Position numbers and translations under genes: made by a program. Under the pieces are notes generated by a model. The model was not told where the DNA came from. It did not search any database and saw only the letters and a list, made by a program, of their open reading frames with translations. A stretch of DNA of 64,000 nucleotides, from NCBI GenBank assembly GCA_905478225.1, contig CAJQHR010000006.1, positions 1 to 64,000 of the forward strand. The letters are read 5' to 3'. Shown one piece after another: positions 1 to 64,000 of the stretch. The stretch comes from an uncultured Crocinitomix sp. (lineage in GTDB: Bacteria > Bacteroidota > Bacteroidia > Flavobacteriales_D > Crocinitomicaceae). Every line of letters begins with the position of its first letter. Positions within the stretch are counted from its first letter, which is position 1.

Positions 1-34
1 ACCCAGTTCTGAATTATCAGAACTGGGTTTTTTT
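1..34 (+). terminator. Rho-independent terminator of an upstream gene
   Basis: A perfect 12-bp stem (1-12 with 17-28) encloses an ATTA loop and runs into seven T residues. The T run lies on the right, so it should end a plus-strand transcript entering from outside the window. The following 240 bases, up to the convergent CotH gene, show no convincing gene. Confidence 0.85.
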
Positions 35-274
35 GTGGATTAAATCGAAATTAATTACTGCAATTGCATGATCGACAAGATCATAAGTCGAATGTACTTT
101 TGATTTAGGAACGATTTAAATTCCTATAGAGATAAGGTGTTTTGTCATAATTCAAATTTAAAAAACCAGCGCTGAGATGACAGGTATAAATTCATTTAAA
201 ACTGGAGAAAATCATTAAAGAATCAAGGGGCTTATGAAAGAATACTCTTGGAATTCTGCTCCATGAAACAAGGT

Positions 275-2620
275 TTAAGCAATGTTATTGCCACTACTTT
301 TTTTGCGTTTCTTAGAAGATCGGCGTAATAGAGTTCCAACGACCAAGATAAAAAAAAAGCTTCCACCGCCGAAATAGTAGATTTTTGTCCAATACTTTTT
401 ATCAGCCTCGTGTTTGAGATATCTCTTATAAGCTCTACTAATATCTCCCGGGTTGGGTTTTTCTAAATTCCAATTGGCTATAACATCACTTGCCGAATCT
501 GGATGTTCTAAATTGAACGTGGCGGCCGTATCCCATTCATCATAAACATAGGTCAAGGAGTCTACAATTAAACCTTCCAAATCATACAACTTTATATGTT
601 CTCCTTTTTTAGAAAGCCCAAAATTAAAGTCGCCCACCACCGTTAAGGTATCGGAATTATAATAAGCTGAATAATTTGCTTTGTTCCTCGCCAAAACGAG
701 ATAATCACCTGGTTGAATAACAGTGTTTTCTGGCAATACAAACCCTTTTTTAAAACTAGACTTTGTCCATCTCCAACCACTTAAGTCTAATGGTTTAATG
801 GAACGGTTATAGAGCTCCACCCAGTCCTCAGAACTATCTCCTTCAGCTTGATAAACAGCTATCTCATTAAAAATAATAGAATCTTCAATAGCACTTCGAG
901 TTTTCGGTTCAAACAGTGGTTCTAGTACCAAGTCAGAACGAGATGAAATTGTAATGCTCATTGTTTTCTCATCTCTCCCATTCCATCCAATAAAAATATA
1001 ATCATGTTTTGGTTCAACAGTTATCGTCACAGGGACATCTTGAAAATAAATACCATCAAAATCATCCTCAATTTTTAAACTATTAAAAGAAACTTTTGCA
1101 ATATCCGACCCAGGATATTTGATTTGGACCTCCAACATTCCTTTTAAGTCAAACTTCTGCATAATGTGTTTTCTTAGATATGCGGGGCGCTCTCGTGCAA
1201 AATCACGCACCACATCTACATGAAAATTCCAGTTTTCAACTGAAGTTTGCCATTTATCCACATGATAGGGCATTTCAGCCTTCAGGTTTTCATAGATCTC
1301 ATCAATTAATGCTAACGCTCGTTCTGAACTATAAACCGTGTTTAAATGATCTGCAAATGTATTGATGTATTGGTATTCCAGTGTTTTGTTTTCTAATAGC
1401 TTGCGAATGATGAAGGTAGACCAAGAAGGGTCTGGCCAAGCCTCTGCATTTGCCGAAGTAAATTTTTTTACTGTGTTCCTTTTATAACCTGTATAAGAAT
1501 TATTTCCCATTCCTAAATCCAAATCATATAACACCCAACGCCATTTCGCAGAATCATTTCTTTCACGCCAATAGCGTATATTTCCACCAGCATCTCTATT
1601 GTCTGAGTATGTTTCTGCAATATTATAACGCAGATAATCCTCTATATCCATAAAGGTTCTTAACTCAGCCACCACATCATCATTTGACATGTCGCTTACT
1701 CGTAAAAACCGTAATAACTTTTTATAATTGGCTGATGTTCCATGCCGCACCACTCCATTATGTCGCAGTATATCAACATTGTCTTTATCTACTCCAAAAT
1801 TTGACTTAAGGTAATGTTCACTTATTTTTTCTCGTAAGTTTTGAACGCCCCAATACTCCCCATTTAAAAATACAATCGCTGGGCGGTAAGCCTGGATAGC
1901 GACACCCGTTGGTGCAGCAAGCTGGGTCATAAACGCATCTCTAAAGTGTGTTCTTCTGAAGTCACCGCCGGAATTTCGGATAATAAAAGATTTATATTTT
2001 TTAAAATCGCGTTCCGGAAAAATGGGGTAATTTATCCGACTTTCACCGTGTTTTTTCCGGGCAAAAATGGCTAAGGATTTTTGCGGTAACATGCGACTAA
2101 ACCCACCAAAGAGGTTTATACCAACGACCTGATTAAAAGCGAGTTCACCATCTGTTTCATACATTTCAATGTTTGAATATTTTTCCCAATTTTTCCAAAA
2201 ATTAGCGCCAATGTAAGGTTCAATTGTATCTGCACAGCACCCTTTTACATAGATTCCTGTGCTATAATCCCAAAGGTTCTCAGGATTCGTGGCAATCGAA
2301 ATAATTGGCAATGTATATTCTCGATCGCAGAAATAAGATTGGGTTGAAAATTCAGATCTTTTTCCATTTTTATAAGCTATCGCTCGAATAACGTTCACCG
2401 TTTTAACCTCAATTGGTTCGCGATAGCGTGTTCCGCCCGAACTAGGCCGCGAACCGTCCAACGTATAATAAATGGTGGAGCCTTCAGTAGCTGTGAGTGT
2501 TACTGTGGTTGGTTCGTCATATTTACCTCCCAATGGTTCAAAATCAAGGAATACTTCCTCATCTTGCCCGAAAGAAGCAGATACGAATAAGAATAATATG
2601 GCGGTGAAAAGAAACTTCAA
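275..2620 (-). CDS. CotH kinase family protein with lamin-tail domain, membrane anchored
   Basis: The 781-residue protein begins with a signal peptide ending FVSASFGQ. A chitobiase/hexosaminidase C-terminal-like module follows (about residues 28-97), then a CotH protein-kinase-like domain (about 104-500) with the typical RWVLYDLDLGMG segment near residue 365. A lamin-tail domain lies at about 612-720. The C-terminus is one transmembrane helix (about 752-772) followed by a lysine/arginine-rich tail, so the protein probably stays membrane bound with its domains outside. The start codon is TTG: an in-frame stop lies two codons upstream, and no ATG occurs before the signal peptide. CotH proteins phosphorylate proteins or remodel envelope structures in other bacteria; the substrate here is unknown. 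No T9SS sorting domain is visible. Confidence 0.85.
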   Translation of the reverse strand: MKFLFTAILFLFVSASFGQDEEVFLDFEPLGGKYDEPTTVTLTATEGSTIYYTLDGSRPSSGGTRYREPIEVKTVNVIRAIAYKNGKRSEFSTQSYFCDREYTLPIISIATNPENLWDYSTGIYVKGCCADTIEPYIGANFWKNWEKYSNIEMYETDGELAFNQVVGINLFGGFSRMLPQKSLAIFARKKHGESRINYPIFPERDFKKYKSFIIRNSGGDFRRTHFRDAFMTQLAAPTGVAIQAYRPAIVFLNGEYWGVQNLREKISEHYLKSNFGVDKDNVDILRHNGVVRHGTSANYKKLLRFLRVSDMSNDDVVAELRTFMDIEDYLRYNIAETYSDNRDAGGNIRYWRERNDSAKWRWVLYDLDLGMGNNSYTGYKRNTVKKFTSANAEAWPDPSWSTFIIRKLLENKTLEYQYINTFADHLNTVYSSERALALIDEIYENLKAEMPYHVDKWQTSVENWNFHVDVVRDFARERPAYLRKHIMQKFDLKGMLEVQIKYPGSDIAKVSFNSLKIEDDFDGIYFQDVPVTITVEPKHDYIFIGWNGRDEKTMSITISSRSDLVLEPLFEPKTRSAIEDSIIFNEIAVYQAEGDSSEDWVELYNRSIKPLDLSGWRWTKSSFKKGFVLPENTVIQPGDYLVLARNKANYSAYYNSDTLTVVGDFNFGLSKKGEHIKLYDLEGLIVDSLTYVYDEWDTAATFNLEHPDSASDVIANWNLEKPNPGDISRAYKRYLKHEADKKYWTKIYYFGGGSFFFILVVGTLLRRSSKKRKKSSGNNIA

Positions 2621-2795
2621 TTGCTACTATTATTCTCTAAAAATAGGTAAAGACATGCAATCATAGCGTGTGGGGGCTTTAATTTTATTGAATGTGGGTC
2701 TTTTTAAGGAATCTGCGCGCTGTTATCAATTATTTAAAAACAACAAACGCGCCTCGTATTGAAGTGTGTTTGTTTAACTGCTATGAGCCTTTTGT

Positions 2796-3929
2796 TTATT
2801 TTAATGTCACTTGTCTTGTGTCTTTATAGGTTGCCCCATCATTTCCTTTCGCAAAGAAAGTATAATAATATACCCCTGTTGGTAATTCTTCACCGCTCAG
2901 GTCTGTTCCGTTCCATCTAAAGTTTACATCTGTCGATTCATAAACCGTTGCGCCTTGATTATTCGTGATAATAATTTCAAATGTTTCAATATTCGTTGTT
3001 GCAATCGCAAAGAAATCATTTTGTCTATCCCTAACAGTTGGTGAAAAAATATTTGGCAATGTATCAATACTTGAATTAGATTTAATTACCACTTCTATTG
3101 TTTTACTTACGGGTTCCGCATCACCATAAGCAGTCATAACAACTTTGTATGTGCCTGATTTATCAAATTTAAATTCAACATCTTCTCCACTTTTAACTGT
3201 TCCGTCTTCAAATAACCATTCAACACTTCGTGCATTTTCAGTATTCGCATGGAAAGCACAGGTTGTAGGAGCGTGCTCGTCTTCTGTTTCAAATGTTGGA
3301 TTAACTGTAATATATTCAACATCAAGAACTCCAGCGGCAGGATTAGCAATTGGTCCCCTAATCACTCGGTCGTCAGAATCAACACCTTGATCACCATCAT
3401 CACCCCCCGCTCCATTTGTATTTCCAGCTCCGTTTGTGTTTGAATCATCCTCAGAAGGATTACTTAAATCCGTTATACCATTATCCGTTACACCTGGTTT
3501 ATTATTTTCTGAACTGTTGTTAACCCCATTTGTATTTTTGTCTGTTAATTGGTCTGTGTCATTTTCGTCAGTCACGTTTAAGCCATCTATTGTATTTTTA
3601 GGCAAGTTTTCACCTTGGACACCCCTATTAGCAATAACGTTGTTCTCTCCATTATCAATATGTTCATTTACAACCAAATTGTTTTCTGGTGTCACCTCTT
3701 GTTCTGCTGTTTCAGAAAATAGATAAATACCCGTTACTGTTGCAGCAACAATTCCACCAACAATAACACCCTTCATTAGCAAACTCATGCCTGTTGCGGC
3801 ACCTGTGCTTGCAGCACCTGCCGCACTCATTCCTTGTTGAATGTTCACCCAAGCGTCTGGACTCACTTCTCCTTCGAATGAGTTGAACTTATCCTGAAAT
3901 AGTTCTTCTATATTTAAATTATCTTTCAC
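2796..3929 (-). CDS. Membrane-spanning PKD protein with gliding-motility-type C-terminal domain, probable ECF sigma partner
   Basis: The protein has 377 residues. A short cytoplasmic N-terminus with a VSPDAWVNIQ-type segment resembles the start of many bacteroidete anti-sigma-like proteins. One transmembrane helix follows at about 53-72. A low-complexity Asn/Gly/Asp/Thr linker (about 75-190) leads to a PKD-like domain (about 205-285). The C-terminal domain (about 290-377) matches the gliding-motility-associated CHU_C type and contains FRWNGTDLSG and TGVYYYTF. The start overlaps the end of the ECF sigma gene by 11 bases, indicating translational coupling. I infer that it senses envelope state or restrains the sigma factor. 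The CHU_C domain is usually a T9SS type B signal, so its presence after a helix anchor is unusual. Confidence 0.75.
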   Translation of the reverse strand: MKDNLNIEELFQDKFNSFEGEVSPDAWVNIQQGMSAAGAASTGAATGMSLLMKGVIVGGIVAATVTGIYLFSETAEQEVTPENNLVVNEHIDNGENNVIANRGVQGENLPKNTIDGLNVTDENDTDQLTDKNTNGVNNSSENNKPGVTDNGITDLSNPSEDDSNTNGAGNTNGAGGDDGDQGVDSDDRVIRGPIANPAAGVLDVEYITVNPTFETEDEHAPTTCAFHANTENARSVEWLFEDGTVKSGEDVEFKFDKSGTYKVVMTAYGDAEPVSKTIEVVIKSNSSIDTLPNIFSPTVRDRQNDFFAIATTNIETFEIIITNNQGATVYESTDVNFRWNGTDLSGEELPTGVYYYTFFAKGNDGATYKDTRQVTLK

Positions 3930-4482
3930 CTTCTTCAGCTATATTATTATCAACTAATAATTTTCTTAACATTTTTTTTGCTCTAGAGTACTGCGACTTT
4001 GACGTACTTTCGGTAACACCAAGCTGCTCCGCAATTTCCTTATGCGAATACCCTTCAATTGCGAAAAGATTAAATACAACCCGATATCCCTTTGGTATCG
4101 TTTGAATGAGTTGCAATAAGTCATTCGCATTTATGGTTTCAATAATAAAATCCCTTTGTTCCAATTTAAAAGAAACAGCATCAATTTCTACATCTGATTG
4201 ATACTTCTTGTTTTTTCTATATTGGTCAAGAGCTGTATTCACCATTATTTTTCTCACCCACCCTTCTAATGATCCTTTATTAACAAACTTCGGCAACTTA
4301 CTAAACACTTTAATAAACCCGTCTTGTAAAACATCTTTTGCTTCATCAGGGTTTGCTGCGTAGCGTAAGCAAACCCCCATCATCTTTTTCGCAAATAAGT
4401 CATAGAACTTTTTGTGGGCAATCGCATTTCTGGAAATACATTCTTTTACTAATTGCTCTTCCGTCATAAATACTCTTTCCAA
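3919..4482 (-). CDS. ECF-type RNA polymerase sigma factor
   Basis: The 187-residue protein has sigma-70 region 2 at about residues 20-85, including the ALRYAANPDEAKDVLQDGF-like core helix, and region 4 at about 115-165. Region 4 contains IEGYSHKEIAEQLGVTESTSKSQ, typical of the helix-turn-helix that reads the -35 element. The length is usual for an ECF factor. The next gene overlaps its 3' end by 11 bases and encodes a membrane protein that is probably its regulator or sensor. The genes it controls cannot be read from the sequence. Confidence 0.92.
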   Translation of the reverse strand: MERVFMTEEQLVKECISRNAIAHKKFYDLFAKKMMGVCLRYAANPDEAKDVLQDGFIKVFSKLPKFVNKGSLEGWVRKIMVNTALDQYRKNKKYQSDVEIDAVSFKLEQRDFIIETINANDLLQLIQTIPKGYRVVFNLFAIEGYSHKEIAEQLGVTESTSKSQYSRAKKMLRKLLVDNNIAEEGER

Positions 4483-4610
4483 TATAAAGACACCATACTT
4501 GATTTAAAAGTTGCATGATACCTATGATAAATTATAATTTTCCTATATTTAGCCTTCGCCTTTTACGCCAAAATTATAGCTTTAAAATAAGTCTAAACGT
4601 AATACATTAA

Positions 4611-5840
4611 ATGAAAATTATTTTTCTACTCTCTTTTTTATTCATTTCTCTAGCGGGTTTTTCAAGAAATAAAAAGGTTCAAGCAGGCTATTGGCATTCA
4701 GAATTTCAGCTTAACGAAACTACCGTATTGCCTGTTACTTTTATGTTAGAGAAAAATAAAAAAGAAGTTCGTTTATATGTTAAAAACGCAGACGAATCGA
4801 TTGAATTAACTGATATTGTTCAGAAAAAAGATTCTTTATTTATTACTTTTCCTGCGTTCGATTCTCAGTTAAAAGCTAAAATTATTAAAAAAAATCATAT
4901 CGTTGGCAGCTGGTTTAATTTTGCAAAAGGAGATGATTATTCTATCCCTTTTAACTGTGTTCGTGCATATTTACCTCGTTTTCCTAAAATGGGTTCAACA
5001 GTAGATATTTTTGGAAAATGGGAAGTGACTTTCGATTATGATAATGAACCAGAAAAAGCGATTGGCGTATTTGATCCCATAACAGATCATTGTTCATATA
5101 GTCAATCTGATGTTGTAAAAGGAACTTTTTTAACGGAGACGGGTGACTATCGCTATTTAGAAGGTGTTGTTTCAAACGACAGCCTCTATCTTTCTACCTT
5201 TGATGGTTCTCACGCTTTTTTATTCAGATCAAAATTAAAAAATGACACGCTTTGGGGGGAGTTTTTATCAGGCACACATTACAAATCTAATTGGTTTGCT
5301 GTGCGCAACTCAGCATTTGAGCTTACAAGCCCCGACTCGTTAACCTATTTAGTTACTGATGATGAGATCCACCTTTCTTTACCTGATTTAGGCAATAACA
5401 CTTATGTTTATCCAAATGAAACAACGAAAGGAAAAGCAACCTTAATTCAAATTATGGGTACTTGGTGTCCGAACTGTTTAGATGAAAGTAAATATTTAAA
5501 ACAACAGAAAAAGAAGTTTGGTGACCAACTTGAAATTATTGCAGTCACTTTTGAAACCCCAAAAACAGACACGGGCAAAATCGAAAAGGTTAAAAAGTAT
5601 AAGGAAAACCTAAAGCTAGACCATACCTTTTTAATAGGAGGGTCTGCGTGCAAGTCTTGCGCGAGCGAGCTTTTTCCAATGCTAAATAAAGTCATCTCTT
5701 TTCCAACACTTATTTTTATAGATAAAACAGGGTATATAAGACGAGTCCACACCGGTTTTAACGGACCAGGTGCCGGAATGTACTATGATAAATTTGTTGA
5801 AAAAACAAACGCGCTAATTGAGCAGCTCGTTACAGAGTAA
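4611..5840 (+). CDS. TlpA-like secreted thiol-disulfide oxidoreductase
   Basis: A 409-residue protein begins with a signal peptide (MKIIFLLSFLFISLAGFS). The first 230 residues form a beta-rich region like the N-terminal domain of bacteroidete TlpA/DUF4369-type proteins. The C-terminal thioredoxin fold carries the redox motif GTWCPNC near residue 285 and ends with a typical SFPTLIFIDKTG strand. A further pair of cysteines (SACKSCASE) lies inside the thioredoxin domain. It probably reduces or isomerises disulfides in the periplasm, for example for cytochrome c maturation. It is monocistronic and converges with rpiB, with only three bases between the stops. Confidence 0.88.
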   Translation: MKIIFLLSFLFISLAGFSRNKKVQAGYWHSEFQLNETTVLPVTFMLEKNKKEVRLYVKNADESIELTDIVQKKDSLFITFPAFDSQLKAKIIKKNHIVGSWFNFAKGDDYSIPFNCVRAYLPRFPKMGSTVDIFGKWEVTFDYDNEPEKAIGVFDPITDHCSYSQSDVVKGTFLTETGDYRYLEGVVSNDSLYLSTFDGSHAFLFRSKLKNDTLWGEFLSGTHYKSNWFAVRNSAFELTSPDSLTYLVTDDEIHLSLPDLGNNTYVYPNETTKGKATLIQIMGTWCPNCLDESKYLKQQKKKFGDQLEIIAVTFETPKTDTGKIEKVKKYKENLKLDHTFLIGGSACKSCASELFPMLNKVISFPTLIFIDKTGYIRRVHTGFNGPGAGMYYDKFVEKTNALIEQLVTE

Positions 5841-5843
5841 AAG

Positions 5844-6269
5844 TTAACAACTTATTTTGTCCACTCTTCTCCCATGCCTTCCGCCTTCAAACGCTGTCGC
5901 CAAAAAAACATCAATCATTTCAAGAGCCAAATCAGTACTCACAAAGCGCGCCGGAACAGCAATAATATTTGCATCATTGTGTTGCCTAGCTAATTCAGCT
6001 ATTTCTGTCGTCCAGCATAAAGCAGATCTTATCTCTTGATGTTTATTAACTGTCATGTTAATTCCATTACCACTTCCACAAATTACAATTCCTAAACCTT
6101 TAGCCTTTGTCACATGTTCTGCCACTTTATGTCCAAAATCTGGATAATCTACACTATCTGGTCCATTTGTACCATGGTCTTCAACCTCAAAACCCTTATT
6201 TAAAAGGTGTGTTTTAACAATTTCTTTTAAATCAACTCCTGCATGATCACATCCAATAGGTATCAACAT
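5844..6269 (-). CDS. rpiB: Ribose-5-phosphate isomerase B
   Basis: A cytosolic enzyme that interconverts ribose 5-phosphate and ribulose 5-phosphate in the pentose phosphate pathway. The sequence shows the family signatures GCDHAG at the start, the phosphate-binding GSGNGINMTVNK segment, an active-site cysteine in ALCW, the HNDANI segment and the C-terminal FEGGRHGRRVDKI. I chose the ATG at 6269, which gives 141 residues beginning MLIPIGCDHAG and matches the family length. An in-frame start 24 codons upstream would add a non-conserved, lysine-rich leader. The gene stands alone and converges with the TlpA-like gene. Confidence 0.95.
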   Translation of the reverse strand: MLIPIGCDHAGVDLKEIVKTHLLNKGFEVEDHGTNGPDSVDYPDFGHKVAEHVTKAKGLGIVICGSGNGINMTVNKHQEIRSALCWTTEIAELARQHNDANIIAVPARFVSTDLALEMIDVFLATAFEGGRHGRRVDKISC

Positions 6270-6726
6270 AACTTCTTTTTTTTTCAAAGCTATTATTTTA
6301 TTCTTTAACCTAAAAAATTCATTGTTTATAATTATTAACATCTTTTTCCGCTTTTTTCAGACCTTAATGAAACTAGGAGCTGACAACCTAAGGCTTATTA
6401 ACACCCTTTTTGCGCTTTTGTTAATAACCGTCTAACAAAACGAGGATTAAATCTGAAAACTTTATTTGTTTTATAAAAATATTTTTTCAGGTAATGGAAT
6501 ATTTAACTTAACACTAAAACTTAGCATTTTTTTAACCACTATCTTATTGACAATATTTTAGAGAAGTTACCTTTTTTTTATTAACAATCATAAAAAATCA
6601 CCAATTGTTAATAACCTGTAATTTTCTTTTATTTACAATGGTATTTAATGTTTTAGACTGTTGGTAGTTTATTAAAAAAAAGCCTTAATTTAGAAATCCT
6701 AATAAAAAAGCCTTACTTATTAACAT
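6270..6726. other. AT-rich intergenic region with candidate promoter
   Basis: The 457 bases between the divergent rpiB and MORN genes hold no coding sequence I can support. A 12-base direct repeat, AAAAAAGCCTTA, occurs at 6676-6687 and 6704-6715. A possible bacteroidete promoter for the rightward operon is TTG at 6661-6663, a 22-base spacer, and TAATTTAG at 6686-6693, which differs from TAnnTTTG at one position. This is suggestive only. Confidence 0.35.
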
Positions 6727-8298
6727 ATGAACACCCCTAATAATAATAACAAATATTTCTCTTTTAAAAGATTTATTATAGATTATGTTATAATAGGGGT
6801 AATGGTATTTTGTGGATCGGGGTCTGTTTTTGGGCAGGAAATAGATCCGAATGGGCGCAATGTTTTTTATTTCCAAAACGGGCGAATTTCCAGTGAAGGA
6901 TATTTTAAAAAAGGTTTGCCGGTCGGTATTTGGAAAAGCTATTATTCAGACGGTACCTTAAAATCGAGCGGAAATAAATCCATGGGCCTTTCTGACAGTC
7001 TTTGGGTGTTCTTTGATTCTGAAGGACGCAAGAAGTATCTATTTGATTATGCCAATGATAAAAAGAATGGTTGTGCTGTTTATTATGACACTAGCGGTAA
7101 CGTCATAAAAGAAATGTTTTATATTAATGATGTTGCACAGCAAGAGATACTGGAGTATTACCCCGGAGGCGCATTAAAAAAACAAACCACCATTGTTGAT
7201 GGAAAAGAGATTGGATTAGCATTAGAGTTTAATGAGCTGGGAGATGTTATTACAGAAGAAATTTATGATAATGGGTTTTTAAAAGACAGAAAAGAGTTTA
7301 ATCGATTTGATGAAAACAGCAATAAGACGGGTGTTTGGCGTTCCTTTTTCTCGAATGGAAAAGTTGAAAGCGAGGTGACCTTTAAAGATGGAAATAAAAG
7401 TGGTCTGTCAAAAACCTACAATAAAAAAGGGAAACTAATTGATTTACAGCGTATGGAAGGTGATACGATTGCTGGACATTCGGATGAATTAGTGATTATT
7501 GAACTTTATAAAGAGTTTTATGATAACGGAAAAATTAAACTCATAGGTGGCCTTGACAACAGTATTAAAAATGGAACTTTTAGAGAATATAATGAAGCAG
7601 GGGAAATTGTCAATGGCTATATCTATGAAAAAGACACGGTTATTGCTGAAGGAGTGATTACAGGAAATGGCGTTTATGAGGGGGAGTGGACACATTATTA
7701 TAAATCAGGAGCGGTAAAATCAAAAGGTAACTACAGTAACAGCAGAAAAGAAGGAAAATGGATTTATTATTATGCCAATAGTAAAAAAGAGCAGGAAGGC
7801 AGCTTTACAGATAACCAGCTGAAAGGCTCCTGGATTTGGTATTATCAGAATGGCCAAGTAAAAAGAAAAGAATTTTACAACAGAAAAGAGCTGCTGGAGG
7901 GAACTGTTTATGAATATGATTCCTTAGGAAATGAGATGACTCGTGGTGATTACTATAATGGATTGAAAGAAGGGGAGTGGTTTTATCAAGTTGGGGACCA
8001 TAAAGAGGTTGGAGAATATACGTTGGGATTGGAAACAGGAAAATGGAACCATTATTACCAAAACGGGAAATTGGCGTTTACTGGAACTTATGATGAAGGA
8101 GAACCAAAAGGAAAACATATTTATTATTATAAAAGTGGATTAAAGAAACTAGTTGGCAAATATTTAGGTGGAGAAAAGCACGGTAAATGGAAAGCGTATG
8201 ATGAAAAAGGAGTATTAATACAAGAAATAGAATATAAACGAGGAGAAATATTTAAGATAGACGGATTTAAAGTGATACCGGTCAATGAAGAAATTTAA
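6727..8298 (+). CDS. Secreted MORN-repeat (YwqK-like) protein
   Basis: A 523-residue exported protein. An N-terminal hydrophobic segment ends in SGSVFGQ, followed by roughly fifteen MORN_2-type repeats of the form YxNGxxxxxGxYxxGxxxGxWxxYY. Repeats of this kind are often labelled 'YwqK family antitoxin', but nothing here indicates a toxin-antitoxin pair; they are probably surface or periplasmic binding modules. Its TAA stop overlaps the ATG of the histidine kinase by one base (TAATG). Together with the response regulator six bases further on, this makes a three-gene coupled operon, so the repeats may feed the sensor. That link is inference. Confidence 0.85.
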   Translation: MNTPNNNNKYFSFKRFIIDYVIIGVMVFCGSGSVFGQEIDPNGRNVFYFQNGRISSEGYFKKGLPVGIWKSYYSDGTLKSSGNKSMGLSDSLWVFFDSEGRKKYLFDYANDKKNGCAVYYDTSGNVIKEMFYINDVAQQEILEYYPGGALKKQTTIVDGKEIGLALEFNELGDVITEEIYDNGFLKDRKEFNRFDENSNKTGVWRSFFSNGKVESEVTFKDGNKSGLSKTYNKKGKLIDLQRMEGDTIAGHSDELVIIELYKEFYDNGKIKLIGGLDNSIKNGTFREYNEAGEIVNGYIYEKDTVIAEGVITGNGVYEGEWTHYYKSGAVKSKGNYSNSRKEGKWIYYYANSKKEQEGSFTDNQLKGSWIWYYQNGQVKRKEFYNRKELLEGTVYEYDSLGNEMTRGDYYNGLKEGEWFYQVGDHKEVGEYTLGLETGKWNHYYQNGKLAFTGTYDEGEPKGKHIYYYKSGLKKLVGKYLGGEKHGKWKAYDEKGVLIQEIEYKRGEIFKIDGFKVIPVNEEI

Positions 8299-10709
8299 TG
8301 CGGAGGAACGATCAAAAAAATAAAGAAACCAATACAAATTTTTCCTTTTCAACCTTAAAGTTGTATAACGATTCTTTTTTGGTGGGCACAATAGCTGTTA
8401 TAATAGTAGCTACTGCGCAAGTTATTTGGGATAAAAACATGGAGAACTTAGCGCTTCTTGGGTTTTTATTTCTAGCGTTATTATTCTTTAGAATTTTCAA
8501 AAAAAATAAAAATGTTGTTGACCATCAAGTGTGTTTTCATCAGGTTTTTGTTTTAGGGGCTGTCCTTATCGCAATTACTTGGTTTTTAACAATAAGGGGT
8601 ACGCGTGAACTAGCGTATTTATTATTCATAGGTAGTGGAGCAACGTATTTATATATTGAGAAAAAAACAACTCTTTTTTATTTCATTGCTTATCATGTTT
8701 TCTTATACAGTTTAAGTCTTTCTTTTCCGGTGATTGAGTTTGGGTATGTGGTCTATTCAACCATTTTTTCTTCAGCCGCTATATTCGTGAGTAGTTGGTT
8801 AACGCAATTGTTATTAAACAGTCAAGACTTACAGTTGTCAGAAAAAAAATTAAATGAAACTAAAGTTTCCGAGTCAGTTCAAAGTTTTAGAAATATTGTA
8901 GATAATTCACCAATTAGTATTTTTATTTTTACAGCGAACCAATTAGTCTATAAGAACTCAGAGGCCCAGCAAATATTAAACGAATACCTTGATCATACTA
9001 AAAACGAGTTATTTGAAATTTTTCCAAAAAAACAAAAGTTTTTATTGGAAGAATTAATAAGTAAAGAAAAAAATAATTCAACCGGCTATGCGGAAATTGC
9101 GCTGGGCAAAACGAATAAAGAGAAGGTGTTTAGTATTAGCCTAGTAAATGTCATTTATGATGGCGCGAGTTCAATTTTACTGATGTTAATGGATATTAGT
9201 CTTCAAAGCGAATATAATATTCAAAAAATTAGAGCAGAAATTGCAGAGGAAGCGCACAAAAAACTTTCTGAAGAAATTAGTAAACACAAAGAAACGCGCC
9301 ACGACCTTGCTGAAAACACATCAAAATTAAATGCTTTATTTGAGAGTTCAAGCAATCTGTTTATTCTTACTATCGATCGCGATTTAAATATTTCATCATT
9401 TAACAGTAGTTTTAAAAAGATGATGAATTCTTATTTAGGAGTTGAAGTAAAAATAGGGGACGACTTTTTAAATACGTTTCCAATTCAAGAGGCAGCATAT
9501 GGAAAATTGATTAAGCGATTTAAAAGAGTTTTGAGAGGCGAATCGGTTGAAATTATTAGCCACTTTCCTACTAAAAAAGGTGAAATTTGGGTTGAATCTT
9601 TTATTAGTCCAGTTATTGTTGAAGGGGATGAGGACATTAAAGAAATTGCTTTTATTGCACATAACATTACCGAAAAAGTTGAAAGTGAGCGTAAAGTAAA
9701 AGACAGTGAAGCGAATAATAGGGCGACTGTTTCTGCTATTCCTGATATGCTTTTCAAAGTTAATAAAGCAGGTTGTTTTACAGATTTTCGATTGAATGAA
9801 GATGGGGGAGAGCTGCTTAAAGAATTTGCCTTTACAACGGAACTATTAGGAAAGCATCTTTTTGAAGTGTTCAAAAACGAAAAACAAGGGAAAATTTTTC
9901 TAAAGAATATTCAAAAAGCATTACGAACAGGGAAAGTGCATACTCAAAACTTCATTATTCCATTTATAATTGGGCGAACGACTAAAAGAATGGTTTATGA
10001 AAACAGATATTCTCGCGTTAACGCGAGTGAGGTAATAGTGATTGCGCGAGATGTTACAGATAAAGTTGAGTTTGAAACGCAATTAATAGAGTCGGTAAAG
10101 GAAAAAGAAATCCTACTAAAAGAGGTGCACCACAGGGTAAAAAACAACCTCCAAGTTATCAGTAGTATCTTAAACCTTCAATCTTCTTATGTGGAGGATG
10201 AAAAAACATTGGAAATTATAAATGAAAGTCAAAACAGGATCAGATCCATGTCTTATATTCATGAAAGTCTGTATCAAACAAAAGATTTTTCTTCTATTGA
10301 TTTTCATGATTATATCACGACTTTAGTTCAAAACCTCGTTCATTCTTACCAGCTATACACGGGGAAAACCAATCTGAAATTAGATATAGACAAGGTGGAA
10401 CTTATCCTCGATCAAGCCATTCCGTGTGGATTAATTTTGAACGAACTAGTATCTAATTCTTTAAAGTATGCTTACCCTGATGGAAAAGGGGGAGATATAG
10501 ATATTGAAATAAAAGAAGTAGAAGGAAAAATAAAAATCAGAGTAGAAGATTTTGGAGTTGGCTTACCTGAAGGCTTTAAAATAGAGGAAAGTGATTCACT
10601 AGGATTAGGTCTTGTTGATACTTTGGTAGATCAAATAGATGGAGAACTTATCCTAAAAACAGAGAATGGAACGAAATATTTAATTATATTTGGGAAGCAA
10701 GATTTGTAA
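8298..10709 (+). CDS. Multi-PAS sensor histidine kinase (HisKA_2/HWE type)
   Basis: The protein has 803 residues. Five or six membrane helices occupy about residues 22-185, followed by a coiled coil and three PAS-like segments (about 190-305, 340-460 and 480-595). The dimerisation/phosphoacceptor domain carries EVHHRVKNNLQ with the histidines at 611-612, the signature of the HisKA_2 class. A HATPase domain with NELVSNSLKYAYP and GVGLPEGF follows. It should autophosphorylate and pass phosphate to the LytTR regulator encoded six bases downstream. The start ATG overlaps the stop of the MORN gene. The signal is not evident; no large periplasmic loop is seen, which fits sensing in the membrane or cytosol. 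Confidence 0.92.
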   Translation: MRRNDQKNKETNTNFSFSTLKLYNDSFLVGTIAVIIVATAQVIWDKNMENLALLGFLFLALLFFRIFKKNKNVVDHQVCFHQVFVLGAVLIAITWFLTIRGTRELAYLLFIGSGATYLYIEKKTTLFYFIAYHVFLYSLSLSFPVIEFGYVVYSTIFSSAAIFVSSWLTQLLLNSQDLQLSEKKLNETKVSESVQSFRNIVDNSPISIFIFTANQLVYKNSEAQQILNEYLDHTKNELFEIFPKKQKFLLEELISKEKNNSTGYAEIALGKTNKEKVFSISLVNVIYDGASSILLMLMDISLQSEYNIQKIRAEIAEEAHKKLSEEISKHKETRHDLAENTSKLNALFESSSNLFILTIDRDLNISSFNSSFKKMMNSYLGVEVKIGDDFLNTFPIQEAAYGKLIKRFKRVLRGESVEIISHFPTKKGEIWVESFISPVIVEGDEDIKEIAFIAHNITEKVESERKVKDSEANNRATVSAIPDMLFKVNKAGCFTDFRLNEDGGELLKEFAFTTELLGKHLFEVFKNEKQGKIFLKNIQKALRTGKVHTQNFIIPFIIGRTTKRMVYENRYSRVNASEVIVIARDVTDKVEFETQLIESVKEKEILLKEVHHRVKNNLQVISSILNLQSSYVEDEKTLEIINESQNRIRSMSYIHESLYQTKDFSSIDFHDYITTLVQNLVHSYQLYTGKTNLKLDIDKVELILDQAIPCGLILNELVSNSLKYAYPDGKGGDIDIEIKEVEGKIKIRVEDFGVGLPEGFKIEESDSLGLGLVDTLVDQIDGELILKTENGTKYLIIFGKQDL

Positions 10710-10715
10710 GTAATT

Positions 10716-11468
10716 ATGGACAAAACAAACGTCTTAGTAGTCGAAGATGAAAGTATCGTATCAAAAGATATTCAACACAGCTTAAAAAAGTTGGGTTATA
10801 ATGTTGTTGGTGCAGCATCAACAGGGGAAAAAGCTTTTGAGCTTGCTTCTTCTGAATTACCTGATATTATCTTGATGGACATTATGCTAAAAGGAAGTAT
10901 TAATGGAATTGAAACCGCTGAGAGGGTAAAAAGAGAATTGAACATTCCTGTAATATACTTAACGGCTTATGCTGATGAGGCGACACTATCTAAAGCGAAA
11001 GTTACAGAACCATACGGATATATTATTAAACCCTTTAAAGAGGTTGATTTGCACACCTCTATCGAAATGGCGCTCTATAAATATTCAAAAGAGAAAGAAG
11101 TATTAAAAGAACGAGACCTGTTCTACTCGTTAATTGAAAATAAAGACTCGAAAGAGTTCATTTTTGTAAAATTAAAAAGCAGCCTCGTAAAAATTAAAAC
11201 CAACGAAATTTATTATGTTGAGGCTTTGAAAGATTACGTAGTCATAAATACATTTGATCGCCGATACACTATTCACTCCACCATGAAGGGTATTGTGAAT
11301 AAATTATCTGAGGATCAATTTATTCGTGTTCACCGCTCATTTATTGTCAGAATAGATAAAATTGTTGCTATTGAATATCCTAATTTGCATTTGGAAAAAG
11401 ATAAAAAAACAGTGCCAATTGGTGGCTCTTTCAAAGAGCAACTAATGAATAAACTGAATCTTATTTAG
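10716..11468 (+). CDS. LytTR-family response regulator
   Basis: A 250-residue two-domain regulator. The receiver domain covers about residues 1-125, with acidic residues in VVEDES, phosphoacceptor Asp55 in LMDIML, and the conserved lysine in IIKPF near residue 105. A LytTR DNA-binding domain covers about 150-250, with EIYYVEALKDYVVI and FIRVHRSFIV. It follows the HisKA_2 kinase gene by six bases and is its obvious partner. LytTR regulators bind paired direct repeats, so the 12-base direct repeat upstream of this operon is worth testing as an autoregulatory site. Confidence 0.93.
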   Translation: MDKTNVLVVEDESIVSKDIQHSLKKLGYNVVGAASTGEKAFELASSELPDIILMDIMLKGSINGIETAERVKRELNIPVIYLTAYADEATLSKAKVTEPYGYIIKPFKEVDLHTSIEMALYKYSKEKEVLKERDLFYSLIENKDSKEFIFVKLKSSLVKIKTNEIYYVEALKDYVVINTFDRRYTIHSTMKGIVNKLSEDQFIRVHRSFIVRIDKIVAIEYPNLHLEKDKKTVPIGGSFKEQLMNKLNLI

Positions 11469-11545
11469 GATAAGAATAGTTCTTATTTAAGCCCCCAAAA
11501 CAGTAACTCATTGTCTATAATTAGGAAAACTCAGAGCTTATTTAC

Positions 11546-12262
11546 TTAATCATCAAAACCGTATTCCCGTTTTAAATCATAAACATCTTGAATCAATTCC
11601 GACACATCTGTGGGGTTAGTACCGTCATACATTCCCCGAATTCTGCCTTCCGGGTCAATTAAAACGAAGTTTTCTGTGTGTATAAAATCAGATTCTGCGC
11701 CATGATCAAAGTTAGGGTCGGCTTTATCTGGAACAACTAAATATGATTTGCGCGCCATAGTATAAAGGGCCTCTTTCGACCCTGTTAAAAACCACCATTT
11801 TGTATGATCTGCCTCAAAACGTTCTGCATATTTATACATGACTTCAACCGTGTCAACTTTTGGGTTAACGGTATGGCTTATCACCATAAAGTTTGGATCG
11901 GAAATAAACTCTTTATGCACACGTTGCAGCTGCGTGGTCATTTTAGGACAAATACCACCACAGGTGGTAAAGAAGAAATCAGTCACAAAAATTTTACCCG
12001 TAACATCTGCTTTTGTAATGGTATCCCCAAGTTGATTTACCAAAGAAAAATCATTTATAGTGTGATCCTTTTTTTGTGATTGAATCTTACTATCCACTAA
12101 AGCAGGATTCACATCAAAAGGGCTAAAAATATTTAACCTATTGTTTTCACTTCTGTTAGATGTTGAATCTGGATCATCAGAAAAATGACGCATGTTTAAA
12201 TATGTTGCCACTCCAATTCCTGCGAATAATATGGCGAGAAAAGCAATAATTGTTTTAGACAT
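11546..12262 (-). CDS. SCO1/SenC family copper chaperone-like protein
   Basis: A thioredoxin-fold protein anchored by an N-terminal helix (SKTIIAFLAILFAGIGVATYL). It carries the SCO copper/redox motif CGGIC near residues 101-105, the family segment FFTTCGGICPKMT, and the distal histidine in HTENFVLID. SCO proteins deliver copper to the CuA centre of cytochrome oxidase. I chose the ATG at 12262, giving 238 residues and starting directly at the anchor. The longer frame to 12397 adds a 45-residue leader that does not look conserved. No oxidase genes are adjacent. Confidence 0.9.
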   Translation of the reverse strand: MSKTIIAFLAILFAGIGVATYLNMRHFSDDPDSTSNRSENNRLNIFSPFDVNPALVDSKIQSQKKDHTINDFSLVNQLGDTITKADVTGKIFVTDFFFTTCGGICPKMTTQLQRVHKEFISDPNFMVISHTVNPKVDTVEVMYKYAERFEADHTKWWFLTGSKEALYTMARKSYLVVPDKADPNFDHGAESDFIHTENFVLIDPEGRIRGMYDGTNPTDVSELIQDVYDLKREYGFDD

Positions 12263-12401
12263 TTTGAATAAACTTTCTGTAAAGTTACGGCTTTCTAGTT
12301 CTTCAAAGGGGTGACTTTTGTTAGTTTCAACTAAAACGTTGATCAACTCAATGAAAAACTCGCTAAATGAAAAGAAAACACCAATTAAGAAGGGCAAAAG
12401 G

Positions 12402-12409
12402 TACCTTTG
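12402..12409 (+). promoter_or_regulatory. Candidate bacteroidete -7 box (TACCTTTG)
   Basis: TACCTTTG matches the TAnnTTTG consensus exactly and lies 27 bases before the ATG of the truncated secreted-protein gene at 12437. No good TTG element appears 19-23 bases upstream. The promoter of the remnant may survive although its gene does not. Confidence 0.35.
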
Positions 12410-12436
12410 TAGTTATAAACACCTAATTATTTAATT

Positions 12437-12664
12437 ATGAATAAAAAATTATTACCCGTTCTTTTATTGCTATCTGGAGCCACATTTGGTCAGGATTTTT
12501 TAAATGGAAGCTATGAAATCACAACATCTACAGGCTGCGATTATAACAATGGCATTGCAGAGTTTAATGCTGTAATGGACAATGTAGAAATGTTTTCTGG
12601 CTGGGAAGTTGATATCGTTATACCGCCAACCGCTAAACCAAATACAAGACCATTACCAGGCTGA
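12437..12664 (+). pseudogene. 5' remnant of a secreted protein
   Basis: Seventy-five codons begin with a good signal peptide (MNKKLLPVLLLLSGATFGQ) followed by DFLNGSYEIT and a cysteine-containing stretch. This resembles the start of bacteroidete secreted proteins that open with an 'NGSFE...' motif and normally run for several hundred residues. The resemblance appears to stop around base 12620. The remaining codons (PPTAKPNTRPLPG) are the antisense of the minus-strand reading described in the next entry. I read this as a gene cut by rearrangement rather than a real 75-residue protein. Confidence 0.55.
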
Positions 12665-12864
12665 TATTTCGCAATGCGGCAATTTGCGGGACTGTACCCA
12701 AGTTCATTAAAACAAAGCGAGTCAGGTTGTGATATTGTAAAGTCACACATTCTAGAGCAGTCATTTTCATCATTAATTGTTAGGGCACATTCACCAGCAC
12801 CCATATTGTAGGAGGGGTCTGCAAAAATACCGTCTACACCTGAAGGGTTTATTTCATAAATTAG
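12620..12864 (-). pseudogene. Fragment of a cysteine-rich, SprB-repeat-like surface protein
   Basis: On the minus strand an open frame reads YEINPSGVDGIFADPSY, then GECALTINDENDCSRMCDFTISQPDSL in two parts (ECALTINDENDC and MCDFTISQPDSL). This looks like the end of an SprB/adhesin repeat of the 'TVTDANGC...FTITEP' type. It lacks both a start and a C-terminal sorting domain. It meets the plus-strand remnant head to head near 12620. An inversion or deletion joining two T9SS-type genes is the simplest explanation. The family assignment rests on a short stretch. Confidence 0.4.
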
Positions 12865-12867
12865 GAC

Positions 12868-12899
12868 AAAAAAAGGAGTTCAAATCAAGAACTCCTTTT
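12868..12899 (-). terminator. Terminator of aspS
   Basis: An 11-bp perfect stem (12871-12881 with 12889-12899) surrounds a seven-base loop. The A run on the plus-strand left side becomes a U run on the minus strand, placing it correctly 20 bases past the aspS stop. Confidence 0.85.
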
Positions 12900-12921
12900 C
12901 AATTTGAATAAGTTAAGAGCG

Positions 12922-14691
12922 CTACTCTGCACCAGCCTCTTTCGCCGTGTTTGCTAGATAAAGTTCTTTATACTGTTCCGCACCCAATGGGGCAGGGGAA
13001 TCAATCATTACATCTCGCCCACTGTTGTTTTTAGGGAATGCAATATAATCTCGGATAGAATCTGAACCGCTCATTGTTGCAACAAGTCTGTCAAATCCAA
13101 AAGCTAATCCACCGTGTGGTGGCGCGCCGTATTCGAAAGCATTCATTAAAAATCCAAACTGTGCTTTTGCTTCTTCGTCTGAAAAACCGAGTAATTCAAA
13201 CATGCGCGCTTGTAATTCTTTATTGTGAATTCGAATTGAACCACCACCAAGCTCTGCGCCATTCATAGCTAAGTCGTAAGCGTTTGCCCTTACTTTTCCA
13301 GGCTCTGTGTTAATTAAATCAAAATCTTCCTTCTTAGGGGATGTAAATGGGTGATGCATGGCGTGATATCTTTCGCTGTCCTCGTCCCATTCTAATAAAG
13401 GAAAATCTAATACCCATAATGGTGCAAACGCATTCGGGTCGCGTAAACCTAATTCGGTTCCCATGTGCAAACGCAATTCATTCATTTGCGAACGAACTTT
13501 ATCCGTTGCTCCTGAAAGCACTAGAATTAAATCTCCTTTTTCTGCTCCTGCAGCTGCCCCCCATTGCGCTAATGCCTCTTGGTCATAAAACTTGTCTACT
13601 GATGATTTGAAGGTTCCGTCTTCATTGCATTTGCAATAAATCATTCCTAAAGCACCAATTTGTGGACGTTTTACCCAGTTTACTAGGGCATCCAATTGTT
13701 TTCTTGAATAGTTAGCACAACCTTTTGCATTGATTCCAAGCACTAATTCTGCATTGTCAAACACACCAAAACCTTTGTTTTGTGTAACACTATTCATGTT
13801 CACAAACTCCATTTCAAAACGAATATCTGGCTTGTCAGATCCATATCGTTCCATAGCCTCTGCGTAGGTCATTCTTGGGAAATCACTTTCAAATTCGTGG
13901 TTGCGACAAGTCTTAAAAAGGTGTTTTATTAACCCTTCAAATGTGTTTAAAACATCTTCTTGCTCAACAAAGGCCATTTCGCAATCAATTTGTGTAAATT
14001 CTGGTTGTCTATCTGCTCTTAAATCTTCATCTCTAAAGCATTTTACAATTTGGTAATAACGGTCGTAACCAGACACCATTAATAATTGTTTAAATGTTTG
14101 TGGAGATTGTGGAAGTGCATAAAATTGTCCCGGATTCATTCTGCTTGGTACCACAAAATCGCGGGCACCTTCAGGTGTTGATTTGATTAAATAAGGTGTT
14201 TCAACCTCCATAAAATCCACAGTATCCAAATATTTTCGAGTTTCTAACGAAACTTTATGTCTCAATTTCAACTTATCTTGAACAGGATTTCTTCTCAAGT
14301 CTAAATAGCGGTATTTCATTCGAATTTCTTCACCACCATCTGTTTCATCTTCAATTGTAAACGGAGGGGTAAGAGAGGCGTTTAATAAAGTAACCGAAGT
14401 GGCTTTAATTTCAATATCACCCGTAATCATTTCCGGATTTTTTTGATAACGCTCAATAACTTCTCCTTTAATTTGTACAACAAATTCACGCCCTAGCGCC
14501 TTTAATTGCTCCATGACTTCGTTTGAAACAACTCCTGTTTCTCCAACAATTTGGATAACACCGTAACGATCGCGTAAATCAACCCATAGGATATTTCCTT
14601 TATCTCGAATGGTTTGCACCCAACCAGCAACGGTTACCGTTGTTCCAATATTTTCTGCTCTTAATTCTCCGCAAGTATGTGATCTGTACAT
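12922..14691 (-). CDS. aspS: Aspartyl-tRNA synthetase
   Basis: A 589-residue class II aminoacyl-tRNA synthetase, the usual length of the bacterial enzyme. The N-terminal OB fold ([22 protein letters not shown]) binds the anticodon. Catalytic motif 2 includes [21 protein letters not shown], and motif 3 is [18 protein letters not shown] insertion domain lies between about 290 and 420. It charges tRNA-Asp with aspartate in the cytosol. It is divergent from modA with 134 bases between the starts and has its own terminator downstream. Confidence 0.98.
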
Positions 14692-14796
14692 GAATTTAAA
14701 TGTAAAAATTAGGCTGTAAAGATAGTTAATTCATCCCGCTTTATTGATTAGAATTTTTTTTAAACGGATTCCCTATAAAAAAACAAGCAAAACATT

Positions 14797-14804
14797 TATC
14801 TTCG
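14797..14804 (+). promoter_or_regulatory. Candidate -7 box for modABC
   Basis: TATCTTCG, one mismatch from TAnnTTTG, ends 21 bases before the modA ATG. I see no molybdate-responsive operator or riboswitch in the 134-base divergent region. Confidence 0.35.
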
Positions 14805-14825
14805 CGCTAGCAAAAATTAAATCTA

Positions 14826-15575
14826 ATGCGAATAACGATTGCTATTTTTCTCGGTTTATTGGTGAGTTGTGGAGCGTCAACAACGAATGAAAAATCAATA
14901 AAGGTGGCTTGTGCTGCAAACATGTTGATTGCTATGGATTCGATTGCCGTATTATTTGAAGCCGAGCATGGAATACAGTGTAATATTACTTCTGGCTCAT
15001 CGGGCATGTTAACTTCTCAAATAGAAAACGGGGCCCCTTATGACGTTTTTCTTTCGGCAAATATGAATTATCCTGAAACCGTTTATAAAAATGGGAATGG
15101 CGGAGAACCCGTAATTTATGCACAAGGGCGTTTATTATTGGTGGTCGATAAAACAACGAATTATGTGTCGATAGATGAAGTTTTAAACGATTCTAAAATT
15201 AGAAGAATTGGCATGGCTGATAATCAAACTGCCCCATACGGCATGGCTGCCAGTCAATATTTAACCGCAACGGGTAAAAAAGAAGGTTTGAAGGATCGTT
15301 TAGTAATAGGGGAGAGCATAGGTCAGATTAATCAATACATTACCACAGGAGCTGTTGATGCTGCTTTTACAAGTTATTCTTTTAAAGTTAAAAACGAATC
15401 AGGGTTCAATTATTTTGAAGTTGATCCCAACCTTTTTGACCCTATAAATCAAGGAGCCATGATTTTGAATCATGGGAGTGAGTACAATTCTGACGCGTCG
15501 AATAAATTATTACAATTCTTCTCAAGCGAGAAATGTAAAGGCGTTTTAAATTATTTTGGATACCTTACCGAATAA
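14826..15575 (+). CDS. modA: Molybdate ABC transporter substrate-binding lipoprotein
   Basis: A 249-residue lipoprotein with lipobox LLVSC (Cys about residue 15), as expected for a tethered binding protein. It shows the ModA family signatures VACAANM, the oxyanion-binding SGSSGML segment, APYDVFLSANMNYP, and a C-terminal region with GAVDAAFTSYS. It captures molybdate, or possibly tungstate, outside the inner membrane and hands it to ModB. Its stop shares one base with the modB start, so the three genes form a tightly coupled operon. Confidence 0.93.
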   Translation: MRITIAIFLGLLVSCGASTTNEKSIKVACAANMLIAMDSIAVLFEAEHGIQCNITSGSSGMLTSQIENGAPYDVFLSANMNYPETVYKNGNGGEPVIYAQGRLLLVVDKTTNYVSIDEVLNDSKIRRIGMADNQTAPYGMAASQYLTATGKKEGLKDRLVIGESIGQINQYITTGAVDAAFTSYSFKVKNESGFNYFEVDPNLFDPINQGAMILNHGSEYNSDASNKLLQFFSSEKCKGVLNYFGYLTE

Positions 15576-16243
15576 TGGATTACACGCCGTTTTTAGTCAC
15601 GTTTAAATTAGCTTGCTTAACGACGCTAATTCTGTTTGTAATAGGCATTCCTATTGCATACTTTATAGCGTTTTCAAAGTGGAGAGGTAAGGCAATTTTA
15701 GAGAGTATTATGATGCTCCCAATTGTACTACCACCAACGGTGCTAGGTTTTTATTTCATATTTTTTTTAGGACCCAAAAGTGGTGTTGGTAAATTTTTCG
15801 AAGATACTTTTGGACACTCATTGGCTTTTTCTTTTCAAGGGATCTTATTGGGCTCAGTTATTTATTGTTTGCCCTTTATGTTAACCCCAATAATTAATGG
15901 GTTTAGAAGCATTCCTAAAAACCTTATTGAATCCACAAAACTCCTGAATAAATCTAAAGTCAATGCCCTTTGGAATGTGTTTATTCCGTTTATAAAAAAA
16001 GGCATATTAAATGGAATTTTGCTCACATTTGCGCATACAATTGGTGAATTTGGATTGGTACTAATGATTGGTGGAAAAATGGAAGAAACGAATGTGGCTT
16101 CAGTTGTTATTTATGATGAAATGAATGCTATGAACTATGATGTTGTACACCGTTACGCGCTCATTTTATTAATCATCAGTTTCATTCTAATTTTTTGCTT
16201 GAATTTATTAACCAGAAAATCTACTCGATCAGACATTGCTTAA
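15575..16243 (+). CDS. modB: Molybdate ABC transporter permease
   Basis: A 222-residue inner-membrane permease with about five helices and the ModB signature MMLPIVLPPTVLGFYFI. The coupling loop near IGEFGLVLMIGG matches the EAA-type motif that docks on the ATPase. It is paired with ModA upstream (one-base overlap) and ModC downstream (eight-base overlap). The length is normal for the family. Confidence 0.95.
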   Translation: MDYTPFLVTFKLACLTTLILFVIGIPIAYFIAFSKWRGKAILESIMMLPIVLPPTVLGFYFIFFLGPKSGVGKFFEDTFGHSLAFSFQGILLGSVIYCLPFMLTPIINGFRSIPKNLIESTKLLNKSKVNALWNVFIPFIKKGILNGILLTFAHTIGEFGLVLMIGGKMEETNVASVVIYDEMNAMNYDVVHRYALILLIISFILIFCLNLLTRKSTRSDIA

Positions 16244-16919
16244 AATAGACCTACATAAAACCTTTAAAACCCGTCAACGAATGACGGAAATACATTGTGA
16301 AGCAGAATTTGATTTAGGCGTGACATCAGCGATCTATGGCAAGTCGGGTGTTGGAAAATCAACTGTGCTGCGTATGATTGCGGGGTTGGAAAAAGCGGAT
16401 GCTGGTTTGATTCAATTTCAGGATGAGGTGTGGTTTGATGACAGCAAAAAAACCAACCGACCTATAGCTGCACGAAATATTGGTTTTGTTTTTCAAGACT
16501 TTAACCTATTTCCAAACATGACGGTGGAAGGAAATTTAAAATATGCTTCGGTTTCTGGCAAAAAAATTTCCAAAGAAACCATGCATTTAATGGAGGTAAC
16601 TGAATTAACGAAACTATTAAAAAGTTACCCACGTGAATTATCTGGTGGCGAAAAGCAACGTGTTTCAATCGTTAGGGCTTTATGTCAAAACCCTAAATTC
16701 TTACTTTTAGATGAGCCTTTTTCAGCTTTAGATGATGAATCAATTGGTGATTTAATGTATGAGATAAAAGTGATCCAAAAAGAAATTGGAACAACGGTCA
16801 TTGTGGTAAGTCACCGCAAGGATGTCATACTAGAAATGGCAGATTCTGTGGTGCATATGCAAAATGGGCAAACAATAGTTCAAGGGCCCCCTTCAGCTAT
16901 TTTAAAGAAAAAGTTTTAA
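16236..16919 (+). CDS. modC: Molybdate ABC transporter ATP-binding protein, short form
   Basis: A 227-residue ABC ATPase with Walker A GKSGVGKST, Q-loop VFQDFNLFPNMTV, signature LSGGEKQRV, Walker B LLLDEPFSALD and the switch histidine in VVSHR. The start is a TTG that overlaps the modB stop region by eight bases; no ATG would include the first beta strand. Classical ModC is about 350 residues and has a C-terminal molybdate-binding MOP domain, which is missing here, so transport is unlikely to be gated by MOP-based feedback. It powers ModAB uptake. Confidence 0.93.
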   Translation: MLKIDLHKTFKTRQRMTEIHCEAEFDLGVTSAIYGKSGVGKSTVLRMIAGLEKADAGLIQFQDEVWFDDSKKTNRPIAARNIGFVFQDFNLFPNMTVEGNLKYASVSGKKISKETMHLMEVTELTKLLKSYPRELSGGEKQRVSIVRALCQNPKFLLLDEPFSALDDESIGDLMYEIKVIQKEIGTTVIVVSHRKDVILEMADSVVHMQNGQTIVQGPPSAILKKKF

Positions 16920-16944
16920 GTCTTCCTTTTTCTGAGATAGATCC

Positions 16945-16977
16945 ACAAAAAAAAGGAGCCGATAAATCGACTCCTTT
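16945..16977 (-). terminator. Terminator between modC and the convergent T9SS gene
   Basis: A hairpin with outer stem AAAGGAG/CTCCTTT (16952-16958, 16971-16977) and a partly paired interior is preceded by an A run. On the minus strand it provides stem plus U run, so it best serves the gene ending at 17000. Without a plus-strand T run it is weaker for modC. Confidence 0.6.
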
Positions 16978-16999
16978 AAAAATTCTTATTATTTACGGT

Positions 17000-18190
17000 T
17001 TATTTTTTAACCACTCTAATAATTGTATTTTCTAGTTCAGATTTGATTGTGAAGTAGTAAGTACCACTTGCTAAACCGGATAGGTCAACCATTACTTTGT
17101 TTATTACATTTCCAGCATAAACAATTTGACCGATTGAATTTGATACCTCATAAGTAAAGGTTCCTGCTAATTTAATAGACACCGCATTTGTGGTAGGATT
17201 AGGGTAGATGTTAATTGCGCTCATTTCTAGAGATTCAACAGCTAATTGGCTGTTTACGGTGAATGTTGCAGTTCCTTCACAACCCATTGAGCCTTGTACA
17301 GCAACGGTATAGGCGCCTCCTGCTAACCCTGCAATACTTGCTGGATCATCAAAATCGCCCGTTCCATCATTGTCCCAATCTACCATATAAGCGGGCACAC
17401 CTCCTGATATGGTGATCGCAATGCTTCCATCATCCCCTGCAACTTCATCTGACGCTGTTCCAGTAATCATTATCGCATCTGCTACCTCTAGTTCAACGCT
17501 TCCAATTCCGTTACAGCCGTTAATATTCGTTCCGGAGACAATATAAGTTGTTACACCAGGGGTTGTTGTGGTATAATCTTCACCCGTTTCAATTTCAGGA
17601 TCTGCCCAAACATAAGTTTCGGCGCCACTTACACTAAAAACCACGTCTTGTCCTAAACAGGTTAAATCAGGGGTGACACTTGGTATAATTTCTGGTAAGG
17701 CATGAACAGTAATTTCAAGCGTTTCAGAACTCTCACAACCGCCAATAATTGTTCCGGTTAACGTATAGGTATGAGTACCAACACCTGGGTCTAAATCTAA
17801 AGGGTCCCATGAATATTCATCTGCATCTCCAGCAGCAGAAAGCACAATTGCTTCATCCTCACAGAAGTTTTCATCTCCAGCACTAGGCAGCACAGTTGGC
17901 AATGCTAATACTTCAATATCAACAGATAAAGGACAATCGCTGTCATCTAATGTTGTGGCGGTATATGTAAATACTCCAATCTCTAAAGGTGTAAATGCAA
18001 TATCATCAAAAATTCCACCGTCCCAAATAATATCGGCTCCACTTTCGGCAGTGGCATCTAGTGTAACTTCACCACCAATACAAACGGAATAGCTAGTTAC
18101 ATCTAATTCCATTGGGATGCATTGTGCGTAAAGTGAGTTTAAGCCCGAACTAAAGGAAATAATAAGTATTACAAGAGTCAGGGTTTTCAT
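17000..18190 (-). CDS. T9SS-secreted Ig-like repeat protein
   Basis: A 396-residue protein with signal peptide (ending NSLYAQ), four or five cysteine-paired Ig-like/PKD-like repeats, a 'SGGVPAYMVDWDNDGTGDFDD' type repeat (PAYMVDWDNDG core), and a C-terminal T9SS type A sorting domain (about 320-396) containing IYPNPTTNAVSI and LASGTYYFTI. It is a shorter relative of the three proteins encoded to its right, lacking their N-terminal propeller-like region. It is probably secreted and attached to the cell surface. No catalytic domain is visible. Confidence 0.87.
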   Translation of the reverse strand: MKTLTLVILIISFSSGLNSLYAQCIPMELDVTSYSVCIGGEVTLDATAESGADIIWDGGIFDDIAFTPLEIGVFTYTATTLDDSDCPLSVDIEVLALPTVLPSAGDENFCEDEAIVLSAAGDADEYSWDPLDLDPGVGTHTYTLTGTIIGGCESSETLEITVHALPEIIPSVTPDLTCLGQDVVFSVSGAETYVWADPEIETGEDYTTTTPGVTTYIVSGTNINGCNGIGSVELEVADAIMITGTASDEVAGDDGSIAITISGGVPAYMVDWDNDGTGDFDDPASIAGLAGGAYTVAVQGSMGCEGTATFTVNSQLAVESLEMSAINIYPNPTTNAVSIKLAGTFTYEVSNSIGQIVYAGNVINKVMVDLSGLASGTYYFTIKSELENTIIRVVKK

Positions 18191-18257
18191 ATTTAATAGT
18201 TCTAAGAACCGCTAAATTACAAAAAATAAAAAGAAGGGAAGCGGGGAAGGGCTTTTA

Positions 18258-18785
18258 CTAATATAGAATAACGACTTTAAAATCACCTTCATGTCGGATC
18301 ATATGTAGACCGGCATAAAATTCAGAGCCTTCAAACCTCACGCGGCTTAATACATCAAAACCCATTCGACCGGGGATGCTTTGCCCCTCGGGTAATTTAA
18401 TAATAACGGAATAAATTTGTTTAATTTCATTATTATCTCCAGTGTAAGCCCTTATGGAACGGACGTTTATCGTATTCATTAAACGCACGCTTTGCATTTT
18501 AAACTTCTTAAGTTTTCGCTTCAATTTTTCTTCAGAAGTGAGGTCGAGTGTTTTTGGGCTGAGCATGCTAACAAATTTGTCGAAATCGTCATCCTGAATA
18601 GCCTTGTAAAAACTATACATTTTTCGAAGCATTAATTTATTGTCTTTATGTTTTAAATCAGAGCTGTCTGATTTATAATTAAAGCGGATGCTTTTATCTT
18701 CTTTGATTTTCACCTTTTTGATTTTTGCCTGAGCTGGGGCAGCAACAAAGAAGAGAATAGTTAGGAGTAACAGAAGTTTTTTCAT
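18258..18785 (-). CDS. Exported protein of unknown function, possibly NTF2-like
   Basis: A 175-residue protein with a clear signal peptide (MKKLLLLLTILFFVAAPAQA) and a lysine-rich mature N-terminus. The rest reads like a small alpha/beta fold (MYSFYKAIQDDDFDKFVSML) reminiscent of NTF2/SnoaL-like proteins. I do not recognise a named family. It lies between T9SS genes on the same strand but carries no sorting domain, so it is likely periplasmic. A strong terminator separates it from the gene that follows it in coordinates. Confidence 0.65.
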   Translation of the reverse strand: MKKLLLLLTILFFVAAPAQAKIKKVKIKEDKSIRFNYKSDSSDLKHKDNKLMLRKMYSFYKAIQDDDFDKFVSMLSPKTLDLTSEEKLKRKLKKFKMQSVRLMNTINVRSIRAYTGDNNEIKQIYSVIIKLPEGQSIPGRMGFDVLSRVRFEGSEFYAGLHMIRHEGDFKVVILY

Positions 18786-18802
18786 AATAAAACGTTAAAC
18801 AT

Positions 18803-18834
18803 AAAAAAAGGGTCTTGACTTAATCAAGACCCTT
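18803..18834 (-). terminator. Terminator of T9SS paralogue 1
   Basis: An 11-bp perfect stem AAGGGTCTTGA (18808-18818) pairs with 18824-18834 around CTTAA, next to a seven-A run that becomes a U run on the minus strand. It sits 20 bases past the stop at 18854. Confidence 0.9.
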
Positions 18835-18853
18835 CAAAATTATAGAATAAAAA

Positions 18854-20749
18854 CTACTTTTTCACAACTTTAACAGTTGTAGCTGCAGTTTCATTTTTAA
18901 TATTTACGAAGTAAACACCGTCAGCAAAATCTTTCAGGTCAAGTACTTCTTTACCAGTAGCGCTTCCAGCAACCAAGATGTCCCCGTTGATTGCCACTAA
19001 CTCATATTGGAAAGTTCCAGTAAACTCTATGTTAATGAACTCAGTAGTTGGATTTGGATAAACAGCAACGTTATCAGCGGTTAAATCATCAATACCAACT
19101 TGTCCTTTAACAGTGAATGTACGTTCAGACTCACAACCAGCAGTTCCTCTAACAACTACAGTGTAGTCACCAGCAGATAAACCAGTCAAATCTTCATCAT
19201 CATCAAAGTCACCAGTTCCATCAGTATCCCAATCAAACGTATAAGTTGGAGCACCACCAGAAATAGTAATTTCAATTTCACCGTCGTCACCAACCGTTTC
19301 AATAGTAGTTACACCATCAATCACAATCATGTCCACAACCTCTACATCAACAGAAGCCTCATTAGAACATCCGTTTTCGTCAGTTCCCATTACAGTATAA
19401 GTAGTTGTTCCGATAACACCAGGAATATAAGGCTCACCATCAATAACACCATTATCCCACCAGTACATTTCACCTCCGCCACCAGTCAAGGTAACTTCCA
19501 TGTTAATACAAATAGGATCATCAGAAGCAGAAGCAGTAATTGTAGGCAACGCCACAACTTCAACAGTCACTTCATCATCATTTTCACCTAAACAGTAACC
19601 TTCAGTATAAAAACCAACAAGGTCAAACGTATACGTTCCAACACCAGGCATTAAATCAAGATCATCACCATCATTCCAAACGTAAAGGTTCGCATCACCA
19701 GCAGCAGATAAAGTAATTGATTCGTCTTCACAGAAAATCAAATCCCCAGCTCCAGCAAGTACAGTCGGCAATCCAACTACTTCAATTGTAACAGGTCCAT
19801 CAACGGGACAATCACCTTCAGAGTCGCTTATTGGAGTATATGTATAAGTACCGGGAGAGCCTGGGTCAAACGGAACACCATCTTCAATTCCACCAGTCCA
19901 AGTAATTTCACCACCGGTAACAGATTCAGCAGTTAGCGTATATTCATCACCAACACAACCACCCTCGCCGGATGCTGTAACGATTAAATCTTCACAGGGT
20001 TGAGCACCAAATCCAAGTGCTGAACATTGGAATCCCCAAGAACCACTATATGTTTGTGCACCCGTTGTTAAATCAACAATGTATCTGCTTGAATAATGCG
20101 TAATCACCATTGTATTGTCAGTTAAAACGGCCATACCTTGTGTTTCACCGCCAGAACTACCCAATAATGATGATGTCATTCCAACAGGGTCAATAAAGTA
20201 AATTCCACCTCTATCTGCACGAATTAAACGATCATCAAAGGGATCATAGCACATTGATGTTCCCCAAGATCCAGAAGGCGGATCATATACGGTTGTAGCA
20301 GCAGCTGTTGCAGGGTCTACATCAGCAATATCGTGAGGTCCTCCACTCCAGTCAGAACCCATTGCATAGAGTGTTCCATCATCAGTAAAATCAATATCAT
20401 TATAGAGACCTGACCCAACCTGACCAATATCTGTAATGTTACCCGTTAAAACGTCTATCGTTCCAAGACGACGATACCAACTTGTACCACCATTAGATTC
20501 ATATAAAACGTACATCTCTTCTGTAATAGGATCAAGTGTAATTCCGTGAAGTGCTTCAACGGATCCAAAATCAGAAGTCATTGTTACTGTAGATATGACA
20601 GACCAGTCTGTCGTATCAAAAGCCGTCAGGATATTACCTGGGGCGTTGTCTTTTTGGCCGGCATACAAAGGAGTAGAATCCTGCCCAAAAGCGGTATTAA
20701 AACCTACACCAACAAGGAGTAGGAGTAAAAAAGTAGAAATTTTCTTCAT
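18854..20749 (-). CDS. T9SS surface protein, tandem paralogue 1
   Basis: From the ATG at 20749 the protein has 631 residues. It has a signal peptide (MKKISTFLLLLLVGVGFNTAFGQ), an N-terminal region of about 240 residues with beta-propeller-like repeats (EEMYVLYESNGG, DDGTLYAMGSDW, VDLTTGAQTYSGSWG), then five cysteine-containing Ig-like repeats, and a type A sorting domain (VYPNPTTEFINIEF, DFADGVYFVNIKNE). The in-frame extension to 20812 spans the promoter box and is not coding. It is very close to paralogue 3 along its length, whereas paralogue 2 matches only in the C-terminal two thirds. The role is unknown; propeller plus Ig repeats suggests binding or adhesion. Confidence 0.85.
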   Translation of the reverse strand: MKKISTFLLLLLVGVGFNTAFGQDSTPLYAGQKDNAPGNILTAFDTTDWSVISTVTMTSDFGSVEALHGITLDPITEEMYVLYESNGGTSWYRRLGTIDVLTGNITDIGQVGSGLYNDIDFTDDGTLYAMGSDWSGGPHDIADVDPATAAATTVYDPPSGSWGTSMCYDPFDDRLIRADRGGIYFIDPVGMTSSLLGSSGGETQGMAVLTDNTMVITHYSSRYIVDLTTGAQTYSGSWGFQCSALGFGAQPCEDLIVTASGEGGCVGDEYTLTAESVTGGEITWTGGIEDGVPFDPGSPGTYTYTPISDSEGDCPVDGPVTIEVVGLPTVLAGAGDLIFCEDESITLSAAGDANLYVWNDGDDLDLMPGVGTYTFDLVGFYTEGYCLGENDDEVTVEVVALPTITASASDDPICINMEVTLTGGGGEMYWWDNGVIDGEPYIPGVIGTTTYTVMGTDENGCSNEASVDVEVVDMIVIDGVTTIETVGDDGEIEITISGGAPTYTFDWDTDGTGDFDDDEDLTGLSAGDYTVVVRGTAGCESERTFTVKGQVGIDDLTADNVAVYPNPTTEFINIEFTGTFQYELVAINGDILVAGSATGKEVLDLKDFADGVYFVNIKNETAATTVKVVKK

Positions 20750-20771
20750 AATATAAAAGTTGTTTAGCTTA

Positions 20772-20800
20772 CAATTATACAAAAAAAAAACTATAAACAA
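20772..20800 (-). promoter_or_regulatory. Promoter of paralogue 1 with A10 tract in spacer
   Basis: Read on the minus strand: TTG (20798-20800), an 18-base spacer, then TATAATTG (20772-20779), one mismatch from TAnnTTTG. The spacer includes ten consecutive A/T pairs (20781-20790). The leader to the ATG is nearly identical at paralogues 2 and 3, supporting a real promoter. Confidence 0.65.
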
Positions 20801-21022
20801 GGTATAAATCATTGAATCAAACTTGTATAATATTATAGGTCTAATGTTTTTCTCCCTTTTAATTATAGAATATTCGGGTTATATCGAATTAAACTAAGGG
20901 AGGGAGCCTCACCATTAGTGACCGTAAAGTGTTAGTTGTTAATTTTTTGGTGCGGAGGTTAAACTCATTTTTAAAACTGAATAAAAGACGAGGGTATAAT
21001 AAAATAAGGACATAAGCGAACA

Positions 21023-21060
21023 TAAAAAAAGGTCCTGACGTCTTTCGCCAGAACCTTTTT
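21023..21060 (-). terminator. Terminator of T9SS paralogue 2
   Basis: A 15-position stem with two mismatches (AAAAAGGT outer part pairing with ACCTTTTT) around TCTTT, beginning with an A run. It lies about 20 bases past the stop at 21079. Confidence 0.8.
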
Positions 21061-21078
21061 ACTTTTATATAATAAAAA

Positions 21079-22962
21079 TTACTTTTTCACTACTTTGATA
21101 GTAGTTGTAGCAGTTTCATTATTAACATTAATGAAGTATACACCGTCAGCAAAATCTTTCAGGCCAAGTACTTCTTTATCAGTAGCGCTTCCAGCAAAAA
21201 GAATGTCACCGTTAATTGCAACTAACTCATATTGGAAAGTTCCAGTAAATTCAATATTAATGAACTCAGTAGTTGGATTCGGATAAACCGCAACGTTCTC
21301 AGTAGTTAAATCGTCAATACCAACTTGTCCTTTAACCGTGAATGTACGTTCAGACTCACAACCAGCAGTTCCTTTAACAAGTACAGTATAGTCACCAGCA
21401 GATAAACCAGTCAAATCTTCATCATCATCAAAGTCACCCGTTCCATCATTGTCCCAATCAAAAGTATATGCTGGAGCGCCACCAGAAATAGTAATTTCAA
21501 TTTCACCGTCGTCACCAACCGTTTCAATAGTAGTTACACCATCAATCACAATCATGTCCACAACCTCTACATCAACAGAAGCCTCATTAGAACATCCGTT
21601 TTCGTCCGTTCCAATTACAGTATAAGTCGTTGTTCCGATAGTAGCAGGAATATAAGCCTCACCATCAACAACACCATTATCCCACCAGTACATTTCACCT
21701 CCGCCACCAGTTAAGGTAACTTCCATGTTAATACAAATTGGATCATCAGAAGCAGAAGCAGTAATAGTCGGCAATGCCACAACTTCAACAGTTACTTCAT
21801 CTGTGTTTTCACCTAAGCAGAAACCTTCTATATATTCACCAAATAATTCATATGTATACGTTCCAACACCAGGCATTAAATCAAGATCTTCACCATCATT
21901 CCAAACATACACATCAGCATCACCTGCAGCAGATAAAGTAATCGATTCATCTTCACAGAAAACCAAATCCCCAGCTCCAGCAAGTACAGTCGGCAATCCA
22001 ACTACTTCAATTGTAACAGGCCCGTCAACGGGACAATCACCTTCAGAGTCGCTTATTGGAGTATATGTATAAGTACCGGGAGAGCCTGGGTCAAATGGAA
22101 TACCATCTTCAATTCCACCAGTCCAAGTAATTTCACCACCGGTAAGTGATTCAGCAGTTAGCGTATATTCATCACCAAAACAACCACCCTCGCCGGATGC
22201 TGTAATGATCAATTCTTCACAGGGCTGAGCACTAAATGCAAGCGCATGGCAGTTAATACCTAAACCGGTAATATAAGTGACAGATCCAGTCACCGTGTTA
22301 ACATTGTAACGTGTACCATATCGAACATAACTTGCTGTTGTTGCGTTAAGAACAACACCAGCTTGTATGTCATTTTGGTATCCACCAAAAGAAGAAGAAG
22401 TTCCTGCGTCAAGGTTAATTTTCTCTGAAGTTGACTCACTTCCCATACGGATGAACTCATCATTGAAAGGGTCATACATTAGTGTGCTAGACCCCCAAGA
22501 GGCTAGAGGTGGATCAAATGTGAACGTTGGAGAACCAGTTAGTACGTCTAACTCGTAAATTCGGTAGGATCCATCCCAGCTATTTTCCATAGCGTATAGA
22601 TTTCCTTCATCATCAAAGTCCATGTCGGCGAAGTCACCAGCAATGCCAATATCAGAAATAGATCCGGATTCAGTATCAAGCGTACCTAACCTACGGTTAA
22701 AAGGACTTGAATTTTGATATAATACGTACATTATTTCAGTAGTAGGGTCCATTGCTAGTCCATAAACACCATTTACGGATCCCGCATCAGATGTCATAGG
22801 GGTTGTTCCAACGGTAGCCCAAGCACCTCCAGTAGTGTCATACTCGGTCAAGATACTTGAGAATCTTGCGCCCGCATACAAAGGGGTTGGATCCTGCCCA
22901 AAGGCAGTGTTAAAACCTACACTAACTAAGAGTAGGAGTAAAAAAGTAGAAAGTTTTTTCAT
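21079..22962 (-). CDS. T9SS surface protein, tandem paralogue 2
   Basis: From the ATG at 22962 the protein has 627 residues. The signal peptide and the entire Ig-repeat and sorting region (from ITASGEGGCFGDEYTL onward) are nearly identical to paralogues 1 and 3. The N-terminal 240 residues have diverged strongly (for example YVLYQNSSPFNRRLGTLD against YVLYESNGGTSWYRRLGTID) but keep the same repeat spacing, so it is a variant propeller-like head on a conserved stalk. It ends with a T9SS type A domain (VYPNPTTEFINIEF). The start was chosen by alignment with its neighbours. Confidence 0.85.
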   Translation of the reverse strand: MKKLSTFLLLLLVSVGFNTAFGQDPTPLYAGARFSSILTEYDTTGGAWATVGTTPMTSDAGSVNGVYGLAMDPTTEIMYVLYQNSSPFNRRLGTLDTESGSISDIGIAGDFADMDFDDEGNLYAMENSWDGSYRIYELDVLTGSPTFTFDPPLASWGSSTLMYDPFNDEFIRMGSESTSEKINLDAGTSSSFGGYQNDIQAGVVLNATTASYVRYGTRYNVNTVTGSVTYITGLGINCHALAFSAQPCEELIITASGEGGCFGDEYTLTAESLTGGEITWTGGIEDGIPFDPGSPGTYTYTPISDSEGDCPVDGPVTIEVVGLPTVLAGAGDLVFCEDESITLSAAGDADVYVWNDGEDLDLMPGVGTYTYELFGEYIEGFCLGENTDEVTVEVVALPTITASASDDPICINMEVTLTGGGGEMYWWDNGVVDGEAYIPATIGTTTYTVIGTDENGCSNEASVDVEVVDMIVIDGVTTIETVGDDGEIEITISGGAPAYTFDWDNDGTGDFDDDEDLTGLSAGDYTVLVKGTAGCESERTFTVKGQVGIDDLTTENVAVYPNPTTEFINIEFTGTFQYELVAINGDILFAGSATDKEVLGLKDFADGVYFINVNNETATTTIKVVKK

Positions 22963-22984
22963 AATATAAAAGTTGTTTAACCTA

Positions 22985-23016
22985 CAATTATACAAAAAAA
23001 AAACGAAACACCACAA
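22985..23016 (-). promoter_or_regulatory. Promoter of paralogue 2 with A10 tract in spacer
   Basis: Minus strand: TTG (23014-23016; TTTG if extended to 23017), a 21-base spacer containing ten A/T pairs (22994-23003), and TATAATTG (22985-22992). The following 22-base leader matches paralogues 1 and 3. Confidence 0.65.
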
Positions 23017-23146
23017 AATCAGGGCATACTCGTCCTATAATATTAAAGCTGAATTTTTGAAAACGGAAAAGAAAGAAATTAAAGGACTGATTTAATTAAG
23101 TGAGGTAATATCCGTTAAAAGGCTTTAAGGAGAGATTAATGGGTAT

Positions 23147-23183
23147 AAAAAAAGGGTCTTAGCAACTGTTGCTAAGACCCTTT
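23147..23183 (-). terminator. Terminator of T9SS paralogue 3
   Basis: A perfect 15-bp stem (23151-23165 with 23169-23183) around CTG, preceded by further A residues that form the U run on the minus strand. It sits 12 bases past the stop at 23195. Confidence 0.92.
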
Positions 23184-23194
23184 ATATGTATAAA

Positions 23195-25090
23195 TTACTT
23201 TTTCACTACTTTGATAGTAGCTGTAGCAGTTTCATTATTAACATTAATGAAGTATACACCGTCAGCAAAATCTTTCAGGTCAAGTACTTCTTTATCAGTA
23301 GCACTTCCGGCAATTAAGATGTCACCGTTAATAGCCACTAACTCATATTGGAATGTTCCTGCAAACTCAACGTTTACAAATTCCGTAGTTGGATTTGGAT
23401 AAACAGCAACGTTAGCAGCGTTTAGATCTTCAAGACCAACTTGACGCCCAACAATGAGAGTAAGCTCAGCTTCACATCCACCAGCACCAACAACAACAAC
23501 AGAATAAATTCCGGTAGTTAGACCAGTAAGGTCTTGTGTGTCATCAAAATCGCCAGTTCCATCATTGTCCCAATCATAAGTGTAGGTTGGAGCACCACCA
23601 GAAACTTCAATATCGATTTCACCATCATCATCAACAGTTTCAAGAATAATGTCTGCAACCGTGATTTCAATGTTGTCTACAACCTCTACATCAACTGAGG
23701 CCTCATTAGAACATCCGTTTTCATCTGTACCAATTACAGTATAAGTTGTTGTTCCAATTGCTCCTGGAATATAAGGCTCACCATCAACAACACCATTATC
23801 CCACCAGTACATTTCACCTCCGCCACCAGTTAAGGTAACTTCCATGTTAATACAAATTGGATCATCAGAAGCAGAAGCAGTAATAGTCGGCAATGCCACA
23901 ACTTCAACAGTTACTTCATCTGTGTTTTCACCTAAGCAGAAACCTTCAGTAAAATAACCAGTCAGATCAAATGTATACGTTCCAACACCAGGCATTAAAT
24001 CAAGATCTTCACCATCATTCCAAACGTATAAGTTCGCATCACCAGCAGCAGATAAAGTAATCGATTCATCTTCACAGAAAACCAAATCCCCAGCTCCAGC
24101 AAGTACGGTGGGCAATCCAACTACTTCAATTGTAACAGGCCCGTCAACGGGACAATCACCTTCAGAGTCGCTTGTTGGAGTATATGTATAAGTACCGGGA
24201 GAGCCTGGGTCAAACGGAACACCATCTTCAATTCCACCAGTCCAAGTAATTTCACCACCGGTAAGTGATTCAGCAGTTAGCGTATATTCATCACCAACAC
24301 AACCACCCTCAGCGGATGCTGTAACGATCAAACCTTCACAAGGTTGAACACCAAAACCAAGCGCATTACAACTGAATCCCCAAGAACCACTATATGTTTG
24401 TGCACCCGTTGTTAAATCAACAATGTATCTGCTTGAATGATGCGAAATCACCATTGTATTGTCAGTTAAAACCGCCATACCTAGTGTTTCACCACCAGAA
24501 CTAGTCAAATATGATGAAGTCATTCCCACAGGGTCAATAAAGTAAATCCCAGATCTATCTGCACGAATGAAACGATCATCAAAAGGATCATAACACATTG
24601 ATGTTCCCCAAGAACCAGAAGGCGGATCATATACGGTAGTTGCTGCAGCAGTAACTAAGTTTACTTCAGCAAAATCGTGAGGCCCTCCACTCCAGTTATC
24701 ACCCATTGCATATAGCGTTCCATCATCAGCAAAATCAAGATCATTATAGCGACCACTCCCAATCTGACCAATATCTGAAATGGCGCCTGTTTCAACGTCT
24801 ATCGTTCCCATTCGACGGTACCATGATGCGCCACTAGATTCATATACAACATACATCTCTTCTGTAATTGGGTGCAGCGCAATTCCATGAAGTCCAATAA
24901 CTGATCCGTAATCTGAAGTCATAGTTACTGTAGATATTACAGACCAATCTGTTGTATCAAAAGCCGTTAGGATATTACCACCGCCTCCGGCTCTATGTCC
25001 TGCGTAGAGGGGAGTAGGATCTTGCCCAAAAGCGGTATTAAAACCTACGCCAACTAGGAGTAGGAGTAAAAAAGTAGAAAGTTTTTTCAT
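23195..25090 (-). CDS. T9SS surface protein, tandem paralogue 3
   Basis: A 631-residue protein starting MKKLSTFLLLLLVGVGFNTAFGQ, with a propeller-like N-terminal region close to paralogue 1 (NLYVWNDGEDL and YRRMGTIDVETG are shared features), five Ig-like repeats and a type A sorting domain (VYPNPTTEFVNVEF). The last Ig repeat differs from the other two copies (EITVADIILETVDDDGEIDIEV, core ILETVDDDGEIDI), as does the stretch GRQVGLEDLNAAN. The copies therefore form a mosaic rather than a simple series. Each copy has its own promoter and terminator and so is an independent transcription unit. Confidence 0.85.
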   Translation of the reverse strand: MKKLSTFLLLLLVGVGFNTAFGQDPTPLYAGHRAGGGGNILTAFDTTDWSVISTVTMTSDYGSVIGLHGIALHPITEEMYVVYESSGASWYRRMGTIDVETGAISDIGQIGSGRYNDLDFADDGTLYAMGDNWSGGPHDFAEVNLVTAAATTVYDPPSGSWGTSMCYDPFDDRFIRADRSGIYFIDPVGMTSSYLTSSGGETLGMAVLTDNTMVISHHSSRYIVDLTTGAQTYSGSWGFSCNALGFGVQPCEGLIVTASAEGGCVGDEYTLTAESLTGGEITWTGGIEDGVPFDPGSPGTYTYTPTSDSEGDCPVDGPVTIEVVGLPTVLAGAGDLVFCEDESITLSAAGDANLYVWNDGEDLDLMPGVGTYTFDLTGYFTEGFCLGENTDEVTVEVVALPTITASASDDPICINMEVTLTGGGGEMYWWDNGVVDGEPYIPGAIGTTTYTVIGTDENGCSNEASVDVEVVDNIEITVADIILETVDDDGEIDIEVSGGAPTYTYDWDNDGTGDFDDTQDLTGLTTGIYSVVVVGAGGCEAELTLIVGRQVGLEDLNAANVAVYPNPTTEFVNVEFAGTFQYELVAINGDILIAGSATDKEVLDLKDFADGVYFINVNNETATATIKVVKK

Positions 25091-25112
25091 AATATAAAAG
25101 TTGTTTAGCCAA

Positions 25113-25142
25113 CAATAATACGAAAAAAAAGCGAATTATCAA
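25113..25142 (-). promoter_or_regulatory. Promoter of paralogue 3 with A8 tract in spacer
   Basis: Minus strand: TTG (25140-25142; TTTG to 25143), a 19-base spacer with eight A/T pairs (25123-25130), and TATTATTG (25113-25120). It is the same design as the promoters of paralogues 1 and 2 with a shorter homopolymer. Confidence 0.65.
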
Positions 25143-25431
25143 ACTATTGAATCTATCACGACAGTTATTATTAACTGCTAATTGTTTGAAAACCAATATG
25201 GAAGAAATAATTTAAATAATATAATGCCTTCTAAAGCAAAAGTCGGATAAAAAAATTAAATATAAAAGTCTTTTTTTACATCTTAAATTGTCACATTATT
25301 AATGGTGAAGTCGAACTCCATTTTGGTGGAGGTTTCAAGGAAAAAATCTCTTTTACAGCAACTAAGTCTAATAAAAAAAACACCTCTTTAGTCACAAAGG
25401 GGGTTAATAAAAGTCTATTCGAAAAGCGTGT
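25143..25431. other. Intergenic region between paralogue 3 and the MoSto-like operon
   Basis: With the promoter just described this leaves 340 bases without a gene. It contains a likely terminator (25373-25404) and AT-rich sequence. A short hairpin-like stretch near 25310-25330 (ACTCCA and TGGAG) has no obvious role. I see no reading frame worth calling. Confidence 0.4.
25373..25404 (-). terminator. Probable terminator of the MoSto-like operon
   Basis: CCTCTTT (25383-25389) can pair with AAAGGGG (25397-25403, one G-T pair), and an eight-A run at 25373-25380 gives a U run on the minus strand. It lies 30 bases past the last gene of the operon. Confidence 0.55.
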
Positions 25432-26223
25432 TTAGGCGTAAATTACCGTTCCTGTTTCTTCGCCATTAATAGCCTTGGTTAATTCTCCTTTTGTCATTCC
25501 ATCAATAATCACCAATTTTTTTACAAAACGTGAGCGTTTCATATAATCTAAAATGACACGTTCTACAATTAAATCCCCTAAGTCCATTTCAATTAGTTCA
25601 TCTACATGAATTTTTGGAATAAATTTGGCGTCAGGCTTCTTTTTAGGATCATCTGTATATAAACCTTTTTCGTCCTTTATAAAATAAACCGTGTCCGCGC
25701 CTAATGCTTCTGCGGTAAAAAAGGCACCACAATCGGTTCTATGCATTGGAATTGATCCAAAATCAGGAATATCTTCCCAAAAACTATAAGGAGGCATACC
25801 GGGCAAAATAGGAATACAACCTAGTCTTAGGAACTGAGGCAGTTTTTCAAATTCAAGGTGATCTAGAAATATCCCGCCGTGCTTCGCTAGCACCATTTGT
25901 AATAGTCGTGCATTTTGAACCGTAATGGCACCGCCCATTTCTGCTAAAACCCCGACAGGCATGTTTAAATCGATACCTACTTGGTAACTATGTCTTGCTC
26001 GCGTTCCACCACCTGATGTAAGAATAATATCGTGTTCATCTTTTAAGGTGACTATTTCGTCCAAAATTGGAAAAACAGCCTTTCGCCCTCGGTCAGTAAT
26101 ACTTTGACCACCCATCTTCATCACTTTTACGTTCGGTAAAATTCGAAGATCATGTTTATAATTTAACACCGCTTCTTCGAGCGTGTCTTGCATCATTGTG
26201 CCTAAATCGTCCATTTTACTCAT
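25432..26223 (-). CDS. mosB: Molybdenum storage protein (MoSto)-like subunit, beta-type
   Basis: A 263-residue member of the amino-acid-kinase/UMP-kinase fold. Its pattern follows the beta subunit of the Azotobacter molybdenum storage protein: an N-terminal helix and DLRILPNVKVMKMGGQS, then RGRKAVFPILDEI, GGGTRARH (71-78), QNARLLQMVLAKHG, PGMPPYSFWE (141-150), HRTDCGAFF (161-169) and KDEKGLYTDDPKK. MoSto is a hetero-hexameric cage that packs polyoxomolybdate or tungstate clusters in an ATP-dependent way. Its start shares one base with the stop of the alpha-type gene. The fold and subfamily are well supported; the stored ion is inferred from the family. It could be a MoSto relative with another cargo. 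Confidence 0.75.
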   Translation of the reverse strand: MSKMDDLGTMMQDTLEEAVLNYKHDLRILPNVKVMKMGGQSITDRGRKAVFPILDEIVTLKDEHDIILTSGGGTRARHSYQVGIDLNMPVGVLAEMGGAITVQNARLLQMVLAKHGGIFLDHLEFEKLPQFLRLGCIPILPGMPPYSFWEDIPDFGSIPMHRTDCGAFFTAEALGADTVYFIKDEKGLYTDDPKKKPDAKFIPKIHVDELIEMDLGDLIVERVILDYMKRSRFVKKLVIIDGMTKGELTKAINGEETGTVIYA

Positions 26224-27056
26224 TATGCTTCTTTTTTATAGATGATTGTTCCTCCGTTTTCACCATTAATGGCTTTAACGATATTCCCAGGCTTTAAGCC
26301 GTTTACAATGTGAATCTCTTTTAAATGTCTTGCTTTAGCCAACATCTCAATTACTAATCTATCAATGATAAGCTCAGGAAAATCTCCCGCTAATATTTCT
26401 TGTGCAGAAATACGTTCGATATGTTTTGCATCTGAATGTTTTTTAGGGTCCTTATCATATAAACCATCCTGATCTTTTACAAAAATCATAGAGCGTGAGC
26501 CCATCCCTTCTGCTGTCATATAGGCGCCAAAGTCTGCACCACTTTCTGGCAATACACCTGTCATTGGTGGTTTTTCCCAATAGTGATGGGGTGGGTTTAG
26601 TGTTAATATTGGAATCATATTATCGACTAAATAATGCGGGAGATCGGCATAATCGTCTTTTGGGACACGGACAGCACCGTGCTTGGCCATAAGCGAATAC
26701 AACATATTTGCATTTTGCTCTTCATTGGCGCCAACAATCATTGCTAATCCACCAACAGGTATTCCAAAATCTAATCCAATGGCCATGGCATGTTTAACGC
26801 GCACACCACCTGTCACCCCAACAGCAAATTTGAATTTACCAATTAAGGTTAACAGTTCTTCAATAACGGGAAACACGGCAGACTTTCCCCTATCAATAAT
26901 ACTACTTCCACCAAGGCTAATTACATCTAAATAGGGTAGGATGGCTATTTCATCAATCACTTCGGATGATGAAATAACTTTTCGGTCTACTAGTGATTCA
27001 CGCATAAAGCGTGAATCGAGATGTGTTCGACCTTTATCATATGTATCGTCACTCAT
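26223..27056 (-). CDS. mosA: Molybdenum storage protein (MoSto)-like subunit, alpha-type
   Basis: A 277-residue paralogue of the downstream gene with the same amino-acid-kinase fold: ISLGGSSIIDRGKSAVFPVIEE, VTGGVRVKHA (81-90), IGLDFGIPVGGLA, EEQNANMLYSLMAKHG, NPPHHYWE (154-161), SGADFGAYM (172-180), KDQDGLYDKDPKK (194-206) and VNGLKPGNIVKAI. The PPHHYWE segment aligns with the histidine-rich PPYHHH segment of the Azotobacter alpha subunit, which lines the cluster chamber. The beta-type partner has PPYSFWE there, as expected for two specialised subunits. It overlaps the upstream membrane-protein gene by eight bases and the beta gene by one. The pairing strongly suggests a heteromeric cage. Confidence 0.75.
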   Translation of the reverse strand: MSDDTYDKGRTHLDSRFMRESLVDRKVISSSEVIDEIAILPYLDVISLGGSSIIDRGKSAVFPVIEELLTLIGKFKFAVGVTGGVRVKHAMAIGLDFGIPVGGLAMIVGANEEQNANMLYSLMAKHGAVRVPKDDYADLPHYLVDNMIPILTLNPPHHYWEKPPMTGVLPESGADFGAYMTAEGMGSRSMIFVKDQDGLYDKDPKKHSDAKHIERISAQEILAGDFPELIIDRLVIEMLAKARHLKEIHIVNGLKPGNIVKAINGENGGTIIYKKEA

Positions 27057-28242
27057 TATTGTTAGTTTTTAAAATTGCGCGTGAAATAAACCCTGAGGCG
27101 ATTCCAAACGAGATTTGCGAAATTATGTAGGGCAAAAATAGAATAAAAAATGCACTCGAGATGCCCAAGATATACGCTAATAGTATTTCAATACCTATTC
27201 GTGTTATTCCTGCGACGGCTCCAATAGACATCAGATAAATAAGATTTGTTTTTTTAAAAGGAAGTTTGAGCATTAAATCAATGACGCCCCCAACAATTAT
27301 AAATTCTAAAATTCCAAGAGGGCCATATTTACCAAACCCCATGGAAAAATGTAGAATTCCGGATATGGAGCCAATTTGAATTCCCGCAAAGGGTTTTTTA
27401 GATTTAAGAATGGCATTAATAAAAAGAGGGAAAACCAGAATGCTTTTATGTCCGGGGGCAACGGGAAGTCCAGGGGCAATCTTCACCATTCTTATTAGTG
27501 TAATTGCCAGTGCGGATGAGGCAATAGTAGCGTTTGGATTATTCTTAAATTTTTCTGTCGCAAAGTTGAGTCGCCCAATCAGTTTTTTTGGAATACCGCC
27601 CACTTTTCCTTTGAAGAGCACATCTGTTGCTTTATCTTCTTCAGGATCACTGCCTCCTTTATTGCGGTTGCCTTTTCCTCCACCTTTACCGTTGCCACCA
27701 CCACCGCCGCCATTTCCTTTTCCTCCTGCGTTTTTCTTTTTCTCGCTGCTAACAATGTCTATAATTTGATCAATTATTTCTGCAGATGAAGCACTAAGCC
27801 CTAAGCCCGTTAGGCCTTGAACAAAATCATTGCTTTTCATGGTAAATCGCACCACTTGAGTAATCATTAGCATGGCAATTAATTTGCAGCCCATTACGCC
27901 TCCTAAATAGAGACCTTCATAACTAAGGGCTAATACCCAGCCCCATTTTTTAATTTCAAGAAGAGGGATGTCATTTTCACCGGTTAGGGAGTGGACCAAA
28001 AAGATCAATAGGACAAACCACTTTACCTTTAAGAGAAAGCGTAAACTTTTTTTAGGATTTTTAATTGTAAAATAAAGTCCAAGATGGACGGCAATTATTC
28101 CGAGAAGAATAAATAAATCATTCAGAAAAAAGACACCGACTCCTGCAAGAAAAATATACAGTATTTTCAATGTGTTTTTCAAATCTAATGAGGTGTTAAG
28201 TTGCAATCGTTTTTCACATCCATTTTGAATGAATAGGAACAT
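27049..28242 (-). CDS. Multi-pass membrane protein, ECF-transporter-like, coupled to MoSto genes
   Basis: A 397-residue integral membrane protein in two halves. Residues 24-140 form four or five helices resembling a CbiQ/EcfT-type T component (SLRFLLKVKWFVLLIFLVHSL). Residues 240-392 form five or six helices like an ECF S component, with PGLPVAPGHKS and HFSMGFGKYGPLG. Between them lies a charged loop with a run of glycine, lysine and asparagine (173-197). I see no ATPase domain, and no EcfA gene is adjacent. The last eight bases overlap the MoSto alpha-type start, so it belongs to that operon and could move the stored oxyanion or another metal. The ATG at 28242 lies directly beside a TATTTTTG box, so a TTG start at about residue 13, 21 or 25 is possible. 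Confidence 0.55.
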   Translation of the reverse strand: MFLFIQNGCEKRLQLNTSLDLKNTLKILYIFLAGVGVFFLNDLFILLGIIAVHLGLYFTIKNPKKSLRFLLKVKWFVLLIFLVHSLTGENDIPLLEIKKWGWVLALSYEGLYLGGVMGCKLIAMLMITQVVRFTMKSNDFVQGLTGLGLSASSAEIIDQIIDIVSSEKKKNAGGKGNGGGGGGNGKGGGKGNRNKGGSDPEEDKATDVLFKGKVGGIPKKLIGRLNFATEKFKNNPNATIASSALAITLIRMVKIAPGLPVAPGHKSILVFPLFINAILKSKKPFAGIQIGSISGILHFSMGFGKYGPLGILEFIIVGGVIDLMLKLPFKKTNLIYLMSIGAVAGITRIGIEILLAYILGISSAFFILFLPYIISQISFGIASGFISRAILKTNNNE

Positions 28243-28243
28243 G

Positions 28244-28251
28244 CAAAAATA
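28244..28251 (-). promoter_or_regulatory. Candidate -7 box before the ECF-like gene
   Basis: TATTTTTG on the minus strand matches TAnnTTTG exactly but ends one base before the ATG at 28242. If it is used, the transcript starts inside the annotated N-terminus and translation begins at a later TTG. No suitable TTG box was found upstream, so support is weak. Confidence 0.3.
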
Positions 28252-28345
28252 AGGCTTTCTAATTTATTCGCGATTCTTTTGTCCTCAAAATCATGATTGA
28301 ATTCGCTTATGTGGAGTTGCGGGATCAATTTTCAGGAGATAATAA

Positions 28346-29626
28346 CTACTTAATTTTTTGCTCAACTTCAAATAAAGTTGGTTTCCAGGTAAACATTAAA
28401 AATAAAAACAGCGGTTTTTGCAAATAATCACCTGTTTTTAAAGTGGACATGCTAGCAGTAGGAATCATAGTTGAAATGCCTAAATCAAAATCCATATCCG
28501 CATTCATTTCATATTTAAGTTTTAAATCCGTTTCAAAACCAAGGTAGGGGTTTGCAATATTATTATCTATATCCAATAAATCGCTTTGTGAGTAAAACAA
28601 GTGGCTTTCAAATTTCAACCTCAATTTTTTACTGATTTTATAGTCAAAAAACAAATAAGGATTAATTAAGCCAGCACCATTTACGTCAGCAGGGAAAGAG
28701 GTAAAGTAGTTGAGGTGTCCATTAAATTTAAAGGCAACACCATATAAAGTAGAAAAAGAACGATTAACGTCGCCTGAGACCGTATTGTCTTCACCGCTCA
28801 AATATTCCATTCCGGCACGAATTTCCAATCGTTTAATTTTAAAAGAAACTTCGGGCTGTAAATAAAATGCCGAAACCCTCTGTCCCGATTGTAATTGTCC
28901 GTATTGGTAATAAGCGGCAATAGTCGCTTTAAAGGCCTTTTTTTTATAGGTGAGTCTACCACCAGATGTTCCACGCACATAAACAGTTGATGTACTTACT
29001 TGGCTTTGATAGCCATCAAAACTATTGAGCACGTTCAGCGTAAACCTATCAGACAACGCGTATTTTAAATAATGATTGGCTAAATACTTATAATGGTTAA
29101 GCGGATAAAATGTGCCAAATGAAAACGCTCCAACTTGATTGTAAAAAAGCATTAAGTCAGTTGACAATTTAGAGGCAGAATAATTTAAACGTAAACCATC
29201 ATGCGCCCTAGAAAACTGACTCCAATTTGCTTTTGAAAAAAGGCGCCCATTATCTAATTCAACTGCTTGTCGACCCGCTTTTAAACTCCAAGCATTGTTC
29301 TTTCCTAAATTAAAGGTGGCGTAAGCTTCAAACAAACTCAAACCGTTTGTGGCAGGAGAACTTCCATTTTGACCCCAAACGCGAACGTCTTGAATTGAAG
29401 CATGAAAATGGGCCTTTTTTGTTTTAAAATCTAGCAATAAACGACTACGGGTGCTTACAAAAAAGGCAGCATCAGTTGCTGTTGGGGGTAAACTTCTATA
29501 ACCATCCCTAAACTCAAAACGAGGGCGAAACTCTAAGCCCAATTTAAATGCACGAGTTGAGTCGGACTGTGCATGTCCGAAAAAACATACAGTCAAGAAT
29601 GTGATATATAAACCAATTTTTAACAA
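28346..29626 (-). CDS. Outer-membrane porin, alginate-export (AlgE-like) family
   Basis: A 426-residue beta-barrel with signal peptide (GLYITFLTVCFFGHAQ) and strand-rich sequence with alternating aromatic residues. FRPRFEFRDGYR, SRSRLLLDF-type and FEAYATFNLG segments (here TRSRLLLDFKTKKAH and LFEAYATFNLGKN) fit the alginate_exp family. Members of this family are widespread general porins, so the name does not imply alginate. The start is TTG, as no ATG precedes the signal peptide. It lies 103 bases upstream of the ECF-like gene on the same strand and may feed the same oxyanion route across the outer membrane; that role is inference. Confidence 0.8.
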   Translation of the reverse strand: MLKIGLYITFLTVCFFGHAQSDSTRAFKLGLEFRPRFEFRDGYRSLPPTATDAAFFVSTRSRLLLDFKTKKAHFHASIQDVRVWGQNGSSPATNGLSLFEAYATFNLGKNNAWSLKAGRQAVELDNGRLFSKANWSQFSRAHDGLRLNYSASKLSTDLMLFYNQVGAFSFGTFYPLNHYKYLANHYLKYALSDRFTLNVLNSFDGYQSQVSTSTVYVRGTSGGRLTYKKKAFKATIAAYYQYGQLQSGQRVSAFYLQPEVSFKIKRLEIRAGMEYLSGEDNTVSGDVNRSFSTLYGVAFKFNGHLNYFTSFPADVNGAGLINPYLFFDYKISKKLRLKFESHLFYSQSDLLDIDNNIANPYLGFETDLKLKYEMNADMDFDLGISTMIPTASMSTLKTGDYLQKPLFLFLMFTWKPTLFEVEQKIK

Positions 29627-29646
29627 GCGACTAGCTTTAAAAGCAG

Positions 29647-29654
29647 CAAAGGTA
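29647..29654 (-). promoter_or_regulatory. -7 box of the porin gene
   Basis: TACCTTTG on the minus strand matches TAnnTTTG exactly and lies 20 bases upstream of the TTG start. No clear TTG element is seen 19-23 bases further up. Confidence 0.45.
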
Positions 29655-29666
29655 AAACAAAAATTA

Positions 29667-29674
29667 TACTTTTG
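29667..29674 (+). promoter_or_regulatory. -7 box of tadA
   Basis: TACTTTTG matches TAnnTTTG exactly and ends eight bases before the tadA ATG, implying a very short or absent leader. It is back to back with the porin box, only 12 bases away. Confidence 0.45.
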
Positions 29675-29682
29675 TTTTTACT

Positions 29683-30126
29683 ATGATTGATGTGTACACA
29701 GATGAGTATTTTATGAAAGAGGCATTAAAAGAAGCCGAGTTAGCTTTTGCCGAAAATGAAGTACCTGTTGGTGCGGTCATAGTTTTGAACAAAACAATAA
29801 TAGCTCGCGCGCACAATTTAACCGAGCGTTTAACAGATGTTACGGCACATGCCGAAATGCAAGCGATAACGGCGGCAAGTGAGTATATTGGGGCAAAATA
29901 TCTAAAAAAATGCACCCTTTTTGTAACGCTTGAACCTTGTGCCATGTGTGCCGGAGCATTGGCTTGGACCCAAATTGAAAAAGTCGTTTTTGGAGCATTT
30001 GATGATCGAAAAAAACATGTAGATGAAAACATCTATCACCCAAAAACAAAGATTGAGAGGGGATTGCTACAAACCGAAGCCGCGCAATTAATGAAGGATT
30101 TTTTTCTTAAAAAGCGGAGCTTGTAA
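29683..30126 (+). CDS. tadA: tRNA-specific adenosine deaminase
   Basis: A 147-residue zinc deaminase that converts the wobble adenosine of tRNA-Arg(ACG) to inosine. Visible signatures are EVPVGAVIV, the catalytic HAE (THAEMQAI in AHAEMQAI) and the zinc-binding PCxxC in TLEPCAMCAGA, followed by GAFDDRKKH. The length is normal. It is divergent from the porin gene with 56 bases between starts and ends close to the convergent tspO. Confidence 0.96.
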   Translation: MIDVYTDEYFMKEALKEAELAFAENEVPVGAVIVLNKTIIARAHNLTERLTDVTAHAEMQAITAASEYIGAKYLKKCTLFVTLEPCAMCAGALAWTQIEKVVFGAFDDRKKHVDENIYHPKTKIERGLLQTEAAQLMKDFFLKKRSL

Positions 30127-30184
30127 CAACAGTTACAGAGCCCTCTTTTTCAAGTTGTGTATAATTGTGCTGTGTTTAGCCACT

Positions 30185-30652
30185 TTAGTTGTTAACATAG
30201 ATATATGCGTTTAAAGATGTGGCAATAATTAACCAAATAAAATAGGGGAGTACCAGTAATGACTTCCACTTTAATTGTTCTCCACCAAAGGCAGACGTAA
30301 AGAAGAAACAGCCCACTAGCAGGGTTAACGCTACAATTATGATAAGCGCAATAAGAACAGCCTGGTATTTAAAAAATGCAGGGTTCCAAGCAAAGTTCAA
30401 AATCCATTGTAATACGAATAATCCTATGAGCAAGGATTTGTTTGTGCTTGTTGCGTAGGCATATGCCATATAAATGGCAAAACAAATCATAATTGTTGTC
30501 CATACTGCTCCAAAAACCCACCCCGGAGGAGTCCAAGGTGCGGCATTTAAATTTGTAAACCAATTTGATTGTGTTCCTGCACCAGTAAAAAGACCGCCGA
30601 GTGCTAATCCAACAAAGTTAATGACAAGAAATAGAATGATACGCAAGGCCAT
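30185..30652 (-). CDS. tspO: TspO/MBR family tryptophan-rich sensory protein
   Basis: A 155-residue membrane protein with five predicted helices and the tryptophan-rich family core: LGGLFTG, NWFTNLNAAPWTPPGWVFGAVW and LQWILNFAWNPAFF. TspO proteins bind porphyrins and related ligands and modulate stress or pigment responses. I chose the ATG at 30652 (MALRIILFLVINFVG); the upstream extension to 30685 adds 11 residues before the first helix. Confidence 0.93.
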   Translation of the reverse strand: MALRIILFLVINFVGLALGGLFTGAGTQSNWFTNLNAAPWTPPGWVFGAVWTTIMICFAIYMAYAYATSTNKSLLIGLFVLQWILNFAWNPAFFKYQAVLIALIIIVALTLLVGCFFFTSAFGGEQLKWKSLLVLPYFIWLIIATSLNAYIYVNN

Positions 30653-30802
30653 AATGTGGTTTAAGTTAAAACAAATGTTTGACAAAATGGGTCAAGATTA
30701 AATTTCAATTCACCTCAGGTGGACCAAAATTGAACTTTAAAGTGCCTGCACGACTCCCATCAAGAAAATTATTAGCGGTTGATTAAGAAGAGGTATTGTT
30801 GA

Positions 30803-31108
30803 TTAAAGATCGGGGGAAAAATAGTTGTAGGCAATTCCTTCTTTAACCTTAACCGTTACTTTTTTATAGAGGGCTGCAAAATAACCGAGTGGATTATTGT
30901 CTTTTTCGGTGGAAGCAATTAATTCGAATGACAGATAATGTTGGCTTTTAGAATTGACTTCAAATGTATCAATGAAATCGAGGCCATCCAAATGAATCAT
31001 TTTCATAGAACCAGTTCCGCCAATTTGCAACTTCTTAATGAATGAATATTCGGAGCCAGCTGATTCCTGAAGTTTAGTTTCTGTTGTATGTTGAATTTGA
31101 TCATTCAC
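30803..31108 (-). CDS. Small conserved-looking protein of unknown function
   Basis: A 101-residue protein starting at GTG; the nearest in-frame stop lies eight codons upstream. It reads as a compact beta-rich domain (YSFIKKLQIGGTGSMKMIHLDGLDFIDTF, partly) without signal peptide or helices. No family is recognised. The 155 bases between it and the TonB receptor are relatively GC-rich and hold no gene I can support. Confidence 0.45.
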   Translation of the reverse strand: MNDQIQHTTETKLQESAGSEYSFIKKLQIGGTGSMKMIHLDGLDFIDTFEVNSKSQHYLSFELIASTEKDNNPLGYFAALYKKVTVKVKEGIAYNYFSPDL

Positions 31109-31263
31109 GTCAACGTTTGAGTAAAATTAGGCATTTTTAGATGCCGCCGCAAGGTGTGTTGGCAATTCCTGCGTGGAACCCCAAGATACTGGACAAGCCA
31201 GTGGGTGCTTTTTGTGCTGGACAAGGGAGGGCGTGAATTTTACTTACTATGTTAGGGCTAGTT

Positions 31264-33714
31264 TTAAAACCTAATATTTAAAAAGAAGTTAGAGGTAAAA
31301 GGCACGCCTAATACTGAATTGATTGTTCCATCTGGAAAGTTAGCATATTGATACAAACGGAAATTCTTAGCATTCAAAACATTAAGAATTGAGACGCCAG
31401 ATTCAAACTTCACTTTTTTAATGTTGAAGTGATACTGAAAGGATGCATCCAATCGGCTATAAGAAATTACTTTTTCGAAGTTATCAAAAGAATAATTAAA
31501 TCCAGACCCCCATACATTTGTTATTGAAAAAAAGAATGGTCTGAAATTAAAAGAAGCAGCTACTTTTAACTCATGACGTTGATCGTGTAAAGCCGGTAAG
31601 TATTCTCCTTGTGTTACTACTTCAAATTGCTCATCTACTTTACTCAAAGTGTAAGAAGTCCACAATTGATGATTTTTAATTCGAATTTTCATAAACACAT
31701 CTCCTCCAAAAGATCTAGAATTACCAACATCATCAAAGAAAGAAGAGTCCTTTTTATATCTTCTACTCAAATTTTTATTCGAGATGTAAAAGCCTTCAAT
31801 GCCTAAATCAAATTGCTCCGAGAGGTATGAAATTCCGAGAACACTATGCATAGATGACAGAGATGGATAGCTTTTATCATCTAATACTTCCCAAAAGTTG
31901 TTTGAATTACCTAATTCATCTATGGTCATAATTTGCCCTACGTATTGTTTATAGATGCCCCAAGCAGAGTTGAAATTAACTCTTTCTGTTAATCTGAGCT
32001 GACCGTCAAAACGAGGTTGTATGTAAAGTTGATTACTTTGAATTAGGTAGTCAGATTTCACCCCCAAGGTAGATGTAAACTTTTTTCCTATCTGAAATTT
32101 GTCTTGAACGGATAAATAAACATAATCTAAAAATGAACTACTCTCATTTTTACTAAATACGTCAACCTCTGGATTGAATTGTGTTTGATTCCTTTGATGC
32201 CCTAATGACAAGCGAATACTTTGGTTTCTTTTGAGGGGAAAGATATGGTCTACTTTTGAGGCAATAGACAATACATTATTAGTCCAAAAATTGCTGTTTA
32301 GGAAGGGATTATTACCAAGACTATCGTTTAAAAACAATAAATTACTTATGCTATTGTCATAGAATGATTGCGACATCTGTACTTTAGATATTCCGCCTTT
32401 TCTCCATTGATGATGGTAGGCTAGACTATTTCCGAATTGTATAGAAGAAATATCAGCCCTGTAATATTTTTTTGAGAGTTTACTTGCATTATAAAATTCT
32501 GCATAATTGTCTTTGCTATAGATGCTACTAAAGGTAAGTAATCCTCCATTTTTAAAGCTGGTAGTATACTTCAGGGTTAAATCATGGTAATCATAATTTG
32601 ACAAAATTGATTCATCAAATTGACTCTTGGTTAGTGCATTATTGAGTAGGTTTAAATACGAGACGCGACCTGAAATTTGAAGGTTAGAGCTTTTGTGGAA
32701 AAGAGGAATGTTGAGGTAGGCATTAGCGACCTGCGTGCTTAAATTCAATTGAGCTTCAATACTATCTCTATTTCCTTCTTTTCCCTCGATAAGCATAATT
32801 CCGCCGACTCTGTCACCAAACTCAACATTGTACCCCGCTTTGAATACATTGATTTGTTTAACCATTGTTGGGTTCACTCTGCCAATATTATCATTTAAAC
32901 CTGAACTGTTGAACAAGGTAATACCGTCAAAAAGAACTTGATTTTGTCCTGGGTAACTTCCCCACATACTATATTCAGAAAGTGATTCTCCTGAAGCCAG
33001 AACTCCAGGATAAAGTCGGACATAATTGAATAAGAGATTGTTTCCATCTCCTGGCACTGTGGTTGTTGCCATATCTGTAAAGATCATTTGACCGACCATG
33101 CCACCGAGGCTATGATGTTCAATATGGTTTACTTCAGAAGGGTTCACAACAATGGTTTCAAGCTCAATTGTTCCAGGTTTCAATTGTATTTGAATGGTAT
33201 TTGATGTGCTCAGAATAGTATCTAATTTATAATAGCCTAATTGGCTAAAGAAACCATTCGTTTCTCTTTTTCTTAATTTAATACTGAATTCACCTTTTTC
33301 GTTGGAAATTGTTCGAGTGTCTCCTAATAAAATTCTGGTGAAAGGAAGGGGCTCTAGTGTTCCAGATTCAACTACTTTTCCTTGATACAAGTACCATTGA
33401 ATTTCTGGTTTTGTTGGTGATTTTGGTTCAAGCTGTTTTGAACTGAAAACATAAACTTTCCCCAATAGTTTAACTTCTAAGTCACATTTTGTTGCCAAGA
33501 ATTCCAGAGCTTTTGAAATGTTCTGAAACTCTTGCATTACAGTAATCGGGCAGGTGGAAGATATTTTTGAACTGATAGAAACCTGCACCTGATATCTGAC
33601 GTTGAGGTCAATCAGGACTTCATTAAGACTCTCTTCAGTATAATCCAATTCAATCGTTTGTGCATTGGCTTTTAATGCGACTATTAAAAACGAAATGACA
33701 ATTAAATATTTAAT
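31264..33714 (-). CDS. TonB-dependent outer-membrane receptor with N-terminal STN domain
   Basis: A receptor of about 816 residues. An STN-type domain (LDYTEESLNEVLIDLNVRY, split at NEVL; about 25-90) interacts with FecR. A carboxypeptidase-like repeat (about 110-180) leads to a plug and a 22-strand barrel ending in SNFFLNIRF. The signal peptide KYLIVISFLIVALKANAQ is encoded only if translation begins at ATT (33714) or one of the ATC codons just before it. No ATG, GTG or TTG exists in frame between the FecR stop and the TTG at 33648, and starting there would lose the signal. Its location behind fecI/fecR makes it both transporter and signal receptor. The substrate is unknown. Confidence 0.85.
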   Translation of the reverse strand: MKYLIVISFLIVALKANAQTIELDYTEESLNEVLIDLNVRYQVQVSISSKISSTCPITVMQEFQNISKALEFLATKCDLEVKLLGKVYVFSSKQLEPKSPTKPEIQWYLYQGKVVESGTLEPLPFTRILLGDTRTISNEKGEFSIKLRKRETNGFFSQLGYYKLDTILSTSNTIQIQLKPGTIELETIVVNPSEVNHIEHHSLGGMVGQMIFTDMATTTVPGDGNNLLFNYVRLYPGVLASGESLSEYSMWGSYPGQNQVLFDGITLFNSSGLNDNIGRVNPTMVKQINVFKAGYNVEFGDRVGGIMLIEGKEGNRDSIEAQLNLSTQVANAYLNIPLFHKSSNLQISGRVSYLNLLNNALTKSQFDESILSNYDYHDLTLKYTTSFKNGGLLTFSSIYSKDNYAEFYNASKLSKKYYRADISSIQFGNSLAYHHQWRKGGISKVQMSQSFYDNSISNLLFLNDSLGNNPFLNSNFWTNNVLSIASKVDHIFPLKRNQSIRLSLGHQRNQTQFNPEVDVFSKNESSSFLDYVYLSVQDKFQIGKKFTSTLGVKSDYLIQSNQLYIQPRFDGQLRLTERVNFNSAWGIYKQYVGQIMTIDELGNSNNFWEVLDDKSYPSLSSMHSVLGISYLSEQFDLGIEGFYISNKNLSRRYKKDSSFFDDVGNSRSFGGDVFMKIRIKNHQLWTSYTLSKVDEQFEVVTQGEYLPALHDQRHELKVAASFNFRPFFFSITNVWGSGFNYSFDNFEKVISYSRLDASFQYHFNIKKVKFESGVSILNVLNAKNFRLYQYANFPDGTINSVLGVPFTSNFFLNIRF

Positions 33715-33721
33715 GATGATG

Positions 33722-34567
33722 TTATTGAATTATATAAGTAAAATTACTTGATTTCTCGTAATATAAATCAAACGTTAAACAAATCATTCCAAGCGCTTCT
33801 TCTGCTGTAATATTTCTATCGAACATTCCTGTGTAATTTAAATCATAGATGTCGCTGTTCTTAACTTCAATATTCACGTCATATTGCCTTTCGAAATCAT
33901 CAAAAACTTTATCTAAACCGGTGGTGTTGTATACGAATTTGCTGAGCTTCCAAGAAATCGCCTCATCTTCAGTAATAATAGACTTCACTAATTCATTTCC
34001 GTTTAGCAGTGTGTGTTCACCTGGTGATAGTATTTGGGTGCTATTGTCGTGGTTTACTTTCACTTTTCCGGTGCGACAGTAAACTGAATATTCATCATTT
34101 CTGGCGTAAATGTTAAAGCTAGTTCCTAAAACTTGGGTGCTGCCATTTGTCGAGTTCACTTGAAATTTACTTCCTTTTTTCACTTCGAAAAATGCTTCAC
34201 CCTCCACTTCCAGTTCACGGTTGAAGCTCCACCAATAAGGACGATAGCTAATTGAAGTTTCCGCATTGAGCTCTATTTGAGATCCATCAGGTAAAATGTG
34301 TTCGGTAAATTCACCTTTTTGTGAAGTAATATCAATACTATATAAGCGCATAAATGATAGGCTACCTATCCCGATAAATAAGATGGCTGCCGCCGCAACC
34401 TTCAGCCACTTCATGCGGAATACTTTAGATTCCTTTTGTAGAGGGTTTTCTTCAATTGACTTAGAAAGCTCATTCCAAATATCTTCTATTGGGTTATTGT
34501 GAGTAACTTTTAAATTGTCAAAGAAAGCAAACTCATTTTTATCAGATATGTTTGAATTTTTATTCAT
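33722..34567 (-). CDS. FecR-family anti-sigma factor
   Basis: A 281-residue inner-membrane protein with an N-terminal cytoplasmic segment (IEDIWNELSKSIEENP), one helix at about 49-69 (MKWLKVAAAAILFIGIGS), and a periplasmic FecR domain containing EHILPDGSQIELNAETSISY, EVEGEAFFEV and VLGTSFNIYA. The DUF4974 C-terminal domain (about 210-281) contacts the receptor. It holds the FecI-like sigma factor until the TonB receptor signals. It overlaps the sigma gene by eight bases and ends seven bases before the receptor's inferred start. Confidence 0.95.
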   Translation of the reverse strand: MNKNSNISDKNEFAFFDNLKVTHNNPIEDIWNELSKSIEENPLQKESKVFRMKWLKVAAAAILFIGIGSLSFMRLYSIDITSQKGEFTEHILPDGSQIELNAETSISYRPYWWSFNRELEVEGEAFFEVKKGSKFQVNSTNGSTQVLGTSFNIYARNDEYSVYCRTGKVKVNHDNSTQILSPGEHTLLNGNELVKSIITEDEAISWKLSKFVYNTTGLDKVFDDFERQYDVNIEVKNSDIYDLNYTGMFDRNITAEEALGMICLTFDLYYEKSSNFTYIIQ

Positions 34568-35105
34568 GGTTTAGTTCTTTTCTCAGAAAAGCAAGCGCCA
34601 AGGACATTCGCTTTTCTATAGCTTTAACACTCAATTCTAGTCTTTCGGCTATTTCTTTATAACTCAATTGTTCCATTCTATTCATTAGAAAAACGTCTCT
34701 TTGATTTTCTGGTAGTTGGGCTAAAACTCTTTCGTACGTTCTCCTGAGCTCATTGTATTCTAGTTCTTGACTAGGTTGAGTTGATTCATCAACATAATTT
34801 AAAGAAAGCTCCGTTTTTTGAAATTTTGAGCTTTTTCTGTGTCCTGAGATCCACATTTCTCGGGCGATTTTGTAAATCAGGCCTTTAGTTTTCTTAGGGT
34901 GATATTCAAAATCTTTCTCCCAAAGCCTCATAAAGGCGTCTTGTGTAATGTCGGTTGCTAGGTCAGAATCACCACATCTATAGTAAATGTAGTTTCGAAC
35001 ACTATCGAACCAGCTATCAAAGCAGATTTTGAATTCATTTTTTGTCAAGGGAGAAAAGTTAAGTGGTATCTTCAGTACACCACTTATTAAGTTCATTAAT
35101 ACCAA
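34560..35105 (-). CDS. FecI-type ECF sigma factor
   Basis: A 181-residue ECF factor with region 2 (DLATDITQDAFMRLWEKD) and region 4 (LPENQRDVFLMNRMEQLSYKEIAERLELSVKAIEKRM, in part). This matches the bacteroidete FecI group, with a short region between the two. The first in-frame starts, GTG/ATG at 35105 and ATG three codons later, both fit. It overlaps the preceding lipoprotein gene by ten bases and fecR by eight, so the four genes are transcribed together. Confidence 0.93.
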   Translation of the reverse strand: MVLMNLISGVLKIPLNFSPLTKNEFKICFDSWFDSVRNYIYYRCGDSDLATDITQDAFMRLWEKDFEYHPKKTKGLIYKIAREMWISGHRKSSKFQKTELSLNYVDESTQPSQELEYNELRRTYERVLAQLPENQRDVFLMNRMEQLSYKEIAERLELSVKAIEKRMSLALAFLRKELNHE

Positions 35106-35629
35106 TCACTAATTGTAAAAGTACTTTCGTTACCCTCATTATCAATTTTAGTTCCAACATCATCACAAGTTCCGTCTCCAAAATCAACTGTTGCTAACCA
35201 ATCACCTGATTTTTTGTCAAAATATTTAATGATACCTGAAACAATAAATTCGCAATCATCAGTTTTAACCAGAGGCCTAACAATTACTTTTTTAAACTTG
35301 TAATCCTTCCCTTCTTTTTTTAATTTGCATTCTTCTTTTGATCCATCTTCTTTTTCCCACTCACCTTTCTCTGAATCATATTTAGAAAAATCAAATTTCC
35401 CCAAAAGATTTCCGTCTTTTTCATACTCAATAACACCTTCCGTATAAATTCCGTCTACTTCGTTCCCCAAAGGTGTGGTTTCAGTCATTTGAAAACCCGA
35501 TTCAGGTAATCTAATGGTTTGCGTCTCATTAGCAATATTCGATTCTAAATTACTGTTGTTCTCATCTTTGTTACAAGAGATCATACTGATTGAAAGCAAT
35601 GCTGCTAATCCTAAAATTCCTTTTTTCAT
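35096..35629 (-). CDS. Lipoprotein of unknown function in the FecI/FecR operon
   Basis: A 177-residue lipoprotein with signal sequence and lipobox SMISC, followed by an acidic Asn/Glu-rich linker. The C-terminal part has VSGIIKYFDKKSGDW and VDFGDGTCDD, a pattern I associate with uncharacterised bacteroidete lipoproteins bearing FGDGxCD segments. The ATG at 35629 starts at the signal; the in-frame extension to 35689 adds 20 residues before it. It is first in the operon. It might be the surface partner of the TonB receptor or its ligand, and the FGDGxCD segment could bind a metal; both are inference. Confidence 0.75.
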   Translation of the reverse strand: MKKGILGLAALLSISMISCNKDENNSNLESNIANETQTIRLPESGFQMTETTPLGNEVDGIYTEGVIEYEKDGNLLGKFDFSKYDSEKGEWEKEDGSKEECKLKKEGKDYKFKKVIVRPLVKTDDCEFIVSGIIKYFDKKSGDWLATVDFGDGTCDDVGTKIDNEGNESTFTISDWY

Positions 35630-35921
35630 TTTATTTGTTTTAAAATTTGTAATTGATTTCAATAGTATACCGCAGGAGAAGTTCAGCACCCTACTTTTTT
35701 TGAAATAATCTCGTGATTGACCCTTACGATTGGCTAAACTGCGTTTTAATGCAGTTTAGGTTTTGTTAGCGTTAGTTATATTCTTTTTCTAAATACTAAA
35801 CTTATCAAGTTCCTCATCCAGATGTTTCTTTTGTAGTTCCTTCAGGGTAGTATGTAAGTACAGAGTAGTATTGGCTCAGTTGCAATGTACACTGTCGACT
35901 TCTAGTTTTGTTAACGCGGTT
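35630..35921. other. Intergenic region with a perfect 9-bp inverted repeat
   Basis: Nearly 300 bases without a supported gene. CTAAACTGC (35734-35742) and GCAGTTTAG (35751-35759) form a perfect inverted repeat with an eight-base loop. It is followed by TTTTGTTAGCG and, 160 bases on, by the similar TTTTGTTAACG. It could be a weak terminator, an operator, or a remnant of a mobile element boundary; the sequence does not decide. Confidence 0.3.
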
Positions 35922-36149
35922 TTACTTTGGCACTACGTCTTTTATTACCCAATCTGTTTTTTCATATAATCGTTCTCCATCAAATGCTTCATAAGTTTCT
36001 TTTTTTAATTTCACATAAAATACTTTGTTTAAATGTTTAGGGTTCGCTTGAATTCCAAACGAAGTCTGATTACTTTCAATCATTAATTTTACATCACCTG
36101 TAGAGAGAGGGATGTCATAATATTTGTAAGTCTTCAAACTAATGTTCAC
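35922..36149 (-). pseudogene. Probable 3' remnant of a gene next to the IS element
   Basis: A 75-codon frame starting at GTG, with plausible soluble-protein composition (VKLMIESNQTSFGIQ, FYVKLKKETYEAFDGERLY). An in-frame stop occurs four codons upstream, at the presumed IS boundary. It is therefore either a small protein or, more likely, the C-terminal end of a gene interrupted by the insertion. No family is recognised. Confidence 0.35.
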
Positions 36150-36169
36150 CAGAGATAGTCAAAATTAAG

Positions 36170-37147
36170 TCATAAATTTAACCTTTGCAACAAGTGTTGC
36201 TTTCTTCTCTTTTTCATTGTTTTGTTTTTAATTAATCGTCTTTGGTCCAAGATCTCTTGACCTTTCCCAAAGTATACATCTGCTGGCGTTAGATTTTGTA
36301 AAGATTCGTGATATCGTTCGTTGTTGTAGTACTCCACAAATTCTTCAAGTCTATTGATTAAATCACCCGGTAAATAGTAGTTTTCAAGTTTTACTACATT
36401 TTTCATTGATCTGTGCCAGCGTTCAATCTTCTCTTGAGTTTGTGGATGCATAGGCCTTCCACGAATATGACACATTCCATTATCTTCAATATATTCAGCA
36501 AGTTCTGAGCTGATGTAGCAAGATCCGTTATCACTTAGCAACCTGGGGGAGTTATTTTTATCTAGCCCGGCTTTTTCTAAAGCACTATCAAGTGTTCTGG
36601 TTACATCATCCGTTTTCATATTGGAACATAGCTCCCAGTGTACAATGTAGCGGCTGTAATCATCTAAAATAGTGGATAGATAATACCAGCCCCATCCAAC
36701 TATTTTAAAGTATGTAAAATCAGTTTGCCACATCTGGTTTGCACGAGTTGTTTTATCCTTGAACTCATCCGCAGCTCTCATTACAATATAAGCTGGAGAA
36801 GTGATCAGCCCTCTTGATTTAAGGATCCGATACACACTGCTCTCAGAGATAAAATATTGTTTATAGTCTATCATTCGGTGAGCAAGTTCTCTTGGAGATA
36901 GTTCTGGTACTTCCAAAGCCAGTTCAACTACCTCATTTCGAACTTGGTCTGGTATTCTATTCCACTGACTATTTGTATCACGTCTTTTAGGAGCAAGACC
37001 ATCATAGCCATGCTTAGTGTACTTTGCGTACCAATTGTAAAACGTCCTTTTTGGAATATCAAGCTCACGAAGTGTTCTGTTCACACCAAGTTCAGAGTCT
37101 TCAACCAATCGGATGATCTCGTATTTTTCGTTTTGAGTAAAGCGCAT
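36170..37147 (-). CDS. IS3-family transposase OrfB (DDE integrase)
   Basis: A 325-residue transposase with an N-terminal helix-turn-helix (ELDIPKRTFYNWYAKYTKHG) and an rve integrase core. The catalytic triad is visible: Asp in WQTDFTYF, Asp in LLSDNGSCY and Glu in QEKIERWHRSMK. A C-terminal segment, YYNNERYHESLQNLTPADVYFG (in part), is typical of IS3 relatives. It lies in the -1 frame relative to orfA and could be made as a fusion through the A7 slip site upstream. Confidence 0.93.
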   Translation of the reverse strand: MRFTQNEKYEIIRLVEDSELGVNRTLRELDIPKRTFYNWYAKYTKHGYDGLAPKRRDTNSQWNRIPDQVRNEVVELALEVPELSPRELAHRMIDYKQYFISESSVYRILKSRGLITSPAYIVMRAADEFKDKTTRANQMWQTDFTYFKIVGWGWYYLSTILDDYSRYIVHWELCSNMKTDDVTRTLDSALEKAGLDKNNSPRLLSDNGSCYISSELAEYIEDNGMCHIRGRPMHPQTQEKIERWHRSMKNVVKLENYYLPGDLINRLEEFVEYYNNERYHESLQNLTPADVYFGKGQEILDQRRLIKNKTMKKRRKQHLLQRLNL

Positions 37148-37161
37148 ATATTTTTTGAACT

Positions 37162-37524
37162 TTATTCTAGACCATGCAAGCTTTTTTTGAGTACTCTGAT
37201 CTCAAGAGCTTGCTCTGCTACAACCAATTTAAGGTTCTGCGATTCATCCTTAAGGTCTTTAACTTCTGCTGTGTTGGCATCACGCTCTGTATCACCATTC
37301 AAACGCTTCTTACCTGCTTCAATGAATTCCTTGCTCCAACGATAATAAAGAGCTGGAGCTATGCCTTCTTTTCGACAGATCTCTGAGATAGATTCTTCTC
37401 CTTTTAATCCTTCAAGGATGATTCTGATTTTTTCTTCAGAGTTGAACTTTCTTCTGGTTTGTCTTCTGATGTCTTTTACAACTGATTCGGCTGTTCTTTT
37501 TCTTGGCCTTCCTACTTTTCCCAT
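37162..37524 (-). CDS. IS3-family transposase OrfA
   Basis: A 120-residue DNA-binding protein: a basic N-terminus (GKVGRPRKRTAE), the HTH segment RKFNSEEKIRIILEGLKGEESISEICRKEG (in part), LYYRWSKEFIEAGKKRL, and a C-terminal leucine-zipper-like coiled coil (LKLVVAEQALEIRVLKKSL). It ends just before orfB. Its last codons contain CTCAAAAAAAGC, a -1 slip site whose shifted reading continues without a stop into orfB. Confidence 0.9.
   Translation of the reverse strand: MGKVGRPRKRTAESVVKDIRRQTRRKFNSEEKIRIILEGLKGEESISEICRKEGIAPALYYRWSKEFIEAGKKRLNGDTERDANTAEVKDLKDESQNLKLVVAEQALEIRVLKKSLHGLE
37182..37188 (-). promoter_or_regulatory. Putative -1 programmed frameshift site of the IS
   Basis: Seven A residues on the minus strand (codons AAA AAA AGC in orfA). 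Slipping back one base gives AAG CTT GCA TGG..., which stays open through ATG (37147) into orfB. This is the classic A6G-type arrangement used by IS3 elements to make the OrfAB fusion transposase. Confidence 0.6.
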
Positions 37525-37614
37525 TATTTACTTTTTTAAGATTTGATAAAGTCTTGAAAGACGTCTTTCAAGATAATAAACGGTTACTTAACTTTATCTC
37601 TTAATCGGTAAAAA

Positions 37615-38318
37615 TTAGGCTGACGTTTTACAAAGGCTCAAAATACAACGGTGCTTTATGTTATTAGTTGCTTCTATTATTTTGAATACTTCTGCCTTAC
37701 TAATAACCTTTGGAATTCGATCTTCTTTAAATGGACGATCAATCGAATAGAAACGATTTGGCATTTGTAAAACAGTTTCATAATAAAACTTGACACTGTT
37801 GATAACTTGATTTAATTTGGAAGTAGAAACTCCCGTTTGACTGAGCTTAATGAGATACTGTTGAATATCTTGCTCTGTAATTGAAATAAGCTCTTGCCCG
37901 CTAAATCGAGTCATGAATGTTTCAAAAAAACTAATGTATGTTTTGGCTGTGTTGATAGAGTAATGGTTGAATTCTAGTTTGTCTAAATACGCAACCGGGA
38001 CATATGATTTACCAGTAACTTTCGTTCGTTTACGATAGAATTCAAGTGAAATAGGATCAGTATAATTTTTCTTTTTTTTCCCTCAAAAAAATGGGCACCG
38101 TTGATCCAAGCGATTCCTTTAAAAGAATTAAAAATAAGGTTTAGATTCTCTTTATTGTTGGGTGCATTATACATGTTAAACCAATCATTCCAATGAAAGA
38201 TGTTTTGTGATTCAATTATTGCATGAATGGCCTAGTTGGCAGAAACCTGCAAGCCAATGTGCTTTTCCTCTTTTATAATCAGATGTTTGAGTGTGATGTG
38301 ACCAAAGTTTTTTGACAT
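37615..38318 (-). pseudogene. Tyrosine recombinase (integrase) pseudogene, truncated beside the IS
   Basis: Read from the ATG at 38318, the pieces give a typical bacteroidete tyrosine recombinase N-terminus: ITLKHLIIKEEKHIGLQ, an in-frame TAG at 38232-38234, then FHWNDWFNMYNAPNNKENL and GIAWINGAHFF. A one-base frameshift follows in the A-rich tract near 38072-38087, then ISLEFYRKR, FNHYSINTAKTYI and VINSVKFYYETVLQMPNRFY. It ends after NNIKHRCILSLC, just before the catalytic domain (the GLRxSE box is missing). Three independent lesions show it is dead. It marks an old integrated element whose remainder was lost, probably with the IS insertion. Confidence 0.85.
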
Positions 38319-38453
38319 AGTTTATCGTTTTCAACAAACTTCCAAAAGAAACTTTATAACATTCGTCTAATAAACGTTTGTATCCGCTTGTAAACGCATT
38401 TAAACGTCTAGCAAAACGGAGACAAGTACTGCAAATAGATGAAATCCAAAAGG

Positions 38454-40166
38454 TTATACCGCCTCAACGGTCAAAACATCATCCGTCTTGACAACCTTAG
38501 TAACCCCTTGTTTCCCCAAACCTTTTATGCTTTTATCCCATTGCTTATTGGATAAACCTGCCGCCTTTTTAAGGTCGCCTAATTCCATTGATCCGGTTTT
38601 GGATAGAATGTCAAAGATGAGTTGTTCGTTTTCAGTCAGTTCTGGTCCCGCTGGTGCATCAAATACCTCTGATCTCATTTGCGGAAAGAAAAGCACTTCC
38701 TGAATGGATTGATTATTCGTCAAATACATCACCAATCGGTCAATACCAATACCCAAACCAGATGTTGGCGGCATTCCGTATTCCAATGCACGTAAAAAGT
38801 CTTGATCTATAAATTCTCCTGCTTCGTCATCTCCCTTGGCGGCTAATTTTAATTGCTCTTCAAATCGCTCACGTTGGTCAATGGGATCATTTAATTCTGA
38901 GTAGGCGTTGGCTATTTCTTTGCCACAAACCATTAGCTCAAAACGTTCTGTCAAGGTCGGGTCATCACGGTGTTCTTTGCAAAGCGGCGACATTTCTTTT
39001 GGATAGTCTGTAATAAAGGCGGGTTGAATGTAGTTTCCTTCGCATTTTTCACCAAAAATCTCATCAATCAACTTCCCTCTTCCCATGGTATTATCTACCT
39101 CAATTCCATTGGCTTTTGACCAAGTCATTAGTTCATCTTCTGACTTGCCATTAATGTCAAAGCCAGTAAAGTCAATAATGGATTGACGCATGGTTACTCT
39201 TTTGTACGGTGCTTTAAAACTCACTTCGTGTTCACCAAAAGTAGCGTCTGATGTTCCGTTTACGGCAATGGCGCAATGCTCTAATAATTGCTCTGTAAAA
39301 TCCATCATCCAATTATAATCCTTGTATGAGACATAAATTTCCATGGCAGTAAATTCTGGATTATGGGTTCTGTCCATTCCTTCATTTCTGAAGTTTTTTG
39401 AAAACTCATAAACACCATCAAATCCGCCTACAATCAATCTTTTTAAATAAAGTTCATTCGCAATTCTTAAATATAATGGAATGTTCAACGCATTGTGATG
39501 TGTAACAAATGGCCTTGCAGCTGCTCCACCGGCAATGGGCTGCAAAACGGGTGTCTCCACCTCAAAGTATTCGCGGTCGTTAAAGAATTGACGCATGGCC
39601 GTCATCAATTTTGTTCTTTTTACAAACACTTCTTTTACCTGCGGGTTTACCACCAAATCAACATAACGTTGTCGGTAGCGCAATTCAGGATTTGTAAAGG
39701 CGTCATGTACAACTCCGTCCTCATCTGTACGAGGATTTGGAAGTGGTTTCATGGATTTACTTAATACCGTAAATTTTTGAACCTTTACAGACATTTCGCC
39801 TACTTGCGTTTTAAACAACGTTCCTTCAACTCCAATAAAATCACCTAAGTCCAATAATTTTTTGAAAACATCATTGTACATCATTTTATCTTCACCCAGA
39901 CAAATTTCGTCTCGATTAAAATAAACTTGGATGCGCCCAGCGCTATCTTGCAAATCTCCAAAAGATGCTTTTCCTTGAATTTTTCTACGCATTAATCGAC
40001 CCGCAATCACAACGGACTTTCCTTCTTTAAAGTTTTCCTTTATTTCAGTAGATAAATGATCCACCGGATAAAGGGCTGCTGGGAAAGGATTAATACCTAG
40101 TTCACGCAATTTATTTGCGGATTGGCGGCGTTGTACTTCTTGGTCTGACAAGTCTTGATTGCTCAT
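38454..40166 (-). CDS. lysS: Lysyl-tRNA synthetase (class II) with C-terminal extension
   Basis: From the ATG at 40166 (MSNQDLSDQEVQRRQ) the protein has 570 residues. The OB fold includes VVIAGRLMRRKIQGKASFGDLQD (in part). Class II motifs are VETPVLQPIAGGAAARPF, FRNEGMDRTHNPEFTAMEIY (split) and GLGIGIDRLVMYL. About 70 residues follow the usual C-terminus after LFFPQMRSE; they look like a winged-helix module (LSKTGSMELGDLKKAAG), a common bacteroidete extension. It charges tRNA-Lys. The gene appears monocistronic. Confidence 0.97.
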   Translation of the reverse strand: MSNQDLSDQEVQRRQSANKLRELGINPFPAALYPVDHLSTEIKENFKEGKSVVIAGRLMRRKIQGKASFGDLQDSAGRIQVYFNRDEICLGEDKMMYNDVFKKLLDLGDFIGVEGTLFKTQVGEMSVKVQKFTVLSKSMKPLPNPRTDEDGVVHDAFTNPELRYRQRYVDLVVNPQVKEVFVKRTKLMTAMRQFFNDREYFEVETPVLQPIAGGAAARPFVTHHNALNIPLYLRIANELYLKRLIVGGFDGVYEFSKNFRNEGMDRTHNPEFTAMEIYVSYKDYNWMMDFTEQLLEHCAIAVNGTSDATFGEHEVSFKAPYKRVTMRQSIIDFTGFDINGKSEDELMTWSKANGIEVDNTMGRGKLIDEIFGEKCEGNYIQPAFITDYPKEMSPLCKEHRDDPTLTERFELMVCGKEIANAYSELNDPIDQRERFEEQLKLAAKGDDEAGEFIDQDFLRALEYGMPPTSGLGIGIDRLVMYLTNNQSIQEVLFFPQMRSEVFDAPAGPELTENEQLIFDILSKTGSMELGDLKKAAGLSNKQWDKSIKGLGKQGVTKVVKTDDVLTVEAV

Positions 40167-40349
40167 AATAAAGGCGATTAAAGAAGGCAAAGATAATTGT
40201 TAAATGCTTGTCAGATTCAATTTGAAACTAAAATTTAACGAAATAACTAGAACATTTACCCAAATTTCACGTTCAAAAGAAGTAAGTTTGAAAGTTTTTT
40301 AAGATTGAAACCTCTAGAAAACGGTTGAGTTTCAAAAGCAGCATAACAG

Positions 40350-41336
40350 ATGAAAGAACTAATTGCCAATTTACCAAACCAAATTCGCGAAGCGATTCAA
40401 ATCGGTGAATCGACCGAATTTAATGCAACTGACAAAACCATATCCTCTATTTTGGTATGTGGTTTAGGAGGTTCAGGTATTGGCGGTAAAATAGTGAGTT
40501 TACTATTGAAGAAGGATTTAAAGGTTCCATTTTTATGCATTAATGATTATGAAGTTCCGGCTTGGGTGAATGAAAACACCTTGGTTATTGCATCTTCTTA
40601 TTCAGGAAATACAGAAGAGACATTGGCTGCGGTTACGGTATGTAAATCGCGTGGATCTGAAATTGCGGTAATTACTTCAGGCGGAACCATTTTAGAAATG
40701 GCGAAGGAGAATAACTGGAACTGTTTTATTGTACCTGGCGGTGAACAACCTAGAGCAATGTTGGCCTATTCATTGGTACAACAGGTGTATATTCTTGAAC
40801 GATACGGCCTCATTTCAAATCAAAACACAATTGATTTAGCAGGGGTTCCTGATTTTATAGAAGTTGAAGGAGCTGGGATTAGAGATGAAGCCTTGCGATT
40901 AGCAACTGCTTTCCATGGCAAACGACCAATTATATATGCGGGCAACGATTTTGAAGGCATATGTGTAAGATGGCGTCAGCAGATTAATGAAAACGCAAAA
41001 GAATTAGCCTGGCATCACGTTTTACCAGAAATGACACATAATGAATTAGTCGGTTGGGCCGGAGGTTCAAATGTCCATGTGCCATTATTCTTATCTTCAA
41101 ACTTAAATCATCCACGAACGAACAGAAGGTGGGAAATTTGTAAAGAGGTTATTGCAAAATATACTGATACGGTATTAGAGATGACTGCTAAAGGCCAAAA
41201 TAAAATCACACAAAACTTCTACCTCATTCATTTAGGTGATTGGGTGTCTTACCTCATGTCTGAAATCAAGCAAATTGACCCTGTTGAGGTGGAGGTAATC
41301 AGCCACTTGAAGGATGAAATGGCTAAAATGAAGTAA
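40350..41336 (+). CDS. Bifunctional phosphoglucose/phosphomannose isomerase
   Basis: A 328-residue SIS-fold sugar isomerase of the PGI/PMI group, which interconverts glucose 6-phosphate or mannose 6-phosphate with fructose 6-phosphate. Signatures are GLGGSGIGGKI, the phosphate-binding ASSYSGNTEETL, VPGGEQPRAM and the C-terminal PEMTHNELVGW with the catalytic histidine and glutamate. The length is normal. It is divergent from lysS and convergent with the peroxiredoxin gene. It can feed both glycolysis and surface-polysaccharide precursors. Confidence 0.93.
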   Translation: MKELIANLPNQIREAIQIGESTEFNATDKTISSILVCGLGGSGIGGKIVSLLLKKDLKVPFLCINDYEVPAWVNENTLVIASSYSGNTEETLAAVTVCKSRGSEIAVITSGGTILEMAKENNWNCFIVPGGEQPRAMLAYSLVQQVYILERYGLISNQNTIDLAGVPDFIEVEGAGIRDEALRLATAFHGKRPIIYAGNDFEGICVRWRQQINENAKELAWHHVLPEMTHNELVGWAGGSNVHVPLFLSSNLNHPRTNRRWEICKEVIAKYTDTVLEMTAKGQNKITQNFYLIHLGDWVSYLMSEIKQIDPVEVEVISHLKDEMAKMK

Positions 41337-41357
41337 GGCTTCGACCTTACAAAGCAA

Positions 41358-41963
41358 CTAAACCAAGGCTTTCAAAAAAACCATCAAAATTTCTGGAGAC
41401 AATCTTTTTCTATAATTCGGATCAACGTGTTGATATTGGATGATGTCATCTTTTATTATGAAGACGGCGGGAACGGGTAACATATGACTGGTATTTCCGC
41501 TCCACCATTCTAAATCCATATTATAGTCCTTTTTGTATTTTTTATACAATTCTTCAGTCACTTCCCAGCCAATGCCAAAAGCTTGCATGGCGTTTGCATC
41601 TTTATCAGAAAATAAGGTGTAATCCATTACGCCGCTGCGGGTAATAGAAGTGTCTAATTTTGAATAATCATCAGGAGTAATTCCAACTAATTCAAACCCC
41701 ATTTTATCAATGCTATCCTTTATTTCTCCCAGCGCGGATAAATGACGCATACAATAGGGACACCATCCCCCACGATAAAACACAACTATGGCTGGTTTAT
41801 CTCCTATATAGCTTTGTAACTCTGTTTTTTCACCAGACAAAGCATAAATTGTCGCAGTTGGAACTCTCTGGGCATTTTTGATTGGGCAAATGTCGTACAT
41901 GGCATCTTGCCCAAAAGCAGTTGAACTCAGGATTGCAAACAAAGGAATAAAGAATAATTTCAT
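41358..41963 (-). CDS. Exported AhpC/TSA-type peroxiredoxin-like protein
   Basis: A 201-residue thioredoxin-fold protein with signal peptide (MKLFFIPLFAILSSTAFGQ) and the redox motif YRGGWCPYCMRHL near residue 68, giving CxxC rather than a single peroxidatic cysteine. LFSDKDANAMQAFGIGW follows the peroxiredoxin-like pattern. It probably removes peroxide or handles thiols in the periplasm. It shares its strand with the di-haem peroxidase upstream (57 bases), so the two may be co-transcribed for periplasmic peroxide defence. Confidence 0.87.
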   Translation of the reverse strand: MKLFFIPLFAILSSTAFGQDAMYDICPIKNAQRVPTATIYALSGEKTELQSYIGDKPAIVVFYRGGWCPYCMRHLSALGEIKDSIDKMGFELVGITPDDYSKLDTSITRSGVMDYTLFSDKDANAMQAFGIGWEVTEELYKKYKKDYNMDLEWWSGNTSHMLPVPAVFIIKDDIIQYQHVDPNYRKRLSPEILMVFLKALV

Positions 41964-42019
41964 GGAAAGATTTTAAAGCTAAGACGGAGACTCGTACCTT
42001 TTATTACAAATCACACACC

Positions 42020-43108
42020 CTAACCTGGATCTGTAAATCGTTCATCCGTAATAAAAGTACTATCTGATAAAGAAATCAAAAACATTTTTAAATAGTACTT
42101 CTCATCTGGCGTTAATTGTACGCCTCCGTCGTCTACTTTTTTCATGAGAGGATCAATAGTAGGAGAATAATGTAATCCTTCGCTATAATGATCAATGACT
42201 TCATCCAATGTTTCAAATCGTCCGTCGTGCATGTAAGGACCAGTAAAAGCTAAGTTTCTTAAAGTTGGTGTTTTAAACTTGCCATCATCTGATGGGTTTC
42301 CAGTGAACTTACCTAATCCTTTATCTGTGATCACAGCATCTAAACCATTATTATGAAAAAGATTATCCGTCCAAAGTGGATTGAATGAATCGCCGTGACA
42401 ATGAATGCAATCACCTTTTTCCTCTTCACGGAAAATGATAAAACCTTGATAAGCGGCCAATTCATCATCCATACTCCAACCGCTACTGCCAAAAGTAAAA
42501 CTCGTATTCATAAATTTATCCATTGGTGAATTACCCGAGATGAGCGTTCGCTCAAATTGTGCAAGGGCTTTAGCTACCATTACCGAATCAATAGTTTTAG
42601 AACCAAATGCGCGTTCAAATAAAAACGGGTATTGGCTATCTGCCTGCAATTCACTCACGGCATTGGCCCATTCTTCATGCATTTCAACAACATCCGTGAC
42701 TGGCGTATACGCTTGTGCTTCCATTGAGGGTTTTCGTCCATCCCAAAAAAGATGATCCATCCAACCTAAATTTATTAAAGGCATTGAGTTTCGTTCACCT
42801 TGTAAGCCATCAATACCTATACTAAATGCACCGGCATCACTAAATGACAAAGATGGATCATGACAGCTGGCACAAGAAATAGTGTTGTCACCCGAAAGTA
42901 GCTCCTCATAAAAGAGCATTCTTCCTAATTCTACCCCCTCAACCGTCATTGGATTGTCCGCCGGGATGGACATGGGAGGTATATACTTAGAAATGCGCTC
43001 AGGATATTCAACAACGTAAGGAGTCGTATCTGCAGCATCTAAATTCGGATCTTTTCGGCATGAGTTTGCCAACATTAAAATACCAAATATGAAGATTATT
43101 GTTTTCAT
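42020..43108 (-). CDS. Di-haem cytochrome c peroxidase lipoprotein (MauG/CcpA family)
   Basis: From the ATG at 43108 the protein has 362 residues. The lipobox is MLANSC. Two haem motifs are visible: CASCHD in the N-terminal domain (near MTVEGVELGRMLFYE) and CIHCHG in the C-terminal domain, followed by the haem-ligand methionine region FTGPYMHDGRFETL. The family reduces hydrogen peroxide with electrons from cytochrome c, or modifies proteins. The in-frame extension to 43174 places 22 charged residues before the signal and was rejected. Confidence 0.92.
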   Translation of the reverse strand: MKTIIFIFGILMLANSCRKDPNLDAADTTPYVVEYPERISKYIPPMSIPADNPMTVEGVELGRMLFYEELLSGDNTISCASCHDPSLSFSDAGAFSIGIDGLQGERNSMPLINLGWMDHLFWDGRKPSMEAQAYTPVTDVVEMHEEWANAVSELQADSQYPFLFERAFGSKTIDSVMVAKALAQFERTLISGNSPMDKFMNTSFTFGSSGWSMDDELAAYQGFIIFREEEKGDCIHCHGDSFNPLWTDNLFHNNGLDAVITDKGLGKFTGNPSDDGKFKTPTLRNLAFTGPYMHDGRFETLDEVIDHYSEGLHYSPTIDPLMKKVDDGGVQLTPDEKYYLKMFLISLSDSTFITDERFTDPG

Positions 43109-43251
43109 CTTTCTTACATTAATAACACAAAAGTAGGCATAATGGTTTTTTGAACAAAAAAATATCCCCTTCATCTATTTAACGGGATATCTCAACAAAT
43201 ATTCGATTGTCAATGAAACAACGTAAATTTGTAACATATTTTAAAATAGTA

Positions 43252-43944
43252 ATGAAACAGGTCAACTATATCGATAAAGGTTTAATAGACTACAAAACCG
43301 GGTGGGATTTTCAAGAAGTTTTATTTAGAGAAGCCATTCAGTTAAAGATTGAAAAGCGAGATGGTAAAACGGATGAAGCCCCATTGAACCATTTGATTTT
43401 TTGCGAGCACCCGCATGTTTATACACTGGGTAAGAGCGGATCAGAATCAAATTTATTGATTAATGAGGAAATGTTGCGCTCTAAAAACGCTGAGTTTTAT
43501 AAAATCAATCGAGGAGGAGATATTACCTATCATGGACCTGGGCAATTGGTGATGTATCCTATTTTTGATTTGGATCAGTTTTTTCCAGATATCCATAAGT
43601 ACATGCGCTTTTTAGAGGAAGCCGTGATTTTAACATTGAGCGAATTTGGAATCCATACGGGCAGACTTGATGGAATGACCGGAGTGTGGTTAGATGCGCG
43701 CACACCCAATGAAAGAAAAATTTGTGCTATGGGAGTAAAAAGCTCCAGATGGGTGACCATGCACGGTATTGCGTTAAATGTAAATTCTGATTTATCTTAT
43801 TTTGATCATATCGTTCCTTGTGGAATTGTAGATAAATCCGTAACTTCAATGGAACGAGAATTGGGTAAAAAAGTTGATTTTGAAGCAGTGCAAGAAGCTT
43901 TAAAAGAAAACATGTCCAATATTTTTGATTTTGATTACGTTTAA
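43252..43944 (+). CDS. lipB: Octanoyl-[ACP]:protein N-octanoyltransferase
   Basis: A 230-residue LipB from the ATG at 43252 (MKQVNYIDKGLIDYKTGW). It transfers octanoyl groups from ACP to lipoyl domains, the first step of lipoate synthesis. Family signatures are NRGGDITYHGPGQLVMYPI, the catalytic cysteine in VPCGIVDKSVTSM with its lysine, and HGIALNVNSDL. Upstream in-frame starts at 43207 and 43213 would add 13-15 residues not typical of the family. The serine hydrolase gene follows after ten bases. Confidence 0.94.
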   Translation: MKQVNYIDKGLIDYKTGWDFQEVLFREAIQLKIEKRDGKTDEAPLNHLIFCEHPHVYTLGKSGSESNLLINEEMLRSKNAEFYKINRGGDITYHGPGQLVMYPIFDLDQFFPDIHKYMRFLEEAVILTLSEFGIHTGRLDGMTGVWLDARTPNERKICAMGVKSSRWVTMHGIALNVNSDLSYFDHIVPCGIVDKSVTSMERELGKKVDFEAVQEALKENMSNIFDFDYV

Positions 43945-43954
43945 TAAGGCACGC

Positions 43955-45178
43955 ATGAAGTACATCAAAAAAACATTAAAATGGACCGGGGTTTTAATTT
44001 TGGTTCTTCTTATAGTGGGGAATTTAGCCATCATTTTTACGGGGCGTTATTATATTTATAAAGGAATTGCGAATACCTATTTCAGAGGACACATTCGCCC
44101 CACAATCTATGACCTTGACGTCTTTGAAAATCGCGCAGTTGAAATCGGAAACCCACAGCCATGGGTTGAGCATCCGCAAATGGGAAGTTTTGCTATTTCT
44201 GCCGAACAACGTGAAACGGTGGAGGCCTTGAACCCCTCGTCTTTTTTAGTCGCTTGGGGAGACACATTGATTTATGAAGAATATTGGGGGGAACATGATC
44301 AAGGCCAAATAAGCAATTCGTTTTCAATGGCAAAATCAATCGTTTCATTATTAATTGGTGTGGCCTTGGAAGAAGGTAAAATCAAATCTTTGGACGAACC
44401 TGTAGCAAATTATTTACCGGAATTTGAAGACGAGAAAAAGAACATTACAATACGGCATATTTTAACCATGAGTTCAGGCTTGTCTTGGACGGAGAGTTAC
44501 GTAAGTCCGTTTTGCGACGTTGCAGAATTATATTACGACACGGATGATCGTGACTTGGCGTTAAATAGACGAGCCATTGAAGAGGAACCCGGAAAAATAT
44601 TTAAATATAAGAGTGGCGATACGCAAGTGCTCATGTATATTTTAATGGCGGCAACCGGCACTTCAGTTTCTGAATATGCAGCTGAAAAATTATGGATTCC
44701 AATGGGTGCAGAAAGTGAGGCTATGTGGAGTTTGGCAGATGACCAAAAAAGTGCAGAAAAAGCATTCTGTTGTTTTTATTCCACTTCGCGTGATTTTATT
44801 CGGTTGGGTAAATTGGTGAATAATGATGGAAATTGGAATGGAACGCAGCTAGTTAGTGCGGCCTATGTCAATGAGTTTTCGAGTTTGGCGCCACTAACAA
44901 AGAAAAACGGTAAAGCAAATCAATTTTATGGTTTTCAATATTGGATTTATACCGGAATGCCTTACGAGGTGACCTACTTTAGAGGGATGTCTGGCCAGTA
45001 CATAATTTCCATTCCTGATAAAGATTTAGTGATTGTAAGAACAGGCTCTGGCACCTTGAAAAGTTTTGCGAATGAAGGGAAAGTTAAAGACGATAATTTG
45101 GATGGGCATTATCAAGAATTGCCATCCTACATTTCAATTGGAATGACTATTATGGCGCAAGCTGCAATGAAAGATTAA
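43955..45178 (+). CDS. Serine hydrolase of the beta-lactamase/esterase (class C) fold
   Basis: A 407-residue protein with one N-terminal helix (TGVLILVLLIVGNLAIIFTG) and a beta-lactamase-family domain. The nucleophile is in SFSMAKSIVS (SxxK), the second motif is probably FKYKSGDTQ, and a GMSGQYI segment takes the KTG-like position. LTMSSGLSWTESY is also typical. Such proteins are usually D-aminopeptidases, esterases or penicillin-binding-like enzymes, not resistance enzymes. The ATG at 43955 begins directly at the membrane anchor and lies ten bases after lipB. Confidence 0.88.
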   Translation: MKYIKKTLKWTGVLILVLLIVGNLAIIFTGRYYIYKGIANTYFRGHIRPTIYDLDVFENRAVEIGNPQPWVEHPQMGSFAISAEQRETVEALNPSSFLVAWGDTLIYEEYWGEHDQGQISNSFSMAKSIVSLLIGVALEEGKIKSLDEPVANYLPEFEDEKKNITIRHILTMSSGLSWTESYVSPFCDVAELYYDTDDRDLALNRRAIEEEPGKIFKYKSGDTQVLMYILMAATGTSVSEYAAEKLWIPMGAESEAMWSLADDQKSAEKAFCCFYSTSRDFIRLGKLVNNDGNWNGTQLVSAAYVNEFSSLAPLTKKNGKANQFYGFQYWIYTGMPYEVTYFRGMSGQYIISIPDKDLVIVRTGSGTLKSFANEGKVKDDNLDGHYQELPSYISIGMTIMAQAAMKD

Positions 45179-45189
45179 ACAACTAAACT

Positions 45190-45354
45190 ATGAAGTTTAC
45201 AATTGAGGATGATTATGAAGCAATGCTCTTCGGCTTTAAAATTAATATTATACAGCACGGAATTATTATAATTTCCTATATAGTTTTTTTAATGACGATT
45301 TGGCCACTCGTCTCAAGTACTTTGTTTTTTATACCATTAATGATTTGTATTTAA
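45190..45354 (+). CDS. Possible small membrane protein
   Basis: A 54-residue frame begins 11 bases after the serine hydrolase stop: MKFTIEDDYEAMLFGFKINI, then one or two hydrophobic helices (IIIISYIVFLMTIW and STLFFIPLMICI). Spacing and composition suit a small membrane protein read with the hydrolase, but there is no family evidence, and AT-rich DNA easily produces such frames. Confidence 0.35.
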   Translation: MKFTIEDDYEAMLFGFKINIIQHGIIIISYIVFLMTIWPLVSSTLFFIPLMICI

Positions 45355-45496
45355 TTAACTTTGGTATAGTTACTCTAATGCAAAATTTAAATGGCAATTA
45401 AAAAGGGGTAGAGAAAGATGTCTCATAATTTTAATATACGAAAAAGGTATTAGACAAAAAACAACTCGCCTTTTTAAATTCAAATTATTGAACAAT

Positions 45497-45523
45497 AAAA
45501 AAGGGGCTTTTTGCCCCTTTTTT
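45497..45523. terminator. Bidirectional terminator
   Basis: An 11-bp perfect stem AAAAAAGGGGC (45497-45507) with GCCCCTTTTTT (45513-45523) around TTTTT. A run on the left and T run on the right allow termination on both strands, serving the rightward region and the leftward gene ending at 45542. Confidence 0.92.
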
Positions 45524-45541
45524 ATAATCTAAGATTTAATA

Positions 45542-46108
45542 TTATTTACCACCACCCATCATTTCAGCAACTATTTCTTCAGGTAATATAGACATCATTG
45601 TCGCACCGAAATCTGCATAATGCGTCAGGCTGGAAATCATTCCTTCGTCATTAAAGTCTGCACTTCCGTATACTTTCAGGTCTTCATTTTTTTCTCCAGA
45701 CGCGAAATTCCAAACACCGTAGTAACGAACGGATCCATCCATTGCAAGAGAAGTAGTGTCGACACCAGGAAGAAATATGGCTTGTTTTAAAGTTGGCTTC
45801 ATAACACCCATCATCATTTCCATATTAGCTTTCCATTCCTCTTTGGTACGGTCCGGCTCTCCCATTCCTGTTCCAACTTCTGTAAAATCGTCGGCCATCA
45901 GGCTCAAAGCACCTTCAACATCCTGCTCTTCCCAGGTATTGAGAAGTTTTTTTAGATTTTCTGCATTGGTTTCATATGTTGCTTTTATATCCGTGTTTTC
46001 GTTTGACGTCTCAGCATTTGTTGTTGAGTCCTCATTTCCTGTTGCCATATCGTTGCTACAAGAAACAACGAGTCCACCCATGAGCAGTGTAAAAAAAAAA
46101 TTTTTCAT
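45542..46108 (-). CDS. SnoaL/NTF2-like lipoprotein
   Basis: A 188-residue lipoprotein (lipobox GLVVSC), a Thr/Asn/Glu-rich linker, then an NTF2-like cone domain (about 45-180): NLKKLLNTWEEQDVEGALSLMADDF (in part), EEWKANMEMMMGVM, VRYYGVWNFASGEKNE. Such domains bind small ligands or form dimers; catalytic residues are not evident. The gene has its own terminator and no coupled neighbour. Confidence 0.75.
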   Translation of the reverse strand: MKNFFFTLLMGGLVVSCSNDMATGNEDSTTNAETSNENTDIKATYETNAENLKKLLNTWEEQDVEGALSLMADDFTEVGTGMGEPDRTKEEWKANMEMMMGVMKPTLKQAIFLPGVDTTSLAMDGSVRYYGVWNFASGEKNEDLKVYGSADFNDEGMISSLTHYADFGATMMSILPEEIVAEMMGGGK

Positions 46109-46261
46109 TTTTATTAGAGTTAGTTTAAAAATTTGATTTAAGCATCAATAGGATACTATTTATTTTAGCCAAAAATAAAAAATAAATTGAATGTTTTGTA
46201 ATAATTAGAAAGAAACTTATAGCTGTATTAAGATGAGATTTGCCATTTGATATTTTTCATC

Positions 46262-46612
46262 TTAAAAAGGATTGGTCGCCCACACGCTGAGCTCATTGAT
46301 AAACCCTCGGTCATCCATTTCAATGGCGGAAGTAATAGCATGTGAAATTTCTTTTGATGCCAACTTATTGTGTATTTCATCTCTTTCTATTCTATCTGGG
46401 TTTCCGAATGCTGTCGTAACCTCACTTGGGTTGATTTGGCAAAACCGAATATTATGTGGGCGCAATTCAGCTTGCCAAAGCTGTGTGAGGTATCGCACGG
46501 CGAATTTAGATGATGCATAAATACCTACCGGTTTGATAACCTTTCAAGCTCGCTGTGGAGCCAATATTTATGATAGTGCCGCTTTGGTTGTTTTTCATGC
46601 CATAGCCCAAGC
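46262..46612 (-). pseudogene. Short-chain dehydrogenase remnant, frameshifted and 5'-truncated
   Basis: The C-terminal half of an SDR is readable in two frames. First comes GYGMKNNQSGTIINIGSTASLKGYQ, recognisable from SGTIINIGSTAS (catalytic serine region). After a one-base shift near 46525, IYASSKFAVRYLTQLW follows, containing the YxxxK active site, then HNIRFCQINPSEVTTAFG. The Rossmann GxxxGxG half is missing; homology starts at about 46612, where it abuts a plus-strand cytochrome remnant. Only the C-terminal 78 codons are open after the shift. Confidence 0.8.
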
Positions 46613-47398
46613 TGGGCGAACGAAGTTAATGTGGCGCCAATCATTGCTGAGATAAAATCAGCCTATCTCAGCGAATATCCACGTTCCGAAGATTTTATAG
46701 CGGCCGTACAAGAATTTTTAGCGAATCCGAGTGCGGAGAGCGCGATCATGAAAGAGTCCGTATCCAATTACGGACTAATGACGAAAATGTGTTTACAGTC
46801 AGCGCAATCTAATGCAATGGCATCCTATTTATTTCAAACGCAGGTTGAGGCTGATTAATGGTTTAGTGATGAGTATCCGAAAGAGCAAGCGCGCGTTTTG
46901 GCGAATAAACAAAACATGTCTTATGTTGATCGTGGTTTTGAATATGCCATGGCGACAAAGTCAGTTTTAGGAAAAAATTTGAAAGGAAAGATTAATGCTG
47001 AGGGAGCCTTGGCGGCAGTTAATTTTTGTAACCTCAAGGCCGTGCATTTTACCGATAGCATGTCTGCTGTTTATAAGGCCGAAATAAAACGGGTATCTGA
47101 TCAACCGAGGAATGCAAATAATCAGGCAAATGATGATGAATTACTGGTGATTAACGACTTCAAAACGCAGCTTGCGAGTGGCGAAGAAATTGTTCCTTTT
47201 ACCACTGAAAAAGAGGAACACGTTTTTGGCTATTATCCTATTGTGACCAATGATATGTGTTTAAAATGTCATGGGGATATAGGTGAGATTGATGAAGCAG
47301 CCCATTCAAAAATACAATTGCTCTATCCAGAGGACAAAGCAACGGGTTATTCCACCAATCAACTCCGTGGAATTTGGGTCGTGAAAATGATGAAATAG
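46613..47398 (+). pseudogene. Cytochrome c / DUF3365 haem protein, truncated and with in-frame stop
   Basis: One reading frame continues through a TAA at 46856-46858. Before the stop it reads like the C-terminal end of a monohaem cytochrome (APIIAEIKSAYLSEYP, FIAAVQEFLANPSAESAIMK, YGLMTKM); the haem site itself is lost. After the stop, WFSDEYPKEQ continues the same pattern. A DUF3365/Tll0287-like domain follows with TKSVLGKNLKGKI, RVSDQPRNANNQAND and haem motif CLKCHG. The DUF3365 part (46898-47398, 166 codons from a TTG) is intact and might still be translated, but without signal peptide. I call it a pseudogene. Confidence 0.7.
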
Positions 47399-47567
47399 GA
47401 TTCAGAATGACGCAGGCCTGATTTTTCGTCATTTTCGATTTTCCAAGCGCAGTTCCTAAAAACGATAAAAAAAAGAAAATAGAATGTCTTACTTCTAAAA
47501 ACGGGCACAAAACAGCACTGGACATCTACCTGAATTTCAATCTGAAATTTGGAAATTCTTTATTAAA

Positions 47568-47990
47568 GTGCTATTTTCAAAAATAGACAAAAGAAGAAAA
47601 AAACTAAGGCGTAAAATACTGTTTGGAATGGCCTTTGCCACAATGCTTGTTTGCATAAGTTCATGTGATAAAACAAAACCAAGCACAAATAAATTAACAG
47701 GTACTTGGGATGTCATATCTATTGATGGTGAAACGTTGACTGCAGATGAAAAAATAGTTTTTGATTTTAGATCTGATGAAACTTTTGATTTTACAGCTGC
47801 AGATAGTTCTGCTATAGGCGGAGGGTCGGCAGCAGGAACCTGGTATTGGTATAACGATAAAACGGGTCTAAAACTAAGTTGGACTGAGGATGGATCGACT
47901 TTTGTTTTAGATTTTGAAAACATTTCTTTGACGAAAGAAGATTTTCTATGTGACGTGAATTTCTCAAATGATTGGGTGCTGAAAAAGTAA
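47568..47990 (+). CDS. Lipocalin-like lipoprotein
   Basis: A 140-residue protein starting at GTG, or 120 residues from the ATG at 47628. A basic stretch (KIDKRRKKLRRK) precedes a hydrophobic signal with lipobox CISSC. The mature part looks like a small lipocalin_4-type beta barrel: LTGTWDVISIDGE, FDFRSDETFDF, AGTWYWYNDKTGLKLSW. These bacteroidete lipoproteins have no assigned function. It is flanked by 169 bases of non-coding sequence on the left and converges with nhaC. Confidence 0.75.
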   Translation: MLFSKIDKRRKKLRRKILFGMAFATMLVCISSCDKTKPSTNKLTGTWDVISIDGETLTADEKIVFDFRSDETFDFTAADSSAIGGGSAAGTWYWYNDKTGLKLSWTEDGSTFVLDFENISLTKEDFLCDVNFSNDWVLKK

Positions 47991-48038
47991 TAGTTTCTGC
48001 TATTTCAGTCAAAAAGGTGATGCAAATTTTAATTTACA

Positions 48039-49490
48039 TTATCGCGTTGACTTCATTTTAGATAAGGGTCTTTTTTTCCTGCCAATTGCAATACCTAAGA
48101 AGGTAAGCATAAACGCGATAAAAATATTAGAAAGCGCAAACACTTGCCAGAACCAATAATCGCCTACGGCAACGCCCAGCATAGTCATCATAAAAATGGC
48201 AGTGGGGTGCCACGGAATCAAGGATTCAATTATGGTTCCAGTATCTTCTAAAGACCGCGATAAAACGGATCGTGGAATGCCAGTTTCGTCAAATTTCTTT
48301 TTAAAAGCATCTCCTACAATAAAACTTGTTGCAAATTGATTCGAGGTCATGGCATTAGTAATACCAGTAGCAATAAGCGCCGAGCGAACTAAACCGCCTT
48401 TACTTTTTACCGAACCAAATAATTGATCTACCAAAATAGGCATGGCATTAATTTTAGAGATGGTGCCAATAAACACAAAAACGAGTAGTGTAATAACCAA
48501 AGGCTCTTTTAAACTATAAATGCCTCCTCGCGTAAATAATGAGGCCACATTCTCTGAAACCTGAAAGTTAATAGCAGCTGTGTTAAACCCGTGGACTAAA
48601 CTGTCTAAAATCGCATCAATCGGAAAAGGTTGTAAAATGAGTGCAAGCAGTATGGCGACTAAAGACGAAATAACCAGCACTTGCAGGGTTGGAATGCGTT
48701 TTATGGAACCATATAAAACAATGAGCGGTGGCAAGAACAAGAGTACATTAAAGCTAAAGGCGGCCTCTGTTTCATTTAGAGTGGTAGTGAGCAAAGCAAA
48801 TTCTGTGGCACCGCTTTCAATTGGATAAACAAAGCCAATAATTAAGTAAAAAATAATGGCGAAAACAGCTGCAGGAATGGTAGTGTACAACATTGACTTT
48901 ATGTGATCATATACACTAATATCAACTGCAATTGCAGCAGCGTTTGTGGTGTCTGAAAGGGGCGATAATTTATCTCCAAAGAACGAACCACCAATGATTG
49001 CACCTGCTACTATAGGCAAGTGGGCGTCAAATGAAATGGCTACTCCAATTAATACAACACCGACTGTTCCAACTGATCCCCATGAGGTTCCTGTTAAGGT
49101 TGAAAAAATAACAGGAACGATAAAGGCAATGACGTAAATAAAGTCGGGGTGAATGAGTTTAATTCCATAGTAAACGAGCATGGGAATAGTGCCGCAGGCA
49201 ATCCAAGAACCAATCACTAAACCAATGGAGAGTAAAACCAAAATTGCAGGCATGGCATTGCCAATTTTATCAATAATACTTTTTGTAATCTCCTCCCATT
49301 TATAACCCATCCAGCGGAGTTGCGCCATGGCGATTACACTTGCTAGAATAAAAATAAATTCAAGCGGAAATGCCTTTTGTTTAAATACATGTGGACCAAT
49401 TAGAATTCCATAAACAATGAGAGCGATTAAACATATAACCGGAAATAATGCATGTTTAAAAGTGGTTGCCTTAGGCGTTTTATTGGGCAT
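48039..49490 (-). CDS. nhaC: Na+/H+ antiporter, NhaC family
   Basis: A 483-residue inner-membrane antiporter with about 11 helices. NhaC-family segments are LTGTSWGSVGTVGVVLIG, GAIIGGSFFGDKLSPLSDTTNAAA (in part; the DKLSPLSDTTN core is the ion-handling motif) and LIPWHPTAIFM near the C-terminus. It exports sodium in exchange for protons. A lipoprotein gene lies nine bases upstream on the same strand and is probably co-transcribed. Confidence 0.94.
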   Translation of the reverse strand: MPNKTPKATTFKHALFPVICLIALIVYGILIGPHVFKQKAFPLEFIFILASVIAMAQLRWMGYKWEEITKSIIDKIGNAMPAILVLLSIGLVIGSWIACGTIPMLVYYGIKLIHPDFIYVIAFIVPVIFSTLTGTSWGSVGTVGVVLIGVAISFDAHLPIVAGAIIGGSFFGDKLSPLSDTTNAAAIAVDISVYDHIKSMLYTTIPAAVFAIIFYLIIGFVYPIESGATEFALLTTTLNETEAAFSFNVLLFLPPLIVLYGSIKRIPTLQVLVISSLVAILLALILQPFPIDAILDSLVHGFNTAAINFQVSENVASLFTRGGIYSLKEPLVITLLVFVFIGTISKINAMPILVDQLFGSVKSKGGLVRSALIATGITNAMTSNQFATSFIVGDAFKKKFDETGIPRSVLSRSLEDTGTIIESLIPWHPTAIFMMTMLGVAVGDYWFWQVFALSNIFIAFMLTFLGIAIGRKKRPLSKMKSTR

Positions 49491-49499
49491 ATTTTGAGG

Positions 49500-49976
49500 C
49501 TAGTTTCTAATAAAGGTTTGAGTTTTTCCTGTTCCGGCACTGCTTTTAACGATTTCCACTTCCAATTGATCTTCCGTGAGGGATATTATTTTCTGGGCAT
49601 AAAAGACAGCACTTTTATCTTCTAAATGCACGAGTACATAGTTGCCGTTGTCATCTTCATTTTCTGGTGCATATTGAATATAGTTTGAAAGGTCCCAAGG
49701 GTTGCCCCAATTCTTTTCTCCATTGATATAGGTTGAAAACTTTTCTGCGTGAATACAGATCATCAATTCTGGATCATTTGCGTCCTGCCACTCGCCTAAT
49801 AAAAGTTCTTTTTGGCTACCCATCTCAATCGAATTTTCACTTAAATCAGTGGTCGAAGGTTCTGTATTTGCATCTGGCTCATCTAATTCAATATAGATCC
49901 GACTCCTCGTTTCTGTTTCTCCATTTGCGCAAGCAAAAAACAATAAAAAGAGAAGAGACGCGGCAATAATTTTCAT
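49500..49976 (-). CDS. Lipoprotein of unknown function, upstream of nhaC
   Basis: A 158-residue lipoprotein (LLFLLFFAC lipobox) with an acidic linker and a C-terminal beta-rich domain (LLGEWQDANDPELMICIH, LTEDQLEVEIVKSS). The GEWxD start of the domain is like lipocalin-type repeats in secreted bacteroidete proteins. It precedes nhaC by nine bases. The function is unknown; co-transcription with a sodium antiporter is the only clue. Confidence 0.65.
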   Translation of the reverse strand: MKIIAASLLFLLFFACANGETETRSRIYIELDEPDANTEPSTTDLSENSIEMGSQKELLLGEWQDANDPELMICIHAEKFSTYINGEKNWGNPWDLSNYIQYAPENEDDNGNYVLVHLEDKSAVFYAQKIISLTEDQLEVEIVKSSAGTGKTQTFIRN

Positions 49977-50069
49977 AATAAAAGCAATATATACATTATT
50001 CTATAAATTTGGATTTTAAGCATTAAATTTGCAGGTGTTAAATAATGCTGTTGCATTAAAAAAGGGGGA

Positions 50070-50480
50070 ATGAGAAAAGACATAGAAATACCAAAAGTGG
50101 AGGGCGTTTCAGTTGCAGTTGTAAAAGAGTTGAATGATGAAAAGACAGCGGATGTTTATAATGTCTACTTAGTTAACCAAAAAGAAGTGGAAATTGAAAG
50201 TGTTCTGGTAACCTCAAAAGGTTATGGCGAGAAAAAACACACAGGCGAAAAAATTTCAACTTCTGTTTTACGCCATTTTATAGGTGATGTTAAAGCGAAA
50301 GCCTTTGCTAAAATTGAACCCATTGTTGAGGTTGTGTTCGGAATTAATAATGAATATTGGGTAAGTTTTACTTTAGAGGGAAAAATGTACGACAAGAAAT
50401 ATATCTTTTTGGCAGAGACCATTCTTGATGACAATATGATCACCATTCCGCTAATTGATGAACGAGGTGTTATGATTTAA
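50070..50480 (+). CDS. Conserved cytosolic protein of unknown function
   Basis: A 136-residue soluble protein: IEIPKVEGVSVAVVKELN, VYNVYLVNQKEVEIESVLV, TSKGYGEKKHTGEKISTSVLRH (in part), and VVFGINNEYWVSFTLEGK. I recognise this as a widespread bacteroidete family sometimes mislabelled phenylalanyl-tRNA synthetase alpha subunit; it has no synthetase motif. It is probably a real single-copy gene transcribed on its own. Confidence 0.75.
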   Translation: MRKDIEIPKVEGVSVAVVKELNDEKTADVYNVYLVNQKEVEIESVLVTSKGYGEKKHTGEKISTSVLRHFIGDVKAKAFAKIEPIVEVVFGINNEYWVSFTLEGKMYDKKYIFLAETILDDNMITIPLIDERGVMI

Positions 50481-50496
50481 CGACCGGAATTTTCTG

Positions 50497-50820
50497 TTAT
50501 TCTAAGCGTTTAATTATTTCGTCTAAACTTATTTTTGCTTCTTTCATCACTGGCAGAAAAGGCCAAATATGGGACATATTTTTTCCTTCAATTACTTCAA
50601 AAACCACATTAAATTCAGTTAATTTCTGAGCAGCTAATTTTTGGTATGGATAGGTAATGTCATTTTCTGCAATGAATAAAATTGTATTCGGAAAATTATT
50701 AAATCTTCCAAATAATGGCGATATCATTGGGTTTTTTAAGTCATTGTTCTCTGCACACATTTTCTTGGCACTTAAAACCCCAATTTTTGACAACATGGGA
50801 TCTATCGGATCGACTTTTTC
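50497..50820 (-). pseudogene. 3' remnant of an alpha/beta hydrolase (HSL family)
   Basis: The frame YEKVDPIDPMLSK, NPMISPLFGRF, LFIAENDITYPYQKLA and GKNMSHIWPF corresponds to the last third of an Abhydrolase_3/hormone-sensitive-lipase-like enzyme, including the catalytic aspartate and histidine regions. The nucleophile half (HGGG and GDSAG) is absent and a stop lies immediately upstream in frame. The ATG at 50796 is internal to the domain, so I regard this as a gene fragment. Confidence 0.75.
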
Positions 50821-50931
50821 ATATTAAAAGTGTATACTAGGGTTTTATTAAACTAGTTCACTTTTAGTTGACGTAGTCACAACCTTAAAAAAATTAGTTA
50901 TGTTGCAATTTGGCCAATAACAAATGAATGG

Positions 50932-51252
50932 GTGATTTTAAATGAAGAAACTTATTCAAGGAAAGGGATTTTGCAATCAATAGCCTTTTTTGGAGACCAT
51001 TCCATCAATGATTTTGTTCAGAGCATTATTATTCATAGCGAGCGGACAGACTTAGGATTATTATCACAAAGTTTAAGGTCAAATAAATACAATGTGACTT
51101 ATGATGAGGCAAATAATTTTAGCATTGTAAGTGAAGATTTCGACACCCTTGTCAAAATTGATAAAGACAAAATAAGCTTCAAAGATCAGTCAAGGGATTA
51201 TCCACTTTATTTGGATAATCCAATTTATAGCGAATTTCTAATTGTCAGATAA
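50932..51252 (+). CDS. Hypothetical protein, start uncertain, possibly a fragment
   Basis: A frame of 106 codons from GTG at 50932, open back to 50872 without an ATG (reading ISYVAIWPITNEW). Content is protein-like (GILQSIAFFGDHSINDFVQS, KIDKDKISFKDQSRDYPL), but no family is recognised. Lack of a good start beside the hydrolase remnant suggests a truncated gene. It is followed by a normal exonuclease gene. Confidence 0.35.
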   Translation: MILNEETYSRKGILQSIAFFGDHSINDFVQSIIIHSERTDLGLLSQSLRSNKYNVTYDEANNFSIVSEDFDTLVKIDKDKISFKDQSRDYPLYLDNPIYSEFLIVR

Positions 51253-51353
51253 ATAATTCTTGATTATCCTGAACAATACTCTTTATCCATGATCAATAAA
51301 TTCTACCCAAATAATATTTTTCACTAAATTGCCTTAACAAAACACAATTACCC

Positions 51354-52073
51354 ATGCAATTAAAAAAAGTAAGTCTCGAAAAGGTCCTGTTTTTAGATAT
51401 TGAAACAGTGCCACAAGTCTATAATTTCAGTGAACTTGACTCAAAAACCGCCAAGTTATATTTACACAAAAACAAATACATTCAAGAACGCGACGAATTA
51501 TCAAACGAAGAAGTTTATGAACGGGCAGGAATCTTCGCGGAATTTGGGAAAATTGTGTGCATTTCATGCGGAATTGTACATCACACATCACACGGTAAAA
51601 GCATACGTATGAAGTCATTTGCAGGGGATGATGAAAAGCAGCTATTGTTAGAGTTTGCCCAAATGATCAATGAACGTTATGGTGGACCGCATCATATTTT
51701 ATGTGGTCACAACGCCAAGGAGTTTGATTTTCCGTTTATGGCGCGCAGAATGTTAATTCATGGGATTGATTTACCCACGGCATTGGATATCGCCGGTAAA
51801 AAACCATGGGAAATTAATCATTTAGACACCATGGAATTATGGAAATTCGGCGATTATAAACATTATACCTCCATGAGTTTATTGTGCCATATTTTTAATG
51901 TTCCGACGCCAAAAGACGACATAACAGGAGCTGACGTGGCGCGCGTCTATTATGAGGAAAATGATTTGGAGCGGATTGTGGTGTATTGCCAGAAAGATGT
52001 GATTGCTTTGATCCAATTGTTCTTGCGTTTTAGGAATGAAGCGTTGGTAGAAGAGGATTATATTAATCAGTAG
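51354..52073 (+). CDS. Predicted 3'-5' exonuclease of the PolB-exonuclease type
   Basis: A 239-residue DEDDy nuclease: LFLDIETVP (first Asp/Glu pair), HILCGHNAKEFDFPFMARRM (second Asp) and IVVYCQKDVIALIQLF (Tyr/Asp of the third motif). The family is related to the proofreading domain of DNA polymerase II but stands alone, and the physiological substrate is unknown. It is complete and monocistronic. Confidence 0.9.
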   Translation: MQLKKVSLEKVLFLDIETVPQVYNFSELDSKTAKLYLHKNKYIQERDELSNEEVYERAGIFAEFGKIVCISCGIVHHTSHGKSIRMKSFAGDDEKQLLLEFAQMINERYGGPHHILCGHNAKEFDFPFMARRMLIHGIDLPTALDIAGKKPWEINHLDTMELWKFGDYKHYTSMSLLCHIFNVPTPKDDITGADVARVYYEENDLERIVVYCQKDVIALIQLFLRFRNEALVEEDYINQ

Positions 52074-52099
52074 CCAAAGGGGAAACTAATTCCTAATTT

Positions 52100-54589
52100 T
52101 TATTTAAAACGGTGTTTTAAAAAGAATGTGCTTACCCAAAATCCATCCATTCGGACAGCATCTCTCAAAATCCATTCTAATTCTCGCATACCAAATGTGG
52201 GCTCTTCTGTGCGTTGGTTTGTAAAAACTCGGCCTTCAAAAATAGTATAGTCTTCAACTCCAATTAGTTTGTTATGGTCGTAGTTAGACTTGTTCCATTG
52301 CCATTTAATTTGCAATAGCACCTCGTAATAACGTTTGCTAATTGTGCTAGGAGAGAGATATTCAAGATAGGCATAAGTGTGCGTAAGCTTAGAGAAAAGA
52401 AAGAGAATGTGTTCGCTGGGGCTAATTTTTATTGCAAAATCCATTAAGTCAGCGTCCTCTTTACTATTTAAACAATTAACGAGGTCGTTTTTCAGCGCCT
52501 GAAAGCTCCTAAAGCCTTTGTGATAAGTCATAGGTTTTGCTTCAGCAATGATTTGACAGTTTTCGTTTATTACACGCATTTTATCCTCCTTAAAGGTTAA
52601 AGCAATACCATTGTCGAAATCTCCAACCTGGCACAATGGTCCCTCAAGAATCACTTCGTTTTTACTGTTGATGATAGAATAACCAGATTTTTTCTTGGCT
52701 TTATAAAGGTCCGAAAAACTAATTTTAGCAAGGCAATTGTATTCAAATGGAACCAAGATGTTTTCTTTTAGGTCAATTAAACCATAGTTCTTTTTCAGCT
52801 TGGCTACAATTTTCACTTCCGCTTGGGTATCTGTAAATGGCGGACGCATGAAATTGAAGTTTAATTCGTCATATTTAATTGGAATTAACATTTCGTTTTT
52901 TGAATTGATAACACCCATTTTTTTGTCTTTTTCAACAATGAAATAACTGAATTTGGTGAGGTCTAATTTTTGAACAATTCTATCATATACAATCGGAGTT
53001 ATTAAAGCGGGGTTGAATTCATCAAAAACTCCCCACTTCCCCATTTCATTTTGGACTCTCAAAAATGATTCAGACTTATTAGGAGTGGATGGGCTGTTTA
53101 AGTTTTCACTGTTTCGGATATAATGAATTGCGTTTAACCCACCCATTAAGTGTTGATTTCCTTGGCGATCAATTATGCCTAATTTTCCGTCCTTTTCGGC
53201 CACCATGATATTGGTGCCTTTATTCACTGTGTGATAAATTTGATTATAACTCGGTGGAAGGAATTCCTCGCCTTTTAAATTATAAAGCCCAACTAAATCA
53301 GCTAGCGTCACAATGAAAAAATCGTTTCTTTCATAAACGTGATCAAATTTTATGGGAACTATTGTAGACGCTGGCGTGATAATTCCCGCACGGCCATTTT
53401 CTTTTACCAAATAATAGGTTGTTAGATCAGGATCTTTGCGCAATCGATCTATTTCGTCATATTTGATGGGTAATATTTCTTTTCCATCCTTATCATACAA
53501 TCCTTGTTTACCTTGTTTTGTAACCATTATTTGATCATAATAGTAGGGTTTTATTTTATCATATTCACACGGAAAAACAGCTTCTCCGCTCAATTTAATT
53601 AAACCATGTTTCCCATCTTTTGTCACGGTAAAATAACCGGCTAATTGGGGGGTAATGTGTTCAAATTCTACTGGAATTTTAAAGTCATTTTTCACAACAT
53701 ATGCCCCTACTTTATCTCCCTTTTTTACTAAGTAATACTTTTTTCGACTGTATTTAATTAGGTCAAATTGGGTTGGAAAAACCACCTCATCATTGGGCTT
53801 TATGATTCCCTTTTTACCATCTTTAATAATGATTAATTCGGGGATTGTGTTATGACCCCCGTTTTTAAAGTGCGGTGCTGCTTCGATTGCAGAAGGGCTT
53901 TTCGATATTGTTTCAGAATAGATAGAGTCATATATTGATGGTACCGTTATTTTACCGTCATGTATTACTCCAAATTTCCCGTCTCTCTTAAAAATGGCAA
54001 GGTTTTCATAAAAGACGGCGCCATCAACTTCAATTTTCTTTGGTTTAATACCGCCCAACAAACTAATTCGGCCCGACTTATCTTCCGCAAGAAACAATTT
54101 ACTCACATTGTTTGCATAATGAAGATGGCTATAGTTTAAAGGTAAAATTACGGCGCCAGAATCATTTAAAGCACCGTGCTTATTTTTCTTTTCAACATAA
54201 AACGCGGATGAGAAATAATAGGAGTCCATCCGTATGGAATCATAAATTGGATCAACAAATAACTTACCTTGTTCATTGGCTAGTCCGTATTTACCCGCTT
54301 TATAAATGAGATATGTATTGTCTGTAAAATCTTCTATTCTTTGATAAACACCAAGGTCAAAAATAGAATCATTGTTTTCAAATCCGTATAGCCCGTCTTT
54401 AATTACTATATCGGCAAAGTCAAACGGTAATGCAATCCCGTCCATGCTAGGCCCTTCTGTAATAGTGCCTTCTCCAACACCAAAAGATAAGGTCTCCTCC
54501 TCTTGCGCGCTTAGTGTGAATGCCATAAAACACATCACTAAACTAAAACCCTGTTTAAGTGAATTTGCTATGAATTGATTAATTTGCAT
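52100..54589 (-). CDS. Secreted WG-repeat protein
   Basis: From the ATG at 54589 the protein has 829 residues. The signal peptide is GFSLVMCFMAFTLSAQ. Around a dozen WG repeats follow (KxGxYGLxNxxGxxxxPxxYDxI style, for example KQGLYDKDGKEILPIKYDEI in part). The last 170 residues are not repetitive and are predicted mostly helical. The family probably mediates protein interactions in the periplasm or at the surface. The upstream in-frame ATG at 54667 adds a basic 26-residue leader and overlaps the sigZ start, so it was rejected. Confidence 0.83.
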   Translation of the reverse strand: MQINQFIANSLKQGFSLVMCFMAFTLSAQEEETLSFGVGEGTITEGPSMDGIALPFDFADIVIKDGLYGFENNDSIFDLGVYQRIEDFTDNTYLIYKAGKYGLANEQGKLFVDPIYDSIRMDSYYFSSAFYVEKKNKHGALNDSGAVILPLNYSHLHYANNVSKLFLAEDKSGRISLLGGIKPKKIEVDGAVFYENLAIFKRDGKFGVIHDGKITVPSIYDSIYSETISKSPSAIEAAPHFKNGGHNTIPELIIIKDGKKGIIKPNDEVVFPTQFDLIKYSRKKYYLVKKGDKVGAYVVKNDFKIPVEFEHITPQLAGYFTVTKDGKHGLIKLSGEAVFPCEYDKIKPYYYDQIMVTKQGKQGLYDKDGKEILPIKYDEIDRLRKDPDLTTYYLVKENGRAGIITPASTIVPIKFDHVYERNDFFIVTLADLVGLYNLKGEEFLPPSYNQIYHTVNKGTNIMVAEKDGKLGIIDRQGNQHLMGGLNAIHYIRNSENLNSPSTPNKSESFLRVQNEMGKWGVFDEFNPALITPIVYDRIVQKLDLTKFSYFIVEKDKKMGVINSKNEMLIPIKYDELNFNFMRPPFTDTQAEVKIVAKLKKNYGLIDLKENILVPFEYNCLAKISFSDLYKAKKKSGYSIINSKNEVILEGPLCQVGDFDNGIALTFKEDKMRVINENCQIIAEAKPMTYHKGFRSFQALKNDLVNCLNSKEDADLMDFAIKISPSEHILFLFSKLTHTYAYLEYLSPSTISKRYYEVLLQIKWQWNKSNYDHNKLIGVEDYTIFEGRVFTNQRTEEPTFGMRELEWILRDAVRMDGFWVSTFFLKHRFK

Positions 54590-54660
54590 ATTACGAAGAT
54601 AAAGAATTGCACTGCTTTTTTGCGTCTTTTTATATTTTATACGTCTTATAAAAGAAAACA

Positions 54661-55194
54661 ATGACAATAGAAAATGTTTGGAACGATTTTAAAGGTGAAC
54701 TATTTGGTTTCATCAAATCGCGCATTCATAATCAAGAGCTGGCAGAAGATCTTTTACAAGAGGTATTTATCAAAATTCATACTAATCTTAATTCTTTGGG
54801 TGAAGGAGCAAATTTGGTGAGCTGGATTTATCGCATAACGCGCAATACTATTATTGATTATTATCGGAAAAAGAAATAGGTAGTATACCAAGATCAGATT
54901 GAAGAAAATTTTCCTGAAGAATCAGAAGTTGCCACAAAGGATTTAAGTAGTTGTTTAAAATCTTTCGTTGAAGAGCTTGATCCTAAGGATCAAGATTTAT
55001 TGAATCAAACGGCATTTGGTTCCTTAAGTCAAAAGCAGTACGCCGAGAAATTTGACTTAGGCTATTCTGCTGTTAAATCACGATAACAACGTGCCAAGGA
55101 AAAACTTAAAAAGCTATTTTTAGCTTGCTGTTCTATAGAAACGGACAAGTATGGCAATGTGCTTAATTCGGATGAAAAAGACTGTGATTGTTAG
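54661..55194 (+). pseudogene. sigZ: ECF sigma factor (SigZ-like) with two in-frame stop codons
   Basis: A single reading frame spans 178 codons but is broken by TAG (54877-54879) and TAA (55084-55086). Region 2 is intact before the first stop (NQELAEDLLQEVFIKIHTNL, in part; LVSWIYRITRNTIIDYYRKKK). Region 4 lies between the stops (LDPKDQDLLNQTAFGSLSQKQYAEKF). The SigZ-type tail QRAKEKLKKLFLACCSIE...DKYGNV ends with a CDC motif. No frameshift occurs, so the damage is recent or the stops are read through. As written, only the 72-residue region 2 fragment would be made. Confidence 0.8.
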
Positions 55195-55195
55195 A

Positions 55196-55203
55196 TAAAT
55201 TTG
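55196..55203 (+). promoter_or_regulatory. Candidate -7 box for the cysteine-rich mini-gene
   Basis: TAAATTTG matches TAnnTTTG exactly, just after the sigZ stop and 66 bases before the ATG at 55270. No good TTG element is seen at the expected distance. Confidence 0.3.
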
Positions 55204-55269
55204 CGTCTTTTTTAAAGTTCCCCGTCTGTAAGAGTGACAAATGAATGTATCACTTAATTTTTAAAAAAG

Positions 55270-55353
55270 ATGAAAAATTGTAACTGTACTTGTACCTGTG
55301 ATGAAAACAATAATTGCACGTGTACTTGCGAAACAACCAATAGCTGTTGTTAA
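55270..55353 (+). CDS. Tiny cysteine-rich, metallothionein-like protein
   Basis: A 27-residue frame contains nine cysteines in CxCxCxC blocks: NCNCTCTC, then a DENNN spacer, CTCTC, and a CC end. No aromatic residues occur. The pattern suggests metal chelation, as in metallothioneins, but it is far shorter and matches no family I can name. It begins 75 bases after the end of the SigZ frame, whose own tail ends in CDC. It is followed by a hairpin with T run near 55384-55402. The low-complexity CxC pattern is unlikely in random AT-rich DNA. Confidence 0.5.
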   Translation: MKNCNCTCTCDENNNCTCTCETTNSCC

Positions 55354-55383
55354 ATAACCTGAACTATAGAGGGGTTTATTCGA

Positions 55384-55402
55384 AAGGGTAGATCCCTTTT
55401 TT
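55384..55402 (+). terminator. Probable terminator after the cysteine-rich mini-gene
   Basis: AAAGGG (55384-55389) pairs with CCCTTT around TAGAT, followed by further T residues. The stem is short (6 bp) but the T run is well placed, 30 bases after the mini-gene stop. Confidence 0.55.
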
Positions 55403-55438
55403 GTTGGCTTCTAAAACGGTGTTATAAAATGAATAGCG

Positions 55439-57297
55439 TTAATTGACAACAAAGGAACCATTCGCGGTTTGCAAGCCTGATTGAAAAGTGAAATAGTATA
55501 ATCCATTTGTTAAATTCTCATGGTCATACTGTATTGTATTTGAACCCTTATTTAACTCAGATTTTGCAATCGTTTTCACCAGTCTTCCGGTCATGTCAAA
55601 AATCAAAAATGAAACGTCTCCTTTTTGTTGCAATGCAAAGGAAAAAGTAACTGACGATTGACTAGGGTTGGGGTATACTAAAATTTGTTCTTGAATCTCT
55701 TCTTCCATTATATTTAAAGGTTATGTCTCTAACAAATCTTTAATACATTGGAATTTATAATTTCGATCTGGATTATTAACATCATCTGTAAGCCCCCAGC
55801 ATCCGTAGTGGTTATAGCTGCTTGTCAACGTGAATTGCATGGATAATTTTCCGCCCAATTGTAAAAACCCTTCATCTAAGTTATAACGCATTTCTTCGCA
55901 CATTCCAGTGGTGGGCTCAGCCAAAATCCGATTTTCAATATTGACAATTCCACCACCACCATGGTCAGGTCCGCCTTCGTAAGAAGTAAAGCCATGCATT
56001 AGATTCCAATCGTTGGCAAACTCTATCCATTGTTTTCTACCCGCAAGGTCAACACCGCCATCATCTATTTGATTCGTTATTGAAGTGTGGCAATCAGTTA
56101 AAATATCTGATACACTTTCACCGTCATCTTCACCTCCTGAAAAGTAGGTTTGACAACTTATTGCAGCGATATAATTAGAGGGTGCTCCAAAATTTTCATC
56201 AATATATTCAAGCATTGGTTTAACCCACCATTGCAACATGGGTTTATGGCTACACAATACAACCTGAACACGGTTATTTAAATTACCTATTCCAAAAACG
56301 GATTCAAAAATTTGAGCAATTTCAATGGTACGTCTTGCGTGATTTCCAATTACGCTAATTCCTAGGTCTGCAGCTTCAGCCTCATTATAATCGCTTTGTT
56401 CAAAGCCAGGGGCTGTGTTCCAAACTTCATTGCCGCTTTCCACATATATTATTTGGTCTGGGTTTAGATCGGTTTTTAAAAGCTCTGCCGGTTCAGTGAT
56501 ATATTCAGCACTTGCGGAAATTGGTACATTAATCCAAGTGTCGGTTTCGGTTCGATTCGCAATTTCAATTACATGCTCCCAACAGGCGCCGTCTCGTTTG
56601 TTAAGCGCGTTCATTTTGGTTTGAGAAGCATCAGTGGGTAATTTACGATCTGCCCAATCTTGTTCTGCAGGATAAATAGGATCGCTTCCATTCGTATTTG
56701 TATAAACCATATACCGAATGGCAGTAAAGTCAATCAAATCGAATAAATCTAAAAATGCGGTGTGAAAGAGGGGGTCATCATTATCATACCCTGGACGCAG
56801 CATTTTAAAATTTGTAAAGCCAGTGTTTACAGGATCAGAATCTGTGCGTTGTGTATTATCGAATTGGATAAAAAACAAACCATCACTCCCTGGAGCAACT
56901 AAAAATCAAAAGTTGTAGTATTACTTGGCAAGTCATAAGTAGCGCTTGCAATTGTTCCGCCATAAGCAGCTATATCTGCCTGACCATTAAATGAACATTT
57001 CCAAGCTCCACTCACATCTAAACGGTAAACTTCTGGGTCGTCAATGAACCCTCCCCACTCGGCAACTGGTCTAAAGTCAACGATATATTCTACATTAATT
57101 ATTGGCCATCCATCACCATCTATTTCCCCTGAATTTACTGGTGTGGCGGTCGCCAAATTATTCCACCTATAATTTTCTTTTGCTAAATTGATATAAGTTC
57201 CGCCGCGCTCAGGCAAACCAATATTAACCCCAATTTGAGAAAAAGCATATTGGGAAGACAAGAGTAGTAGAATTAAAAATGTGAGAACAGGTTTCAT
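55439..57297 (-). pseudogene. Secreted glycoside-hydrolase-like T9SS protein, broken by frameshift and stop
   Basis: Three pieces in order form one gene. The first (57297-56899) has a signal peptide (LLLLSSQYAFSQ) and the start of the mature protein, ending STTTFDF-like (SNTTTFDF). A one-base shift near 56900 restores [17 protein letters not shown], and the 385-codon middle follows with a TIM-barrel-like hydrolase region ([42 protein letters not shown]). A TAA at 55721 ends it, and the same frame continues four codons later into a complete T9SS type A sorting domain (VYPNPSQSSVTFSF, NLTNGLYYFTFQSG). Without the lesions it would be about 620 residues. The substrate is unknown. Confidence 0.8.
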
Positions 57298-57372
57298 ATC
57301 AATGGGCGGTTTCTCTAAAGACGATAGAATAGGTAAGGAAGTTGGGTTTTTTAATTAGAAACGCCAACTAAC

Positions 57373-57816
57373 TTATGTTTCTAAAGGATATTTATCTTGC
57401 CATGCTTTTATGCATAAATCGAAATGATTTTTAAGTTGTGTCAGGGAATTCTCTATCTTTTTTATGGCAAGATTTCCCCAAGGAATCTCTTCGTTTAGCA
57501 AGTATAAATCTTCTTGTTCAGGCGGAATTCCATCTCCACCCCAACCAACATCAAGCATGCAAAGAATAGGGTTATTTGTGTTTAAGGCTCTTACTGTAAT
57601 TTCTAATGATAGACAATTGGGCTCGTCTTTGATATTACTTAACCTGCAACACTTAACATAAACCATATGGGCTTGATATTTCGTCAGGCTACCAATAGAA
57701 CATTCTCCTGCCCTAATTGCAAAAGTTGGACATTTAGTTTGAAGGCCTAGATTGAATTTTTCTAAAACAGGGAGGGACAAGTCGATAAGATCTTTTTTAG
57801 CGGTATGATTTCCCAT
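57373..57816 (-). CDS. Small cytosolic protein of unknown function
   Basis: A 147-residue protein from the ATG at 57816 (MGNHTAKKDLIDL), one base after the end of the DJ-1-like gene and therefore probably co-transcribed. Features are CPTFAIRAGECSIGSLT, MLDVGWGGDGIPPEQEDLY and a helical C-terminus (IKKIENSLTQLKNHFDLC). No family is recognised. The in-frame extension to 57861 would overlap the upstream gene by 44 bases and was rejected. Confidence 0.55.
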   Translation of the reverse strand: MGNHTAKKDLIDLSLPVLEKFNLGLQTKCPTFAIRAGECSIGSLTKYQAHMVYVKCCRLSNIKDEPNCLSLEITVRALNTNNPILCMLDVGWGGDGIPPEQEDLYLLNEEIPWGNLAIKKIENSLTQLKNHFDLCIKAWQDKYPLET

Positions 57817-57817
57817 A

Positions 57818-58552
57818 TTAATCAATAACAATATGCGGAACAGTTTCCAAATCCCAATCAATTACTAATCCACTTGCCAAATCCTCTGCATTTTTTTTGC
57901 CATACATGATTTCACAAAGGTAAAGTGCGGCTTCAAAACTTTTGGCGCCCCCCGCCGAGGTAATAAATTTGCCATCATGTATAAATAAAACGCTATCACG
58001 CACATCAAGTTCGGGAAACATATTGCGCATGGCTTGCACATCAGATGGAAAGGTAGTGCAAGCCACATCATTTAAAAGTCCGGCTTTTGCTAAAACGAAA
58101 GCGCCGTCACAATGCGAGGTAACGTACATAGCATCTTGGGAGGTGTTGCGCACAAAGTCAAGCATGAGAGAGTCTTCTAAATCACTGTCTAAATGATGCT
58201 CGGCGCTTGGAATAACTAAAATATCTATTGATGGCAAATAGTCTTTCAAATAGTCAAAATCGGGTAAAATATTGAGCCCCTCAAAACTTTTGATCGGGGT
58301 TTTTGTATTGGCGACTGTAAACACATTCATGGGTTTAATGCTATCGCGAAAAACGGTGTGGTGAAAAATATCGTAGGGCGCCGTCAATTCTGTATTAAAA
58401 ACGCCATCCATAATCAGAAACGCCACGTTATAATTGGCCGGGTCTAATTCTAAATCACTTTCTGTTGATTCGGGTAACCATTTGTCCTCGTCCTGATGAC
58501 TCGTGCAAGCAATGAGGGAGAAAAGTAAAATGGAGCTGACTATGGTCCGCAT
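57818..58552 (-). CDS. DJ-1/PfpI-family lipoprotein
   Basis: A 244-residue protein with lipobox SLIAC and a class I glutamine-amidotransferase-like fold of the DJ-1/ThiJ/PfpI group: NVAFLIMDGVFNTELTAPYDIF (in part), the nucleophile elbow VTSHCDGAFVLAKAGLL, and SAGGAKSFEAALYL. The cysteine in SHCDG is the likely reactive residue. Placement outside the cytoplasm is uncommon for the family. It lies 11 bases after the CPBP protease gene. Members act as hydrolases, deglycase-like enzymes or chaperones; the role here is unknown. Confidence 0.85.
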   Translation of the reverse strand: MRTIVSSILLFSLIACTSHQDEDKWLPESTESDLELDPANYNVAFLIMDGVFNTELTAPYDIFHHTVFRDSIKPMNVFTVANTKTPIKSFEGLNILPDFDYLKDYLPSIDILVIPSAEHHLDSDLEDSLMLDFVRNTSQDAMYVTSHCDGAFVLAKAGLLNDVACTTFPSDVQAMRNMFPELDVRDSVLFIHDGKFITSAGGAKSFEAALYLCEIMYGKKNAEDLASGLVIDWDLETVPHIVID

Positions 58553-58563
58553 ATTTAATGTTT

Positions 58564-59328
58564 TTAAATGTCGATATATGGAAGTCCAGAACCTGCCAAA
58601 AATGCCATTGCTATTTGTGTGCCATTGAATAGAAAATGCAGGATCATTGAATATTTAATATTGCGATATTTGATGTAAAGGAATCCGAAAATGGCGCCTA
58701 ATGTAAACATGGCTAAAAACTTCATGGGTTGAAAATGGGTAATTGAGAAAATAACGGCACTCATTAATACGGCGCCATAATCTGACATGCCGGACTGCAT
58801 CATTTTTTTAATCAAAAATCCTCTAAAAACGAGTTCTTCGAAAATAGCGGGAAGCAAGGCAACAACAACCAGAGAAAATGCAAACTGGATAGGATCTGAT
58901 TGAAAAAAAAGCGCCTCATTTTGTTCGTTAATACGGATTTCTTGGGCTAAAACATCATTCGGTAATATTTGTCGGAGTGGTTCATTTAATAATTCGAATA
59001 TTGGAAATGCGACAAAACAGATGACTAAAAGCGTGAGCGTGATCAACAGAGGGTTTAGCTGAATTTTTTGAATTTGGATAAGATCAGAAAAGCGCTCACC
59101 GGTTATTCGTAAATACACTAGAAATGCAACTAAGAATGAAAAAACTTGACTAAATAAATTAAGCACCAATATGATTCTTGCATCCGACATGTCAAGATTT
59201 ATAAGCATGTCCTCACTTACGGTGGGCATAAGCGCCAAACCAAGTATTGAACTGCCCATCATTCCACAAATAAAAACAAGGAATATAAATAAAAATACTT
59301 GACCTAAAGGCGAAATGTTTTTCAGCAT
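58564..59328 (-). CDS. CPBP family intramembrane metalloprotease
   Basis: A 254-residue membrane protein with about seven helices and the Abi/CAAX-protease signature: EELVFRGFLIKKM (EExxxR), FSITHFQPMKFLAMF (FxxxH) and MILHFLFNG (HxxxN). It starts two bases after the rodA stop and is followed 11 bases later by the DJ-1-like gene, making it part of the cell-shape gene string. The substrate is unknown; some members process prenylated proteins or confer bacteriocin immunity. Confidence 0.92.
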   Translation of the reverse strand: MLKNISPLGQVFLFIFLVFICGMMGSSILGLALMPTVSEDMLINLDMSDARIILVLNLFSQVFSFLVAFLVYLRITGERFSDLIQIQKIQLNPLLITLTLLVICFVAFPIFELLNEPLRQILPNDVLAQEIRINEQNEALFFQSDPIQFAFSLVVVALLPAIFEELVFRGFLIKKMMQSGMSDYGAVLMSAVIFSITHFQPMKFLAMFTLGAIFGFLYIKYRNIKYSMILHFLFNGTQIAMAFLAGSGLPYIDI

Positions 59329-59330
59329 AA

Positions 59331-60716
59331 CTATTGCAACACAATTTTACGTTCTGAGTCCAATTTAAGTAAAATAAAAATCAAAACTGAAAATGACATC
59401 ATGGAAGAACCGCCGTAACTAAAAAATGGCAAGGGAATTCCAATTACGGGTGCCAAGCCAATAGCCATGCCCACATTAATCATAAAATGGTAAAAGAATA
59501 TACTGGCCACACAGTAAGCATATACGCGGGTAAAGACCGACCGCTGGCGCTCGGCTATCACCACCATTTTAAAAAGTAAAAAGGTGTATAGTCCTATTAA
59601 GAACAACGAGCCTAGAAAACCGCGCTCTTCCGACCATGTGCAGAAAATAAAGTCTGTACTTTGCATGGGCACGTGGCGCTGACTTGCATTGGCTAATGTA
59701 GCTGATTGATATCCTTTACCAATAAATCCTCCAGAACCAATTGCGGCTTTAGCTCGGTTGATATTATAACCTTTTCCGTCTGGGTCGTCAATTTTACCCA
59801 GTAGCAAATCAATTCGCTCTTTTTGGTGCGACTGTAAAATATTAGTGTAGCCTATTTCCACAAAATTAACGAACAAAACGGCCACAATAAAACTTCCAAA
59901 GACAGAACGGTAAAGGGATTTACGATTCCGTTTCATCACAAATGATTTTATGACAAAAGCAAAAACTCCAGTAATCAAAACCAAAGCGATAATAATTCCT
60001 GTTTTACCAGAGAGTTGCATTTTGGTAAAAGGCAACATAAAGTTAGAATCAGCTACTAATAAAGTGAGTACAGCAATTATAACTGAGATGACTAAAAAGA
60101 GCAAAATGTTACCAGCATATCCTTCCCGGTAAAGCACCAAAAGAAATGAAGTAAATATGATAAAGGTGCCGGCATCAGGTTGCAATAAAACAAGTGCACT
60201 TGGGATGGCTAGTATTAGTGCCGTCGATTTGTTTTTCGCAATAAATGGAACAATTCCCCAAAGGCCTGAAATACCCGAGTTTTTACCCAGTTTTTTACGT
60301 TCTTTTGAACTACTATTTTGATCGATAAATCGGGCCAACGCTAGCGCTACTCCTATTTTGGCGAACTCTGATGGTTGAATACTAATTCCACCAAACCCAA
60401 ACCAAGATCTTGCACCATTAATTGGTGCCATAAAAAGTACACCGACCAAAAGCAACACTGTAAAACCATAAAACCAATAGGCATATTTCCGGATAAAATT
60501 GGATTCTAAAAAGAAGACAATTAGTCCCAAAAACAACGCAACACCAAGCCACATAATTTGTTTACCTTGCTCGGTGTCTAGGTCAAACAAATTGGGTTTA
60601 TCTGGATCATAAACGGAAGAGTAAATATTGCTTATTCCCAGCAATACCAAGACCAAATAAACGCCAAAAAGGGCCCAATCAATATTCTTAAATATTTTGT
60701 TTTCCTGGGTTCTCAT
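59331..60716 (-). CDS. rodA: Rod-shape determining peptidoglycan polymerase RodA
   Basis: A 461-residue SEDS-family glycosyltransferase with about ten helices. Typical segments are FGFGGISIQPSEFAKIG, LLQPDAGTFIIF, KGYQSATLANASQRHVPMQSTDFIF (in part) and GIPLPFFSYGGSSMM. An insertion of roughly 60-70 residues with two or three extra helices (about 180-290) makes it longer than the E. coli protein, as is common in bacteroidetes. It polymerises glycan strands for side-wall growth with PBP2. Its ATG overlaps the mrdA stop by four bases with frames offset (TGA/ATG). Confidence 0.95.
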   Translation of the reverse strand: MRTQENKIFKNIDWALFGVYLVLVLLGISNIYSSVYDPDKPNLFDLDTEQGKQIMWLGVALFLGLIVFFLESNFIRKYAYWFYGFTVLLLVGVLFMAPINGARSWFGFGGISIQPSEFAKIGVALALARFIDQNSSSKERKKLGKNSGISGLWGIVPFIAKNKSTALILAIPSALVLLQPDAGTFIIFTSFLLVLYREGYAGNILLFLVISVIIAVLTLLVADSNFMLPFTKMQLSGKTGIIIALVLITGVFAFVIKSFVMKRNRKSLYRSVFGSFIVAVLFVNFVEIGYTNILQSHQKERIDLLLGKIDDPDGKGYNINRAKAAIGSGGFIGKGYQSATLANASQRHVPMQSTDFIFCTWSEERGFLGSLFLIGLYTFLLFKMVVIAERQRSVFTRVYAYCVASIFFYHFMINVGMAIGLAPVIGIPLPFFSYGGSSMMSFSVLIFILLKLDSERKIVLQ

Positions 60717-62563
60717 TTACGGATAATGTCGTCTATATCAGGAATTAAATTCGCGTTAAAAATCCGGTTTTCTTTTGCTGTATCGGCTATGGTTCGATTA
60801 ATATATTTTTCAATCATTAATGCCGCTACTGGCGCTGACCATGTTCCGCCAAACCCCGTATTCTCAATGAATACTGAAATTGCAATTTGCGGATTTTCTC
60901 GAGGAGCAAAAGCCATGAAGTTAGAGTGGTCAGTCAATTGATATACCTTCCCATTTATTTTTTTAAAGTTCTCAACCGTTCCTGTTTTACCACATACCGC
61001 AATGCTATCAATTCTTGCACGGCGAGCTGTTCCGCCGCTTTCATTCACAACACGCGACATGCCATCAACAACAGGCTCAAAATATTGCGAATCGACCATT
61101 GTATAATTTGGTGTCAAATACATCTCTGGAACCTCAGAACCTTCAATATCTTTGATAAAATGAGGGTAATAATAATGTCCGCGATTGGAGATAATTGCCG
61201 CCAAGTTTGCCATTTCCATTGGGGTAATTAAAACCTCGCCCTGTCCAATTGCAATAGACTGGATGGTGCTAAAAGCCCACCTAAAATTTAAACGCTCATT
61301 GTAATAATCTGTATCGGGAACATTGCCGTGAACGTTCGTTGGAAAATCTGTTTTTAAATCCACACCGATTCCAAAACTGCGGACATATTCCGCCCAAATA
61401 TCTAGTCCGATTGCGGCATCTTTAAAAACGCTAGGGTCTTTTCCTTGCTGAATAATTCGCCGGGCAAGCTGAACAAAATAGGGGTTACATGACATTTTTA
61501 CACCGTCAGAAACACCTTGCGCGGTAGGGTGATTATGGCAACCCAATAATGATTTATTGCACGGAAAACTTGAGTTTTCCGTAATAACACCCTCTTGCAT
61601 TCCAATGAGCGCCATCACTGTTTTAAAAATCGATCCAGGCATATATGCCGAGTTGATGGAGCGGTTTTGTAAGGGTAAAAGGGTGTCTTCTTGTAAACAG
61701 CCATAATTTACGCCTAAATGTCGTCCAACCAATAAATTTGGATCATAAGTTGGTGCTGAAACCATGGCTAAGATTTCACCGGTAGAAGGCTCAATTGCAA
61801 CGATACTGCCCAGTTTATTCTGCATTAATTTTTCACCATATTCCTGCAGTTCCCAATCGATAGAAAGTGTTATATTTTTACCTTGGCGTGCTGTGGTATC
61901 ATAATCACCATTTTCATACTCACCTGTTTGCATTCCAATAGCATCTTGCAAATAATACTTGACGCCTCTTTGTCCACGTAGCTGCTCTTCATACATGCGT
62001 TCAATTCCTGTTCGGCCAATATAGTCACCCGGTTTATAATAAGGGTCCTTTTCAATATCAGCTGGACTTGCTTCATTCATATAACCCAAAACATGGGCAG
62101 CAATTTTTTTTGGATAAACTCTTAAAGTACGCGCTACTTCAAAAAATCCGGGATACTTATAGAGTTCTGGCGCAATTTGAGCAAACTCATTTGGTGGAAT
62201 TTGGCGAACTATTTCTGAAGGTTTTTTAGAGGAATAATCTATGGCCTTTGCCATTTTTGCGGAATAATTTTCCATGGTTATTCCAAGCAGTTCAACGAGC
62301 GCAACACTGTCGGTGTTTTTTGCTTGGCGCGGAATGATATGAATGTCATAATAAACTTCGTTCGAAATAATTTTTTCGCCATTTCGATCATATACAATGC
62401 CTCGAGCAGGATAAGTTAAAATTTTGTTTTCAGAAATAGTTGCTGCCCTTTCTTTCCATTGATCATCTACAACCTGCATATAAAAAAGACGTACAATAAA
62501 AATGAGCGGAATTATCGCAAAAATCAGCGCAATGACATATTTTCGGCTGTCTGTGTTTCTCAT
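60713..62563 (-). CDS. mrdA: Penicillin-binding protein 2 (transpeptidase)
   Basis: A 616-residue class B PBP with an N-terminal anchor (IALIFAIIPLIFIVRLFYMQ) and a dimerisation domain beginning with AYPARGIVYDRNG-type sequence (TYPARGIVYDRNG). The transpeptidase domain has active-site serine in PGSIFKT (SxxK), SCN as the SxN motif, and CGKTGT as the KTG motif. It cross-links glycan made by RodA and sits next to it with a four-base overlap. 160 bases separate it from mreD; that gap is AT-rich and may hold its own promoter. Confidence 0.96.
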   Translation of the reverse strand: MRNTDSRKYVIALIFAIIPLIFIVRLFYMQVVDDQWKERAATISENKILTYPARGIVYDRNGEKIISNEVYYDIHIIPRQAKNTDSVALVELLGITMENYSAKMAKAIDYSSKKPSEIVRQIPPNEFAQIAPELYKYPGFFEVARTLRVYPKKIAAHVLGYMNEASPADIEKDPYYKPGDYIGRTGIERMYEEQLRGQRGVKYYLQDAIGMQTGEYENGDYDTTARQGKNITLSIDWELQEYGEKLMQNKLGSIVAIEPSTGEILAMVSAPTYDPNLLVGRHLGVNYGCLQEDTLLPLQNRSINSAYMPGSIFKTVMALIGMQEGVITENSSFPCNKSLLGCHNHPTAQGVSDGVKMSCNPYFVQLARRIIQQGKDPSVFKDAAIGLDIWAEYVRSFGIGVDLKTDFPTNVHGNVPDTDYYNERLNFRWAFSTIQSIAIGQGEVLITPMEMANLAAIISNRGHYYYPHFIKDIEGSEVPEMYLTPNYTMVDSQYFEPVVDGMSRVVNESGGTARRARIDSIAVCGKTGTVENFKKINGKVYQLTDHSNFMAFAPRENPQIAISVFIENTGFGGTWSAPVAALMIEKYINRTIADTAKENRIFNANLIPDIDDIIRK

Positions 62564-62723
62564 TTAAGTTATTTAAAGTTGAAATTTAACAATGAAAATG
62601 ACAGATTTAGTTGCAGAATAAGGCATTTTATAACAGCAAAGCCATAGCTAAGGTCTGAGAAAATAACGATATTAAGCGAATAGAGATTCATTTTTTAATT
62701 TAAAGAGTCGACTGTAAATAACT

Positions 62724-63239
62724 TCATTTCTTCGAGGGCTTATAGAATATATATTGGAATAACATAATAAGGAATAAGGAGAAGGTTAGGCTAAAGAGCG
62801 TCTTCAATAAAATTTGTCCAATTTGATCAAAACGCAATACCTCAATAATGAAAAACCAAAGGTGATGGATAAATATCAAAACGGTAGCATAGGCTAAAAA
62901 CCACAATTTACCCATGTCATGGATGGAAGGCAATAAAACAGGATCATAACCATCTCTGGGCTTTATAATGTTTAAAACCGTTGGACGCAAATAACCTATA
63001 ACCATAGCTGCTGATGCGTTTAAGCCAAAGGTATTACTGAAAGCATCCACAGAAATACCTAAAACAAAAGCCACCAGCATGGTTAATAAAATATTGAACT
63101 CAAAAGGCAGCATTATAATCATGACCGGATAGATCATTGGATTAACGTATATGCTCATTTCAATATTATTAACCACCAACCCCTGAATGAGTACAATTAA
63201 GACAAAATAAGAACCATATTTAACCCATGCATTATTCAT
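62724..63239 (-). CDS. mreD: Rod-shape determining protein MreD
   Basis: A 171-residue protein with five predicted helices (YFVLIVLIQGLVVNNIEMS at the start, NPMIYPVMIIMLPFEFN) and the MreD-like GISVDAFSNTFGLNASAAMVIGYLRP (in part). It is part of the elongasome and bridges cytoskeleton and cell-wall synthesis. The start overlaps the mreC stop by eight bases, as usual for this pair. Confidence 0.93.
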   Translation of the reverse strand: MNNAWVKYGSYFVLIVLIQGLVVNNIEMSIYVNPMIYPVMIIMLPFEFNILLTMLVAFVLGISVDAFSNTFGLNASAAMVIGYLRPTVLNIIKPRDGYDPVLLPSIHDMGKLWFLAYATVLIFIHHLWFFIIEVLRFDQIGQILLKTLFSLTFSLFLIMLFQYIFYKPSKK

Positions 63240-64000
63240 CTTCTAGGTAAGGACTTTCAAGGTTTAACTGTTCATCTTTCATCATATTCTTAATGACGTA
63301 AACATGGTAAACCGCATTATAATTTACATTCAATTTGATATTTAATCCCATGGTTTGTTCACCATCTTTTGAAATAATTTCGTCAATCGTTCCAACAGGA
63401 ATTCCTTCTGGAAATTGTGTTCCGCCTCCTCGAGTAACAACATCATCTCCAATTTCAATTGGAATGTCCCGCTTTACATCATCAATTTGGGCAAAGTCGC
63501 TATCCAATCCGTCCCATGTCAAAAACCAATATTCATTATTCTTGAGTAGTTTAACGTTCGTGCTCGATTTCTCTGTTAGCACTGTCATAACAATTGAGTA
63601 ATGATGAGACACATCCGCAATGATTCCTATTACACCGTCATCAGAAATGACCCCCATTCCAACTTCAACGCCTTGCGCACTGCCTTTATTTAGGGTGAAA
63701 TAATTATTTCGTTTATTGCTTGAAGAATTAATAACAGTTGCTGGAATGTATTGAAATTGTTCTTTTTTTAGTGTGTCGTTGACATAATAAATATCGCCTT
63801 GCAAAAGATAAAAGCTCTCGGGTTGTTGCGCTTTGAGTTTTGCATTAGCGTCTAACAATTTTTCATTCGCATCAGATAAACTAAAGTGCTTATCAATATT
63901 ATACTTTTTTTCAACGAACCATCCAATAATGCTGGAGGAGGTATTGGTCATCTTGGAGCGGTGATAATCTTTACTGTTAAAAAATAGCGTCAACACGAAA
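63232..64000 (-). CDS. mreC: Rod-shape determining protein MreC, 5' end outside window
   Basis: The visible 256 or so codons run to the window edge and the frame is still open there, so the N-terminal membrane helix lies mostly outside. The GTG/TTG codons near 63996 are not the true start, since LTLFFNSKDYHRSK corresponds to the stretch just after the anchor. A coiled coil (DANEKLLDANAKLKAQ) precedes the two beta domains, with NKGSAQGVEVGMGVIS and VVTRGGGTQFPEGIPVG. It scaffolds the elongasome with MreD, PBP2 and RodA. Confidence 0.95.
   Translation of the reverse strand, partial: FVLTLFFNSKDYHRSKMTNTSSSIIGWFVEKKYNIDKHFSLSDANEKLLDANAKLKAQQPESFYLLQGDIYYVNDTLKKEQFQYIPATVINSSSNKRNNYFTLNKGSAQGVEVGMGVISDDGVIGIIADVSHHYSIVMTVLTEKSSTNVKLLKNNEYWFLTWDGLDSDFAQIDDVKRDIPIEIGDDVVTRGGGTQFPEGIPVGTIDEIISKDGEQTMGLNIKLNVNYNAVYHVYVIKNMMKDEQLNLESPYLEDE

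Follow-up and report, generated by a model that had tools for sequence, protein, structure and literature searches.

A MoSto-like storage gene pair and an ECF-like membrane protein gene form a conserved three-gene unit in Bacteroidota and other phyla

Two tandem genes related to those of the molybdenum storage protein (MoSto) of Azotobacter vinelandii form, with the gene of a membrane protein that we refer to as TS, a conserved unit of three genes (TS, storage subunit A, storage subunit B), and this association is a direct observation from many genomes. We describe it from a 64,000-nucleotide stretch of DNA, here called the window, of an uncultured Crocinitomix sp. (GenBank assembly GCA_905478225.1, contig CAJQHR010000006.1, positions 1 to 64,000). 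The reading that we favour, with a probability of about 0.46, is that TS is an ECF-derived, motor-less partner of the storage protein, most likely a carrier supplying molybdate or tungstate to an ATP-using cage, and the unit suggests an undescribed way of handling molybdenum and tungsten. To our knowledge, work on MoSto has mainly been confined to A. vinelandii. Among the matches listed from the open-access literature there is no description of a TS/MoSto unit, and a passage in a 2019 paper presents MoSto as having no known homologues (PMC6448029).

Organisation of the locus

The features of the locus are as follows.

25432 to 26223, minus strand: MoSto-like subunit B, 263 aa (phmmer against the PDB, 1.9e-62; AA_kinase, PF00696; tree)
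26223 to 27056, minus strand: MoSto-like subunit A, 277 aa (phmmer against the PDB, 2.5e-55; residue table; tree)
27049 to 28242, minus strand: TS membrane protein, 397 aa as the longest ORF (AF2 model, pLDDT 83.2, pTM 0.80)
27784 to 28182, minus strand: T-component-like transmembrane half of TS, residues 21-153 (CbiQ, NCBIfam TIGR02454, 7.9e-6, below cut-off)
27643 to 27750, minus strand: Gly-rich linker of TS, residues 165-200 (alignments; family charge and Gly counts)
27052 to 27555, minus strand: S-component-fold half of TS, residues 230-397 (VIA-align to 5edl, Z 12.2)
28346 to 29626, minus strand: porin-like gene (Alginate_exp), 426 aa, TTG start (PF13372, 1.5e-13), outside the conserved unit

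An earlier, sequence-only reading of this DNA had placed four open reading frames here on the minus strand, with an overlap of one base between storage genes A and B and of eight bases between the end of the TS gene and the start of the subunit A gene, and all of this was recovered. The membrane protein ORF was likewise found where it had been placed, but relatives point to the TTG at 28182 as the probable start, so that the distance to the porin gene, 103 bases from the longest ORF, becomes 163 bases. The porin had also been counted as a fourth member of the system, a view that we reject since a homologue occurs in only 2 of 80 MoSto loci, both from Bacteroidota, in a count made with one single-sequence query and with several contigs ending upstream of the locus. 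No RNA regulator was matched at the Rfam gathering threshold in window positions 13000-33000 or in eight related loci. Promoter-like sites (16, versus 15.3 in shuffles) and terminator-like sites (7, versus 4.2, sd 1.8) are not used as evidence.

The storage gene pair

By sequence comparison, A and B are homologues of A. vinelandii MoSto, whose subunits are the top PDB matches of both kinase-fold proteins, as the sequence-only reading had proposed, and the two homologous subunits are encoded in tandem, as in MoSto. That reading had further assigned alpha and beta patterns to the pair, in which the corresponding motif is PPHHYWE in A and PPYSFWE in B; this was only partly right, because for both proteins MoSto beta gives the better score, ahead of alpha, with about 40% identity to beta, which is the closest subunit to B.

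The amino acid kinase family also contains UMP kinase, and some homologues of the pair are filed in public records as uridine kinase, so that A and B might be ordinary nucleotide kinases in a coincidental neighbourhood. We consider this very improbable: the best UMP kinase matches for B and A reach only 6.7e-11 and 9.6e-9, the MoSto matches being more than 40 orders of magnitude stronger, and in the tree the pair lies apart from PyrH, the sole outgroup, which sits on a very long branch. On the match strengths and the tree we reject a UMP kinase identity; a place within the UMP kinase clade was one of the outcomes that the sequence-only reading had named as refuting it. Elsewhere the host genome has two further amino acid kinase genes, one of them PyrH-like, and the gene order around the pair, whose loss in relatives the sequence-only reading had named as a point against itself, is kept across phyla.

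The MoSto family was found in nine phyla, going by record labels, with two main gene arrangements. The A subunits of the sampled A-B loci form a clade of their own, separate from the B-A type and from A. vinelandii alpha, the placement of the latter being unsure. In an excerpt of the MoSto literature, His156 is described as binding Mo8 (PMC4504029), the subunit being unnamed there and taken as alpha from the fit of the numbering; the aligned histidine is present in the window subunit A (P0002) and in 47 of 48 A subunits. Another Mo8 ligand of A. vinelandii alpha, Glu129, is Pro in the window protein and Glu in 0/48 A subunits, and we take it as a detail of one protein rather than as defining MoSto. 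The alpha-His140 position is Tyr in 39/48 A subunits. At alpha-45, all 48 B subunits have the Lys found in both chains of A. vinelandii MoSto, and none of the 48 A subunits has it.

The changes at Glu129 and His140 are what might be expected if the cargo of the unit were some other oxyanion or a different metal complex, and if the storage-like proteins did not store molybdenum or tungsten. The near-constant histidine at position 156 speaks against this, as do the genes for ModABC or Wtp-like proteins close to the pair in the three loci that were profile-checked (the window, L036 and L105), and we regard such a cargo as improbable.

The TS membrane protein

Structure models of two family members confirm, at the level of predicted fold, that TS is a single chain in which a linker joins a T-component-like half to one with the S-component fold, bearing out the two halves that had been read from the sequence. 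With VIA-align, the T half matches EcfT (5d3m_D) at Z 9.7 over chain residues 19-148 of 259, and the second model, from locus L024, matches EcfT at Z 10.2; among all matches, the first model has S components at ranks 1-11 (Z up to 12.2), and the L024 model has them at nine of the top ten (Z up to 12.3). The window TS has no Pfam or NCBIfam match above cut-off (Pfam CbiQ 0.0047, below cut-off), 21 of 38 members match Pfam CbiQ with an E-value no higher than 0.01, and Foldseek with the TS model against the PDB gave no match at E <= 0.001. Six residues of the S half (P257, P260, G264, K266, D322 and R348) are invariant in all 38 members; the Lys and Arg among them are no more than compatible with an oxyanion as the putative substrate. 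The linker, which is net positive in 34/38 members, aligns where EcfT has its first coupling motif.

A T component carries X-Arg-X motifs, which anchor the ATPases, at the ends of both its coupling helices, and these ends seem to be missing from TS. Of the 200 positions of the CbiQ profile, the match covers those up to about 137. In an alignment with two EcfT-like proteins the two coupling ends are absent, in a region that aligns poorly. With one ECF ATPase model, whose strict cut-off was passed by 2 of 14 controls, and with at most 48 candidates scored per genome, no protein of the host genome exceeded the cut-off (best 154.8 bits versus 330, E 3.1e-45), and neither did any in the 38 TS genomes, 36 of which had no match at E 1e-60. 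With coupling ends that look incomplete and no ECF ATPase that can be recognised, an intact ECF transporter is unsupported.

An ATPase docking site may nevertheless remain in TS, given that an [RK]G pair follows the linker in 29/38 members (FKG in the window), that 13/38 have [AS]RG, like the X-Arg-X anchor, and that the L024 model aligns to EcfT (8bmr_C) as far as chain residue 228. TS could then be an active ECF-type transporter borrowing an unrecognised or non-ECF ATPase such as ModC or WtpC, and in L105 an ABC ATPase gene does overlap TS by one base. Against this stand the truncated profile match, the coupling ends missing in the alignment and the ECF ATPase search with nothing above cut-off, together with the fact that a storage gene, not an ATPase gene, is the first gene after TS in 49/49 loci; we hold a borrowed motor to be unlikely.

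Conservation of the three-gene unit

In 49 of the best 80 loci (of 348), from six phyla, the storage pair has TS directly upstream on its own strand, a proportion biased towards the subfamily of the window, since the 80 are those most like the window proteins, and not a family-wide rate. The distance from TS to A is at most 71 bp in all 49 (-4 in 15, -8 in 5). That the three-gene unit also occurs outside Bacteroidota had escaped the sequence-only reading, as had the modABC genes described below. Among 235 genomes from the phylum of genome G420 (Myxococcota by label), TS was found in 10, MoSto in 10 and both in 8 (Fisher p 9.7e-12, which overstates independence, the TS relatives being of common ancestry), and in 8/8 joint genomes of this sample TS and a MoSto gene share a contig within about 2 kb. 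Distances between TS proteins and between MoSto proteins are correlated across 38 loci (r 0.91 and 0.92). For loci without TS, a full TS was found elsewhere in 1/31 of their genomes, and seven A-B loci whose contigs reach far enough upstream lack TS there. One MoSto gene arrangement is, on these counts, usually tied to this membrane protein.

Several single cases deserve mention. Locus L052, which has TS, comes from a cultured host, Alcanivorax sp. 1008. Locus L055 carries the script label B-A, yet has both storage genes and TS. A TS-A gene fusion in L104 is not claimed, as the open-frame lengths differ (434 versus 1049 aa). TS-profile matches in genomes G676, G692 and G697 cover the T half only (model positions 4-140) and were set aside as ordinary T components. 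In G487 a weak S-like match lies beside EcfA- and EcfT-like ORFs, with no MoSto gene there at 1e-30. A plasmid search for TS returned no match.

Molybdate and tungstate context

A set of modABC genes lies 8.5 kb from the unit.

14826 to 15575, plus strand: ModA, molybdate-binding protein (TIGR01256, 152.8 bits, cut-off 62.5)
15575 to 16243, plus strand: ModB, molybdate permease (TIGR02141, 204.4 bits, cut-off 182.6)
16236 to 16919, plus strand: ModC-like ABC ATPase, 227 aa (best family TIGR02142, 191.1 bits, below cut-off 285.05)

The ModC-like protein is short against the 353-position model. These genes make conventional molybdate uptake likely in the host, which also encodes MoaA and a formate dehydrogenase alpha subunit (molybdenum-cofactor genes). 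ModA is above cut-off in 34/38 TS genomes, so that TS comes on top of ModABC, is unneeded as the only molybdate importer and is rejected as a replacement for it. In L036, ModA and ModB genes follow B immediately, and in L105 a Wtp-like permease and ATPase lie between B and TS.

With import usually covered in this way, TS might instead regulate or tether the cage, or serve as its release valve, sensing periplasmic metal or docking the cage at the membrane and importing nothing. Receptors also use the S-component fold, according to part of a published account (PMC11109136), and the positive linker could bind the cage or polyanions. However, a tether would need less than what TS retains, the T transmembrane half together with a full S fold, and neither Pfam nor NCBIfam gave a signalling domain in the window TS; we are doubtful of such a role.

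A possible mechanism

In the carrier reading that we favour, A and B would most likely build a MoSto-type cage, in which the use of ATP packs molybdate or tungstate into oxide clusters. TS would unite the T and S components of an ECF transporter in a single polypeptide, the ATPase-gripping parts of T being reduced or lost, and would pass molybdate, tungstate or a related species over the inner membrane to the cage, the filling of which would act as a sink while the carrier works next to the ordinary ModABC importer. For TS we infer the loss of ATPase docking, transport, its direction, its substrate and contact with the cage, for which the linker is the suspected site. A stronger version, in which ATP use by a docked cage itself drives ECF-derived uptake that has no ABC motor, the metal being trapped as oxide clusters, seems rather unlikely; if true, it would mean that metal uptake can be powered in a novel manner.

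Should TS supply, control or empty the cage, the unit would answer how a cytoplasmic metal store connects to the membrane, and would offer a natural test of an S component without an ATPase. The proteins now filed as uridine kinase would also gain a better name.

Comparison with known systems

The storage pair resembles MoSto (MosA/MosB) of A. vinelandii in its kinase-fold family, its tandem arrangement and the His156 position in subunit A, and differs from it in the order A-B behind TS and in the A subunits lacking both Glu129 and the alpha-45 Lys. TS shares with ECF transporters both transmembrane folds (EcfT and S component), as judged by model comparison, but unlike them joins T and S in a single polypeptide and shows no coupling ends in the alignment, and 36 of the 38 TS genomes tested have no EcfA that could be recognised. 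The solitary S components BioY and BtuM are described, in the parts of two papers that bear on them, as transporting without an ECF module (PMC6072759, PMC11109136), and according to PMC6072759 E. coli has no such module. TS is like BioY and BtuM in having an S-component fold where no ECF module was found, whereas its attached T-like half and linker and its tie to the storage pair set it apart, its own transport being putative. With the ModABC and Wtp importers, finally, TS would share its presumed cargo. Most of the TS genomes tested encode ModA, and in some loci the pair is adjoined by Mod or Wtp-like genes; these importers belong to a different membrane family with an ATPase of their own and are found in addition to TS.

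Identity of the storage proteins

The sequence-only reading had described a porin gene, a membrane protein gene and a pair of genes for proteins like the molybdenum storage protein (MoSto) of Azotobacter vinelandii, and all four are present as described on the minus strand. The three that concern us here, from upstream to downstream, are:

27049-28242, minus strand: TS, a membrane protein with a predicted T-component-like half, a linker and a predicted S-component-fold half
26223-27056, minus strand: subunit A (P0002), a MoSto-like protein
25432-26223, minus strand: subunit B (P0001), a MoSto-like protein

The likeness to MoSto also held in a PDB search, where the A. vinelandii protein is the top match of both subunits, at 1.9e-62 against 6.7e-11 for the best UMP kinase in the case of B, and at 2.5e-55 against 9.6e-9 in the case of A; both proteins score far below the UMP kinase cut-offs of NCBIfam. 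The same genome has two other amino acid kinase genes, both on other contigs, one of which is PyrH-like and the other, a frame of 444 aa, an aspartokinase by its length.

Distribution and gene association

A contig scan gave at least 587 pattern matches, of which 348 were confirmed by tblastn, and the best 80 of these 348 were used; as they were picked by similarity to P0001, the set is biased to the subfamily of the window. Record labels assign these 80 loci (L-numbers) to Bacteroidota, Myxococcota, Planctomycetota, Nitrospirota, Pseudomonadota, cyanobacteria, Bacillota, Acidobacteriota, Rhodothermota and unplaced bacteria, the majority coming from metagenome-assembled genomes, and TS is found under the first six of these labels. 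Proteins of the P0001 type are rare in Bacteroidota, since the window's own genome was the sole match at 1e-25 in a sample of 345 genomes from this phylum. Among 59 genomes (its own and relatives) TS occurs in three, all within the genus, and is without a match in six further genus members; the two besides its own are not independent of the loci L012 and L014, whose records name Crocinitomix.

The TS gene is associated with the storage gene pair. A homologue is present at 49 of the best 80 loci, always upstream of the storage genes and on the same strand, and at 41 of the 68 loci whose sequence extends 700 bp or more beyond the first storage ORF on its upstream side. In all 49 the next ORF begins no more than 71 bp away, and in 20 it overlaps TS by exactly 4 or 8 bp; larger negative gaps are an artefact of mechanical longest-ORF choice. 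Within the 68 loci, those with TS have the order A-B in 40 cases and one is labelled B-A, an uncertain label; those lacking TS are A-B (7), B-A or B-B (13) or a single B (7). When 29 loci (L055 and all but three of the 31 TS-less ones) were searched in six frames with a profile, TS was found in L055 only, with a weak match at the EcfT-like gene of L066, and the genomes of the 31 TS-less loci hold a full TS elsewhere in one case (G680) and T-like matches only in three. In 235 genomes from the phylum of G420, TS occurs in 10 and MoSto in 10, and eight have both (Fisher p 9.7e-12). With scoring limited to seven candidates per genome, the TS count may be too low. Five of the eight were known before through their MoSto loci and G483, G547 and G642 are new. 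TS alone is found in G652, at a contig end, and in G487, where the weak match is to a separate S component next to EcfA- and EcfT-like ORFs, and MoSto alone in G481 and G597. Pairwise distances of TS correlate with those of A or B (r 0.91 and 0.92, permutation p 0.0002, 38 loci), as joint inheritance of the genes predicts.

At two TS-less A-B loci the gene before A encodes a CXXCH-motif protein (L061, 7988-9031, with weak Pfam matches; L068, 3842-4777), possibly a c-type haem protein. A gene resembling SAM methyltransferases stands before B in several B-A or B-B loci (L067, 2243-3052, by Pfam match; L064, L071, L084 and others), and several of B-A type combine a methyltransferase gene before B with a ModB-ModC fusion after A.

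The tree, of 64 rows, was built on the window pair, sequences from 32 of the 80 loci and A. vinelandii alpha and beta, with PyrH of the window's genome as the sole outgroup. PyrH lies outside the MoSto family on a branch of length 10. With a bootstrap that had not settled, P0001 groups with the B subunits of L012, L017, L018 and L019 (support 100/100), and P0002 belongs to a clade that unites 19 A subunits from A-B loci (100/96), which takes in the TS-less loci L061, L068 and L077 and holds neither A. vinelandii alpha nor A subunits of B-A order. The position of A. vinelandii alpha is unsure because its long branch meets PyrH. On an Azospirillum plasmid (L113, 5968-7627) the MoSto subunit genes carry the annotations uridine kinase and molybdenum storage protein subunit alpha.

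Predicted fold of TS

The two halves of TS had been likened to T and S components of ECF transporters, and we accept this assignment for the predicted structure because two AlphaFold2 models and matches to the CbiQ profile agree. Against PDB chains, the model of the window TS (pLDDT 83.2, pTM 0.80) gives ECF S components at ranks 1-11 through residues 230-397 (5edl: Z 12.2, rmsd 3.9, 159 aligned), and that of the Labilithrix TS of L024 (pLDDT 83.7, pTM 0.82) gives them in nine of the top ten (4huq_S: Z 12.3, rmsd 2.9, 161 aligned), a Z of about 12 being possible between helical bundles through common arrangement alone. Residues 21-153 of the window TS match residues 19-148 of the 259 in EcfT 5d3m_D (Z 9.7, rmsd 3.6, 126 aligned). 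The highest unrelated row, ammonia monooxygenase on the S half, has Z 8.9, and this EcfT match is therefore less distinct from background than that of the S half. The L024 model matches EcfT 7nnu_D at Z 10.2 and rmsd 5.0. With the CbiQ profile, 21 of 38 TS members reach 0.01 or lower, the best of them 2.7e-10; Foldseek alone gave no match at E 0.001.

In the S half, P257, P260, G264, K266, P272, G291, G295, G302, G307, G318, D322, R348 and G380 are invariant in all 38 aligned TS proteins and position 265 is His in 33; the invariant Lys and Arg would fit an anion. A separate S-like protein with a TS-like PGH motif lies next to EcfA- and EcfT-like ORFs in L108 (4072-6070), and may represent the type from which the TS S half arose. 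The window also holds an MreD-like gene, judged by eye, at 62724-63239; in passages of PMC11109136 MreD serves as a comparison for the S-component fold.

Coupling ends and ECF ATPases

Three TS proteins scanned singly match the CbiQ model to about position 137 of 200 only, and the match of the L066 EcfT-like protein spans 1-200, itself below cut-off. The coupling ends were aligned for ten TS and two EcfT-like proteins: a linker stands in place of the first anchor of EcfT, and the second TS helix ends after an RAE-like stretch. This linker is net positive in 34/38 TS proteins and at least 40% glycine in 27/38. Residues 211-212 are [RK]G in 29/38, with [AS]RG in 13/38 and FKG in the window, and this [AS]RG triplet could be an ATPase anchor. 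TS has likely lost its ATPase-anchoring ends; against this stand the poor alignment of the region and the kept [RK]G or [AS]RG. That TS is instead an active ECF-type transporter becomes slightly more probable through the 13 proteins with the anchor-like triplet, and a motor-less TS slightly less so; we still consider active transport of this type unlikely.

The best ECF ATPase score in the window's genome, with one model, is 154.8 bits against a cut-off of 330, and CbiQ exceeds its cut-off nowhere in that genome. Of the 49 TS loci, 38 had their genomes surveyed in the same way, with at most 48 candidates scored in each: the ATPase cut-off was reached in none and E 1e-60, a line of our own choice, in two; 14 control genomes reached 1e-60 in eight and the cut-off in two. 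Downstream of a single MoSto B gene, L066 (2446-8266) has two EcfA-like ATPases, of which the one scored passes the cut-off, and the EcfT-like gene; a DUF364 gene (putative heavy-metal chelation) lies upstream.

Metal context and the role of TS

The host makes molybdenum cofactor, to judge by its MoaA, and its formate dehydrogenase alpha subunit passes the cut-off at 798 bits (TIGR01591); a need for Mo or W is predicted from both. Of the genes for a molybdate ABC importer (modABC), the window has modA and modB, which pass their cut-offs, and a short gene like modC, all on the plus strand and facing the storage genes about 8.5 kb away. Between them, at 17000-25090, lie genes for four repeat-bearing proteins, similar by eye, the product of 23195-25090 having a T9SS sorting domain and an SprB repeat; a transposase-like ORF of integrase-type sequence, again by eye, lies at 36170-37147. 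A ModA- or ModB-like ORF (phmmer label) is convergent near the pair in all seven of L013-L019, titled Bacteroidota save L018 (Proteobacteria). In L036 ModA and ModB, both over cut-off, directly follow B, and L105 has the order A, B, Wtp-like permease, Wtp-like ATPase, TS with short gaps or overlaps, WtpB and WtpC being the best families of the Wtp-like genes, below cut-off.

In 34 of 38 TS genomes ModA passes its cut-off, which speaks against TS being the sole importer; because ModA is usually present, a role for TS as sensor, tether or release valve of the cage fits nearly as well as the one we prefer. In our preferred reading, to which we give a probability of a little under one half (about 0.46), TS is a carrier that would hand cargo to the storage cage without an ATPase motor. 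Passages of PMC6072759 and PMC11109136 describe the solitary S components BioY and BtuM as transporting without an ECF module, a precedent that makes motor-less transport by TS conceivable.

Comparison with known systems

For 48 of the 49 TS loci, the storage proteins (48 A, 48 B) were aligned to A. vinelandii MoSto. All 48 B subunits and none of the 48 A subunits have the Lys at alpha-45, so catalysis may be weaker in A than in B. The position of alpha-His140, which we take to be a ligand in MoSto, is Tyr in 39/48 A subunits. In MoSto, according to passages of PMC4504029, His156 together with Glu129 binds an Mo8 cluster; the A subunits here share this His (P0002 and 47/48) and differ in Glu129, kept in 0/48. 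Compared with an ECF T component, TS lacks, in an alignment that is poor in this region, a counterpart to the first anchor and to the full second coupling helix. Among the papers listed in searches of the open-access PMC literature, we found no description of MoSto linked to an ECF-type or fused T-S protein: MoSto and the ECF parts are known already, and what would be new is their pairing through a fused T-S protein.
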